From Argopecten irradians (Eukaryota; Mollusca; Bivalvia; Pectinida; Pectinidae), in NCBI RefSeq assembly GCF_041381155.1, contig NC_091134.1, forward strand, positions 53,951,944 through 54,015,943: 64,000 bases of DNA, read 5' to 3'. Shown here piece by piece: positions 1-64,000 of this stretch (within the stretch, counting starts at the first letter, position 1; every line of letters begins with the position of its first letter). Below the pieces are notes generated by a model, which was not told where the DNA came from, did not search any database, and saw only the letters and a list, made by a program, of their open reading frames with translations. The translations under genes were made by a program, and so were the position numbers.

Positions 1-196
1 CTGGAGTATCGAGGATGGGATGCAGTCGGCAATTGATAACCAGTACATGTATAATATGCTAAACTATATGAATTGATGTGCAAATAAAATCACCAATCGT
101 TGGTAAATGGTAATTAACATCCCCTTTGTCAGTTATGTTGATTTGATACATACACTGATTTTTAAAAACTGTATTTGCCTCTTTGTCTTCATAAAG

Positions 197-3100
197 CCTG
201 GAGGGTCCGTTTCATTGGATCCAGCATGTGGAGTAACAAAAGGATGTTTCTCAGACTGCCAGGGCTCGAGCTGTTCTGTTCTTGTGACGTGGATGAATGT
301 TGACGATCAAAATGTCGAATTCGAGATAATTTCAAATGTTCCTGCAGGATCAGATAGCTGGGTTGCCATTGGCTTCTCTGACGACAAAAATATGGTATAT
401 AAGACAAAAATATTTTACAATTGGAATCGTTACTGTTAAACAAATCATCATGCAAAGTGAAGAGATTGAGGATAATGGCAATTCTACATTTATTTTTAGT
501 ACTCTGTCTGAAGTCTAAATGAGATCGGTAATTACATTTAAACAGCATATTTTTGTTTGTCATTCTTGGAGCATTAGTAAAACTGTAATACATTTGGGCG
601 AAATCTTAGAAGCGCTTCAATATGATTGACAATTAATATTCCCTAGGGATCAGACAGTGTAGTTGCCTGTGTCACTTCCGGTGTCGTGTCAGCCCAGACG
701 GGATATAACACCGGTACAAGATACGGAGCTCTCACCCCGGTGTGTATATAATACAAAAACACTTAATGTTGTCAGTTTTACTGTTCCGAACACCTGTCCT
801 TTCTTCATTGTCTTTAAACATGATAAATCTAAATATTTACTCCGAGTAAAATATATTCCCATCGTTCATAGTCAATGGGTTTATCAACGGATCAGTTGAA
901 ATATTTATAGATGCATTCAACGGTTGATATAGACTTGTATAGACTACTGATCATTAAAGATTATATAAATCTAGTCTAGTATGATATTGGTTGTTGCTTT
1001 GAAATTGAAACCTTCTGTGCGATCTTGTAGGATAACCTTGGTCTTTCCTCCGTTTCTGGGAGCGTGGTTAATTCTGTCCTGAACTGCAAGTTTACACGGA
1101 AGACCAACATTACTGGAGAGCCGACTTTCTATGATATCCGACAGAAGTGGCACCTCTTCTTTGCTCGGGGACCTGTGCTATCGGGTATGTTACAAAATGC
1201 CTAAAACTGTCCACATTTAGCTGGAAAATTCAAAACTTCGTGGGAAAAACTTAATAACAACGAATAATTCGTTGATGCATTCATGATGTAAGTAATCTGT
1301 GGAAACCGACATTTCCCCATTTTTTTATATCTCTGGCCAAACCACACATATACATACACATTGAAATAAGATAAGATAAATAATGAAATAAGGCTTGTGT
1401 TGTTCATCATTGTTTATAAATGGCACAATGCTTGAACAAATAAAAAATAAAATGTGTTTAATGTCACTTTCAGGAAATTTACGGAAACACACCCAGACAC
1501 CATTGATAAGCGATGGAACTGTTGATTTTCTGGGTGCCGATTTACAGAGTGCAGCAAAGCTGTCTTATATCCTGGTGGAAATCCACGGTTAGTCTTAATG
1601 CACAATCTGTAAAGTTCGTTTCCTTACCTGACATTCGCTACCTGTTTATAACTCAGATAATCTTAATATCACGATTCGATACCTGCCTGTCCCCTTTAGA
1701 ATTCGAAGGATTTAGCTGTTGTTTGATTACATAATCGGTAGAGAACCTGATTACCTACCCTGACACAATCTAGGGTGGTTTACGAAATTGATTTTTGATA
1801 TTAATCTTTCCAATACTTACGATGTTTGAGCGTTGTTTTGATCAACAGACAAGAATTTGCCTTATTCCATAAAATTGACGTATTCTTTAGATTTTGTTCT
1901 GCTTAATGTTTGTAATAGAAATTGGTTCTACATTTTAGGCTCCCTCATGGTTGTGGCTTGGGTTCTATTCTCTAGCATTGGTATCTTTGTCGCACGATAC
2001 CTCAAGCCGATGTGGCCCAACTCGACCATACTAGGACAGAAAGTCTGGTTCCAGGTAGGAATACCTGCGTATGTCATAGTGAAGTCTCGACTCCATTTGA
2101 CCTTTGACTTTTATTTGTTTGGCGGAGCAAAGAACAATAACTCATCGATGATGCCTTTCTCTATTATTAATTGAATCAATTGTTAAATTCATTTTGTGTT
2201 TGTATTACATTTGTGTATTTTGTTTGTATTCGTCATTTTTTTGTGCTGAAAAAGATGACATGTTGATATATTATTTTTTTTTCTAGATCCACAGAACGTG
2301 TATGGTGACTGTATTCCTTCTCACAGCTACATCCTTTGTTATTATATTCATAGAAGTCGATGGATATGCATCTGAGGTAAGTACAAGGATACTTTCGTCC
2401 ATAATTATATAACAAAGACATTGTAATCTGTGGAATAAATCGCGTATCATAAATTTCTTTTATAACGATTATGATGAAAAATCCTTCGGGAACGTTTGGC
2501 GTTATTCCAAAATGAAAAACTTTTCGTCCATGATACCATACAATACGTCGGGATAAAATTGGGATCCATGTCCCAGAACAATATCGATTTAAAAAAAATT
2601 CCCTTGCCAATTTTCCTGGCTTAACCCTAGACTTCCGATATCTGACAATGCAAACCGACTTTGATTTAAATCAAAGGACCATTGAACAAGTTTTGTTCGG
2701 ATATCTACTTGTACTACAATGAACTCACATGTTTTAAGACACACCTATCTAGTGATAGGTGGATTTCACTGTTAAGAATTCAAGACTAAACAAAAGTAAT
2801 ATGAATAATACACGTGGGTCATTTCACATGATATATAAATAATATTCTAAAAGCACGCAACTAAACTAATAATCCGCTGTTAACATCAATTCACTGCGAA
2901 GGTGAGACTAAATTAGACATCCATGGCGTCTTTGATACAGCATACAGCAACGATGATAACTGATTATTTTATGTTATAGGTTGGAATATCTGACGACAAC
3001 CATTCTTTTGCTCAATATCATCCCATACTTGGTATCGTCGTCATGGCGCTTACTGTTATAAATGTAAGTAGACTGTGCATTAACAAATGGTTTAAAGACT

Positions 3101-4981
3101 TATCGCATTGCACTTGTATAGCAGTGTTCTTATATCACCATTTCATTGATCATATCGGCATTTGTGTTTTTCGATATGCGAATCTTTAAACTTTTGTCTT
3201 TCCTTGATACTGATAATCCAGGGGTTCCGGTCACTTACGATCTTTACAACCCTGGACATTGTAAAATTGGAGGCAACAATACAGAAAATGTAATTTAAAG
3301 TTGTTTGGTGTACATCAAAAGAGCCGTATAACGGAAATATGTGATTGGCTGTGTGGCTTTGATATTGGTCGTCGCTATCTCTGTAGTCTTTAAAGGAAAT
3401 CTTTGCAGGACTGTGATTGGCCCAGATGTTTTCCACTGAGCTGCCTCCAATTTTACTATGAGAGAATCCCTGGAGTATCTAGGATGCTTAAGTACATGTT
3501 TATTGATAAAACGCACATTACATTTATACGCAACTAAAAGTGTGTTTCATTTGCTGTTATACAAATGTAACTTGCACAAAGTCGTTTGCCTTTCAGCCAT
3601 TCATTACATTATTTCGATGTGCGCCAACTGACAAGCGAAGACCTATCTTCAATTTCTATCATTGGTTTTTCGGGACGACGGCACATATAATGGCAGGCAC
3701 GTTTACTTTACTGACACTATATAAGTATACATACCTCTAAACTTGTATGTATGTCATGATGTTTTTAAAAATCATTTTTTATTGATTTTCAAAGTAGAAA
3801 CAAGATACAAAAATGAAACCAACTGGTTCAAAATTACTCTCATAATGTTAGAATGATATAAAAATGAATACAAATTTGCAATATAGATACTTTATGAATG
3901 CCATCTCTAAATTTCAGCTGTGACTATTGTGTTCGCCATGTATCTGGACAAATCCAATGTGCCAGAGAGTGCCAGATACATAGCCATAGCCTACATTTGT
4001 GTGTTCGTCTTCCTCGATTTGGTGTTGGAGATATATCTGCTGATACAGAGAAAAAACTCAAGTATGTATTTATTCATAGTGTTCTTTGTATATTGTCATC
4101 AGATAAAGGTTACATTCTTATCAAGTAAATCGAAACAGTGTTATTAATGAGATGATAAATCTATATCTAAACGAAAAAGTAAAAATAAAATATTTAAAAT
4201 TTGCAATCCTTAATAAGCACTATTGTGTTGCGACACTTGATCCGATACAAAATCTATTCAAAATACAATGTATTGATCAATAACATCTACTTTAAATGTG
4301 TAGAACATTAGACATTTTGATGATGCAAATCAAATTATTTTCGCATGCGGTAATTTTTTTCATATTTCGTGAGCAATAAAAATCTGCGAAAAATAATCAA
4401 CTAATCCACGATGCAAATTTTGGGCATGAAAACGCGAAAGTAAGTCATCGCAAAAAAGATGGTTTACATATTCAATGAATGGATTTTAGTCTATCATTTC
4501 TACTTTGTATTTTAGGTAAAACGTTTGACCTTGAGCTCAAGCGACATGATGCAGATGCATTGCCTGATACAGCGACGGTATCGCCCAAAACAGAGGTTAG
4601 TTCTGTTTGAATCAGCTACTTGACTTCAATAGCAACTATACCATAGGCTTGTTGTTAAATGTGTCAATCACAATATCAATTATCTGCTTCTGTATATGAA
4701 CTCAAAAATTTATTGAAAAAACAACGATTCGATTGTGAAAGAGATATTTCCTATTCTTAAATTTCTCCTGTTTAAGTATTCAATGAGAAAAATTGAAAAA
4801 AACCTGAATAAAATGTTATAGTAATTTTATGAGTCAATTCTGTGTTTATGATTTATTTTTGCCATTTTCATTGCAGGAGAGGGGTCCATTTGCGAAAGTT
4901 CTTCTAGCATTGCAGATACTGTCGATGACGGGTTTTGCTGTTGTTCTAATAGTCCTGATAGCAAGAGACTTGGACGATTGA
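197..4981 (+). CDS. DOMON-cytochrome b561 protein, ferric-chelate reductase 1-like (5' end probably off-window)
   Basis: Eleven exons join in frame: 197-394, 647-739, 1031-1184, 1474-1587, 1939-2054, 2287-2376, 2980-3063, 3597-3696, 3918-4061, 4516-4595 and 4877-4981 (TGA), giving 425 codons. Exons 1-3 encode a DOMON domain: CGVTKGCF with four cysteines, SDDKNM ending exon 1, and KWHLFFARG in exon 3. Exons 4-11 encode a six-helix cytochrome b561 domain with the four expected heme histidines in VEIHG, QIHRT, YHPILG and FYHWFFG. Family members move electrons across membranes and reduce ferric iron or similar acceptors; the substrate here is unknown. No reeler domain is visible. The acceptor before exon 1 (phase 0) implies an upstream signal-peptide exon outside the window. 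A contiguous hydrophobic reading from an ATG at 107 is possible but looks like T-rich intron. Intron 8 uses a GC donor. Closest relative in the window is the minus-strand gene at 27723-33476. Confidence 0.88.
3217..3485. repeat. Small inverted-repeat element in intron 7
   Basis: The stretch near 3253-3276 (CATTGTAAAATTGGAGGCA) is mirrored by TGCCTCCAATTTTACTATG near 3440-3458. The right end reads CCTGGAGTATCTAGGATG, which nearly matches the first bases of the window (CTGGAGTATCGAGGATG), so a second copy seems to be cut by the window start. Probably a MITE or similar non-autonomous repeat; the family is not identified. Confidence 0.4.
3697..3917 (+). other. GC-AG intron in the b561 domain
   Basis: The reading frame between the exon ending ATGGCAG at 3696 and the exon starting CTGTGACT at 3918 is kept only if the donor is CAG|GCACGT. 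The nearby GT at 3701-3702 would shift the frame. The homologous intron of the minus-strand paralogue (29282-29809) has a normal GT donor after the same CTGGCAG context, so the GC form is probably derived in this copy. Confidence 0.7.
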
Positions 4982-5294
4982 GTTCGAAACAGACCAACTA
5001 TATACATTTAGAGAAAGCATTCGATGTAATTAAGCATATAACGTATGTAGTTATGCAATTTACAGTCATATCATAATTAAAGTATGTATTGAGATATTTG
5101 TAAAAAATGTATTTTGAAAAACTACTTAACACGTATTTTCTCTATTGAAAATTCACGTACAATCTTCATTTAGACTTAAATTAGACCATTCGTAATTATA
5201 TTTCTATGCTTGTCTTCTATTTTTGAAATACAGTGTATGTCTGGTCTTTCTCATGTTTATATTATGTTTTGTTCATTTGTATATTACAGCTGAA

Positions 5295-5300
5295 AATAAA
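5295..5300 (+). terminator. Candidate polyadenylation signal of the first DOMON-b561 gene
   Basis: AATAAA lies about 310 nt after the stop codon at 4981, in an AT-rich 3' flank. It is the first canonical hexamer I see there; no cleavage site can be confirmed from sequence alone. Confidence 0.45.
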
Positions 5301-7008
5301 TATTTAATAGAAATAAACATTTTTGTTGCTATAGCGTGATCATCTGTTTCCATGGCGATGAGTAAACAACCTTCTATGGTTTATGTTTTGTCACTACCCC
5401 AAATTTCATTTAAGCTAAAATAATTTTTGGAACCAGTTCCGTTTAAGACAAATTAAGGTAGATTGGAGAAAGAACGATATCTAGAAAGTGTCCAAAGTGA
5501 TGACAATTGTCTAGAGATCTAGAAATATTGGTACTATTTATGAGTCCCGTTTATGGATATTTTACGCGTTATTCCAATATGAGACTCTTTATTGCAAGAC
5601 CACTATTCTGTATGGTGCCTTAATTATATCTTTCCTGGTATCAAGTGTTGTATTTGTCCGAGCTGATGAGGCAGAAATGTGATTTTGTTAAAAACATACG
5701 AAGACAGTTCGAATGGAATAGGTATGTATGAAATGTTTTCCTTGAATTGGACACGTAAATGAAGAAAAAAGTAGTTTTCATTAGGCAAAATTGAACACAT
5801 TTTCAAAACATATTTATCTTCAGACACAATGGCCCACTTAACATTGATTAATCTCTCATCCCGCATCTTTGAACCAATGCCAGTGACATCTTCCAGCATA
5901 GAAATTTAAGTTCCGGTATAAATAGGGAGTTTAACCGTCTTTAGCTATTCAAATGTACATAGAATCTATCAGGCCTAGCGCCAAAATCGGTTATAGTACA
6001 CAGATGTATGCAAATATATCACACAGAAAAGGTCACACGATATATCGGCTATAAAGAATAGGATAAAGTTTACCTCTGCATAAAAGATATCTGTTTATAA
6101 ATAATATCTGTGCTTGATCTCTGGGTGATTCTGTGTAGTCAGTGTCAATTGTACCCGATTCATGATTGATATCTTAGATGCATAAATGGTGCAGTATATA
6201 TAGCTTATAGAGAGAAAAGTTTACAACCAGATCGCTGAAGCAAACACATTATATCATGAATATGAGAGCAAACAAAACCATATTACTCTGGTATATCTGT
6301 TTTATCTGAAGTAAATCCTCCATTTCGAGAGCCACCTACGTATGCCATTTGTCACCACATTACGTTATCTATATAATAATACATTTTTCTCATTGTCGTT
6401 TTTGAAAGAGTTAAACGTTAATAGTTTTGCATATGCGTTATAGATGAAAGTGTCAATAAAATGTTTGCACATTTGTAATCAGGAAAACAGCATGATATTA
6501 CAATGCAAGTTACCTGTGTACCTACTGCTTCTATTGATAATATTGCAAATGGAATGACGTCGGTTGTGTTTTTAATCTTAAAATTATTTTTGAATTATCC
6601 AAGTAAACACTTGATAACATAGTAATCCTAAGCTTGCCTCTATATCAATACCCTCCTCTGAAGACAAAAACGACCTCATGATATAGAATTAAATATAGAA
6701 AATACAAAGGAAAGAAATATTTTAATAATGTTGAATGTAATACACCTTTCGGCGAGTGGAGGCCGAATGCGGAAGTAGACTTTCAAAATGTCATAAATTT
6801 TGATGTATAAAAATAGTTAATATAAAAATATATTTTACAATAGAAGACATGCGAACCAAGGTTTTGTTGTATGGAATAATAAAGGAATATCAATATTCAG
6901 TTAGAAAGCATTGGCGTTAAAATGAGATCACCCAAATACTCTTGCATGGAGAGAGTTTATGAAGGTTTTATAAAATGTTCTATATTCTTTTCAGATTAAT
7001 AAAATATG

Positions 7009-7143
7009 TTACCTGTTAGTGATCGAGATCGGGTTATCTCAGTCGAGGGCTAAGATTTTGTAACATAATAACAACCGAGGAATGCTACAAAATTTTAGCC
7101 CGAGACTGAGATATTCTACCCGATCTCGATCACCTACAGGTAA
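7009..7143. repeat. Long imperfect palindrome, MITE-like
   Basis: The left arm starts TTACCTGTTAGTGATCGAG and the right arm ends CTCGATCACCTACAGGTAA. The arms are about 60 nt with a loop of roughly 15-20 nt, so the whole unit can fold into one hairpin. Further matched blocks are GATCGGGTTATCTCAG against CTGAGATATTCTACCCGATC. No target duplication is clear. Probably a short hairpin-type MITE; no family is recognised. Confidence 0.65.
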
Positions 7144-7615
7144 TAAATTTTTTTTCTCGTGCCTCTTAATATATAACAAAACCCATCTATACGCGTTCAG
7201 AGCGTGAAATTATCCCGCCTCCTGGTTCAAAGCCGATTAACCATTTCGTCTGCGCTTCGAATTCATTCATTCCGCGTCAAACTATTGATCGGTTATAAAT
7301 CGTATTTAATATACTCAATATTACTCGCTTGCAGATCCAATATCTATAGGTACTTCAGACATTATGTCATTCTGCTTCTAAGACGGTGATCAATGGCCGA
7401 GTGACAGCTGAAAATTCAAAATAAGGTTTCTCTTCCTTGACACATTTGGTATTGCTATTGGACGGAAATTGGCCATTGATGTTCTATTTACAATGTATAA
7501 CAACAAGTGATTAATAGTAAAATATGTTGTTATCACCTGATGATGGTAAGCGTTGTCGTCCATGCCCCATCTTCTCATCCGTCTACTTTGTTATTTAATC
7601 CCGTCATTATGTTAA

Positions 7616-8014
7616 AGGCCCATTACCTTTCCGGAGCAATATATAAAGGTTTCTTACCAACATTAATAACACCAGAAAATGCATACCGATGATCTAAAAT
7701 AAGGTTACGACACCAAACATATGCAAGATTTCCTGCGTAATATATGAAAACAGTGGAGAGTCAATTCGCTGTTTTGCCGTCTGGCGCAGTGATAGTCGAC
7801 TACCGCGCGGTATTTAGGACGACGGCGGGAAACATAAGACGACCCGCGTTATGAAAATAAACATTTTATTTATTTTAATCAAATCGTTCATAAGGTGATG
7901 ATAAATGTAGTATAAACGGTAAGTTAATAATTTTAAGGACTCTACAAAATTATCGATCTTGTTTTACATTCCCATTTTAAAAATTAAAAGCCGTTTCGGA
8001 AAGGTAGTGGGCCT
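7616..8014. mobile_element. TTAA-flanked MITE, family A
   Basis: The 399-bp element begins AGGCCCATTACCTTTCCG and ends CGGAAAGGTAGTGGGCCT. The two are inverted repeats with one mismatch over 18 nt. Both sides carry TTAA (7612-7615 and 8015-8018), as expected for a TTAA target duplication of the piggyBac or Sola3 type. It has no transposase, so it is non-autonomous. A second copy lacking its left end lies at about 36720-36965. The superfamily call rests on the target site only. Confidence 0.75.
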
Positions 8015-8362
8015 TTAATATTTTTTTTAAATATGTCAATTTATCTACAGACGTTGATAGCTAATTAAACTTTTTCTATCGACAAACACACGGTCAACGT
8101 GCCTTATATGTTGATTTTGTGATATTGTTTTTGCAGATGACGTGGATCTTTATGTGTATCCTTATTGCTTGGGTTTACACAGAGGTAAGATATGGTCTAA
8201 CGTACAGCAATGAAACGATGTCTTCCTGAAATACGTACGCAAATAAATTTTAACTTTATATGTGTCAGTTCTTGATTTAAATCTCTAATTACAATTTTGT
8301 TTTGTTTCTGGTAATTTTGCTCCAAGTTCTGAACGAAATTATGACTTTCAATTAATTTTCAA

Positions 8363-8567
8363 TGACATAGCTAACTTCTCGTCCACAACAATGGCAAAGC
8401 TAACTACTCATCCATTACAATTACATAGCTAGCTACTCATCCATGAAAATTACATAGCTAACCCACTCATCCATGACAATTACAAAGCTAGCTACTCATC
8501 CATGAAAATTACATAGCTAACCACTCATCCATGACAATTACAAAGCTAGCTACTCATCCATGACCAT
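8363..8567. repeat. Minisatellite with units of about 30 bp
   Basis: Roughly seven imperfect units alternate around CTACTCATCCATGAAAATTA and CATAGCTAACCACTC. It lies in the first intron of the broken DOMON gene. The sister gene's intron lacks it, so it expanded after duplication. Confidence 0.75.
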
Positions 8568-8641
8568 TACGCTGCTAAATACTCGTAAAATGTTGGATTA
8601 CAGTACTTGCTACTTTATGATTTTCTGTGCGACCTTCTCGT

Positions 8642-8664
8642 TATATATATATATATATATATAT
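8642..8664. repeat. (TA)n microsatellite
   Basis: An uninterrupted TA run lies about 10 bp upstream of the broken DOMON exon's acceptor (TCTAG at 8671-8675). It occupies the region where the branch point and pyrimidine tract would normally be. Confidence 0.9.
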
Positions 8665-10504
8665 GTAACATCTAGCCTACCACTGGGGTCGTGCCGCCAG
8701 ATCCGGCCTGTGGGACTACAAGGCGTTGTTGGCCAGCGGTGTGTCCTTCCACAGGCTGTAATGACTTCCAAATCAGTTGGTCTTTCGAATGAGAGTGGAG
8801 TATGTTGGTCAAGGTGACCATTATATTGCACTGGGTTTCTCAGGAAACAGGCAAATGGGATTTTTTTTAATTTGTTATTAAACATTCACAACAATATAAA
8901 ACAAAAAATGTATGCTATTTACAAAAAATGTAAACTTATTACAAGAAATTACAACATTGCTATGCATGATTTGGTAAACTACCATTGATTAATCGTCAGT
9001 GAATCAAACTACCATTTTTACTGTTTAATGGGAACGGAATTCAGATATCAAGATTTTTCATTACACATCTAATGTTTTGAATTGATCAGACACTTTCATT
9101 CTATCAGGCAAGGAGCAACATCGTCATGTGTCGGAGTGATCGGAGCTCTAAGAATGTCGAGCTCGGCCACACTACCGCTGATCAAAGGTACTTCTCTTTA
9201 CCAGTGAGTACTCTGAATTATCACTCTAATTTGTATTCGGCAATTATTTTAAAGATACATGTACACTGTATAAAATTCCATTTTTAGTGTTATAACAATG
9301 TTCACTTATTCACTGGATGTAGTAATAGTGTGTCCTTTAGTAAAAAAACAAAGCAAAACAATAATAAAATAAATTAATTTAAAAAGGGATGCCTTCCATT
9401 CCCTGTTCATGGCTAGGGACACAAAACATATCTCTAAAAACCTATCTAATAAAATAAGGTGGTAAGATTGCAAACCTTTTTTTGATACAACACTCTTTGA
9501 AATGTCACTAGTGATAAACCAACAAGGTCTTAACAAGGTCAAACTACTTCAAATGTCTTATGTAAGTTTATTTGTTTATTTAGCATGTAGAAATTGCAAT
9601 TTCCTTGATTCCTTGAACCAAATATATCTTATTCTGAGAACTTTGAATGAAACTTATTGTCTCCTTTCGCTCCGCTATATTATTTTAGCTTGATAAATTA
9701 ATTGCCATTACCATCGTATTCTATTCTTGTCAATACAAACTGATTTCAGACATATGCTCGACTCCGGAACACGGCTTTTAGCGTCAACAACATCACCACG
9801 TGTTCTTTTGATAGGATCATAAAACCTGGACGGGTTAAAACCAATAATGTGGGGAGTCTTACCAAACCTTTCTACCTCTTACGTGCATGGGGACCGGTGA
9901 CAAGTAAGAAAGTGTTTTCAAATTATAACAGGAAAAAATCAAAACAAAGAAATATATATATATAATTTACTTTCACACACATGAAGAATTAAAAACAGAT
10001 ACAATATCCCTTTTTGTGACATAATATACAGGATATGTATAACCCGTCATTATGAATGTGGTCGAATTTCCAGTTTAAATAATGCTTTATCTGAAAAAGG
10101 TTTTAAGCCAATGTATTTACCTATTCATTTATTAATCAATTTTTCTCTCACATAATGATTGATGACTATCAATTATTATTCATTAGAGTTATGTAATAAA
10201 GTTTTTTCCGACGCTTACTATGGATTCCGTTAAAGCTATAAACAACCATACCGTGGAAGTATTTAAGTCGTACTTTCTTCAACAGACCAAATGTAATTGT
10301 GACTTGAAATTACACATTTATATTGGTTCAGAAAAAAAACTTGTAGTCTTTATTCTCATTTTAACAGATGGTACACCTGTCCAGCATATCTCTAGAGGAT
10401 CGTCTGTCGTTGCTTTCTCCGCCGCCGGACATTCTGTGCTCTCAGCAACTACAACTATTGGCGGATGCCTCGTGATGACCGTTCTGATTCTCCTGTTACC
10501 ATAG

Positions 10505-13500
10505 AAACCGTAACTAACTTCCACCAACTTTCCATCGGATGTCAAGGTTACCAATTTGTTCCCCCTGTTACCACACGCTGGTCTCATGGAAACCCACCTT
10601 TACCTCCAGACTCCCAAAAAGAAAATGATTTGGGGGAGGTTTCCTGGTTACTAAATTGTTATTTATATTTTAACAGGAGTGAGGGTAACCAAGCGGTCAT
10701 CATGTCATATTTCTGTCAAACAACGGAATGTCCTTATTACAATCACATCATCTCTCTAGTATATAGTAACTTTATATTCATACTGTTTATAGCTATACAA
10801 TTGCTTTCTCCTGAAGGTGATTTCATTATATCTGAATCGCTGATCATCGCATTTTAGAAGAATGCATTATTTTATCAAAAACTTGTCATTATTAATTACT
10901 ATTTTTTATTACTTCCTCAACTATAAAACATCATTTAGACAACCCTCAGCGAAAAACAATCAACAATAATTAAATCATGATAATTCAATTCAATTTTGTC
11001 TTTAACGAGCATTTTTATTGGTTAAACAATTCACTTAATCAACCAATAAAGGAAAACAAAATGGTGCCTCCTTTTGTTACGTCGCTTCTGATCGGCTGAG
11101 ATAACGGCGTAATGATTTCATAGAAAAAGAGTCCAATATGAATTTGTAATTTTTATGAGATGAGCCGTAGGAAATTGAATTATTAGGATTAATTTGAATA
11201 AATTTGTTATGTTATGGAGTTTCAAAAGTAAAATCTGGGATTAGATGGAAGTAACATTCATTTAAGATTATATATATATATAATATACAAGAATTACGTT
11301 TTCCTGATAACGTTTTCATGTCATCCTCAATACAAACCATATCCCAATTTACGATATTACTTTTACATCTTTTGTATTTGTATCTTTTTGTTTGTTTGGA
11401 AATTAAATCATTGATACTTTTTGTTGTTGTCTTATATAATATTGAATCAGATAAATTGATACTACCGGGATGAATCCAGCAACGATACTGATTTCACGAG
11501 GTACGAATTAATTTGTGCATAATCTTTCCCATCAGGTAATTTAAATCATTGGCAATGCCTGTGTAATATTTTAAAATTACCTTTATGTATAATAATGAAC
11601 TTTTGACAATTTTACTATAAGACAAGGATTTATCACCAAACAAAAACAGTTCGACTGTTTTAATCGGAATATATCATTACAAACCATATGAAGAATCATT
11701 ACACAAATAATGCATTCTTTGTGTGAAGCATGTTTCTGTTGAAACGTACCACAATAAAACACAATTTGAACAGTCGCATGGCATTATTTCAAAACTACTT
11801 TTATGAAAATCGCTGCGATTGTAACCAACTATGTTAAGCTAAACTGTGTTTATTGTAAATTTAAAAAAAAAATGAAATGCAAGCATTTTCAATCGGTATC
11901 GTCGTCCTTATAATGGTCTTACTTAAACAATTATCTTACACTTAAAAGTGGTTTCTTATTGATATATTCTATTCATTTTATTTTATAATATTTTACTACA
12001 ATTTCAACTCCCACAATCGGTACATATGGTACATATTGTTTCATTTATAAGCTGATTGGTTTCAATGTATCTATGATATGTGATTGGTACACGTTATTTT
12101 AAAGATTTTAGTAACATAATATACATAATGGTGACTAGAGTTATCACAACAAAATTTCAGAAGGGATACAAAGTACCAATTATACATTAAGGTAGATATT
12201 ATCTATCAATATGTATGTGTACACGAAGGGATATGAACGGAAACTAGCGATGTAGTGGCGGGGTTGATAATAGGTCAGGCGCATCACCATTGCTCCTCTT
12301 GCCATCGACAGTGTCAGGATTGAAAGGTACGTTAGCAATCTATTAACATTGTATCTATACAAATATATGTTACTTACAACTCAGCATTTAAAAAAGAACC
12401 AAGAAAAGTTTCAAAATATATTTCAACTTACGATTATAAAGATTGAAAACCATTCTTTAATGCATTTAGCTGTGCTGTAGGCTCGATGCACACTGATTTA
12501 AAGCACTGAACTTAGTATTTAACTCAACAATGTCTAGGAAATATTTGTTTGATATCAGACTTTTTCATTTTAAAACTCACAGTGTGATACTTCGTTCATG
12601 TAACTGTCATTTTTACATGGCACCTTTTATACATTAGAAACACATTGTGGTCTGCTAGTAATAATTTAAACCAACTTTTTTCACGACTACTAAATTAGAT
12701 TAACATTCGTGGACTTAAGAATCAAATACAAATTGTTTTCAATATAAATGATGTAGATATCAATATTTGAAATAAATTTTCGCGAAATTACTTGGATTGC
12801 GAGATTCGAGAGGAGGAACTCGACTCATATCAGCTCAAGTAAAGGTGGTATTTGCTTTCTTTTCTTAGATTTTTTCGTGACTTATCCCTATCTAATCATG
12901 ACAGTGTGAACACCTGACAGAATTGAGCTAGCATTTGGTTTTGAATTGTTATAATATATTATGAATATATGACGACTGTATCATAACAATTTCTACTTAA
13001 GGTTAGGCCTTTGTAGTGAGTAGTATAATATGCTACCTATGTCTGGCTCATTTTCACCATCGTGGTATAAAGGTTTCTCCCAGCCACGTCATCCAGATAC
13101 AACAGCTAATATATCCGTCATTATACATTGATGACCTTCAGACTGGGGTATACAGTCAGCTGAAACAGGAATAGGATTAGTGAATATGTTACATTATAAT
13201 TACGTGCTGGGCCTCCTAGTATCCGGCATACTGAAATAAAGAGAAGCATTTGAGGTAAGGAGAGCGTGAATCGCCGTCTAATACAAATAGAGTTTATCAG
13301 ATCCTTCACTGTTTACATATATCAGAAGCTGTTTGTCGATCATCCCAGCTAGCTGCATTCACCTACCCATTTTTCCTATTTACATTTTTATATGTTAATA
13401 TATGTATGGCTGATCCTACCTTACTAAAGGGAAAATGCTCGCATTTGGAAACAACGTTTACCAAGATATAATAAGTTTGTTATAAACACCAGCATATATA

Positions 13501-14213
13501 ACGTTTGATGCAATGTATCCTATTGTTCCTGGATATCCAGAAGTAAGAGGTTGTGATAGATAGAGAGATATCTCCAGTCGTAAAACAGAATTGTGATTCA
13601 TTTCCTGCAACATGATACAACGCCCAACGAGACATAGGTTTCTGTACTACGATCTAATAGACGTAGCAGTCCCCATACTTGTAAATTTTCAAGTAACGTT
13701 AATTATATATTCTAGTAAGGTCAATTGCTATTCACAAGTTGTATTATTTTGCTTTCAAGATGATATTTAGTATGAGCACTTCAGACATTATGCTCTTCCG
13801 CTTCTGACATTATGATCAATGACTGATTAATTGCTGAAAATATTCAAGTTAGGTTTTCGCGTCCATGCCACGTTTGGTATTATAATTGAACGCGAATTGG
13901 TCACCGATTGCCTACTTACAGCGTTAATGATATGTAATTAACAGTTGTCAGTTGTTATCACCCAATCATCGTCAGCATTGTCCTCAAGGTTTTATCTTCT
14001 CGTCCAGTTTCTACTCTTATAGTCGAACTTAAGTCTACATTCATCTCTTTTTAATCACATTTGGGACGTTATAAATGTTCTGTCATGATGTTGATAATTT
14101 TGTTTTTAAAATATGTCATTTATCTAGAGGCTTTGATATCTAATGATTTTTTTCTGTCGACAAACACACGGGCAACATGCCTATAGTCTCTTTTTGTGAT
14201 ATTGGTTTTGCAG
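10505..14213. other. Intergenic stretch between two GPI-type DOMON copies
   Basis: No supported exon was found. The first part (to about 11400) is the 3' flank shared by all three duplicated copies, and the last 450 bp is the shared 5' flank. The middle (about 11500-13770) is AT-rich with no recognisable gene or repeat. Confidence 0.55.
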
Positions 14214-16440
14214 ATGACGTGGATCAAATTTGCGTGCATCCTTATTGCTTGTGTTTACATAGAGGTAAGAATAGTCTACCGTACAATAATTAATCTATGT
14301 CCTTAATCACGTAGATGTTCTTCCTTTGAATAATTTTTAGAACCGAAACACTGTCTAGAATATCTGCTGATTATGATCATGAATCATGACTGGGATAAAT
14401 CAATCCATCTGGCTATACTATACTTTAACATGTACTGCAAATTGCTTGACAGTTTATGAAGTGAACATTATATTTGCCATGTTTTTGTTTAAATATTCAA
14501 TTGACAATCGATTTCATTCCTACTGTCACTGATAATTGATAAAGGGCTGTTAGATCGGGGTTGATTTTATGTACTGTAAACAATCTTATTTTCGCGATTA
14601 CTTTATTTTAGATGTCCATGGCTTACTACTTTTTGATGGCAATCAATTATCGCGATTTTCTATCGACTGCAAAGTAAATGTACAAATGTTAGTTTACAGT
14701 ACTTGCTACGTTTTGTGTTTTGTACAACCTTCTCAACATAAATATATTTGCAACATCTAGCCTACCACTGGGTTCGTGCCGCCAGATCCGGCCTGCGGGA
14801 CTACAAGAACATGTTGGCCGGCGGAGTGTCCTAACACTGGGTGTAATGACTTCCAAATCAGTTGGTGGAACACAAACTCAGGCTACCTACGCTTTCAAAT
14901 GAGAGTGGATTATGCCGTTCAAGGTGAACACTATATAGCACTGGGTTTCTCAGCCAACAAGCAAATGGTAATTTTTTTTTATTTATTTTAAAAATCAAAA
15001 CAATAGAAAACAAAAATTGTATGTTAATTACAAAAAATGTATCATGCATCCTTTGGTAAATACTCATTCATTATAATCGTAAGTGAATAAAACTATAATT
15101 TTTCACTGTAAAAGGAATTCATATATCAAAAAGCTTCATTACACACGTGAGAATTGATGAAGCTCGTTTTCATATTATCAGGCGGACAGCAGCATCGTCA
15201 TGTGTCGGAGCGATGCTAATGTCGAGCTCGGCTACACGCCTGCAGAGAGAAGGTACCTCTCTAGACCAGTGAGTACAATTATCACTCTTATTTATATTCA
15301 ACAATTATTATCATACGTGTACATTGTATATACAAATTTCCACTCATTAAGGTGAGGTCGCAACAGTGTCATCTAGTAAGAAAACCCGATGCCTTTCATT
15401 CCCTGTTCCCGGACAGAGACACAAAACCTGTCTAAAGGGCGACAACTAAAACAAGTTGAACTAACTGTGTGGTAACACTCTTAACGATATCACTGCTGTT
15501 AATGACATGGTTTTACTAAACCATCAAGGTCGTATTCATTTTTACCAATTTTTTTACTCCAAATGTAAGTTTATTTGAACAAAATGGAAATTTCTTTTAT
15601 TTCTTAATTAGTTGACCCGAATATATCTCATTCTGAGAACTTTAAACCTTTTTATCCGATGAATTATTATCATTTTAAGCTTGATACATTATTCGACATT
15701 ACCATAATGTTCTATCCTAACCAATGCCAACTTCTTTCAGAATTTTACTGGACTCCGGAACACTTCTTTTAACGTAACAAATACCATTACCACGTGTTGG
15801 TTCGATAGGATCATAGAGCCTAGTGAATCTGAAATGAGGACTCTTACCAACTCGTTCTACCTCCTACGCGCATGGGGGCCGGTGGAAAGTAAGGGAGAGT
15901 TTTTAAATTATAACAGATTTTTTTTTTATAAAAAATGCAATGAACACATGACTTATTAGGATTCGATACAGTATTAATTTTTGTGACGTAATATATAATA
16001 CGCCATTATGAATGAATAATATTTGAAAAAAGTCAGTGTGTTTATCTATTCATTTATGTATCCAATATCCTCTAACTTAATGATTTATGACTATTAATTC
16101 ATTCAGTAAATACGTGCTATGTTATTACGTTCTTCATAAAAGATGCTTACTATGATTCCGTCAAAGCTAAACAATCAGGGAAGGATTTAAGTCATATTTT
16201 CTTCAACAGACCAATTAAAGTGTAATTGTGACTTGAAATTGCATATACATATTGGTTCAGCAAAATTTCTCAATTTCCAATTTAACAGATGGTGCACCTG
16301 CCCAGCATGCCGCGAGAGGGTCCTCTGCCGATACTTTTGCCTATCCCACCCAGGTTGCCGCTGGACATTCTGTGTTCCCAGCAACTACAACTATTGGCGG
16401 AGGCCTCGTGATGTCCCTTCTGATCCTCCTGTTACCATAG
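14214..16440 (+). CDS. Predicted GPI-anchored single-DOMON protein
   Basis: Five exons join in frame to 214 aa: 14214-14264, 14761-14967, 15182-15268, 15741-15888 and 16289-16440 (TAG). Exon 1 is a signal peptide (MTWIKFACILIACVYIE) whose ATG directly follows an AG acceptor, so a non-coding first exon is likely upstream. Exons 2-4 are the DOMON domain. Exon 2 has the Cys-rich start (DPACGTTRTC) and ends SANKQM. Exon 3 has IVMCRSDANVELGY. Exon 4 has TITTCWFDRI and FYLLRAWGP, with Tyr where the b561-linked paralogues have His. Exon 5 is Ser/Thr/Ala-rich and ends in a hydrophobic tail (TTTIGGGLVMSLLILLLP) with no cytoplasmic part, as expected for a GPI signal. It would sit outside the cell. Function is unknown. 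A homology search would likely name it FRRS1- or FRRS1L-like. Confidence 0.85.
14572..14701. mobile_element. Short MITE with TACTGTAAAC termini in intron 1
   Basis: Perfect 10-bp inverted ends TACTGTAAAC and GTTTACAGTA enclose 130 bp containing TTTCGCGATTAC and ATTATCGCGATTTTC blocks. The broken sister gene keeps only the right end (TACAGTACTTGCTAC near 8599), so the insertion probably predates duplication and was partly lost there. Confidence 0.6.
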
Positions 16441-18180
16441 ATTCGTAACTTCTAACAACTTTCCATCGGATGTCAAGGTTACCAGTTTGTTCTCATGGAA
16501 ATCCAATTTACCTCCTCCCTCACGAAAAGAAAACGATTTGACTTCAGGTTCCTGGTAACTAGATTGTTATTTATGTTTTAACAGTGGTCATACTTCTGTC
16601 AAACAACGGAATGTCACTCCACTATATAGTAGTTATAGTTATACTTACTTTTAAGGTGATTATATTATATCTATATCAGGATAGTTATACATTTGGTATA
16701 TTTTCTATCATCAGATTACCAAAGGATAAATTTTTGAATTAGAAAGTATTTTATATTAGTTTTTTTTACTACATCATCAACGGTTTAACATCATTTAGTC
16801 AACTCTCAGTGAAATGAATAAAACTTTATTCTATGTTTTGACTTTGTAAATTCTTCGAAATGTAGGTTGTTGCAGTTATGTGATAAAAAGTATGTTAAGA
16901 TTGTGTCCATTTTCTATGAGATTTTATGAAACTCGTAAAGTTTTAATTTTTTTGCTCGCCAAATCTCGCAAAAATAAAAATTCATTTAAGATCCTATATG
17001 TTCATTGCACCATATTCAAGAATTATATTACGTTTTCCTTAAAACGTCCATATCATTCTCAATAAAAACTATACCCCAATTTATAATACCTGGTATTGCC
17101 TTTGTATCCTTTATATTTGTATTCTTTTGTTCGTTTTGGAAATAAAATCATTGATTCTTTTTGTTGTTGGTTTATATAGTTTCACCATGCTGCAGTTAAA
17201 AACCTTCCGTTAAAGCATACTTTATTTCAACTATATCTCGGTTAAAACCTGTTTCAATTTTACTCCATTTATTGTTCATGTGAGAAATGAAAATTATTAA
17301 AACTTCAGTTTAAACTTTTTTTTTATTTCCCAAAATTGGTCAGGTTTACTATTTGATATGCTGTTATAACATGTCTCGAGTTCACCTTCCCGATGACCTC
17401 AGTATGTGACTATGTATAAACCAATGAGAATAGTGAAAAATCAGGTCACATTTAATAGCGGAAGTGATCTATTAGAAGATTTGTTCGTCTTTTGGAACTT
17501 TTGAGCCATCCTTTGAGGTTGTTTTATTTTTTAAAAACTTCAGTCGCCTCACACATTTACACTTGATTCGATAGATTCTGACAAAATAATTTGAGAGGAA
17601 CTAATTAGTGTCCTTGAATAACTTATTGTTGACAGCTTTACGATGTGTTTTACAACAATAGAAAAGGCAGTAAACAAACAAAACTGGCGTGTTCTAAAAC
17701 ATCTCGATTTTGATCAAGATGGAACATTTTCAGTTTCAGGATGATTAAAATTACAATTATAAGATGATCTGAAAGATGTTTCAAAATAATCATAATAATC
17801 GATTCTTAAGCCTGGTACAATTGCTTTTTTATCCAAGGCCATACATTAAGTTTAAATTACAATAAAACGCGAAAATATAAATACTGTGCACATGTTTCCC
17901 CTTGAATTTTAATTCCAACGAAAAAGCAAACATTTATTTTCACACAAACATTGACTACAACGAAGATCAATGATTTCCCACTAGACCGATATACACATTG
18001 GAATGTTACAAGGATTCCTTGTTTTCTTGAAAAATGTGTACTTTTTATTAAAAAATTATGGAAAATCCGTGCATTTGCCATGCAATTTATATTACTTAGA
18101 ATTACTAGTGGATGTTAAAGAAATAACAGGAAAAATAAAATTGGGTAGAAAAATTACTCCTTTTCCCTAGTCATCACACA
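16441..18180. other. 3' flank of the intact GPI-type gene
   Basis: A candidate AATAAA signal is at 16817-16822, about 380 nt after the stop. The rest is diverged flank shared with the other copies. No exon was found. Confidence 0.5.
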
Positions 18181-18740
18181 AACTATGCCCCATCAGTCCA
18201 CTGTAAATAAATTATGGCCCCATCAGTCCACTGTAAATTTGTGCCTTCATCAGTCATCACACTACAAACTTAGGCCCCATCATCAAAATTTGTCACCTGT
18301 ACAATATATGCCAAGCATTCATCACTAAACTTATGCCCCATCATCACTGTATTGTGCTATCTCATACTACAAACGTATGCCCTCATCATCTACCCTGTAA
18401 ACATATGCCCTAAGCATTCATCACGTTATAATCTTATGCCCTCACACTCAGTCATCACCTGTAAATTATGCCCTCATCACACTAAGCTTTTGCCTTCATC
18501 AGTCATCATACTACAAACGTATGCCCTCATCAATCATTACCCTGTAAACATATGCCCTAAGCATTCATCACGTTATAATAGTATGCCCTCATCACTACTG
18601 AGTCATCAGAGTGTAAATGTATGCCCTCATCACACTATAGCTGTTGCTTCTCATCAGTCATAACTTGACTGTTAACATACACTTATAATATTACATCAGT
18701 CATCACACTGTAAACTTGTATGCCATCATTCAACATACCC
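18180..18740. repeat. Degenerate minisatellite
   Basis: About twenty irregular units of 25-35 bp are built from ATGCCCTCATCA, GTCATCAC and CTGTAAAC words. Open frames across it are repeat artefacts (for example repeated SRYNLMP and SRYNSMP peptides). Confidence 0.75.
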
Positions 18741-18996
18741 TCACCAGACTGAAATATCTTCATTAGGCATCCTTTCACAACATTTGATGTCCTCATTAAA
18801 AAAAATCAGCTAAAATATTATGTCCATATGACTTGATAACACATCTCATTTTGTGAATGAATCTGTTCCAAACTGAAATTACACCTAACACACTTTAAAC
18901 TGATTAATTTATCTAAATCAATAAGCATCATTTTGGTCTTTTGATATCATACACTTCACCAAACTGTGTTGGTCAGGTAACAACTAAGAGTCTGCA

Positions 18997-19223
18997 TATA
19001 TACATAAGGGGCCGCGGTGGTCAAGTGGTTAAGATGTCCCGACATATTACCACAGGCCCTCCACCACTTGGATGCGGGTTCGAATCCCATGTGGGGCAGT
19101 TGCCAGGTATACGTACAGACCGCTGGTCGGTGGGTTTTCTCTGAGTAGTCCGACTTTCCTCCACCAACAAACCTGGCTCGTAATTACACGACCCTGGTTG
19201 TTAAAAGGACGTCAAACTAATAT
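18997..19223 (+). mobile_element. tRNA-derived SINE with 12-bp target duplication
   Basis: The head has RNA polymerase III boxes: an A-box-like TGGTCAAGTGGTTAAG near 19017 and a B box GGTTCGAATCCC at 19077-19088. A body resembling molluscan SINE central domains follows (GGTCGGTGGGTTTTCTCTG, CCTCCACCAACAAACCTGGC), then a tail GTTAAAAGGACGTCAAACTA. The flanks carry TAAGAGTCTGCA at 18985-18996 and 19224-19235, a clean target duplication, so the insertion is fairly young. The body may be of the Meta-SINE type, which I cannot confirm without a library. A decayed reverse copy is at 51701-51818. Confidence 0.85.
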
Positions 19224-19328
19224 TAAGAGTCTGCAGCTTCATATCAATGGCTTGGTGAAAGTACGAGTGACAAAATGACAGAACTCCATATATTTTAAGT
19301 ATATAACAAGCTCCTTCGATGGTATACA

Positions 19329-22300
19329 CAGCATCGTCATGTGTCGGAGCGATGCGAATGTCTCGCTCGGCTACACGACTGCAGATCGGAGATATATCTC
19401 TATGGTAGTAAGTAGACTAAATTATCACTCTAATTTATATTCTACAATTATTAAGATACCTGTATATTTTATAATGCTCCATTTGTAGTATTAAGTCAAT
19501 ATCCACTCATTTATCGGAGGTTGTAATAGTGTCCTCAAGTAAACAATCCCGATGCCTTTCATTCCCTGTTTATGGACAGAGACATAAAACCTGTCTAAAG
19601 GGCGATAATCAAAACAAGATGTTTTCATTGAAAACGCTCTTCAAATATCACTAATGTTAATTTAATAACATGGTTTTCCTATCCAACAAGGTCATATTAA
19701 TTTTTCATAATTAATCTTAACTTCAAATGTAAGTTCATTTGTTTTAGCTTGCACAAAACTGAAATCTCATTAATTCCTTATTAAGATTTCAAGATTTAAG
19801 ATTTTATTTGTTACTCTCAGACACATGAAAATGTGTTACATGAGGACATAATGATATACATAGACATATACATGACAAGATGGACACAAAATATACATGT
19901 ACAAGATATACAAATACATAGAGTTATAATCGTATAATGTTTAAAGTAATTTCATTATCTTTCTTAGAAAAATTGCGAATTTGTTTAAAACTTGGATACT
20001 GCAGATATTCAATAGACGCTCTAATTTTAAAAAAGTAGGATATTTGGTGTTGTACTGAACAAAATAGGTTTTTTCTAATAGCTTTAATTTCCCTTTTTTG
20101 ACATTTGAAAAGATAGTGAAATTCATCTCCGATATCAACTTGACATAAATTACATATTCTATTTTCTTTCGGGATACCGAGCCATCGTCCAGTTTCAATA
20201 GGGAACTTTATATTTGAGGTACGAAATTTTGTAATAGTAATTCTGTTTTGTTCCGATAACTTTGTTAAATAACTTTCGAAAATAAATTCTTTTTTTAAAT
20301 TTTGAATAAAACAGACCTTTGGACGAACCATTTTTGTATAAAAGCGTCACGTAGACGTTGTGCAACTTCATGCTTATAAAAAATTGCATACATAGGTATT
20401 TCATTATCGAATATATATGTGAATCCAGTATCATTAAAAATTTGTTTAACACGATCTAACCATTTAAACCGTATTTGTCCATTGCGACTTAAACTCGCCA
20501 TTAGTCTATAAAAAATATTACTTAATTTATTTTCATTTAACAAAAGGTTGTTCCAAAAATTTAACATTCTCAGCTTTACCTGTATTTCTAACGGATGTCT
20601 TCCCAATTCACCATAAATCATATATCCAGGCGTGCTAGCCCTAACATTTAAAATTCTTTGTAAAAATTTAAGATGGGTTTGTTCTAAAATCTTGAAATCT
20701 TCGCAACCCCAGATTTCTGACCCATATAACAGAATCGGTTCAACTAAAGAGTCAAATAGCTTAAGATGTAGATCTACTGGTATTGCCTGATTTCGGATTT
20801 TAAAAAAATGAAAATATAGATTTTTGTGCCTGTTCTGTAAGCTTCTGTCTAGCCGCCATAAAATTTTCGTTAAATTTAAAAGTAATTCCGAGACATGTAA
20901 AGCAGTCTACAATTGTCAATATTTCATTGTCGAGTATAAAGTTGTTTTGCCGTCTACACTTTCTCTTGCTAAATAACATTACTTTAGTTTTATTAACATT
21001 TACTTCTAGCTTCCACACTTTACAATATTTGCTGAAATTATTCAGTGCAGCATGCATACCTTCAACACTTTCCGCAAAAATAACAGTATCATCAGCATAT
21101 AATAGTACAAATACTTCTAGTAAAATACGTAATTCTCTGGTTATAATCTCATTAAGATTTTGGAGAGAAGTACTACCTTTAGATATCAAAAATTCCTCCA
21201 GATCATTAAGAAACACAGAAAACAAAAATGGAGAGAGATTTTCACCTTGGCGTACCCCAAATTGACAAGGGAAAAAGTCAGTGGTTTCCGAATGGAATTT
21301 CACACAGGACTTGATATTATCGTACATATTGTATATTATTTTGAAACATTTACCCTATATACCACTTTTAATCATTTTCTTCCAAAGTCCTGTTCGCCAG
21401 ATAGTATCGAACGCCTTACGAAAATCAACGAATGTGCAATAAAGTTTTTTACCACTTGATGTATAAAGAGATATTAAAGTATGCAAAATAAAAATGTTGT
21501 CCATGGTTGAGTGGTTTTTCCGAAACCCTGCTTGATTTTTAGATAGTAAACTAACAGTATCGGAGTATTTGTTAAGTCTGTTATTAATTATACGTGTAAA
21601 TAGTTTTCCTAAACAGCTTATCAAAGTAATAGCTCTGTAATTATCGGGGTCATCAGGATTTCCTTTATTTTAATAAATTGGTTTGATCACGCCGATTGTC
21701 CAACTTTCTGGTATTAAACCAGTTTCAAATATAATATTACATAATTTACAATACATTGACATTAATTCAGGAGACGAAAATTTGATATATTCATTTAAAA
21801 TGTTGTCTACACCAGGCGCTTTACTATTTTTCAGATGGTTAATAGCATTTTTAAGTTTATCTTCCGATATCATACTATTAAGTATAGTGTCATTCTCTTC
21901 GGGGATGACGTCATTATTTTGATTAGCTACGTCATTTTCATTATCATAGACAGTCTGGTTTTCGTTTTAAATTCTTTAAAATACTGAAATAGAGTATCTA
22001 TTGGAATTTCGCCATTTTTTGTCTTACACTGTGAATTTTTATTTAGAGTATTCCAGAACAGTTTAGGGTTATTTTTAGAAATCTGGCGGAATTCTTTTGC
22101 GCATTTTTCTTTGAATTTTCTGTGATTTACACGGATTCTTTTCCTATACTCTGTTCCTTTTTTATTCATGTGATTTTTACTAAAAGTCGATTTAATACGT
22201 TTATATGTACTTTTAGCTCTGTTAAATTCAGTGCGAGCTGTTTTACATTCTTTATTGAACCATGGCTTATCTTTACCTTTTTTTGTATGTCGAGGTTTTT

Positions 22301-24010
22301 TAACTCCAAAAATATCTTTGGCTGAAGTAGTTAGCACAGAGCATATACTTTTTACTACATTGTTAATTTGATCATTAGTAATCAAACCAGAATCCATTGA
22401 TTGCAGTCTATTTAACGTGTTCTCTATATTACGGAGACTGTCCTGTTTTGTCTGAATAGCTTCAGAAAACATATTTACTTTAGCCTGTTCCCATTTACAT
22501 TATCAGTATGTATATGTAATTGGTCGTCTTCTGCTGATACCGGTAATGGAATATTTTGGCATGATTGTAAATTACAGGAAAATTCTATTGTTTTATGTAC
22601 ATCAGAGAATAAAGGGTCAAAATCACAAATTACGAAGTCAGACACTAATCGAAATGATTCTGGAGACATCAGCAGGTAATCTACAACACTAGTATCTTTA
22701 AAGGTTGTTACACCAATACATTTATCTCTGTAAATACGGCCGTTAGCAATAAATGAAGAACATCTTTTACATAATTCTAACAGTTTTGTACCATATCTAT
22801 TAGGGTGCGCCGTGTCTTCACTATACCTGGTAAGACTTATATTTTGACTTGTAAGTTTTTCGCATGCATATACATTTTCAACATTAAGGACTGAATATAT
22901 CCTAACTCAAAACTTTGAATGAAATTGATGGTCTCCTTACTGGCCGCTATTTTTTTATTATTATTTTTAAGCTTTATGAATTAATCGCCATTACCATTGT
23001 ATTCTATTCTTGTCAACACTTACTAATTTCAGAACTTTTTGGACCTCCGAAACACGTCTTTTTACGTTACAAATGGCATCACCATATGCTGGTTCAATAG
23101 AATCATAGAATCTACATCTTCTAGGTTCTTTGATCTGAGAAATCTTACCAGCCCGTTCCACCTCCTACATGCATGGGACCCTGTGACAAGTAAGAGCGAG
23201 TTTTTAAATAATAACAGACACCATTATGAATGTTATCGAATATGAAAGCACTTCGAAGGAAACGATTTACAAATTATAGAATGCATCATTTTAAACTCAT
23301 GGATCGATTTTAAAATGAATAATCGGGTAAAGCTTGGCTAAAGTCGGTCACAATGGTAGTACATTCATTTTAATTTCTTATGAAATAGAAAAATAAAACT
23401 TCCCGTCAAGATCGTTTTACATGCAAAGAAATAGATTTATTTTAACGGAATCATGGGGCTTTTCTTTAATTGCAATGGTCTAAACTGGACAATATAAGCA
23501 GAACTTTACCGTCGTTTTGATATGCAAGTACCTTTGGAAGGCTACTTAAGGCATTTAGACTAGTTTTGTCTGCCCGACTATTCACTTTAAGTCAAGGTGT
23601 ATCTTTTCAATTTATTCATCCAACTTAATGATTGATGACTATCAAATAAATCATAATTCATTGGATATGTATATATTTTAAAGTTCTTTCGAAAGGACGA
23701 TTACAATAGACTCTGTTAGAGCTAAACAATGGTATCAGTGAAGGATTTGGGTCATACTTCCTTCAACAGACCAACTAAACTGTAGAACTTGTAATTTTGA
23801 TCTGACATTACACACATATATTGGTTAATGAAAATTTCTCAATTTCCCATTGAACAGATGGTGAACCTAGTCATCATACTGTGCGAGCATCATCTGGCTT
23901 TACTTAGGCCTATCCCACCCAGGTTGGCGCCTGACACGCTGTGCTGCCAGCATCTACAACTATTGGTGGCGGCCTCGTGATGACCCTTCTGTTCCTGCTG
24001 TTACAACAGA
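19329..24010 (+). pseudogene. Decayed third GPI-type DOMON copy split by a LINE
   Basis: Only the 3' half of the gene survives. Exon 3-like sequence lies at about 19329-19407 (IVMCRSDANVSLGY, donor GTA|GTAAGT) but its acceptor no longer aligns. Exon 4 at 23033-23189 is fully open (NTSFYVTNGITICW, FHLLHAWDP) with good splice sites. The last exon, from 23858, keeps the GPI-tail pattern (TIGGGLVMTLLF) but carries in-frame TAG and TGA codons, and its original stop is lost. The signal-peptide and first DOMON exons are missing upstream. A LINE at 19786-22882 sits in the intron between exons 3 and 4. Confidence 0.75.
19786..22882 (-). mobile_element. 5'-truncated LINE (non-LTR retrotransposon)
   Basis: Reading on the minus strand, the element starts inside an apurinic endonuclease domain (KLLELCKRCSSFIANGRIYR, SVVDYLLMSPESF, FSDVHK). 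It continues through a linker (SKNNPKLFWNTLNK) and reverse transcriptase: KNSKAPGVDNILNEYIK, SKNQAGFRKNHSTMDN, FVDFRKAFDTIW, QGENLSPFLFSVFLNDL, and the catalytic YADDTVIF. A C-terminal TPGYMIYGELGRHPLEIQ region and an AATAAAATCTTAAATCTTG-type tail follow. The frame is interrupted a few times (for example between 21927 and 21873, and around 21660 and 21330), so it is inactive. A possible 6-bp target duplication ATTAAG lies at 19780-19785 and 22883-22888. The clade looks Jockey/CR1-like but is not settled. Confidence 0.85.
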
Positions 24011-24875
24011 AACCGTAACTTCCAGCAACTTTCCATCGGATATCCAGGTTACCGATGTGTTCTTCCCTGGTACTTCACGCTGGTCTCCTGGAATCCATCT
24101 TTACTTCCAGACTCACAAAAAGATAACGATTTTCCCACGTTACTTGATTGTTATTTATGTTTTAACAGGAGTAACCGCGCGGTCATTATGTTATACTTCT
24201 CTCAAACAACGGAGTGTACTTATCACCATCAGTTCACTCCTCTAGTATTTACATTGATACAGTTACTATTAGTTTATAAGTGTTTATATTATTTCTAACT
24301 CATAATATTTATATATTTGTCGTATGTCTGATCATCACATTTCAAAAGGATGGATGCATTGTTTGATTCGAAATTATTCAATATTAGTTTCTATTGTTAT
24401 TTCTTCATTAACGATATAACAGGATTTAGACAAGCAGCAGTGAAACACACTCAACATTAATTTGGTAAATTTATGATAATTCAATTTTTGCTTGTAATGA
24501 GTATCTTTATTCGCTGAAAAGTTCACTTTATTAATCGATAAAGCAAAAAATGTCATCGCCGTGTGTAACGTCGCTTCTAATTGGCTGAGATAATAAGATT
24601 ATGATTTCATGGAAATAGGGCTTGGAATTTTGAAGGTTAGCGGTAGTAATTGAATTATAAGGATTAATTTGATTTTTTTTTTTATTATGGAGATATAACA
24701 CAAAAATATTTGTGTACTCAACATTAGTTGAATATATTCTCTATGCATTAAAAGAACGTTTTAACTATGATTAAAACCTTAATCGCATTACATAAACTAG
24801 TATATATGATATTATGTATTATAGGAATTATATAGTGTGTATTTATCACATATTCGGCTTGATATCCAGTGACTT

Positions 24876-25085
24876 TGCCCGTGTAATGTTTTTGCATATG
24901 TCATTTGTGTGATATAATCCAGAGCGCTTTTCATCATTAAAAAATCTGGCTGGAAAATCATGGTTACGTCGACGTCATGACTTGACGTCATTAAAAATGT
25001 CGTGACGTATTAGAGGTTGTCGTGACAAAAAGGCGGCCTTCGCTGGATAATTGCGACACATTTTGACATTGAGATTCATCAAAAT
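24876..25085 (+). repeat. Dispersed repeat B, forward copy
   Basis: Blocks TGATATCCAGTGACTT, TAATGTTTTTGCAT, GACGTCATGACTTGACG and AATTGCGACAC recur in the same order, reverse-complemented, at 41759-41945. No coding content; probably a non-autonomous transposon. Confidence 0.6.
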
Positions 25086-27171
25086 GTAGGTGGTTGTAGT
25101 TAAGTAATTAAGTGTTTTAAATGTATGTTAATTTTCTATGAGAATTTATGAAACACGCCTCGAAATTTAAGTTTTGCTCGCCAATCCTCACAAAAAGTTT
25201 CTCACACTCATTTAAGAAAATCTCATATGAAATGAACATTCATTTAAGATCCTTCAATATGCAAGAATTACTTTAACGTTTTCATGTCATCCTCAATACA
25301 AAGTATACCCCATTTTATAATATTCCCTTTGCATCTTTTATGTTTGCATTTTTTGTTTGGAAATAAAATCATAGATTATTTTCATTGTTGGTTTAAGCGT
25401 TATTTATTCAGACCATAACGTGTCAGATTCACTACATTTATATCAGATATTGTGCAAATATATCAAATAAATTAATTAAAAAGTAAAATCCATCTTTCTG
25501 TATTTTGCAGATTTGTAAACTGAGTGCTATAAAATAGTAGTGTGGAACTTAGTGACCTTTCATAATGCAATGTGCAAATTAAGTGAATGTAAACAAAACG
25601 GCGGGTCAATAACGTAGATGAAGCGATCACAAAGAAATTCTGAGAGAAACTTTATACTTGTGTGATGTACATGTACCGGCAGGCGACTAATTGTCGCCTA
25701 GTACCAACTTTCGCTGTTTCTGTATGATGAGATCATTGGCAGTACTCCGAAAAACAATTTTCAACTCTTAATTACAGTGCAATGACAACACGTGAAAATA
25801 TAAACACTGTGCACATGCCTCCAAACGAATTTCAATCCAAATATAAACCCCAACGACAATAAATGCTTTCGCACTATACCGATATATATTAGAAACTTTG
25901 TCTTCTTTCATACGTTTTTCTTATGATTGAAAATGTTTGGTATTTCGTATAGTCACTTTTAGTTATGCCAAGGTCACATAAAGACAGCAAACCGTGTATA
26001 CAATGTATTGCATGTGATGCACGTTTGTATACTGTGATATATGGACATGTGTCTCCTTGTGATCCTGAAAACTCTTGTATATCTTAAAATACTGTCTTAC
26101 TGAAGCATAACACAACAAATACCCCGAACAGCACACCCTACCCGCTCAAATCACATTGACAACGGGCAAACCAGGCTTCAAAATTCCTTTACAAGGAACA
26201 TCTAGCAGAGGCAGAAGTTTTACCATTTTAAATGCTATGGTGCGTCTTGTTCACGGTAAAGAAGCCAAAAACATGCATCACATGTCTAATCGATCATTCG
26301 ATAGGGAAAAAGATATTCTTGTTATATATATGCGTGTCTTGACTGCTTTGAAAACTTTTTATACAGTTGGAATCTGTGAACATTAAAAACCTCTGTTAAA
26401 TTGCTCTTTATTGCTGCTTCCGGAAGGTTCCACTGTAAAATTGTGTATTTAATGAATGATAATTTGACTTTGAGAGCAAAGAATCCTTTGAATGTGTAGA
26501 GAAGTTGTTTGTTTTTTGCAACAGTAATGTGCAAGAAGATGTAACTGGTCTATGGCTACTTGATAAATAAATGATTTTGTAATGTACCAGGCTTGATGTC
26601 TATGTGGTTGAAGTGATGACAAGCCTTTTGTATAGCATAACTTGTTCTGAACCTATGGTATGGTATTTGCTTTGTATATTGTGCTTACTTCGTATGTATT
26701 CTATTGAATTTGACTTAGAATCATATGTCTGTACTGCAATCTTATTCGGATTTGGCCTAGATATATATGGCAGTGATTAAGCATACATGCTTTGTACCAT
26801 ATAGTTTTATTCTCCGTAAGCTGTCAGGAGTCCATATATATCAATGCTTGTCCTTATGGAACTGATCAACTTGGATATGAATTGAAAGTCAATATTTATA
26901 TTGAGAGAAGTATTACATTGTAAAATCAATATCACATGCATGCATGCATGGCATGTGATAGGAATTCTTCAATGTTTTGTTCTGTTTATCATATACTGCA
27001 TCAAATGAAATTTTAATTACAAAATTTCAATAACACAAGAACGTTTGCTGGACATGTGAATTCAGAAAGCAATAAGCTAACGACAATAGGTAGCATGGCA
27101 TTAATCTTGCAATGTATTCCTTGACCATAGCTATTGAAGAACGAATTCAGCTTGTTCAACTTCCTTACTTA

Positions 27172-27415
27172 AAAATTGCTCCACCGCCGACAGAGCATAA
27201 ATGATATTGTAAAATAATTTATTTCGCCTTTGGTGCATGCGCAATTAGTACTTCATTCCATATAGGATATAGTGTCACGGATTTTTTTCGGGATGCAATT
27301 AATTATTTTTGTATATTTTTAACTTGAAGTGAAATTAGAAGCGCAAACTTTTCAATGGTGGTAATGGTGTAAATTAAGTACTTTTTGTAACTGAAGAAAA
27401 ATACTAAATCCGTAC
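27172..27415 (+). repeat. Dispersed repeat C, first copy
   Basis: It shares CCACCGCCGACAGAGCAT, GGTGCATGCGCAAT, TTTTTTTCGGGATGCAATTA and CTCAAACTTTTCAATGGTG-like blocks with 52503-52812. That copy carries about 65 bp of extra sequence after the first block. The family is unknown; no coding content. Confidence 0.7.
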
Positions 27416-27722
27416 TACACAGGGCAGGAATGCGGTATTTAGTAAGTATACGATAAGATCCAAATATTACCCGAATCTTAATATAATCTTAGTCAATGCT
27501 GTAACAAAATGGGTTGACAATTATGCTTCTAATGAGTTTTAATATCTGAGTTAACGTGATTTTAATTGATCTGATTCAAAGTAATCTCTTGGTCAAAACA
27601 TTCCTCGAAGCTTTCCGGCTAAATATATTGCCATGATATCATATGTCCACAGTTCCTAGTCCAGGTATTGCCAAGTACCAACATGCGTTCCTGTTAAATC
27701 CTACTGTCGATGTCTCAGGTTT

Positions 27723-30700
27723 TCAGGTACTGTTGAGGAGCACGAACAGGGTGAGAGCGAAGACAAACATGAGTAGTATCTGTATACCAAAGCCACACTT
27801 CACAGCGAATTGTTCTACCTATTAACAAAGACAAACGAAGACAAACATGAGTAGTATCTGTGTACCAAAGCCACACTTCACAGCGAATTGTTCTACCTAT
27901 TAACAAAGACAAACGAAGACCAAAGTCTACCTATTAACAAAGACAAACGAAGACAAACATGAGTAGTATCTGTGTACCAAAGCCACACTTCACAGCGAAT
28001 TGTTCTACCTATTAACAAAGACAAACGAAGACAAACATGAGTAGTATCTGTGTACCAAAGCCACACTTCACAGCGAATTGTTCTACCTATTAACAAAGAC
28101 AAACGAAGACAAACATGAGTAGTATCTGTATACCAAAGCCACACTTCACAGCGAATTGTTCTACCTATTAACAAAGACAAACGAAGACAAACATGAGTAG
28201 TATCTGTGTACCAAAGCCACACTTCACAGCGAATTGTTCTACCTATTAACAAAGACAAACGAAGACAAACATGAGTAGTATCTGTATACCAAAGCCACAC
28301 TTCACAGCGAATTGTTCTACCTATTAACAAAGACAAACGAAGACAAACATGAGTATTATCTGTATACCAAAGCCACACTTCACAGCGAATTGTTCTACCT
28401 ATTAACAAAGACGTATTCAGGAATATATTACAAAACGAAGATTCAAGATGTCAGTTAAAATAGAACAATACTTTGTTATATGACAGCTTCTTTATAACCT
28501 TTTATGGTTTTATATTTATCGTGAATTTTGTATTCCCCTTGTCGAACACATTCAAATTATTAAGTGAATCAATACATAAACCGGGCTAGCTTAACATCAT
28601 GTACAGACACAAATTACTGATAAAAATATTAGATGTAAAATTAAGAAATGTTAACGTATGAAAATACGAGGTATATCAAATTGCGATTTACACTAACTGA
28701 AGAGTTTTGATTGAAGTGCCCATTATATACATGTACTTTGTGTATACTTACCCCTCGTAATCCATCCGGAGTGAGTGATTGTCTAATGTCTACTTCATCT
28801 GCTTTCTTCAGCTCAATGTCAGTTTGTTCTAAAAAATACAAGCATTGTTATTCCATCGCGTCAAAAATATTATAATTTTATACGATACTCTAAATGGGAA
28901 GACATATTTTATCATAAAACAGTTTTTCATGATATTCTTTGGGTTTTTTATTTTTTTTTATTTTTCAACTTCCGTTTTTCAAACTGGCCAATATTTAACA
29001 TGATTTATACACGTTATTATTTTTTTGTGTGTGTTTATTTACCTTCCTGCAGCCGATCTACGTTTAACCCCTTAACTCCCAAGATTTTCCTTTATACGTT
29101 GTTATTGATTACTATTTTGTGTTTGGTTACCTACCTGCCGACGCTCTACGTTTAATTAACAGGTAGAATTCCAAGCAGATGTTGACGATCACAAACACCC
29201 ACATGTAAGCTATTGCCACACCGGATGCAATTCCGTTGAGTTGAGACTTCTCAAGGTACGTTCCAAAAATAATTGCAAATGCTGAAAAAAATTGACCATT
29301 TACATATCAATATCTGTTTAAAATTACATAATACACATCGAATAATGTCATCCATAATCAACAGTAAACATGCATTTGTATATATTATTATCAAAAAGTA
29401 AAATTTAAATTGTTTTTCATTTTAGTTATTTAAGTTAAGAATTTTTGTTTCATTTTGAACTACTACAATGAAAATGGATTAGCATGAATTAATATTTACA
29501 GACAATACAAACATCTATTAAATCTTTGATTGTCCTTTCAAGGAATGTTATAGTTGACAGCTACACTTAGCGTTATGTTCCAGATTTACCAAATATACTT
29601 CACTTATAAACACGCATGGATACTGTGTGTCATTACTAGACGATTTGGTCACAACAGAGGGTTGAGAGACACATTTTCATTAATAGAAAACAGTATGATA
29701 GTACATTACCGTATTTTTAAATGTTATACAACATAATATCATAAGGACATTTTCAGTTTTCATATGACACGTGTATGAATGTATTCACTTCACCTGTTAA
29801 CGTTATTACCTGCCAGTACGTGGGCACTAATTCCACAAAGGCGATGGGCAAAGTTAAATATGGGTCTCTTCTCGTGGTCCGGAGAACAGCGAAACATTGC
29901 CATAACAGGCTGTTCTCAAAACGAAAAGATTGATTGTGTTTCAGGTTGAAATGAATCATGAAGTTAATAGGATGTTAAACCAATCAAACAAAATTAAATC
30001 AATTACGAGGAAGACATTTTGTATTTCCAAACCACCTCATACATATGTATTTGAAAATATAACATCTTTTAATTACGACAATGATATTGATTGCAAAAAA
30101 GGCAGACTCCATCTCTTTATGTTTAAAAGTAAGTGTCTCCTCCAAACAAATAAATGCATATATGACGAAATAATTGTGTTACATTTGCTATGACGAGGAT
30201 AGTGACGATAATGCCGAGAACGGGATGGAGACGTCCTAGGGTTATACTCCCGACCACCACACTGATGTCCTAAAATATACAAATCCATGACATTTTACAT
30301 AGACAATACATGGCCAATCTCTGGAAATCGATGATACATTTTGGCGAGGACCACGAATGACAAAAGCGGAGAGTGTATTTTGACGTTCTCCCCTGAGTCA
30401 CAAATACAGCCTATATCTTAAAAGATACTCACCGTGCTAACTTTTTATCCTGTAACATTAATAAAGGCACCATTTTCAAATTGAAATCAAATACATTTGT
30501 CTGTTAAACCATGTTTTGCCTCAAAGGTCGGTCAGTCGATAGGTCTGAGGATGGATGGGTCGATAGATGAATGGATTGGTAAGCTGGAGAAAAAGTGACC
30601 GGATGGATAGATGGACAGAAAATTTTCATAAAATACCCTTCTTTCATTTCAAGTACTTTAAAAAGTTTAGTGACAAAGACGTTGCAAGATAACAACATAA

Positions 30701-33476
30701 ACTCGGTCATATCGGAAAAGTACTTACATGTGCGTAGCCACCAACTTCCACGAATATGATAATAAACGATATTACGGTTAATGTCATGACGCTCCCCATA
30801 CATATCCTGTGAACCTATGAAGACATCAATAGAAAATTACAAATACTTGTAGTTAACATTTCTATCGCTTCGGTAAATATTTATAATGATATTTGTGTGT
30901 GATTTGATAGAACTGTCGAACTTAAATTTCTGTCTAAAGACAGTAGGATCCACAAGAGTAAACATTTTAACTAGAATATTAGAACAAACATCCTTACCGC
31001 AAACCAAACCTTTGTCCCCAACAGTGTAGAATTTGGCCAGAACGGTTTCATGTACCTGGCCACGAATATTCCAATACTAGCGATAAAAACTCAGGCAATA
31101 ATCATCAGTGAACCTACAAAACACGTACAGGCCATAATAATCATCGAACTTACAAAACAAGAAAATTAATGAAAGCATTTTCCTATATAGTCATTATATG
31201 TATATGAAACTTCTTAAGTAGGTCCTAATTTGGGGGTATATAGCATTATTATCGTTATAAATAAGGTGGACATTAAAAGAATCCTCACCGTGCGCTTTTA
31301 CGAGAGGGTATGACAACACTATTGCGCCTGAGGAAGAGATTGACTGGAAGTTCAAAACATCTCCACTGATAGAAGGAATCTGCGCATGCTTTGATGGGGT
31401 ACCTGGTCGAAAGAAATTGAAATGCACGATTAATTTATATGGCTCATTTAATATTTATCTATTTTTCATTTGATAAGATACGAAAGTCATCAATTTGAAT
31501 TAATTTTAAACATTTTGAGTGAAAACATAATTTTGATAGTTGCAGGTTACATGAAAGCACTCTCGTTGACTTACAAAGGATATTGAGAAAAAGTGGAAGT
31601 GATTAACATATATGAAATTTTATAAAAACAAAATACTGGTATATCATCAGGCCCAACAACCTAATGCAGGTTACATGAAAGCACTCTCGTTGACTTACAA
31701 AGGATATTGAAATGTTAGCCTGCGTATGAATTCACTATCTGAAATGGTAACTAGCCATTCTATTATTTAATGAAGAATAATACATGTACGGGTACGGGTA
31801 TAATACGGGTGATTTTCTGACCATTTAATTTCTTCTTAAGTCCTACTTGCACTGTTTATTTAGTGGCTGCAGAATAGTCTGGTTTTGGAATCAGTGACGC
31901 AGAGATTAACCCTAAGGTATGAGTTAGAAGAACATTTTCATGGGGAAAATTGCCTAAATTCATATATCTGGTAATGATCTACGATTATCAGATATCAATT
32001 TTGCAAAAGATGGTACTTTGGATAGTTACAATGATTTTCATACGAAAATACAATCAGAAAAATTTAAGGTACTACAATACCTGCAGACGCTTGTCCTCGG
32101 GCAAACAGAATATGCCAGTTCTGTTGTAGGTCGAAAAATTCTTGTTGTCCAGGAATAGAGATTATCCTGGTGAAAGAGCAGGTCATGATAGAACCAGTCA
32201 ACGACCCGGACACGTCCGATAAACCCATGCTCTTCTGTAGAATAAAACATCATTCTTTTATTTTAAATGATTTTTGTGACATTCAAAAGGCGATAGCAGG
32301 GATGCAAAATACCATTTGCAAAATTTGCAATTCGCATTTTGCAACTCGAAATTTACATCTTACAAAATGAATCATTCCCCATGGACATTACTTGAAATCA
32401 AATATTTTTATTTCTTTTAGGCTTTAATATAATCATTTATGGTTAAAGTCAATATTAGAACAATGTTTTAACTCATCAACTTTCTTTATCAATTGCCCAT
32501 GTTTGAGGAGGAAATATAAATTAATTAATTTCGCACGCGATATTATTTCATGTATTACGTGGTAAAATATAAAGTAATAAAATACACTGCCGCTACTTTG
32601 TTTTGTTTACATGCATAGCGAACATATAAATTATTATATCGCCATGAAAAAAGTTGTAAGCCATGAAGACGCGAAATCAAAACGTCGTGAAAACATGCAG
32701 GTTAATGGTATAATTCTTTGACATATATAAGTAGTGCTGTTGTTCCGGTATAAGTTTATACAAAATATTAGTCTATATTTACGTTAGAAAGTGCTCTGTA
32801 TGACCGACCGTCAGTATAGCCAGATTCAGCAGATATTACTCCACCCGAGGTTACACAAGCCACAACACTGTCCGAACCCTGTAGAACGCATACAAAAATG
32901 ATTTTGTTTAGCTTACTGCTCCATATTGAAATAATTTAAACTGACGATCACTCTTATAGGGACTCTCAGCAATATATTAGGTGTTGATGTTTCACGAAAA
33001 GGGGGAACCAAATTGGAATATGTAATTCTGTATATTCTGTAGCGACATGTACCAATATTATTTCAAAAGGATGCATATTTTTCCCCATAAATTATTGTTC
33101 AAGTTATGTGCTTATTGATGCTACCAGCTTTTCCTTGCAATTATGCCTACAAATTATGAAATTATAAACATATGAACATGTATATATAATACAGTACCAT
33201 TGCTCTATCCGCAGAAAACCCGATGGCTATCCAGCTGTTTGCACCAGAATCGACAGATGAAATTTCAAATTCGATCTGTGTAATGCTGATACTTCTCCAT
33301 GACACAATAAAGGCACACTGGGAGGATTCCGAACAGTCCGAGAAACACCCCTTCGTGACGTCACATGCCTCGTCTGCTTGTAGAACCAACTGAAGAAGGC
33401 ATATGCAAATAAGCATTAACCTGTGCAGTCCAATGGAACATTTAATATCATCTTTAACCTCGAGCACGTCATTCAT
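27723..33476 (-). CDS. DOMON-cytochrome b561 protein, FRRS1-like, with one in-frame stop (possible recent pseudogene)
   Basis: Exons from 5' to 3' on the minus strand: 33476-33198, 32878-32783, 32234-32081, 31402-31289, 31113-30998, 30814-30728, 30269-30183, 29909-29810, 29281-29135, 28828-28752 and 27818-27723. The total is 451 codons with consistent phases. The start lies in a hydrophobic stretch (MLICICLLQLVLQA from 33416) that can be a signal peptide. A phase-0 acceptor at 33390-33391 is an alternative if a separate signal exon exists. The DOMON has CDVTKGCF, SADRAM and NWHILFARG. The b561 histidines are VKAHG, VHRIC, LHPVLG and NFAHRLCG, all present. The fifth exon has TGA at 31093-31091 where the plus-strand paralogue has TGG (first membrane helix). 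The last exon is duplicated into a minisatellite. Either the gene is newly disabled or this is an allele or sequence error. Confidence 0.78.
27750..28410 (-). repeat. 78-bp minisatellite made of the gene's own last exon
   Basis: Eight full units (word GTAGTATCTG or its variant at 27773, 27851, 27963, 28041, 28119, 28197, 28275, 28353) repeat at exactly 78 bp, with one partial 34-bp unit between the second and third. Read on the minus strand, each unit contains the 3' splice site TTTGTTAATAG|GTAGAACAA and the start of the last membrane helix (VEQFAVKCGFG). Only the distal copy continues into the real C-terminus (FALTLFVLLNST). The others end MFVFVCLC then TAA TAG. The long open frame across the array in another frame is a by-product of 78 being a multiple of 3. 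Confidence 0.92.
31541..31710. repeat. 46-bp direct repeat pair in an intron
   Basis: Two identical 46-bp copies lie at 31541-31586 and 31665-31710. Both start TGCAGGTTACATGAAAGCAC and are separated by 78 bp of unrelated sequence. They sit between the third and fourth exons of the minus-strand DOMON-b561 gene. Confidence 0.85.
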
Positions 33477-34566
33477 GCGCGAGTTGAATTTTGGCCTAAA
33501 TAATATCGCGGTCGAAAGTCAACCTGTTTTCACAGAAAAAGGATAATTCCCTAGACAGTCGTGAAACTTCCAGAGGGTAAAGATTTCTTCTCCATACCCT
33601 TAGGTAGTGATAGATCCTTTTGATTTTTTCCGTGACAAAAGTGAGGGATTTCTCTCTGAAAATTGGGAATATTGGTTTTTAAATTCTGCATTTACATACT
33701 GTTACAGTGGGTAGAAAAAAATTAAAAACATCGTTTTCCTGTCGTTCTTTCGTTTATCGGTCGGATTTCATCGATATCTTAAAGCGATATTTGGTTTTAT
33801 TGGCCAATTATGGACTTGACATAGCTTCTCATATTTGTATGCATGGATAATTGCCTCGCTGTAACATTTTTAAACTTATTTCAAAATGGCGGGAAATCAT
33901 ATATGTAAAATCGCAATAAAACGGCGATGTATGAGAAATCATTACACTTAAAGATTCTTTGATATGTGACTATGCAATATATGGATATTTTACACTAATG
34001 GTCACAAAATGTTGTAAAACCCGACGCTTGACCCTCGGATAAAATAGCCCTATCCTTCGTATGCAGCTATAAAAGAGTCTCACATTAGCATATATCTTCA
34101 CATTAGAGTGTGGATACGTAGTTTCGCACACGTTTGGCATTGATTTTAATGAATTTCAATCACTCTCATTCAGAATCAAGAACGGATGACTTACATCGAC
34201 AGCTGTGCAAGTGCTTCACGACACACGAGATTATGTAACCGGATATGCACAAACGTATCACTGCGAAAGGGAGCTGTTATTAGTGCAGTTCCACTCTTGA
34301 AATGACATCTAAACTCGATCATATTTCGAAATAAAAAAGTGACTTCTCGCCGCCATTTTCGCTACAAATAAGTGACCGCTCCCCATAGGAAGTAATGTAA
34401 ACGAGGTCAGTGGGTCAGGTCACCTTTCTGCCATTTATTGAAAAATCGCGAAAAATGGCAGGTGGCGAAATCACGTACCGTACTAAATTGTAGCTAATGC
34501 AGGCTACTACAACGTATTAAATTATGTTATACATGTATAGAGCATTTCTGCGTCAATATTAATTTT
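33477..34566. other. 5' flank of the minus-strand DOMON-b561 gene
   Basis: No exon or repeat is recognised. It should contain this gene's promoter, but no convincing TATA box was found. Confidence 0.4.
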
Positions 34567-34573
34567 ACGATGT

Positions 34574-36256
34574 TACGGTGGCTGATTTGTGCCATTTCGT
34601 CTTTTCGTCTTTTCGGGGCGAAAAGACGAGAATTAAGAAACCTTAATTTTCGTCTTTTCGTCTTTTCGCCCCGAAAAGACGAAATTTAACAACTTTAAAT
34701 TTCGTCTTTTCGCCGCGAAAAGACGAAAAGACGAAAAGTCAAACACGAAAAGACGAAAGTGATACACGCTAATTAGCGACTTTGATTCTCGTCTTTTCGC
34801 CTTCAAAATTCTCGTCTCGTCTTTTCGTCTTTTCGTCTTTTCGCCCCGAAAAGACGAAATTTAACAAACCTTAATTTTCGTCTTTTCGTCTTTTCGCCCC
34901 GAAAAGACGAAAATTAACAAACCTTAAATTTCGTCTTTTCGTCTTTTCGCCCCGAAAAGACGAAAATTAACAAACCTTAATTTTCGTCTTTTCGTCTTTT
35001 CGCCTTCCGGTCTGGTGTGGAAGTCATTTTGAAATCTTTTTATCTTAATATTGACTTAATTGTTCAATATAGAAGCATCAAAGTAGTTTATGATAACAAT
35101 CGATTTATTAAATTGATTGTATCACAAGTATCTTCATCAATAACTAAGATTAGAAGTTTTAAAACAGAAGTCAACATGTTTGTTTACAGCAGTTACGTAG
35201 ATTTCTCACACGTGGCATATGCCACGTGCCACTAACAGATTCATTTCCGCATTGATACATTTTTTAAAAAATTCATTAATATCTTATTTTTTGTGTTCTA
35301 ATCGCCCTCTTTAGCAATTACGCTTATCAAAACATTGCCGTGTATATGTAAGGACCATAATGAACTTAAGATGCTAAACATAGCACTTACAGGAGTTGCC
35401 TCCCCTACACAACTTGAAAAAAAAAGTTGTCGGCGGGTATTATTTGAAAGCGTTTGAACCACGGATAAACTTGTTAACAAAATAATTTATGAAAGACAAC
35501 TCGTGAAGACTTTGAGTTTAAAGGAAGGACTTGTACCAAGAAATTGCTCAAATACAGTTAATTATAACAGTCAATCAGTAGGTACAATGTACTGTGTATT
35601 ATTTGAAAAGACATTTTGACTACATACATGACATGGTCTTCATCATAATTGTACATTAGAAATTACATTATAATCTCCGTCGTATATGATAGATGACAAA
35701 GTATATCTGTAATTTGTATTTTTTCGGGGCGAAAAGGCGAAAAGACGAAAAGACGAAAATTAAGGTTTGTTAATTTTCGTCTTTTCGCCCCGAAAAGACG
35801 AAAAGACGAAATTTAAGGTTTGTTAATTTTCGTCTTTTCGGGGCGAAAAGACGAAAAGACGAAATTTAAGGTTTGTTAATTTTCGTCTTTTCGGGGCGAA
35901 AAGACGAAAAGACGAAAATTAAGGTTTGTTAATTTTCGTCTTTTCGGGGCGAAAAGACGAAAAGACGAAATTTAAGGTTTGTAATTTTCGTCTTTTCGGG
36001 GCGAAAAGACGAAAAGACGAGATTTTTGAAGGCGAAAAGACGAAAATTAAAGGCGCTAATTAGCGTGCTTCACTTTCGTCTTTTCGTGTTTGACTTTTCG
36101 TCTTTTCGTCTTTTCGCCGCGAAAAGACGAAATTTAAATTTGTTAATTTTCGTCTTTTCGGCGCGAAAAGACGAAAAGACGAGAATTAAGATATTTAATT
36201 TTCGTCTTTTCGGGGCGAAAAGACGAAAACACGAAATGGCATAAATCAGCCACCGT
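34574..36256. mobile_element. Foldback element with arms of palindromic tandem repeats
   Basis: The left end (ACGGTGGCTGATTTGTGCC) and right end (GGCATAAATCAGCCACCGT) are inverted repeats. Outside both lies ACGATGT (34567-34573 and 36257-36263), a 7-bp target duplication. Each arm, about 430 nt left and 530 nt right, is an array of roughly 50-bp units made of CGTCTTTTCG words around a CGAAAAGACG complement, joined by AATTAACAAACCTTAA spacers. Because each unit is itself a palindrome and the arms are mutual reverse complements, folding can occur at two scales. The centre (about 35010-35720) is unrelated AT-rich sequence with no transposase. Structure fits a foldback-type DNA transposon; the superfamily is unknown. 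Confidence 0.8.
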
Positions 36257-36719
36257 ACGATGTAGCCTAAAATAAAACTTCACACAGTTTGTATGCATTT
36301 GTAAGTTTTTTATTATTTTGTAAAGAAACATATTCATGCATAAATGGAATACTAATTTAAAAAGTAAATGTTATTTAAGCGTCAAAGTTGATCTGCGTAG
36401 TATATTCTAGATATTTAAAGAGAGGTGAGTTATTGTTTACGAATGTTATGAAGTTTGAACTTCAAATAGTGTCGGTTTATTGGATAATGGATTGCAGGGG
36501 CATCCAAAATGAACATAGCACGAGCAGTTACAAACGGATATGTATCAAGGCTATGTGAAATGGTTAAAGTGCTGAAGAAAATTTTCCTGCTGAGTTCTTA
36601 TCCAAATTGGCATCATTCTTCTTCATTATACATTAATTAGCCTACTGACTGAAAACCGGCTTGACTGGTATCAAATCCTTTTATCTATTGTGATGTTTGT
36701 ATGACCACTGATGTCGTAT

Positions 36720-36965
36720 GGCGCAGTGAAAGTCAATTAACGCGATTATTAGGACGACGGCGGGAAACATAAGACGACCCGTGTTATGACAATTAATATT
36801 TAATATATTTAAATTAAATTGCTTAGGAAGTGATGGTAATTGTATTATCAGCGTTAAGCTATCAGCGTTAAGCTATATTACTTTTGCGACTCTACAGAAT
36901 AATCAATCTCGACATTACATTCCTATTTTAAAAATAAAATGCCGTTTCGGAAAGGTAGTGGGCCT
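36720..36965. mobile_element. Truncated family-A TTAA MITE
   Basis: It matches the inner and right parts of the element at 7616-8014 (GGCGCAGTGA, GGACGACGGCGGGAAACATA, GCCGTTTCGGAAAGGTAGTG) and ends GGGCCT|TTAA. The left terminus is absent. It has a small internal tandem duplication of ATCAGCGTTAAGCT. Confidence 0.75.
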
Positions 36966-37444
36966 TTAACGATTAACATAAAAAGAATAAAATTCCAAAA
37001 AAAATTATTGTGAATTAATATCGTGATATTTCTTCTTATAAACTCATACACGTGAAGACAGCTACTCCGGATTTGAATGGATTTCTAATTCCCCAATTTT
37101 ACACGTACATGTGTGAATTCCAATCGAACATGTTATTGAATGAAGTTTACTTCAGAACTGTGTAACAAGATTATAAAACGTATAACTGTTATGCTACTAA
37201 ATACACTTTTTTATGATGTACACTGAAATGAAACACATGGATTTTTGTTGGGGTTATTTTTTCCGTGATAAGGTTGTTTTTTTTATTCGTAAACGCATGC
37301 ATAACTCCTTTTTTTTAATCATACGAATATGAGCCCAAAGTGTGAATTCGGAATTACACATTTGGCATTTCAAATATTAATCTTTAGCTTTTCTTCCACG
37401 AGATCTTCTTCACATTAAATGGACAAAACGACAGTAACGTGGTA

Positions 37445-40400
37445 TCACACAAGCGTAACGATTAGATGCAAGCATGTCATGAATATCAATGGAACTGTAT
37501 TCTGGGTGGCTGCGGAGATGGTTGGAAGATCCTTGAGGGTAGATATAGGGACTGGAATCCCGGTAGGGACAATGCTTGGCAGTGTTGGTGTATCATCAGT
37601 AGTTAGCTGTCCTATATCCATCAGGGACACCGGGGCAGGACTGGACCCTCTGGATAAATGACCAGTAGGAAGGCCTGTAATAAAATTTAAAATAACCATC
37701 GAACACTCTTCTGTTTACAAAATACGCATTTATCAGCAGCAAATTCCAAAACTTTAGGTTATTTTCTGGTTTTATATTTAGAGAGATTGGTAGAAGAGAC
37801 CAATTGTTTAAGCACAAATGTATTAAAACCCATTTTTAATGAGTTTTATGAAGCAGAAACAATGATTTCGCATGCAATACTCAGCTGTCCCTTCCTCCTA
37901 TCGGTCTTAAGCCTCAAGTGTTTATGATAGGACATATAGATATTTAAAGGAACAATTCAGTCTAATATCGGAAACAAGCCAGTTCTAACGGAAATTAGAT
38001 TTGTTGCAATTGGTTTTACTGTGATATGTCAGAAAAGCCCATTGTAAAGAAATGTATGTGAAATGTTCAAACTCGTTTGCTGTCCGCCATTATACATTGA
38101 CGTCGGACGTCTTGTATGCCGAACCGTGGCCCTTGCCAGTATGGTAAAGAAATATTTGTATAGAACAACTCAATTCGCTCTTACAGTAGTGTGTTTACGT
38201 TATTAGGTGCATGTTCTTGTCTGAATATAATTTCACCAACTCCTCACTGGTTATGTATTGCATTTGATTACACCTGCTTAATCGTATTGACGATTTGGAA
38301 TTTCAACGGTATCAATCAATGTGGAATTTGTCAATATTTCTTGTTTTATGTTTCATAAGGAATACAGGACAATACATTTACGTCATGTTTTGTAGGTTAT
38401 GTAACAAAATAAGCCTAATTGAATTGTCCCTTTAAATATATTTAAAATGTCAAATATATATAGTGAATAAAAAAGATGATTTCCATTAAGAGTACCTAAT
38501 TTCCTATCAAACATTTTATTAAAGAACATCACATGTCCATACTAATACAATATTAATGGTCAAATACTTTTTAACTTTATTTATTAGTTTCTATGCAGTA
38601 CCCATTATTATTTACCATTAACGATTAAGCCCTCTGCATTTAGAATATAAAAGCTGTTGCCATCTAGAGCGAATATCTGATCCGTGAACTCAACCGGCTT
38701 CTTAATGCGAGAGAACAAACACTTCAGGTAGTTTCCGACAACGGAAGAGCTGGCGTTCTGCAGGCTTTTTTCTGTGGTCTGTAAATAAATATGATCATTA
38801 AAAGTTCGGTGATATTAATATATAATACACAGAAAGGTTATCCTCAAGAATTTTCCAATCATACTCTGACTTCCTGTTTACTTTCAAAAAGAAGATTTAG
38901 ATTCAGTTTTGGATATTCATACTGAAATAAATCTTCAATAAAACCAAGAAACAGGTAATAAAAGGACAAGAAATTGACACATTGATAGTTAAGGTCTAAA
39001 TTGGCCTGATCAGTTTTATTTTATTATAGTCATGCGGTCATCTAGAATGTCTAACATATATTTGCTTTTTTTATTTGATATATCATCGTTACAGCAAAAT
39101 AGGTGATAACCTACTTTCAAGGCAGAATACGATCTTCCTACAGCCGCTGTGTGTCCTATTTCTGCTGATTTTGTGTCAATCCTACACAAGACTACACTAG
39201 CGTTGGGCTGTTAATAATAATAAAAAAATCATTTCATTTTATACCGAAAATCGAGTCTAGTAAACAAGTCAAAAACAAATCAAAGAAATGATGTACCGCG
39301 ATTCTAATGTTATTTTCCCCATTTGTTTTCAATTTTACGTAAATACTAAGGATGTTCTTTTGATCGAAATTCTTTGTGATATATTAACTAACCATTTTAA
39401 TTAATTCATATTCATAATTATATTTAAAATCGTGGCATCAGAACTGTACTCTTTATCTGATCCAATCTCAATTCGTGAGCTAAACATTTCATGTAGGTTT
39501 TTATTGATTATTGTCCTAACGAAAATGTTCACGTGTGTACATTGTAAGCGTTTAACTCTGTGTTGTTGCAAGGATGTATATCTAAATCAATGGATAAATC
39601 CATGGATAAAAACAGAAAAATAAAAACCATGCAAATCATTTTGCAGCATTGGTTAACACAGATTTACCATTAGACTGTCGAATGAGAACCCAACAGCAGC
39701 CCACTGCGTCCCAGATTGCTGGACTGAAGCCACCAACTTGAAATCCATGAAATCGCCATTGTGCTCCCAACTGAGATGGAAATCGGTACAGCCACTAAGG
39801 GGACATGTGGCGGGGTAGCAACCCTTGGTTATTCCGCATCCAACATCTGGAGTTATCGCAGGAGATACAAGCTGAAAACAGAGTATCGATGATATCATCT
39901 ACATTTTGCTTTATCTTAATATGTATTGTTGCCGCATCACTAACATCCTCATTTGTCAATGTGGAATCTCCAATAGGTTGCTAGCAGTGGATTCGTTATT
40001 TGAATCTCTAATACCCAACAACTTACTTGCTGCTCACTTCAGTCGCATCGTTTGTCAAAGGCTGCGAGGCGGACTTTACTGCAACATGTGCAGTGACGAA
40101 TGTAACCATTCCGAGGCGGACTTTACTGCAACATGTGCAGTGACGAATGTAACCATTCCCAGTGGTTGTGTTTCGTTTTTACTCCAACGATCTTCTTAAT
40201 TAGCACAACATTAGAATCGAACAATTTATTAGTTGTTCAAAATGGGATTTCATTTAGGGAGAAATTTTCAAATTCTGATAAATTTATTTCACATCTTCAC
40301 AACAAATCTTCATGAAGTTTTGTTCTCTGACGAAACCCCCTCCCCCGTAAATGTTTTGCATACGTTAAAAATAATTTACAACCAATAAGATAATTACAAA

Positions 40401-40894
40401 GTAGTCATCTACCATCACCTCTGCCTCTTGTCGAAATATTCCTGTTAGCTGGTTCTGACCGAATCGTTATTTTCTTGCATTCCAAAAACTTTCCGCATTT
40501 TTTGACATATAGTTGCCTTTTCAAACGTGTTACAAAATAAATCAATATTTTCTCACAAGGTAGATAACTCACTTTAAGATAAAACCGGAATCTTCAGTAA
40601 ATTACGATAAGCGAAATCATAAAATCGTATTTCCTTCATTAATCGATGATCTAATTGTGATGGATTTATATCTCTTATGGATCAAATATGTATCATACTT
40701 ATCATTTAAAAACCAACATGTGATACACATCAGTCATCGACCTATACATATAGAAAGTTCTGCAACAAAAATATCTGATTGATGCAGATATTCGTGTATT
40801 TAAATTCGAATCACACATGTAGGTTAAACCTATCTTTAACACTTACCGAAGGTTGGATAATAGCAATCGCGGCCAAAGTTAGTATCTGAAACAT
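37445..40894 (-). CDS. Predicted GPI-anchored single-DOMON protein (minus strand)
   Basis: Five coding exons join to 245 aa: 40894-40847 (signal peptide MFQILTLAAIAIIQPS), 39871-39668, 39207-39115, 38778-38616 and 37674-37445 (TGA). The DOMON starts ITPDVGCGITKGCYPATC, and its first exon ends SFDSLM. The second exon has ASVVLCRIDTKSAEIGH and the third has YLKCLFSRI and SFYILNAEG, with Tyr at the position that is His in the b561-linked genes. The long last exon is Pro/Thr/Ser-rich and ends in a hydrophobic tail (VPLIFMTCLHLIVTLV), so GPI anchoring is likely. The exon plan and phases equal those of the plus-strand GPI-type gene, but sequence divergence is much greater, so it is an older paralogue. 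The ATG directly follows an acceptor, and a non-coding exon at about 41305-41259 supplies the 5' end. Confidence 0.85.
37948..38431. mobile_element. TTAA-flanked MITE, family B
   Basis: The 484-bp element in the last intron of the minus-strand GPI-type gene has inverted ends AGGAACAATTCAGTCTAA and TTGAATTGTCCCT. TTAA is present on both sides (37944-37947 and 38432-38435). Ends begin AGG as in family A, but internal sequence differs. It is non-coding and non-autonomous. Confidence 0.7.
40066..40159. repeat. Perfect 47-bp tandem duplication
   Basis: Two identical 47-bp units starting GAGGCGGACTTTACTGCAAC abut at 40112/40113, inside the first coding intron of the minus-strand GPI-type gene. Being identical, the duplication is recent. 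Confidence 0.9.
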
Positions 40895-41258
40895 CTGTAA
40901 TAAAAAGATGGATTATTTAATTCCAATGTTGTAAACACCATGTTTGAAGCACAATAATTAAAGCGCTAAATAATCGTTTATAAAACCATGTTTTCAAATT
41001 TAATTCATGAAAAGGAAACATAAAACTGTAAGCGACGTTATCAAAATAGATATATACAATCTGATTGTGATTAATGCCAGCAAAATGAAATACTCTGACG
41101 TCTGAATTCTAAAATGGTGAAGCACAACATCGGCAAATAAAATAAAATTGAGAGAACATGTCCACTTTCTGTATCAATTTCATAATGTACACGCTAAGTA
41201 ATCGTTTATAAAACCATGTGTAAAATCGTAATGTAAAGTTATGTATACATAAACCTAC

Positions 41259-41305
41259 CTTTAGATTTTCTTCTTATCGCTTCCGCGGAATCTGCTCTCA
41301 AAGTA
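41259..41305 (-). other. Candidate non-coding first exon
   Basis: On the minus strand, sequence below a TATA box runs to AATCTAAAG|GTAGGT, a good donor, 365 nt before the acceptor at the signal-peptide ATG (40894). The upper boundary is estimated as about 30 nt from the TATA box. Confidence 0.5.
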
Positions 41306-41330
41306 AAAAGTATGTGAAACTTGGCTTGGT

Positions 41331-41338
41331 CTTATATA
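41331..41338 (-). promoter_or_regulatory. TATA box of the minus-strand GPI-type DOMON gene
   Basis: TATATAAG on the minus strand, in the context GGCGGTATATAAGACC, lies just upstream of the candidate first exon and about 440 nt from the start codon. It is the only strong TATA element I found next to a supported gene. Confidence 0.55.
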
Positions 41339-41758
41339 CCGCCCAACAAAGTAAGATCCGTTCTGAGACTAGCGACCGGAATGTTTTTTCCGTTTCCATC
41401 CATATACATGCATATTTTGCTTTAACCTAGTCTGACTTTATTAAGCCAAGCTACAGATTACAGGTTTATCTTAAAATTCTGCCTTCCTTGTACACTTGGA
41501 TTACTTAGAAATGTTCATTTCATATGAGGTTTCATACAACGAGTCGTACAAATGTGTATTATGCGAGTATTGGCGATCATAAATTAAAACTTGTAGACGA
41601 GTTTTATTAAAGTTTCTATGAAATAAACACTTTACTTTAAAGTGTACACGGAGTGATTTGGTATATAAGGCTTGATAAATGCGTCATTGGATAGAATTTA
41701 GAATGGCACAAGGACGAGTTTCATAGCGAATACGGCATTTTTTATCAACAGTCTACAT

Positions 41759-41945
41759 ATCGAAGAATATCAACATCAAAATATATTGCAACGCTCCATC
41801 CGAGGTCGCAATTTTGTCGCGTCAAGTCATGACGTCATAATGGTTCCTAGTCAATAAAAAACGCTCCATGTCATATTACACTAGTGACATGCAAAAATAT
41901 TACATGGAGAAGTCATTGGATATCAGGCGGGTTATGTGATAAAAG
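41759..41945 (-). repeat. Dispersed repeat B, reverse copy
   Basis: Reverse complement of the repeat at 24876-25085, sharing TGACGTCATGACTTGACG-type and TGATATCCAATGACTT blocks. It lies about 450 bp upstream of the TATA box of the minus-strand gene. Confidence 0.6.
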
Positions 41946-42953
41946 TTTATACTTGTTTAGGAGTATTTAGGAATTGTAATCTTTCAATACTTTAGAATGA
42001 ACACAGGGCTCAGATTACACTTAAATGTAAATAAAAAATGCAAAAATGTATATATTTCCTACCTCGATGGGGAGTATTTCAGTCATAGTGAACTTCACAA
42101 AATGTAAATTACCTTAAAGCAACTATTGCACTGATTCGTAGGGATCTGCTCTGGTTACAAGTCAAAATAATCTGATGACTAACTTTTGTTCTAATATAGA
42201 GTTTTGGAATTAGGAATTCAGAGTTAAAAGTTAAAAATGTAATAAAGAAATATGGTGACGTGCTGGATTTTTAAATATTATGAAACAAAGAGGGTTATTT
42301 AATGTAAAATGTGTTTTTATCGGAATTTCACTGTTTTGAGCATACACACGACAAACTAAAGCAATATTATGCAAATTAGCTGCCTGATAAACATGAATAA
42401 TTGCAAAATTGACCAAACCAGTGTTTTTTGTTTTTTGGTTTTTTTTTCTTAAATAATGATATCAAACTGTCAACTCATTATTTTTATTTTTGTTCATAAC
42501 AGCTGTATATGTTACCCCTACCCCCTAATTTTTGAAAATGAAAATAACTATATTTTTTACAATTTTTGTCAGATTCAGCGCTCAACAGAAGAAGTTCTGA
42601 TGACTAACTTTTTAAAATTTTGCAGTTTAAAAGGAAAAAACCCATTGGTGTTTCTAAAACTATCATAAAATAGGGGGTCAGTGTGCTTGAATTTTTATCC
42701 CGATAAAAAAGATGTTATTTTAACAAAAAAAATTAAATCAATAGGTTATGATTCCAACCTTAAATGCTTATCATTTTCATCTCAGTGAGCCTAAAAAAGA
42801 TCTACAGCAAAAAATAACTTCATATAGCTGAAAATGTAGCACCGGTGAGTTACCTCTTTACAAAGATTAACAAATGGATCTTTCCAAAATCGCGGCCAAA
42901 TTGCTCGATTTTTAAACTTTGTGTATAAACAAATTCTACATGTAATATGAGTC

Positions 42954-42988
<35 letters not shown>

Positions 42989-43516
42989 TATTTTCCATAA
43001 GGCAACTTGCTACAAATTGACACAATAAGTTTTTGAAAATCACAAAGACTCTTTGATTAATGTGAAACTGAAACGAGACTGAAACGAGACTTAAACCTCA
43101 CCTAGCAGATCCTTAAATGAGACAAAAAAGGTTCTACCGAAAGCGCAAGTAATAAACATTTGAAAATGGTTGCCAAATTGGTAGCCAAGAAATATTTCCA
43201 TACATAAAAAAATCTTTAGTCATTTTTTAAACGGCAACTAGCTACATATGTTTAAACGAGATTTCAACATACCTGAAACTCATAAAAAAGTTTATGATGT
43301 GTAGTAAAACCGGTAAATCTAGAGAAAAATGTTGATTAACAGTCAATACCTGGCACCTTCCTATCTTGGCTTATGAAATCGTATCTCAAAGTAGTGAGCA
43401 AGTGGTTATATGTCTAAACCTCGTAAAACGCGGCAACACAGAGAAATGCATATAACAAACATAGAAATATATCATTTCTTATTTTCTTTTTCATCATTTC
43501 AATTATCGTAATTATC
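41946..43516. other. AT-rich stretch without recognised genes
   Basis: No supported exon on either strand. It contains a run of 30 T at 42956-42985 and otherwise low-complexity AT-rich sequence. Confidence 0.5.
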
Positions 43517-44499
43517 CCAACCAAATATTTAGCTAGAAAATATCTATTTATGTCACAGTAATATATGTTCATTACGTAACAAGCTCCACATCCATGAAGC
43601 TGTTTTAATTAGTGGGAAATTAACTTTTGGAAAACCTTATTATCGTTCAAAATTCTCTTTTCAGGAAATATTGGCTTATGTGTTTAAGTGGAATACTACA
43701 AACAAAGACTTGAACATAATATCACATACTTGTATTTTATCTTAAACACCTTAAGTTGACAAATGTATATATAGGATTGTTATTGTTGTCTTATTTTAGA
43801 AATCCACATATTTCACTTATAGACAAACGATTGATACACTCTCTATGAAGGCTTTAGTACACGAAAACTACATTGTAAAGCGGGCCATGCAGAACTTCAT
43901 AAATAGAGAAAATATTATGTTCTTACCTGCGTTTGGCAAGCGGGAATTAAGCATAAAATAGCAGTTAACCACATCATTTTGAGCACATCAAGCTGAAAGA
44001 AAGAGATGTACATTATGTTTAAGAAATATACACACATTTCTAACGTCTAAGTATACACAGTGGCATTAAAATGTTCCCATTTTTTCCGGAAAGCAGAAAT
44101 ATCACATTTGGTTGTTTTATGGCCAGTCAGTGATAACATGGGTTTGTGAGTTTCTGTTCAGAAATCAGATGAAAAATAGAAGTAGGTCACAGTCACCTAG
44201 TTAAGCATTTGTTCTATTTTTAACATTAAAATCATTTCGCTGAAAACTTTCATTTTACAACTATGTGATAACTTGACTTTGATGTTTAGCACTCCATGTC
44301 GATCTTGATATCTCTGACACCTCTCTGAACACATCTGTCGTGCATATAAAGCGTATTCGTCTAAGATTTTGCATCCTTATATTATGTGGTGATATCTATC
44401 CAAATCCAGGCCCCAACCAAAATATTTAGCTAGAAAATATCTATTTATGTCACAGTAATATATGTTCATTATGTAACAAGCTCCACATCCATGAAGCCG
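43517..44499. repeat. Direct repeat pair of about 87 bp
   Basis: Near-identical copies lie at 43517-43603 and 44412-44499, both running from CCAACCAAAATATTTAGC or its variant to CTCCACATCCATGAAGC. The second copy begins immediately after the LINE's 2A-like motif and ends just before its endonuclease domain, so it interrupts that LINE. Confidence 0.8.
43928..43993 (-). other. Orphan signal-peptide exon
   Basis: Between an acceptor (CTTTCAG) and a donor (CGCAG|GTAAGA), the minus strand reads MMWLTAILCLIPACQTQ with the ATG at 43978. It ends in phase 0 like every other DOMON signal exon here. No DOMON exon follows before the next gene's own first exons at 41305. It may be an alternative first coding exon of the gene at 37445-40894, replacing MFQILTLAAIAIIQPS, or the leftover of a deleted copy. 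A candidate non-coding exon with donor ACAA|GTAAG ends at 45156. Confidence 0.45.
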
Positions 44500-47310
44500 A
44501 ATATTCAGATTTTGACATATTATGCATATCCGAGACACACCTCGGTACCACCATATATAATAACGATATTGCATAAGAGCACTATGGTCTTTCATTAAGG
44601 AAGGATAGAGATAACAACGGTGGTGTACTAAAATACGCTAAACATAGCATTAACATTAGACGCAGGTTAGATCTTGAATGTAACAGTTTGGAAATGATAT
44701 GGTCTTAAAACACAACACATAATAAATCTGTTATACTTGGCTGTCTGTATCGACCCCCTTTTCCTTAGTTTATTACTGGGACCTACTAGATAATTATATT
44801 GAGAAAGTTATAGAAACACAAAAATACGTTATTCCTGTAGGTGATATAAATCAGGTTATGTTAAATCTTCACACGCTTTTACTCAAATATGTCATTTTAA
44901 TAGGTAAGTTGTTAATTTTAATAGGTAAGGTGTTAATTTTAATAGGTAAGTTCTTAATTTTCTATACTTCAGAAAATCACAAACTGATATTTACAGTAAT
45001 GCCATTAAACTATGATTCTTAAATAAAAAAAGTAGTAATTTCAAAAAAGAAACTTTTTCATAATTACTTCAAAACAATTATGATTACTAGCATATAAATC
45101 TGTAAATAATAGTAATCCTTTGTGATTTCTGAAGCATAGAAAATTAAAAACTTACTTGTTACCATACTCCTTCTATCCGTAATACTGAATGAAAGTATAT
45201 TGGGGCCGCTCGACCGTCTACTGATAACTAGGGAAATGCAATTACTTTTAAAAGCTCTTGTTGAAAGTGACCTTGAAGGAACGCAAATATATACATGTAA
45301 CTCGAATTTTCTCCATAATGTACAAAAAACTGTTACTCATGACTTTTGTTGTACTTGAAACAGAACTTTATTCTTTTTGACAAAAAAGGGTTATTTACAT
45401 TATTTTTGTCTCACAGAAAAAACACTGAATATATATATAGGTACCAAAAACAAAGAGTGATTGCATTTTTTTTCACTTTTTTCTCTCGGTTTTTTCATTA
45501 CCTGAGAAAAAGATAGATTCTTTACCGTCTATTTACTGGGAATGGTCAGTGACAAATAATTATAACGATAGTTAGACACTATGGAGAAGCGCATTAATTC
45601 TATAATTGGTCTCGAACAGTGAGCAAGCTTATATATAATTTTGTCGTGACCGGAAATATTGGTGGGTGAGGGTGCGTTGACAGCGCCTCGGTTGAAAGGG
45701 GTATCACGTCCTATGGTGAGACAAGTAGGTTTAGGTCGGCCCAGTTGTTATGGATATCGTTGGATTAAACCCTCAGTACTCCCACTATTAACTACACTGT
45801 AGATATTGTGTACTTTGTACATTCCAATTAGGTCTAGGTTGACTCTACTGCTTTTTGCTTTTGTTATCTGTTTACTTTATGTTTTATGATAAACTGTTGA
45901 CATTTATTTCATTTTCTGGTTATACTTTCCATTGTGTCCCGCCGGGATCTCAAACGAACATTGAAGAGGGAGAAATTAAGGAATAGGTGATGAGCCATAT
46001 ATTTACTTAAATACAACGCGAAGTCCCATCTCCACTATACAAGGAAGGCTCATCCATTCGCCGAGACCCCCTCCTACTACACGTAGAAGAAATCGTCAAC
46101 ATTCTAAAGCCAAATTGTATACATGTAACAATCTTGTCTCATGGAACAAATTAAGAACCCTTTGGAATCAGGTTATTTCTTCAACCCAGGATGCAAAAGA
46201 AAAATATCTATCTAAACTTCAGTCCTCTTTAATTGATAAAACTATACCGCCTGACAAATGGTGGTGAATAGTTAAGTCAGTTATGAATCTTAATTACAAA
46301 AATGAAACCGACGCTTCTCTGATTATTATTGGTGATATAAAACTGCATCCCATCGACAAAGCTTATCATTCAATGAATATTTTACATTTATATATTTTTT
46401 CTAATAAGAATGCTGACGATCTACCTCCAGAAAGTCCACAGCCACAGCATACTTTTTCAACTTTTGACATTACACAACAACTTCATCTTCTCAACACCAT
46501 TAAACATTCAATAATAATACTATTCCCACTATTCAAAAAAGTTGTCTCTCATTCGATTATAAAACCTCTTCATGAAATATTAAATAATTCTATATCATAT
46601 GGAATGCTTCCTGATGTGTGTAAAAATGCCAATGTTAGACCCATATATTAAAGGTAAAGGTTTACGAAGTGATCCTTATAATTATTCTGTGACTCCTATT
46701 TTTAGCAAAATTTTACAAAAAAATGTATTTAAAAAATCTTTTTCAATTATCTTTCAAGACATAACATAATTTCAAGATTTTTACCTGAAGATTCAACAAC
46801 CTATCAACTATTAGCTATATATGACACAATTGTAAAACATTTGGATAATGGTAAATAAGCTTTTGATCGTGTTTGGCATGATTGTTAATATATAAGCTTA
46901 ATAAGCTTAATAAACATGGAATCTATGGTAATATGTAGATATGGATTTCATCTTTTTTGAAGAATAGGAGATAGAGATTGATCTTTGATGGATTCAAATC
47001 GAAATATTCAAAGGTTAAAATACTTTTTAATCCATACAGGCAGGGTTACCACAGGGATCTGTCATGTGACGTATTTAAAAAAAAACAATTTTATAAGTTT
47101 ATGATATTGGTGATGATATTTCTTCTAAATGATGTTAAATTGTTTGTTGACTATACTTCATTGATAAGTCTCATTGAAGGAAATAGGCAGGAATCTGCTG
47201 AAATTCTAAACAATGATATGAGAAAAATATCTTCATTGGCTGAAAAATGCTTTGTAATCCTGATAAAACTGCATCTTTTCTTTTCTCAGGGCGATTTGAC
47301 TCCCTAAGCT
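44340..47310 (+). mobile_element. Decayed LINE with a 2A-like motif and internal loss
   Basis: The 5' piece reads ILCGDIYPNPGP (2A-like motif at 44391-44414), then, after the 87-bp repeat, endonuclease sequence from 44500 (FDILCISETHLGTTIYNND, KDRDNNGGVLKYAKHSINI, ILGCLYRPPFP). The 3' piece from about 46100 has SWNKLRTLWNQVISSTQDAK and, after several breaks, reverse-transcriptase remnants (NNSISYGMLPDVCKNANVRP, then LFVDYTSLISLIEGNRQES, the degenerate catalytic region). The intervening 44960-46090 does not read as LINE and may be an insertion or replacement. Many stops and frameshifts; inactive. It is a different family from the LINE at 19786-22882, probably CR1-like. Confidence 0.7.
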
Positions 47311-49342
47311 AGTGTGCTTCATGAAATTTACCTCTGTCCGTTTGGCTTTCATTTTGGTTATGAATGCCAACTGAAAGACGTTCAATCCTTAAATATATAT
47401 ATATTGATTTGTATGTGTCTGTTACTATGTTAGGATAGGGTGTGTATATGCATTTTGTCTGTTGCCCCATTCCAATTTCTTTAACATCAGACAATAAAAT
47501 ATTCTGAAATGAAAATGTGGATCTTGACATGACCTGGTTAAGATGATTACACCCTAGGGTCACATGGGCTGTTTATGTTTTATGTTGTATTCATTAAATG
47601 GTATCGTCTGGCACTAAGAATCTTCTGTTTTTTAGTGTTAAAATCAATTTTCATTTTTTTTTGCTCGTGGTTCTAGCAAAATACCTCATGCATTCATCAT
47701 TTGTTGTACAGTGTGAAAGCATGTTTCTTAGAAAATAACTGCGACAGGAAAGTGTTCCCTTGAAAGACACTTTATAGATGTGCCTCTATTAGCTGTAGTC
47801 TGTTGACTTATTCAGTCTAAGAAGAGATACTGGGTGGTTAAAGTAAAATTAAAATAATATTAATCACATGAGCTGGGAGGTAATGGGCATACATTAGGTC
47901 ATATTCAATTAATGGTATCGTCTGCCAACTGGTTTCCCAGTGTTTGAAGCAGGTTATTAAATTATTTATGACAGATCCCTCGTAAAAGCTTAACAAGATG
48001 TCAAATCGTTAAACGTTTCAATTCACAGGAGTATGAGATGATCATCGATATCAGTATCAAAGTACTATACTAAAAAATCCTAGATTTTAACCTGGACATT
48101 GGCAAACGTTAATAGTATAGTCTATTCCAAATTATTTGGTTATGTGATGTCTCGTATAAAACTCTCAAATATTCACTATACAGTTTATAGTTTTTCTTGG
48201 TTTACGGTTGGCATTTATAAATAATTCTTCGATCCTGTCAAGATAATGCCCATTTCCATCATATGAGGAATAAAGAGCATCACAATGGTAAATACCCAAA
48301 ATGGTCTAAGAGTCTATACATAAACAATATAATCCTTAAACATATGACATTCAAGCAAAAACATTTGGATTTATGAATAATGATACATGTATCTAACGTC
48401 GCTGTATAGCTATCATAGTATGAATGTAATTTACTGACCTTTCACTTTCTGTTTGTTCCAATAGAAATTAGTTTATTATCGTAAGAACATGTAGGTGTCA
48501 GAGTCAATAACTTGTCATCAGCAGCTTCCGGCGGATACTTCCGTTTATTCATTATCTTACCGGAAGAACGAATATCAAGTCTCAAATTATACACCAGTAT
48601 GCACATATATATCCTTATACCTCTATACATATACATTCATGCCTATATATACCGTTGCGTAGTGATATTTTACTGTGATGTATTGGATAGAGCATCTTTG
48701 TAATTATTGGAATATATGTGATAATTAATTAAGATATACTAGGCTACTACTGGTGATACGTAACAATCTTAATTAGGAGACACAGCACAAAGACTATTGG
48801 AAATCAGACCTCGGATAATATGGTCAAAACAAGATTGATAATATGGTCAAAACAAGAGGTCGATTTAGGAAGATATTTCTAAAGATTTTTTTTTATAATA
48901 AATGCATGGTTATTAAACTCATGTGTCCTCAACGTTCACGAGAAGTACATTAGACGTTAAGATAACCCTTTATATATGATATCAAATATATCAGTTGTAC
49001 GATTATCATTAAACATACCAATGACTGTCACTTCAAAAATGAAATAATATCGCAGACACTTTTGTACATATCAGTGAAGATTGAGGCAATGATAGCATAA
49101 AACAGAACAGAATCGTCAGCGTCAACGTTAAAATATCGATTTTATTGACAAAAAAACCCTGTGAAACGACTAATTAATTATCGTATGGTCCATTGTTACA
49201 AAAAATCAGTATGACTAAAAGTCTGTATAAATTACATCTTTGCAGCAACAATTGTTGCTAATGGAACAGTCTTGTGTGATTTAATTATCTAAGTGGCTTG
49301 GTGTGGATGGCCCGTAGTAAACAGCACGCATGTGAACAATAA
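47311..49342. other. Intergenic stretch upstream of the receptor gene
   Basis: No exon found. It contains AT microsatellite-like runs near 48595-48650 and a 22-bp tandem duplication (GATAATATGGTCAAAACAAG) at about 48815-48858. Confidence 0.45.
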
Positions 49343-50521
49343 GTGAACCCACAATGTGGAGACGGTGAACTGTGTAAAAAAATGGGGAATATATCATTGG
49401 TCAGGGCGTTGGTCAGTGTCACAGATCTGAACGTGGCTATTTGTTCACTGGTCATTAACACAGTTGCCTCTGTTACGTTCTCTAGATGTCGGAATATTGT
49501 CCCACAAATCAAAGTGCTCGTATATAACTTACTGCTGATCCAATGGCTATATACGGCATGGATTGTTGTTAGTCAGTCGATTGTTTCACATTACGGATTC
49601 ACGCTTTTCCCATCTTACTGCAATGCATTGCTTGTGGGTATCATAGAAATCATCGGGATCTCCACTGGAATCGTGACCTGTATGGCTGTCGACAGAATGT
49701 TAGCCTTATGTTATGTGTCGTGGTATATGGTACACATCACAAAAGGAACTACCATCGCACGATGTGGCACTATATGGCTATTGATACAGTTCTTTGCTTG
49801 GATCCCTTTAGCTCACAACGACAAAAGTGGTAACTGTGTTGCTTCAATCTATAATGATTTTCATCTGGAAAAACTGCTTCTTGGTATATTTTTCTTCTAC
49901 TGTGCTTCGGTTTCGTTGGTTTGTGTGTATATGGTCGCTAAGAGGATACGAGGTGACAGAATGGTGGTGCCGGTGGAAACTTCTACAAATGGCTATATAA
50001 ATGAAATGCCAATCACGATGTACAACACACCGATAGTGATTTTCGCTGTCGTGATGATCGTGTTTTCTACCTGCTGTCCCTTTGTGGTATCGTTTCTTCT
50101 GTCGCTTGTGAACAACAACACATTGAATGCAGACAATGTTATGCTGATATACGCCGAACTTTACCATGTCGCATTTCAAATATCTTTTACAATTACAACG
50201 ACAGTGTTTGTTTTCGTATTCAAAGAAAGTCGTATTTACTTCCTAAGAACATTCTTCTGTTGGTATCCAAATTTCTTGGAACTTGCAGATCGTTTGGAGC
50301 GTAAATTGAAAGAAGAGGATGGAGAAATTGTTCCTCGTCGTATCCAAAGTCAATCATCAGCGAACGTTGTGTCACCTCTAGTTGTGGTCAGACCGTCGTC
50401 TGTTAGTGATAGCGAGGGAATGGATGTAAATGATATAGACATCTTTGTTACTGATACCTCTAACGGACAAGGGCCGAGGGCCAGGACTGAGGACCGCCAT
50501 GGATCAGATATTAGGTACTAG
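49343..50521 (+). CDS. Intronless divergent class A (rhodopsin-like) GPCR
   Basis: A 392-aa uninterrupted frame has seven hydrophobic segments at about residues 29-46, 56-77, 93-123, 138-157, 177-200, 229-255 and 265-292. Class A features: Cys93 at the top of helix 3 and Cys165 in loop 2 for the usual disulphide, DRM at 117-119 in place of DRY, and Trp145 in helix 4. Other anchors are altered: helix 2 has NLLLIQ in place of the NLxxxD motif, helix 6 has TCCP where CWxP is usual, and helix 7 has TTTVF at the NPxxY position. The C-tail is about 100 aa, Ser-rich and acidic. Met14-Gly-Asn-Ile-Ser gives an alternative start and a glycosylation site. Ligand unknown; a lineage-specific peptide or orphan receptor is likely. 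It is unrelated to the DOMON genes around it. Confidence 0.85.
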   Translation: MNPQCGDGELCKKMGNISLVRALVSVTDLNVAICSLVINTVASVTFSRCRNIVPQIKVLVYNLLLIQWLYTAWIVVSQSIVSHYGFTLFPSYCNALLVGIIEIIGISTGIVTCMAVDRMLALCYVSWYMVHITKGTTIARCGTIWLLIQFFAWIPLAHNDKSGNCVASIYNDFHLEKLLLGIFFFYCASVSLVCVYMVAKRIRGDRMVVPVETSTNGYINEMPITMYNTPIVIFAVVMIVFSTCCPFVVSFLLSLVNNNTLNADNVMLIYAELYHVAFQISFTITTTVFVFVFKESRIYFLRTFFCWYPNFLELADRLERKLKEEDGEIVPRRIQSQSSANVVSPLVVVRPSSVSDSEGMDVNDIDIFVTDTSNGQGPRARTEDRHGSDIRY

Positions 50522-51700
50522 GAAAGGTTTGACATTATCAAAGTCAATTAGGCGCACAAGATATATAATGATGGGATTTGTGTCAACTGTATGAATTGGA
50601 TGTTATTTGTGTGGCAGGATTTTAGATTATGTTTGCATTTGATAAACAATAAGGATTTCTTCAATATTTACAAAATTGTTGTTTATTTATTATTCATCCA
50701 TTACATATTGATTGATGTATACTTAAATTTAATATCAATTAAGGTAAATATTATTTCAAAATGCCATTTGTGTACCAAGTTAAAACAACTCAATGTCTAT
50801 GCTTTTTTGTAAAGTCAATGCTTCTTTAAAGTCATAAAGTCATTCGCATTGTATCTTAATTCGATTCTTTTGATGTCCGCCAAAGTACGCAGTTAACTGT
50901 TCATCCGTTGTCGCAGAGGGAGCCTTCAGTCTTGCTATGATATAGTCCTGGGGTGGATGTTACTCTAGTAATAGTAACCCATGGAATGTCGAGGATGCTA
51001 TTAAGCATAATGATATAGTTACTTGGTGAAAGGTATATAATTCTGACCAGCTGTACTTGAAAATAACATTGTTTTGCGCATTCTTTATCAAAATTCTTTA
51101 CAAGCGGTTCAACAAACAAATCACACATGTAAAGTACGAATGGTTAGCCATGATGTATACGGCTTTTGATCAAGTAAGTTTCCTTAAACCGACCAGAGAA
51201 GTGATTTATAGACATTCACAATATCGTGTGGACATAAACATGAAGTGGTTATGCTGTAAGTATGGAAATTCTTTGGTGGTATCTATTCATAGCAGTTAGG
51301 GAAATGTTTCATTAAGTGATGTTCAATGTATCATACGCCTGGAATACTGTTATATCAGTATTTGATTAAAGAGCATAAGTTAAGATCAAATTCCTTTGGT
51401 ACTGTCAAAATATATATGAAAAAAATCATAAATAAACAGACAAATGTAGATAAACAAATAAATGTTTTTCGACATAACCATTTCACACATGTCATTAATG
51501 CAGATCAAAGTTAAAATTGACTTAATCAGTGGGTAAGTTACTTATCAATAAGGAGACACTTTAACTTGCACTTTACCTTTAGTATCATATATCGAAGGTT
51601 CGCCACACTTAATACATAAACTATATGCTGTAATATCACGAATAAGTAAGTGATGATATAAGGTATATATCATATTCGTTTCATTTAATCAAGGCTTAAA

Positions 51701-51818
51701 GTTTATTTTGTTTTACGTCCTACTTACACCCAAGATCATTTAAAGGACATATCCGGTTAAGGAAAACTGCTATACGCGGGTTTCGAACTGAGGGATGGAC
51801 GGCTTGTGGTAATATTAC
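51701..51818 (-). mobile_element. Decayed tRNA-SINE, reverse orientation
   Basis: The minus strand reads AATATTACCACAAGCCGTCC, CAGTTCGAAACCCGCG and GTAAGTAGGACGTAAAAC. These correspond in order to ATATTACCACAGGCCCTCC, GGGTTCGAATCCC and GTTAAAAGGACGTCAAAC of the SINE at 18997-19223. The central part is deleted. Confidence 0.6.
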
Positions 51819-52502
51819 AAAAAACAGAGTCTTATCATGTTTTTTTCTTCTATTTCGGCAAGCAAATCTGCACATGTGGTACATTCCAATCTCAAATATC
51901 TCAAAAAAATAAATAGAATAGTCTAGATGGAAAAATAAATGGATACAGTGGATGTAAAATTTTCATCAGATGGGATGATCAATGCGATCCATTAGAAAAA
52001 AATAATGTCACGGGTTTTTAATTATTTTGACCATCATAGCTTCGTATTTAATGAAGTTTTTTCAAAAAGATGTATAACAATAGTTCAATTTTAGATTTGT
52101 TTTCGAAACCAAGGTATAAACAAAATTCAGATTTTCAATGTAAATTGATAACAGCCATAGGTGGAATCGGGTGCACAGATGTAATCAGCTCGATGACCTA
52201 CTTATTTACCTGTAATCAGTGCTATATTTACTGATGTCGGGTGGATTTATCAGTGCACGAGGTCAATCTCGTAAACAAAACGTGTTCGATATTCACGATC
52301 ACGTCCATTGATGTACTTCAGTATACAATGTTTTGTAAGATATGTTTTCACCACACGGAGTAAGAAAGATATGCTTATTATAACTTATTTTGATAAATGA
52401 TTATCTGATGAGATAATAAATAAAATTTGTAATTAGAATATTGGTTATGGTCTATTTCATTCCATATACGAGGGCATATAGTAAGAAAATGTTATTTCTT
52501 AT

Positions 52503-52812
52503 TTTAAAAATGCTTCACCGCCGACAGAGCATTAATGGCATTCATCATTTGAACAATAATTGGTGTTTTATCACGTATATACATATGTCTAATTAACACA
52601 AAAAATAATATTAAATAAGTTATCTTGCTTTAGGTGCATGCGCAATCAGTACTTTATTCTATATAGGATATAGTGACACGAATTTTTTTCGGGATGCAAT
52701 TAATTATTTTTCATATTTTTAACTTGAAGTAAAATTAGAAGCTCAAACTTTTCAATGGTGATAATGGTGTAAATTAAGTAAATTTTGTAACTGGAGAAAA
52801 ATACTAAATCGT
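52503..52812 (+). repeat. Dispersed repeat C, second copy
   Basis: Same blocks as 27172-27415 (CACCGCCGACAGAGCATTAA, GGTGCATGCGCAATCAGTAC, TTTTTTTCGGGATGCAATTA), with about 65 bp extra near 52540-52610. Confidence 0.7.
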
Positions 52813-53997
52813 CTGCTCCCGTTTTTGATAGTGAAAAAATACCATTTGTCAGCGGCATAGCATCTTTAAAAAGATGTTAGATTATTTTGCCTGAAAGAAT
52901 TGCATGTCGAATATTATTACGTCATTCACGTGGAACGTTTACGCCTTGAAAGTTTAGAAGCGGCACAGTCATTGGCCAAACAAAACTACTAGCTAAACTA
53001 TCAATGCTCCGTTTGTTTTATTGTAACAATATGTAAAAGCATAAAAACACATTAGTATATCGCTGATTTGATTATAAACATTATTCTCAATAATGCTTAA
53101 ATATGTTTTTGCTTGTACAGCTTTGACAAACATATTTGTCATATCAGGATTTGAATGGCACATGTTAGAGCTTTAGAGCTTTATAAGTAACATATAGGTT
53201 ATATAAAATGGGAAAAGAGCGCGCCCGGTGAATATTTTAACAGCAGCATTGCTGCTATAGAACTGATATGACAAGTTATTGAAGTTTTGAAATTTACAAT
53301 TGCACGAAAATTTCTCCATGTTGGTAAGTGTCAAATAGAAAATCGTTTTCTCCTCCCCACGAAATTGAACAGCTATAAACCGTACGATGTTTATGATATG
53401 TATATATGAGATGCTGTACATTCCGTAAATCACTTTTATTGAGATAACACTACGTCCTAAGTCAGGACGCACACATGATCATCATGTGCCGGTTTATAAA
53501 CTGCACCTGATGATAACACCAGGAAATCTGATATATTGATCTGATAATGTTATCCTGTGTTCTGTACACAGTGGAGCAAGGTACACACACAGGTGGGCAG
53601 CATATTCTTATTATTTTTCATTATTTTGATATTCGTGATGAGTTTCATTGTATGGCCCTACGGAATGGGAATGTTATTATAAAGTTATATTACTTTGACA
53701 TCGTTAAATAGATCAACAGAATAATATCAAGTATATAATAATACTACCCTGTATAAATAGCAGCTGATACAGGTCTAACTAATTACATTAATAGTGATCT
53801 TTCGTGCTTTTACACATGATATTATTTTGAAATATTAGAATTGCTGAGATTAATAATAACATTATTATTTATGAAAACTGCCATATCCTGCATGCTTAAA
53901 ACTTTTACTGATCGACTCTATTCACGTGACTGTCACGTGACTAAACGTGTTTGAAAATTAAAGTGAACTTCATGTACTGTTACTGATAAGCCAATCT

Positions 53998-54083
53998 GAT
54001 TATATCCCATTTTGTAGATTATATCCCATTTTGTAGATTATATCCCATTTTGTAGATTATATCCCATTTTGTAGATTATATCC
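53998..54083. repeat. 19-bp tandem repeat
   Basis: Four identical units of GATTATATCCCATTTTGTA plus a partial fifth. Confidence 0.95.
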
Positions 54084-54608
54084 ATTGTACACTTTTGCCG
54101 TTCATTACTCCACTCTCAGTAAATCGGACAAAATCTTCATATGAGTCACTGCATAGAAATAACTAACTAATGCTATGTAGCAATCACTATCATCAGTTTG
54201 GAGAAAAAACTGTTATTTGTAAATTAAATTATTAAAACAACAAAAATGAGAAAGGTAACATGTTTTAATAATTTATGAGCTACAGTCGACTTCAGGTTCC
54301 ATTTTGCTCATTTCATATCTCGTTCATACATTCAATGCCACAGTTGACTTCAGGAACCATTTTGCTCATTTTATTTCTCGTGCATACATTCAATTTACTT
54401 TCTCTTGTGATTTCATTTAATTGAATGTTTGTCTTGTCAAAGAAAACTCGTGAAAACGAAAATTGATTCTCTGTCAGTCAGAACTAGCTATATTAAAGCA
54501 CCGAAACTTTGGTACATTCCAAAAGCGTTAAAAAATCTTACTGGACAATATGTTGGTGTATGACCACATATTTCGACATTTGTAGATCCGGTACCATTAC
54601 ACGGGAGG

Positions 54609-57600
54609 ATGAACCGTCTATTTTACGCGTGTATGCTTGGTTTGGCTGTCACTGTAGTTGGTACAGCTGACACTAATAACAGCACTTCTACAGTACAGGT
54701 ACGTTAATCAGTACAAACACATGTTATACGAGGTTTTAAAAAACTAGTTAAAGGTACTACTAGACTCAAAATATCAGTCAAATATTTTTTACATTAAAAT
54801 GCTAGAACAGACTACGATCTATTTTCAATATACTTTCAACAGAAATGCCCATGACGTAATATTTTTTGTTGTTTTTGTTTTTTTTTTTTTTTTTTGTTGT
54901 TTTTTTTTCATAAAAAAAAAATAAAAATTTAATATCCCAGACATGTTATACATCTGAAGGCTGCCAAGGTTGGGGCGTAATATTTGTATCGTAAATTAAG
55001 TATTTCTACTTCATCGACAATTATATGAGATGCAAAAATAAAAGCATTCAAAATTTCAAACAAAACTAAAGAATCAAATCAAACAAATATGGATACTATT
55101 TTCTTCAGACGTATGCAAGATCATGATCGTTATTTATTTATTTATTTATTGTGCTATTCAATTCTCATTATTTCAATTTGGATTCAATGAATACGGGGCA
55201 GAATTAAGAAAAAAATAAGTCATACACATTTAGTGTAGGAAGGGAAAACCAAACAAACACAATATGACTAAAACACACACAACAAAGCGATTGAAAATAT
55301 ATCAATACCGTCCATATATTGTATAGCAATCTTTTTCTTACAGCGACGGCGACTCGCACTTGATAATGACTGTGACACAGACTGTTTCCAGAAATGTGAT
55401 AAATTTGGTTGCGAATTCAGAGTTAAGTGGAAGAAAGTCGGTGATTACGTGGAATTCGATGTTCAGCAGGATATATCGACTCTGACCATTATAAGTGTGT
55501 GGAACGCCATAGGATTTTCACAAGACCGCGAAATGGTATAACTAAATATTCTCTTCACAATCGTAGATACTCTAAAATGAACATTTTCAAATGTTCTTAT
55601 ATCTCTTTTATGGCAAATAAATAAAATATTTACAAATATAGACTTGATGTCATGCTAAATAGTTTCATAAATAATAGTTTGTGTTTATATTGTGTACATT
55701 TATGTTACTATTGTAGAATAAGTCTTTAAATGACATTAATGCGATTATTAATGATATTAAAAAAGATTGCATCTTTCAGAAATATTTTAAAAAAAATTCA
55801 TACATAAAATGTACCTGTTATTTAACGTTAAATTGCTTCATTTGACTTAGTACATATAATGTATGATGACGTTCCTACAGCCAGGCGCCAGTGTGGTGAT
55901 GTGCATATATAACGACTTATCGATGGAAATAGACATTGGCTACAACAAAGGACACAGCTACGAAAAGTTAAGAGGCGTATGTTTAGCTTCTTTTTTATTA
56001 TTTAGAATATATATTTTCTGATGTACCTCTGTTCAATTCAAAAGTTATACATATTGTTTAGAAATAAAGAAAAATATTGGATGAAATCTACAAAATGATC
56101 TTATATCGTGACTATTGTTTCATTAACGTTTTATAAACCTAGAACTCTATTGTTTTATTTCTCAGGCATCCAGCACATTAAAGAACAAACATGGATCTGT
56201 CGTCGACTTTATTTTTACCTGCAGTTTTCAGCGTCGTATTGACCCCGACTTTCCTCACGAGGCTTCATTGTCACAACCGGCATACCTGATGGTTGGTCAG
56301 GGCGAAGTCGGTTTAATCACGGGTGATTACATACCTAACAGAAGATATTTGAAAATTATTCTTAATTACAATTTCATTAAGTATTGATGTAACCATTTTT
56401 TAATTTCAATGGGGTATGAAAAATAATGTTTGCAAACTGTGTGAATCCATAGAGCGGATTCTCAAAAGTTTACAAACAAAATTTTGACATCAATGCTTAT
56501 AATTAATTTTACAATCTTTTTGATAAGTGTGTTAAAATGTATCATTCTGGTGATCAATAGTCAACGTCAATGTGTCTATTGAAAACATTAATTATAAAAA
56601 TTAATAAAATCAATTATATTGATATATTTCATATGACTTCACAGCATAAGAGATTAAATGTTTTTTTAATGTTTCACAAAACAAAATAATCAAAGTATGC
56701 AAAAGAAATTATCATTGAGAAAATGTTTTAGAGATTTAAAGCATAAAAACTATCCCAGTAATACTTAAGCGGAGGACATCAAAAGGTCTACATCATGTTT
56801 TAATATTGAACTAGTACTATTATGACGAATTTTAGAAATTTTAACTTTTTTTAATTAAAGATCAGATATATAAGCATGATCGAGACCCTGTGATCTCTGA
56901 ACTCAAGTTTGACTTCATACATAGTCCGGATCATCCAACAACTACCTACACTCCTGATATCACAATAAAGGTACATTTAGTTAAACATCACCATGTAAAT
57001 GTTAGTCTTAATCATGTTCTAAGATGTTTGAAAAAAATACTATAATGATAACTGCTTCATAAAAAAAACATTCGCTATTTTCAGTACTTGAAACACAAAA
57101 AGTGTCTAGTTATCGTGGGGAAGCTAATTCCATCATTAAGGAACGGTGTTAAATAGAACATATGTGGTTTTTGTTTTGAAATTCCATCAGAGAAATCCGT
57201 GATTTGCGTCTTCTCCGGCACATTTTTGGCAAGCAAGCACTCACAACATATAGATACGTTGTAAATTATTGATATTTTAATCAATATTGATTCCTGTTTA
57301 AGCCTGCTCCATTTGTGCTGGATCCGGATTGTGGAAAGACAAAAGGTTGTTTCCGAAGCTGTGACGATACAGGGGAATGTTCTTTCCAAGTGACGTGGCA
57401 GGAGGCTGGAGATTTCATAGATTTCACAATGTCACAGAATATCAGTGCTCCAAACAACTATTGGGCAGCACTTGGGATATCGGACGATCAAAACATGGTA
57501 AGGAGTAACACTTTTAATAGCGAAGCAAAGTGGGTTTTTTTCCAAATCATCAAATTTGTCAATAATAAGTATTTATGTATTACTGGGATTTTTAATTATT

Positions 57601-60600
57601 ACACATATTCTATGAAAAACTGTCACTTTTTTGAAACACCCATTTATTGTACTACAAAGGATTTAACTGAATAATCAAATGACTTAATTTATATTGTTAG
57701 ACTGTTAATGCACATTATTATCATCTTATCGTTGTTCTTACGGTAGGTTTTCGATAAACAATTTTTGGGAAAGCATTGCATAAAAATATTAATATCTGTT
57801 TCCTATGTAAATGAGAAATATAATATAAACTTCAATACGTACAGAAAAATACAAGTGTGATCATGTGTAAGGATTTCGATGGAAAAATTACAGTAGAGCT
57901 CGGCTATACTCCTGGGTACTCGTACGAAACTGTTGCAAAGGTTGGTATTTCTTACACTTGGCTGTTATTCAACTTTCATGAAATTGGCCTCCAACCTAAC
58001 TTCAAATTTTTGATTTTATTATGTTAATTCGTTCCGAGTTAATTCATTAAAAAGGAACATAAATAGTGTTCTATAAATAAAATAAAAAAACTATAATGTG
58101 TACTGACTTTTCAGAATACCAGTTATCTTGTTAACAAAATCTAACATATGTTTGGTGTGTACTGACTTTTCAGAATACCAGTGATCTTGTTAACACCAGC
58201 GGTTCACTTGAAGATGGAATCTTTAACTGCAACTTTCAGCGAAGGAAGATAATCACTGACTTTAATGACTCATTTCCTTTAATCGAAACACATTATGTTA
58301 TTGTTGGTTATGGACAAGTTATAAATGGTAAGACATAATTTAATTTTGTATCGCGTCTCATGTTAAACTCTCCATCTTAAATACAACATAACTGGTTCAT
58401 TGTACGAAAACACACGTGTCTGATGTAATATTTGCCATAGGGACTTCCTCTTTATAAAGTCAACCTGTTAATTAATAACGCTATCTGTTGGCTCAAATGA
58501 CCAATTATAACACAATGTGACCAGTGTATAAAGACTCACCGCGTATTATATTCAGCAAAGCGTTCAAAGCACGCAGAACTAATCAAGTTATGCATTATTC
58601 AACGATTCCCAAATTCGGGTTATGCAAGGGCGTTTTGGGGTTTCAGGAACGTCCCCCATACATTTAATAGTCATATATTTCTCTCGCTTTTCTCAATTGT
58701 TACACTCATGCATTCCCCCTAGGCATTTGGAAACCGTTCAAGACACGTCTATTGCGATCATTTGTGTGTTTCAGTCATTATAAAACACATGTTCATGTCA
58801 GATTGATGAGTATACCGCTTTAGAAATGCATATGTTTGAACAGGCACACCTATAATGCATGAGCTTTTTCCGACGGTCAGTCAACAAAAAGAGGACTTTA
58901 TCCATGTTGGACCAGAGATGACTACAGTACATCCGGGAGATATAACCACTGAGGTTTGGGGATTACGACACGTATATAACCGACAATGAACTAGCATTTT
59001 TGTTTTTGTCCTTTGCCTTAAAATTAAAAAAAAATCTTGCTGTCATTGATTTTAAGATGCAACATCACTGTGATTGCAGCAAGGAAATGTTTTCTACAGA
59101 AGTTTTGAGATAAAATTTATAATGTAGGTGAAAAAATGATGGTTATCCTAAGGTCATCATTCTGTTATATGACTATAAGGAAATAAACAGTCTTTCTGAA
59201 CTATAAAAAAGACAAATAAAAAAATGCTACCTTTGTGAAACATAACAAAAAAATGCCTGTAACATTTACAATATTATTTATAAAATAACAATAAAATTAG
59301 GATTGAATATTAAACATAACGATGAAGGATATTTTCTTCTATGTATTGAATTTGCCATTCCTTTTGTTTTTGTCACAGCCGGGCCCGATCGTGCCTGACG
59401 CTGATTGTGGGGTCACCAAAGGTTGTTTCTATAGCTGTGACAGCAATGAAGATTGTATGTTCCAAGTGACGTGGCAGGAGGCTGGAGATTTTATAGACTT
59501 TACAATGTCACATAATATCAGTGCTGCAGACAACGTGTGGATAGCCCTCGGCATATCGGACGATACCAACATGGTAGGAACTGCTTAATGAATTGGTTCA
59601 AATTTTCAGCATCAGAATCAGATGTTTTCAACCGTCACTTTCATAAAATCTACTTACCGGGGTACATACATTATATCATATTTGTTACAGAAAAACACCA
59701 GCGTGGTCATGTGTAAAGAGATGAATGGCAGCATTTCAGTGGAGCTCGGCTATAATCCTGGATACGCATATAACACCGTGGCAACGGTATGTGTTCTATT
59801 AGCAATGATTTCAAGTTTTTGGTTAAACATATCACATAACACGAAAAATCAATCAATATACAAAAATAATATTGAAATACGGACGTCAATATCCGTTTAA
59901 AGAGAAATGCTGATAGTTCCCATGTTCGACAAATAATCAAGTTTGAAATACCACAACAGGACTAATTATCTCGATATGTCCCATCGATGACACGCATACC
60001 TGCTCACTCCTCCGAATAACTTGTTTCTAGGTTCATATTTTACGAACCTATAAGTCTAAATCCATGTTTCCTTTTATCATCACAGTTTTGGTTACCATTG
60101 TGCCCCATTGTCGATATTGTTTAAATCTGACACAGAGGTTTGATTCATCCTGATTTTCGTTTACTACCTTCCAGAATACCAGCGATCTTGTAAACACTAG
60201 TGGTTCACTCGAAGACGGAATATTCACTTGTAGATTCCAAAGGAGAAAGATAATTACTGAGTTTAACAACACTCTGTCGTTGACAACAAGACGCTTCGTC
60301 ATTGTAGCTAACGGTTCCATATCATCTGGTAAGAGTGTTTACACTTAGAAAGATTGTTACTCTGATGATTTGATATCTTATCGCATTGTAGTACATAAAG
60401 TGATAGTATACTGGTTACACATATGGGTACTCTTTGCAATAATTCTCTTGGAAGCAGGCGCTATTGAAGTGGTGCGATATTTAACGTGAACGTATTGTGG
60501 CAACAGTATTACACGACGTCATTATAACGTTGCGCTTCGATTAAGGCGCCAAGATGGCAGACAGGCCGTGGTGTAGGTGAAGGAAACAAATGTTGCTTTT

Positions 60601-63600
60601 CCACAAAAAACAGCTCACTAAATCCTCATGAAACTGAATCTCGTTTTTTTTAAACAGAATTCTGTGATAATTTTGATAAGGTAGCAACGTTAATCAGCAT
60701 GCTGTGGAAATAAGGATAGCGGTACGAGGGTTTATGTTACAATGAAATGAAAAGAGCCCATTCACACGGGAGGGTGATTTACTAAACCAATTATGGCTTG
60801 ATTGAGAGGACACTATTGCCTCACAGTATTGCTTCATGATGGAATAGTGCCCTCGGCTTCTTCTCGGATACTATTCCATCCCTCGACAGTACCACGAGGC
60901 AATAGTGCCGGCTCAACCAGGCCATAATAGATCAGTATCATTGAAATAATTCCATTTGTTAACGATGAAGGTCGATATAGATTGTTGATATTGTTTCTTT
61001 AGCTAAGATTGTTGAATCGTTGATTATCATGCTGGAAACCAATATATTTGAATCCTCGACGTTCTCTCCACAGGAATAAGTTTTTTCTCGTCCCTTTACA
61101 GTTAAATATCATCCTATCCAATATATTGTTTAACGCATGTGCAGAGACATACAACTACATTACATAATATTTTGGCTTGAACAGGATTGCCACAAAAGCA
61201 CACAACCCCTCCGGCCGTAAGTTCGCAAAAAGAAGACTTCATCAATATACATCCCGAACATACCACAGTCAACCCAGGGGAGATAACAACACAGGTATGC
61301 CACAGTCATAGACAAATCACTAGTACTAGTGTTAAAATTGATATAATAAACAAATGCAAAAACGGTTCATATAGGCTGATTGTAATTGTGAAAACTATTA
61401 AATAACGGTAAATTTAATAGTTTATCCATTCATTTTAAGAATGGTTCAGACATCATTTGTCACATGTACCGCATATTTTAAAGACTTAAGTTTCCAACAA
61501 CGTTAACCCCTGTTCACTATACCAAGAATGTGAAAATTTAATTTTATCATTATAAATTCGTCACAGCCCGGCCCGATCGTGCCTGATGCTGATTGTGGAG
61601 TCACCAAAGGTTGTTTCTCTGAATGTGACAGCAATGAAGATTGTATGTTCCAAGTGACGTGGCAGGAGGCTGGAGATTTTATAGACTTTACAATGTCACA
61701 GAATATTAGTGCTGCAGACAACGTGTGGATAGCCCTCGGTATATCGGACAATACCAACATGGTAGGAACTGCTTAATGGTTTGGTTCAAATTTTCAGCAT
61801 CAGAATCAGATGTTTTCAGCCGTCACTTTCATAAAATCTACTTACCGGGGTACATACATTATATCATATTTGTTACAGAAAAATACCAGCGTGGTCATGT
61901 GTAAAGAGATGAATGGCAGCATTTCAGTGGAGCTCGGCTATAATCCTGGATACGCATATAACACCGTGGCAACGGTATGTGTTCTATTAGCAATGATTTC
62001 AAGTTTTTGGTTAAACATATCACATAACACGAAAAATCAATCAATATACAAAAATAATATTGAAATACGGACGTCAATATCCGTTTAAAGAGAAATGCTG
62101 ATAGTTCCCATGTTCGACAAATAATCAAGTTTGAAATACCACAACAGGACTAATTATCTCGATATGTCCCATCGATGACACGCATACCTGCTCACTCCTC
62201 CGAATAACTTGTTTCTAGGTTCATATTTTACGAACCTATAAGTCTAAATCCATGTTTCCTTTTATCATCACAGTTTTGGTTACAATTGTGCCCCATTGTC
62301 GATATTGTTTAAATCTGACACAGAGGTTTGATTCATCCTGATTTTCGTTTACTACCTTCCAGAATACCAGCGATCTTGTAAACACTAGTGGTTCACTCGA
62401 AGACGGAATATTCACTTGTAGATTCCAAAGGAGAAAGATAATTACTGAGTTTAACAACACTCTGTCGTTGACAACAAGACGCTTCGTCATTGTAGCTAAC
62501 GGTTCCATATCATCTGGTAAGAGTGTTTACACTTAGAAAGATTGTTACTCTGATGATTTGATATCTTATCACATTGTAGTACATAAAGTGATAGTATACT
62601 GGTTACACATATGGGTACTCTTTGCAATAATTCTCTTGGAAGCAGGCGCTATTGAAGTGGTGCGATATTTAACGTGAACGTATTGTGGCAACAGTATTAC
62701 ACGACGTCATTATAACGTTGCGCTTCGATTAAGGCGCCAAGATGGCAGACAGGCCGTGGTGTAGGTGAAGGAAACAAATGTTGCTTTTCTACAAAAAACA
62801 GCTCACTAAATCCTCATGAAACTGAATCTCGTTTTTTTAAACAGAATTCTGTGATAATTTTGATAAGGTAGCAACGTTTATCAGCATGCTGTGGAAATAA
62901 GGATAGTGGTACGAGAGTTTATGTTACGATGAAATGAAAAGAGCCCATTCACATGGGAGGGTGATTTACTAAACCAATTATGGCTTGATTGAGAGGACAC
63001 TATTGCCTCACAGTATTGCTTCATGATGGAATAGTGCCCTCGGCTTCTTCTCGGATACTATTCCATCCCTCGACAGTACCACGAGGCAATAGTGCCGGCT
63101 CAACCAGGCCATAATAGATCAGTATCATTGAAATAATTCCATTTGTTAACGATGAAGGTCGATATAGATTGTTGATATTGTTTCTTTAGCTAAGATTGTT
63201 GAATCGTTGATTATCATGCTGGAAACCAATATATTTGAATCCTCGACGTTCTCTCCACAGGAATAAGTTTTTTCTCGTCCCTTTACAGTTAAATATCATC
63301 CTATCCAATATATTGTTTAACGCATGTGCAGAGACATACAACTACATTACATAATATTTTGGCTTGAACAGGATTGCCACAAAAGCACACAACCCCTCCG
63401 GCCGTAAGTTCGCAAAAAGAAGACTTCATCAATATACATCCCGAACATACCACAGTCAACCCAGGGGAGATAACAACACAGGTATGCCACAGTCATAGAC
63501 AAATCACTAGTACTAGTGTTAAAATTGATATAATAAACAAATGCAAAAACGGTTCATATAGGCTGATTGTAATTGTGAAAACTATTAAATAACGGTAAAT

Positions 63601-63948
63601 TTAATAGTTTATCCATTCATTTTAAGAATGGTTCAGACATCATTTGTCACATGTACCGCATATTTTAAAGACTTAAGTTTCCAACAACGTTAACCCCTGT
63701 TCACTATACCAAGAATGTGAAAATTTAATTTTATCATTATAAATTCGTCACAGCCCGGCCCGATCGTGCCTGATGCTGATTGTGGAGTCACCAAAGGTTG
63801 TTTCTCTGAATGTGACAGCAATGAAGATTGTATGTTCCAAGTGACGTGGCAGGAGGCTGGAGATTTTATAGACTTTACGATGTCACAGAACATCAGTGCT
63901 GAAGACAACGTGTGGATAGCCCTCGGTATATCGGACGATACCAACATG
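54609..63948 (+). CDS. Secreted multi-DOMON protein, at least five modules (3' end off-window)
   Basis: Signal exon 54609-54698 (MNRLFYACMLGLAVTVVGTA) is followed by repeats of a four-exon cassette. Module 1: 55344-55535, 55881-55976, 56166-56322, 56861-56970. Module 2: 57303-57497, 57845-57940, 58174-58327, 58844-58953. Module 3: 59379-59573, 59691-59786, 60175-60328, 61185-61294. Module 4: 61567-61761, 61879-61974, 62363-62516, 63372-63481. Module 5 starts 63754-63948. Each complete module is 555 nt (185 aa), and 835 codons are in the window. Within a module, exons 1-3 form the DOMON (DCGVTKGCF, TWQEAGDFIDFTMSQNIS, SDDTNM; then VVMCKEMNGSISVELGY; then FTCRFQRRKI) and exon 4 is a 37-aa Thr/Pro linker. 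Exon phases 0-0, 0-0, 0-1, 1-0 make the cassette symmetric. No membrane segment is seen before the window ends. The likely place is extracellular; function unknown. The DOMON His is absent in the complete modules. Confidence 0.88.
58097..58214 (+). repeat. 59-bp tandem duplication spanning a 3' splice site
   Basis: The stretch TGTGTACTGACTTTTCAG|AA followed by TACCAGT and ATCTTGTTAACA occurs at offset 59. The downstream acceptor gives the real exon (58174). The upstream acceptor would start an exon at 58115 that reads NTSYLVNKI and stops. Confidence 0.85.
60790..60930. repeat. Intronic hairpin element (first copy)
   Basis: The left arm TTATGGCTTGATTGAGAGGA...CACTATTGCCTCACAGTA pairs with the right arm TACCACGAGGCAATAGTG...CAACCAGGCCATAATAG, and inner GGAATAGTGCCCTCGG also has a partner. 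It is a roughly 140-bp imperfect palindrome, probably a MITE, between the third and fourth exons of module 3. Confidence 0.7.
62977..63117. repeat. Intronic hairpin element (second copy)
   Basis: Same palindrome as at 60790-60930, carried along by the module duplication rather than by a new insertion, since both flanks match. Confidence 0.75.
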
Positions 63949-64000
63949 GTAAGTGAATGTTAATTCGAAATAAACAAAAAGATAATTCTGATCTGAGAAA

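Follow-up and report, generated by a model that had tools for sequence, protein, structure and literature searches.

The DOMON exons at the right end of the window (the whole stretch of 64,000 nucleotides analysed here) are best explained, with a probability that we put at roughly 70%, as part of one gene encoding a plasma-membrane CYBDOM (DOMON plus cytochrome b561) similar in kind to FRRS1/SDR2 and plant CRR, with an ectodomain enlarged to eight DOMONs of which the distal seven are free of electrons. Cytosolic ascorbate would reduce the pair of hemes in the b561 domain, from which electrons would move outward to a third heme, that of the last DOMON, and then to an acceptor outside the cell, for example a ferric chelate. 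The other seven DOMONs would carry no electrons and would instead form a long stalk, N-glycosylated, rich in disulfides and jointed by linkers, to hold or bind something extracellular. Growth of the array itself would come from homologous exons crossing over unequally, with partial homogenisation at the first two exons (A and B) of its modules.

The gene model and its modules

A total of 38 exons could be joined in the gene model, with AG/GT at every splice border, compatible phases and no stop. The gene starts at window position 54609 on the plus strand and extends approximately 9 kb beyond the window, which represents C1:53951944-54015943 of an 846 Mb genome (a position on contig C1 is the window position plus 53951943). 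The abundance of introns and the types of gene found point to an animal, and a COX1 search gave no match. For the right flank, 80 kb were taken from near the right end of the window, 78 kb of which lie beyond it, and the DOMON exons were mapped along the joined sequence. The model consists of a signal exon, seven DOMON modules (M1-M7), a divergent eighth module (M8), a linker exon and five b561 exons. The frame holds 1,698 amino acids where the final residues are read past the last GT to the next stop, and the likely last tail exon would make the product 1,725 amino acids instead. A single message, the membrane topology and the heme loading of this product are predictions of the model.

The start codon and the signal peptide are found in exon S (54609-54698; 30 codons, phase 0-0). 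A relaxed scan for signal exons gave four candidates upstream of M1, exon S being one of them. The modules M1-M7 each contain 185 codons in four exons (A-D) with phases 0-0, 0-0, 0-1 and 1-0. The plus-strand modules in the window are M1 (55344-56970; exons 55344-55535, 55881-55976, 56166-56322 and 56861-56970), M2 (57303-58953; exons 57303-57497, 57845-57940, 58174-58327 and 58844-58953), M3 (59379-61294; exons 59379-59573, 59691-59786, 60175-60328 and 61185-61294), M4 (61567-63481; exons 61567-61761, 61879-61974, 62363-62516 and 63372-63481) and the first exon of M5 (63754-63948). Beyond the window and on the same strand follow the remainder of M5 (C1:54016228-54017311), M6 (C1:54017435-54018513), M7 (C1:54018729-54019987), M8 (C1:54020433-54021671), the linker exon (C1:54021892-54022005) and the five b561 exons (C1:54022233-54024887).

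The description given in the earlier note, namely at least five DOMON modules from a repeated exon set with these phases, each complete one exactly 185 codons long, agrees with our annotation of a signal exon, four complete modules and the first exon of M5 in the window, all with AG/GT borders. The gene model also bears out its reading of one modular multi-DOMON gene with a four-exon, frame-neutral cassette and Thr/Pro linkers. Its proposal of a long secreted DOMON chain was not supported, as a b561 membrane domain closes the open frame; to the right of the window the gene model passes through M5-M7 and the divergent M8 into the b561 exons, an ending that the note had itself set against a secreted chain.

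The modules differ widely in their similarity. M1 is only 37-40% identical to M2-M7 and has exon lengths of 192/96/157/110 compared to 195/96/154/110 elsewhere, and yet it contains the same 185 codons. M2, M5, M6 and M7 differ from one another by 13-33% in coding DNA, and the identity to M3 is 98% for M4 and 88% for M6.

The Pfam scans covered residues 1-585 (exon S and M1-M3), M1, M2, M3, M5 and M7 singly, and the stretch from M8 to the end of b561. DOMON was matched in all five of the single modules and in M8, with M1 (4e-12), M2 (9.8e-18) and M3 (9e-19) above the curated cut-off. Only DOMON and b561 were found in these scans; they contained neither a Reeler domain, which is N-terminal in FRRS1, nor a copper monooxygenase domain of the DBH/MOXD type after the DOMONs. 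Exon-by-exon scans of the genome gave twenty matches with Pfam DOMON and three with Pfam b561, and the eight-DOMON gene was absent from both sets, probably as a result of its short exons. Protein queries against the genome did recover the gene, and the spliced modules match DOMON clearly. The b561 part as a query gave twelve matches, five of them its own exons and the other seven weaker and elsewhere.

Three further observations were made around the gene. A short tandem repeat with a unit of about 19 bases was seen by eye at 53999-54085, about 500 bases upstream of exon S. A single-exon frame resembling a seven-transmembrane receptor lies at 49343-50521 on the plus strand, with a Pfam 7tm_1 score of 27.8 bits against a cut-off of 30.5. 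An Rfam search of window positions 40000-64000 gave no match.

It is unlikely that these exons are divided among at least two genes, with M1-M7 forming a secreted multi-DOMON gene and M8 and b561 a separate short CYBDOM behind it. Such a split would accord with the divergence of M8, which is 33-38% identical to M1-M7 and groups weakly in our tree with the membrane-proximal DOMONs of the paralogues (82/71), and with the occurrence of single-DOMON b561 genes (C6-11 and C6-14) in the same genome. AATAAA or ATTAAA also occurs in six of the seven inter-module introns, although such hexamers are to be expected wherever introns are AT-rich, on general grounds rather than from a computed background. 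The gap between M7 and M8, however, is only 445 bases long and contains no signal-exon candidate, the last exon of M7 ends in phase 0 where M8 begins in phase 0 with no stop between, and in the four paralogous loci G1, G3, C7a and C7b a further DOMON module also stands ahead of the proximal DOMON. In the relaxed scan, six of the seven inter-module introns were without a candidate and a weak one was found in the M6-M7 intron; given the background of six candidates in 9 kb, about one would be expected in the 2,084 bases of inter-module introns.

The predicted electron path

In the single-gene model, DOMON stands upstream of b561 in one frame. The Cytochrom_B561 match of the tail scores 22.8 bits (E 0.00012), just under the cut-off of 23, and hydropathy gives six overlapping segments that merge into five. 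Four b561 heme histidines were located by motif at positions 1519, 1559, 1599 and 1635, with a spacing of 40/40/36 where the residue numbers reported for CRR give 36/33/36 (excerpt of PMC10784552). The position four residues after the last histidine is alanine, counter to the family pattern, as glycine is conserved there in the insect b561 proteins described in part of PMC10691727.

A DOMON holds one b heme between a methionine and a histidine, according to excerpts of PMC10691727 and PMC10784552, and in the former these two residues are given as universally conserved in the animal CYBDOM DOMONs examined but not in sugar-binding DOMONs or DBH. All 12 of the 12 DOMONs in our alignment have the methionine at the end of exon A. 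The predicted histidine position is occupied by Q, Y, N, N, N, N and N in M1-M7 respectively and by H only in M8, which makes M8 the only module of this gene with both predicted ligands (Met1392 and His1476, positioned from motif and spacing). This histidine sits in an A-H-G motif at the end of the domain, 84 residues after the methionine and 43 before the first b561 histidine, compared to 91 and 40 for the counterparts in CRR (excerpt of PMC10784552). The assignment rests on the A-x-G motif, the spacing and the published description rather than on structural alignment to a solved DOMON. A PDB sequence search with M8-b561 gave no match. Profile A1 represents six of the eight modules (without M4 and M5) and profile A2 twelve modules, its four C6 rows being without exon B; PDB searches with two profiles returned no DOMON and only weak, chance-like matches to an unrelated surface protein. 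Use of ascorbate and ferric reductase activity are proposed for the product.

The distribution of the histidine among the paralogues is uneven. G1 and C7b have it in their distal DOMONs, and it is also found in 13 of the 14 contig-7a units and in one C6 module. The membrane-proximal DOMONs of G1, G3 and C7a carry R at this position, and the remaining ones E, K, Q or W; the histidine is also missing from the single-DOMON paralogues C6-11 and C6-14. Its absence from these two genes and from the proximal DOMONs of G1, G3 and C7a implies either that such proteins work without that heme or that the assignment is wrong, and its frequent loss in the family, even beside b561, weakens any simple rule. 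Since the methionine is kept where the histidine is lost, altered heme binding in M1-M7 is possible.

The invariant methionine, together with the presence of both ligands in nearly all of the contig-7 units, would suit an outward electron wire with heme bound in each of the eight DOMONs. This is very unlikely for the eight-DOMON gene, as the predicted histidine is missing in seven of its seven distal modules and the pair is universal among the animal CYBDOM DOMONs described above; we rejected the wire on this loss.

The preferred reading, a redox-silent ectodomain on a single heme-bearing DOMON, gives the distal modules another role. N-x-S/T sequons in the DOMON part number 5-7 in each of M2-M7 (five in M2, seven in M3), none in M1 and one in M8, compared to 0-1 in contig-7a modules and 0-2 in the modules of other paralogues. 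Each of M2-M7 was shuffled 5,000 times, and 3 to 159 of these shuffles had at least as many sequons. Six cysteines occur at fixed places across M2-M7. Glycans, disulfides and a stalk or binding role are proposed for the distal DOMONs.

Growth of the array and its paralogues

All fifteen pairs among M2-M7 have a dN/dS of 0.10-0.25 (M1 lies outside the pairs), because of which the array is not a product of chance; M2-M7 are under purifying selection. Exons A and B among M3-M6 have a dS of 0-0.22 and exon D is intermediate, while exon C is near saturation (1.1-1.7 or undefined) apart from the M3/M4 pair. These values, which are rough for exons as short as these, suggest exon-limited conversion with the array partly homogenised at exons A and B. 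The introns outside M3/M4 are nearly unalignable, with best local matches mostly below 45 columns and one (M5-M7) reaching 108 columns at 68.5%.

M4, the youngest module, arose by unequal crossover inside exon A. The intron before its exon A is identical to that before exon A of M5 (272/272) whereas the intron after it follows that of M3 (114/117). Within the exon, seven differences at offsets 2-56 side with M5 and those at offsets 125, 137 and 148 side with M3; offsets 134 and 173 look private to M3, and 140 and 183 private to M4. Exon A of M4 is thus an M5/M3 recombinant, with the crossover most likely between offsets 57 and 125. As the breakpoint falls inside the exon, in-register exon homology kept the frame and symmetric phases were not needed. 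The earlier note had seen in the symmetric cassette the basis of growth; the phases are indeed frame-neutral, but phase symmetry as the cause of growth was rejected on the position of this youngest breakpoint. Exon-exon unequal crossover, as in the M3/M4 duplication, is one way such arrays grow.

The linker exons before b561 point to the source of the cassette. With a profile of eight D exons, all three of the linker exons tested outscored all 1,000 of their own shuffles; given this relationship, the cassette looks copied from the ordinary CYBDOM plan of DOMON and linker.

Over 2,188 bases, introns included, the identity between M3 and M4 is 98.95%, which is what haplotypes joined head to tail would give, and the small indels in the contig-7 units indicate that the assembly may be imperfect in repeats. 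There is nevertheless little likelihood that the array, or even M3/M4 alone, is an assembly artefact, as the coding differences and nearly unalignable introns of M2, M5, M6 and M7 make these modules real and the recombinant exon A of M4 is as unequal crossover predicts.

The least probable reading is that of a DOMON protein of an ordinary kind, secreted for adhesion or as part of a matrix, to which the signal peptide, the sequon-rich modules and the Thr/Pro linkers would be suited, as the b561 exons lie downstream in frame; a truncated secreted splice form of the eight-DOMON gene is possible.

A second array was found on contig 7 (C7a; C7:34292000-34334000, minus strand) with fourteen DOMON units, thirteen of them showing Met and His, a terminal DOMON and b561 exons. 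Its units are mostly about 2.25 kb apart and most of them are nearly identical; the unit modelled has 189 codons with exon phases equal to those of the eight-DOMON cassette. Seven of the fourteen units, including the reference unit, have no indel anywhere in the four exons or their 12-base flanks, six contain small indels, which are either assembly errors or decay, and one is badly degraded. An insert of about 6.4 kb is found within one inter-unit intron. A tandem-repeat finder with a longest period of 500 reported none at one contig-7 locus.

The order distal DOMON, proximal DOMON and b561 is observed in G1, G3, C7a and C7b, while C6-11 and C6-14 each have a single DOMON with b561; by eye, the cassette phases are also seen in the short paralogues. 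The two-DOMON gene G1 (window 1-4054, first module at C1:53950097, plus strand; distal HAHG, proximal FARG) is a possible ground plan. G3, also a two-DOMON b561 gene (window 39847-29145, minus strand), has an in-frame stop in its first b561 exon (31108-30998) as a result of either decay or sequence error. Further plus-strand DOMON exons at 8685-9899, 14770-15890 and 19330-23101, two of which end in RAWG and the first of which looks frame-shifted, are followed by no credible b561 match on the plus strand up to 29 kb and are possibly an unanchored DOMON gene or decaying copies. On contig 15, a DOMON cluster includes a 206-codon frame (C15:21131443-21131853, minus strand) with two DOMON stretches, possibly intronless.

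Twenty-two of the thirty extracted modules were used in the tree, including four of the twelve from contig 7a. An earlier step had left out three contig-7a units, of which two have short A exons and one is degraded, the proximal DOMON of C7b, which is broken, and modules one and three of the 8.7-23 kb neighbour. In the tree, G1_N, C7b_N, W2_2 and G3_N fall together with the contig-7 units (97/98), M1-M7 form a separate group (90/90), and only four of the nineteen inner branches are firm, M1 and W2_2 being long branches. This grouping suggests that the eight-DOMON gene and the contig-7 array were likely amplified independently. A wider proposal, that two CYBDOM paralogues amplified the distal DOMON independently with opposite fates, one (7+1) a redox-silent, glycan-coated ectodomain and the other (14+1, on contig 7) a relay, is doubtful. 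If true, the contig-7 Met/His repeats could relay electrons outside the cell through b hemes in a tunable way, which would make them the functional equivalent in a eukaryote of bacterial multiheme wires, without shared descent.

Comparison with known systems

In plant and insect work, CYBDOM proteins are described as transmembrane reductases with one, or rarely two, extracellular DOMONs (excerpts of PMC10784552 and PMC10691727). The Arabidopsis CRR, which promotes ascorbate-dependent iron reduction, shares with the eight-DOMON gene a signal peptide, a DOMON with Met and His and a five-transmembrane b561 domain with four histidines (excerpt of PMC10784552). Both CRR and HYP1 have one DOMON in the accounts excerpted (PMC10784552, PMC10784544) compared to eight here, seven of them without the histidine. 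FRRS1/SDR2 and the insect CG8399 have, as in this gene, a DOMON with Met and His directly before b561, but CG8399 begins with a Reeler (part of PMC10691727), which our Pfam scans did not find here. Two DOMONs were reported for 19 of 888 insect CYBDOM hits, the most given in that part of PMC10691727, where multiple DOMONs are called uncommon. The ferric-chelate-reductase-like proteins of abalone shell matrix are likewise invertebrate and combine DOMON with ferric-chelate-reductase similarity; they are of the Reeler type with disordered regions, and the excerpt of PMC6003135 describes no repeated DOMON array. None of the papers among the matches listed in our literature text searches, which covered papers and not protein records, dealt with a b561 protein carrying three or more DOMONs.

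A further counterpart is the contig-7 paralogue of the same genome, which shares the repeated four-exon DOMON cassette, the terminal DOMON and b561 and differs in having fourteen units, 189 codons in the modelled unit and the histidine kept in 13 of the 14. Paralogues that appear to have reached eight and about fifteen DOMONs, with repeats lacking the predicted histidine in one and carrying it in the other, provide a natural test of whether the role of the DOMON is that of an electron relay or a binding stalk. The CYBDOM kind is already known, and the longer DOMON array is what would be new in the eight-DOMON gene.
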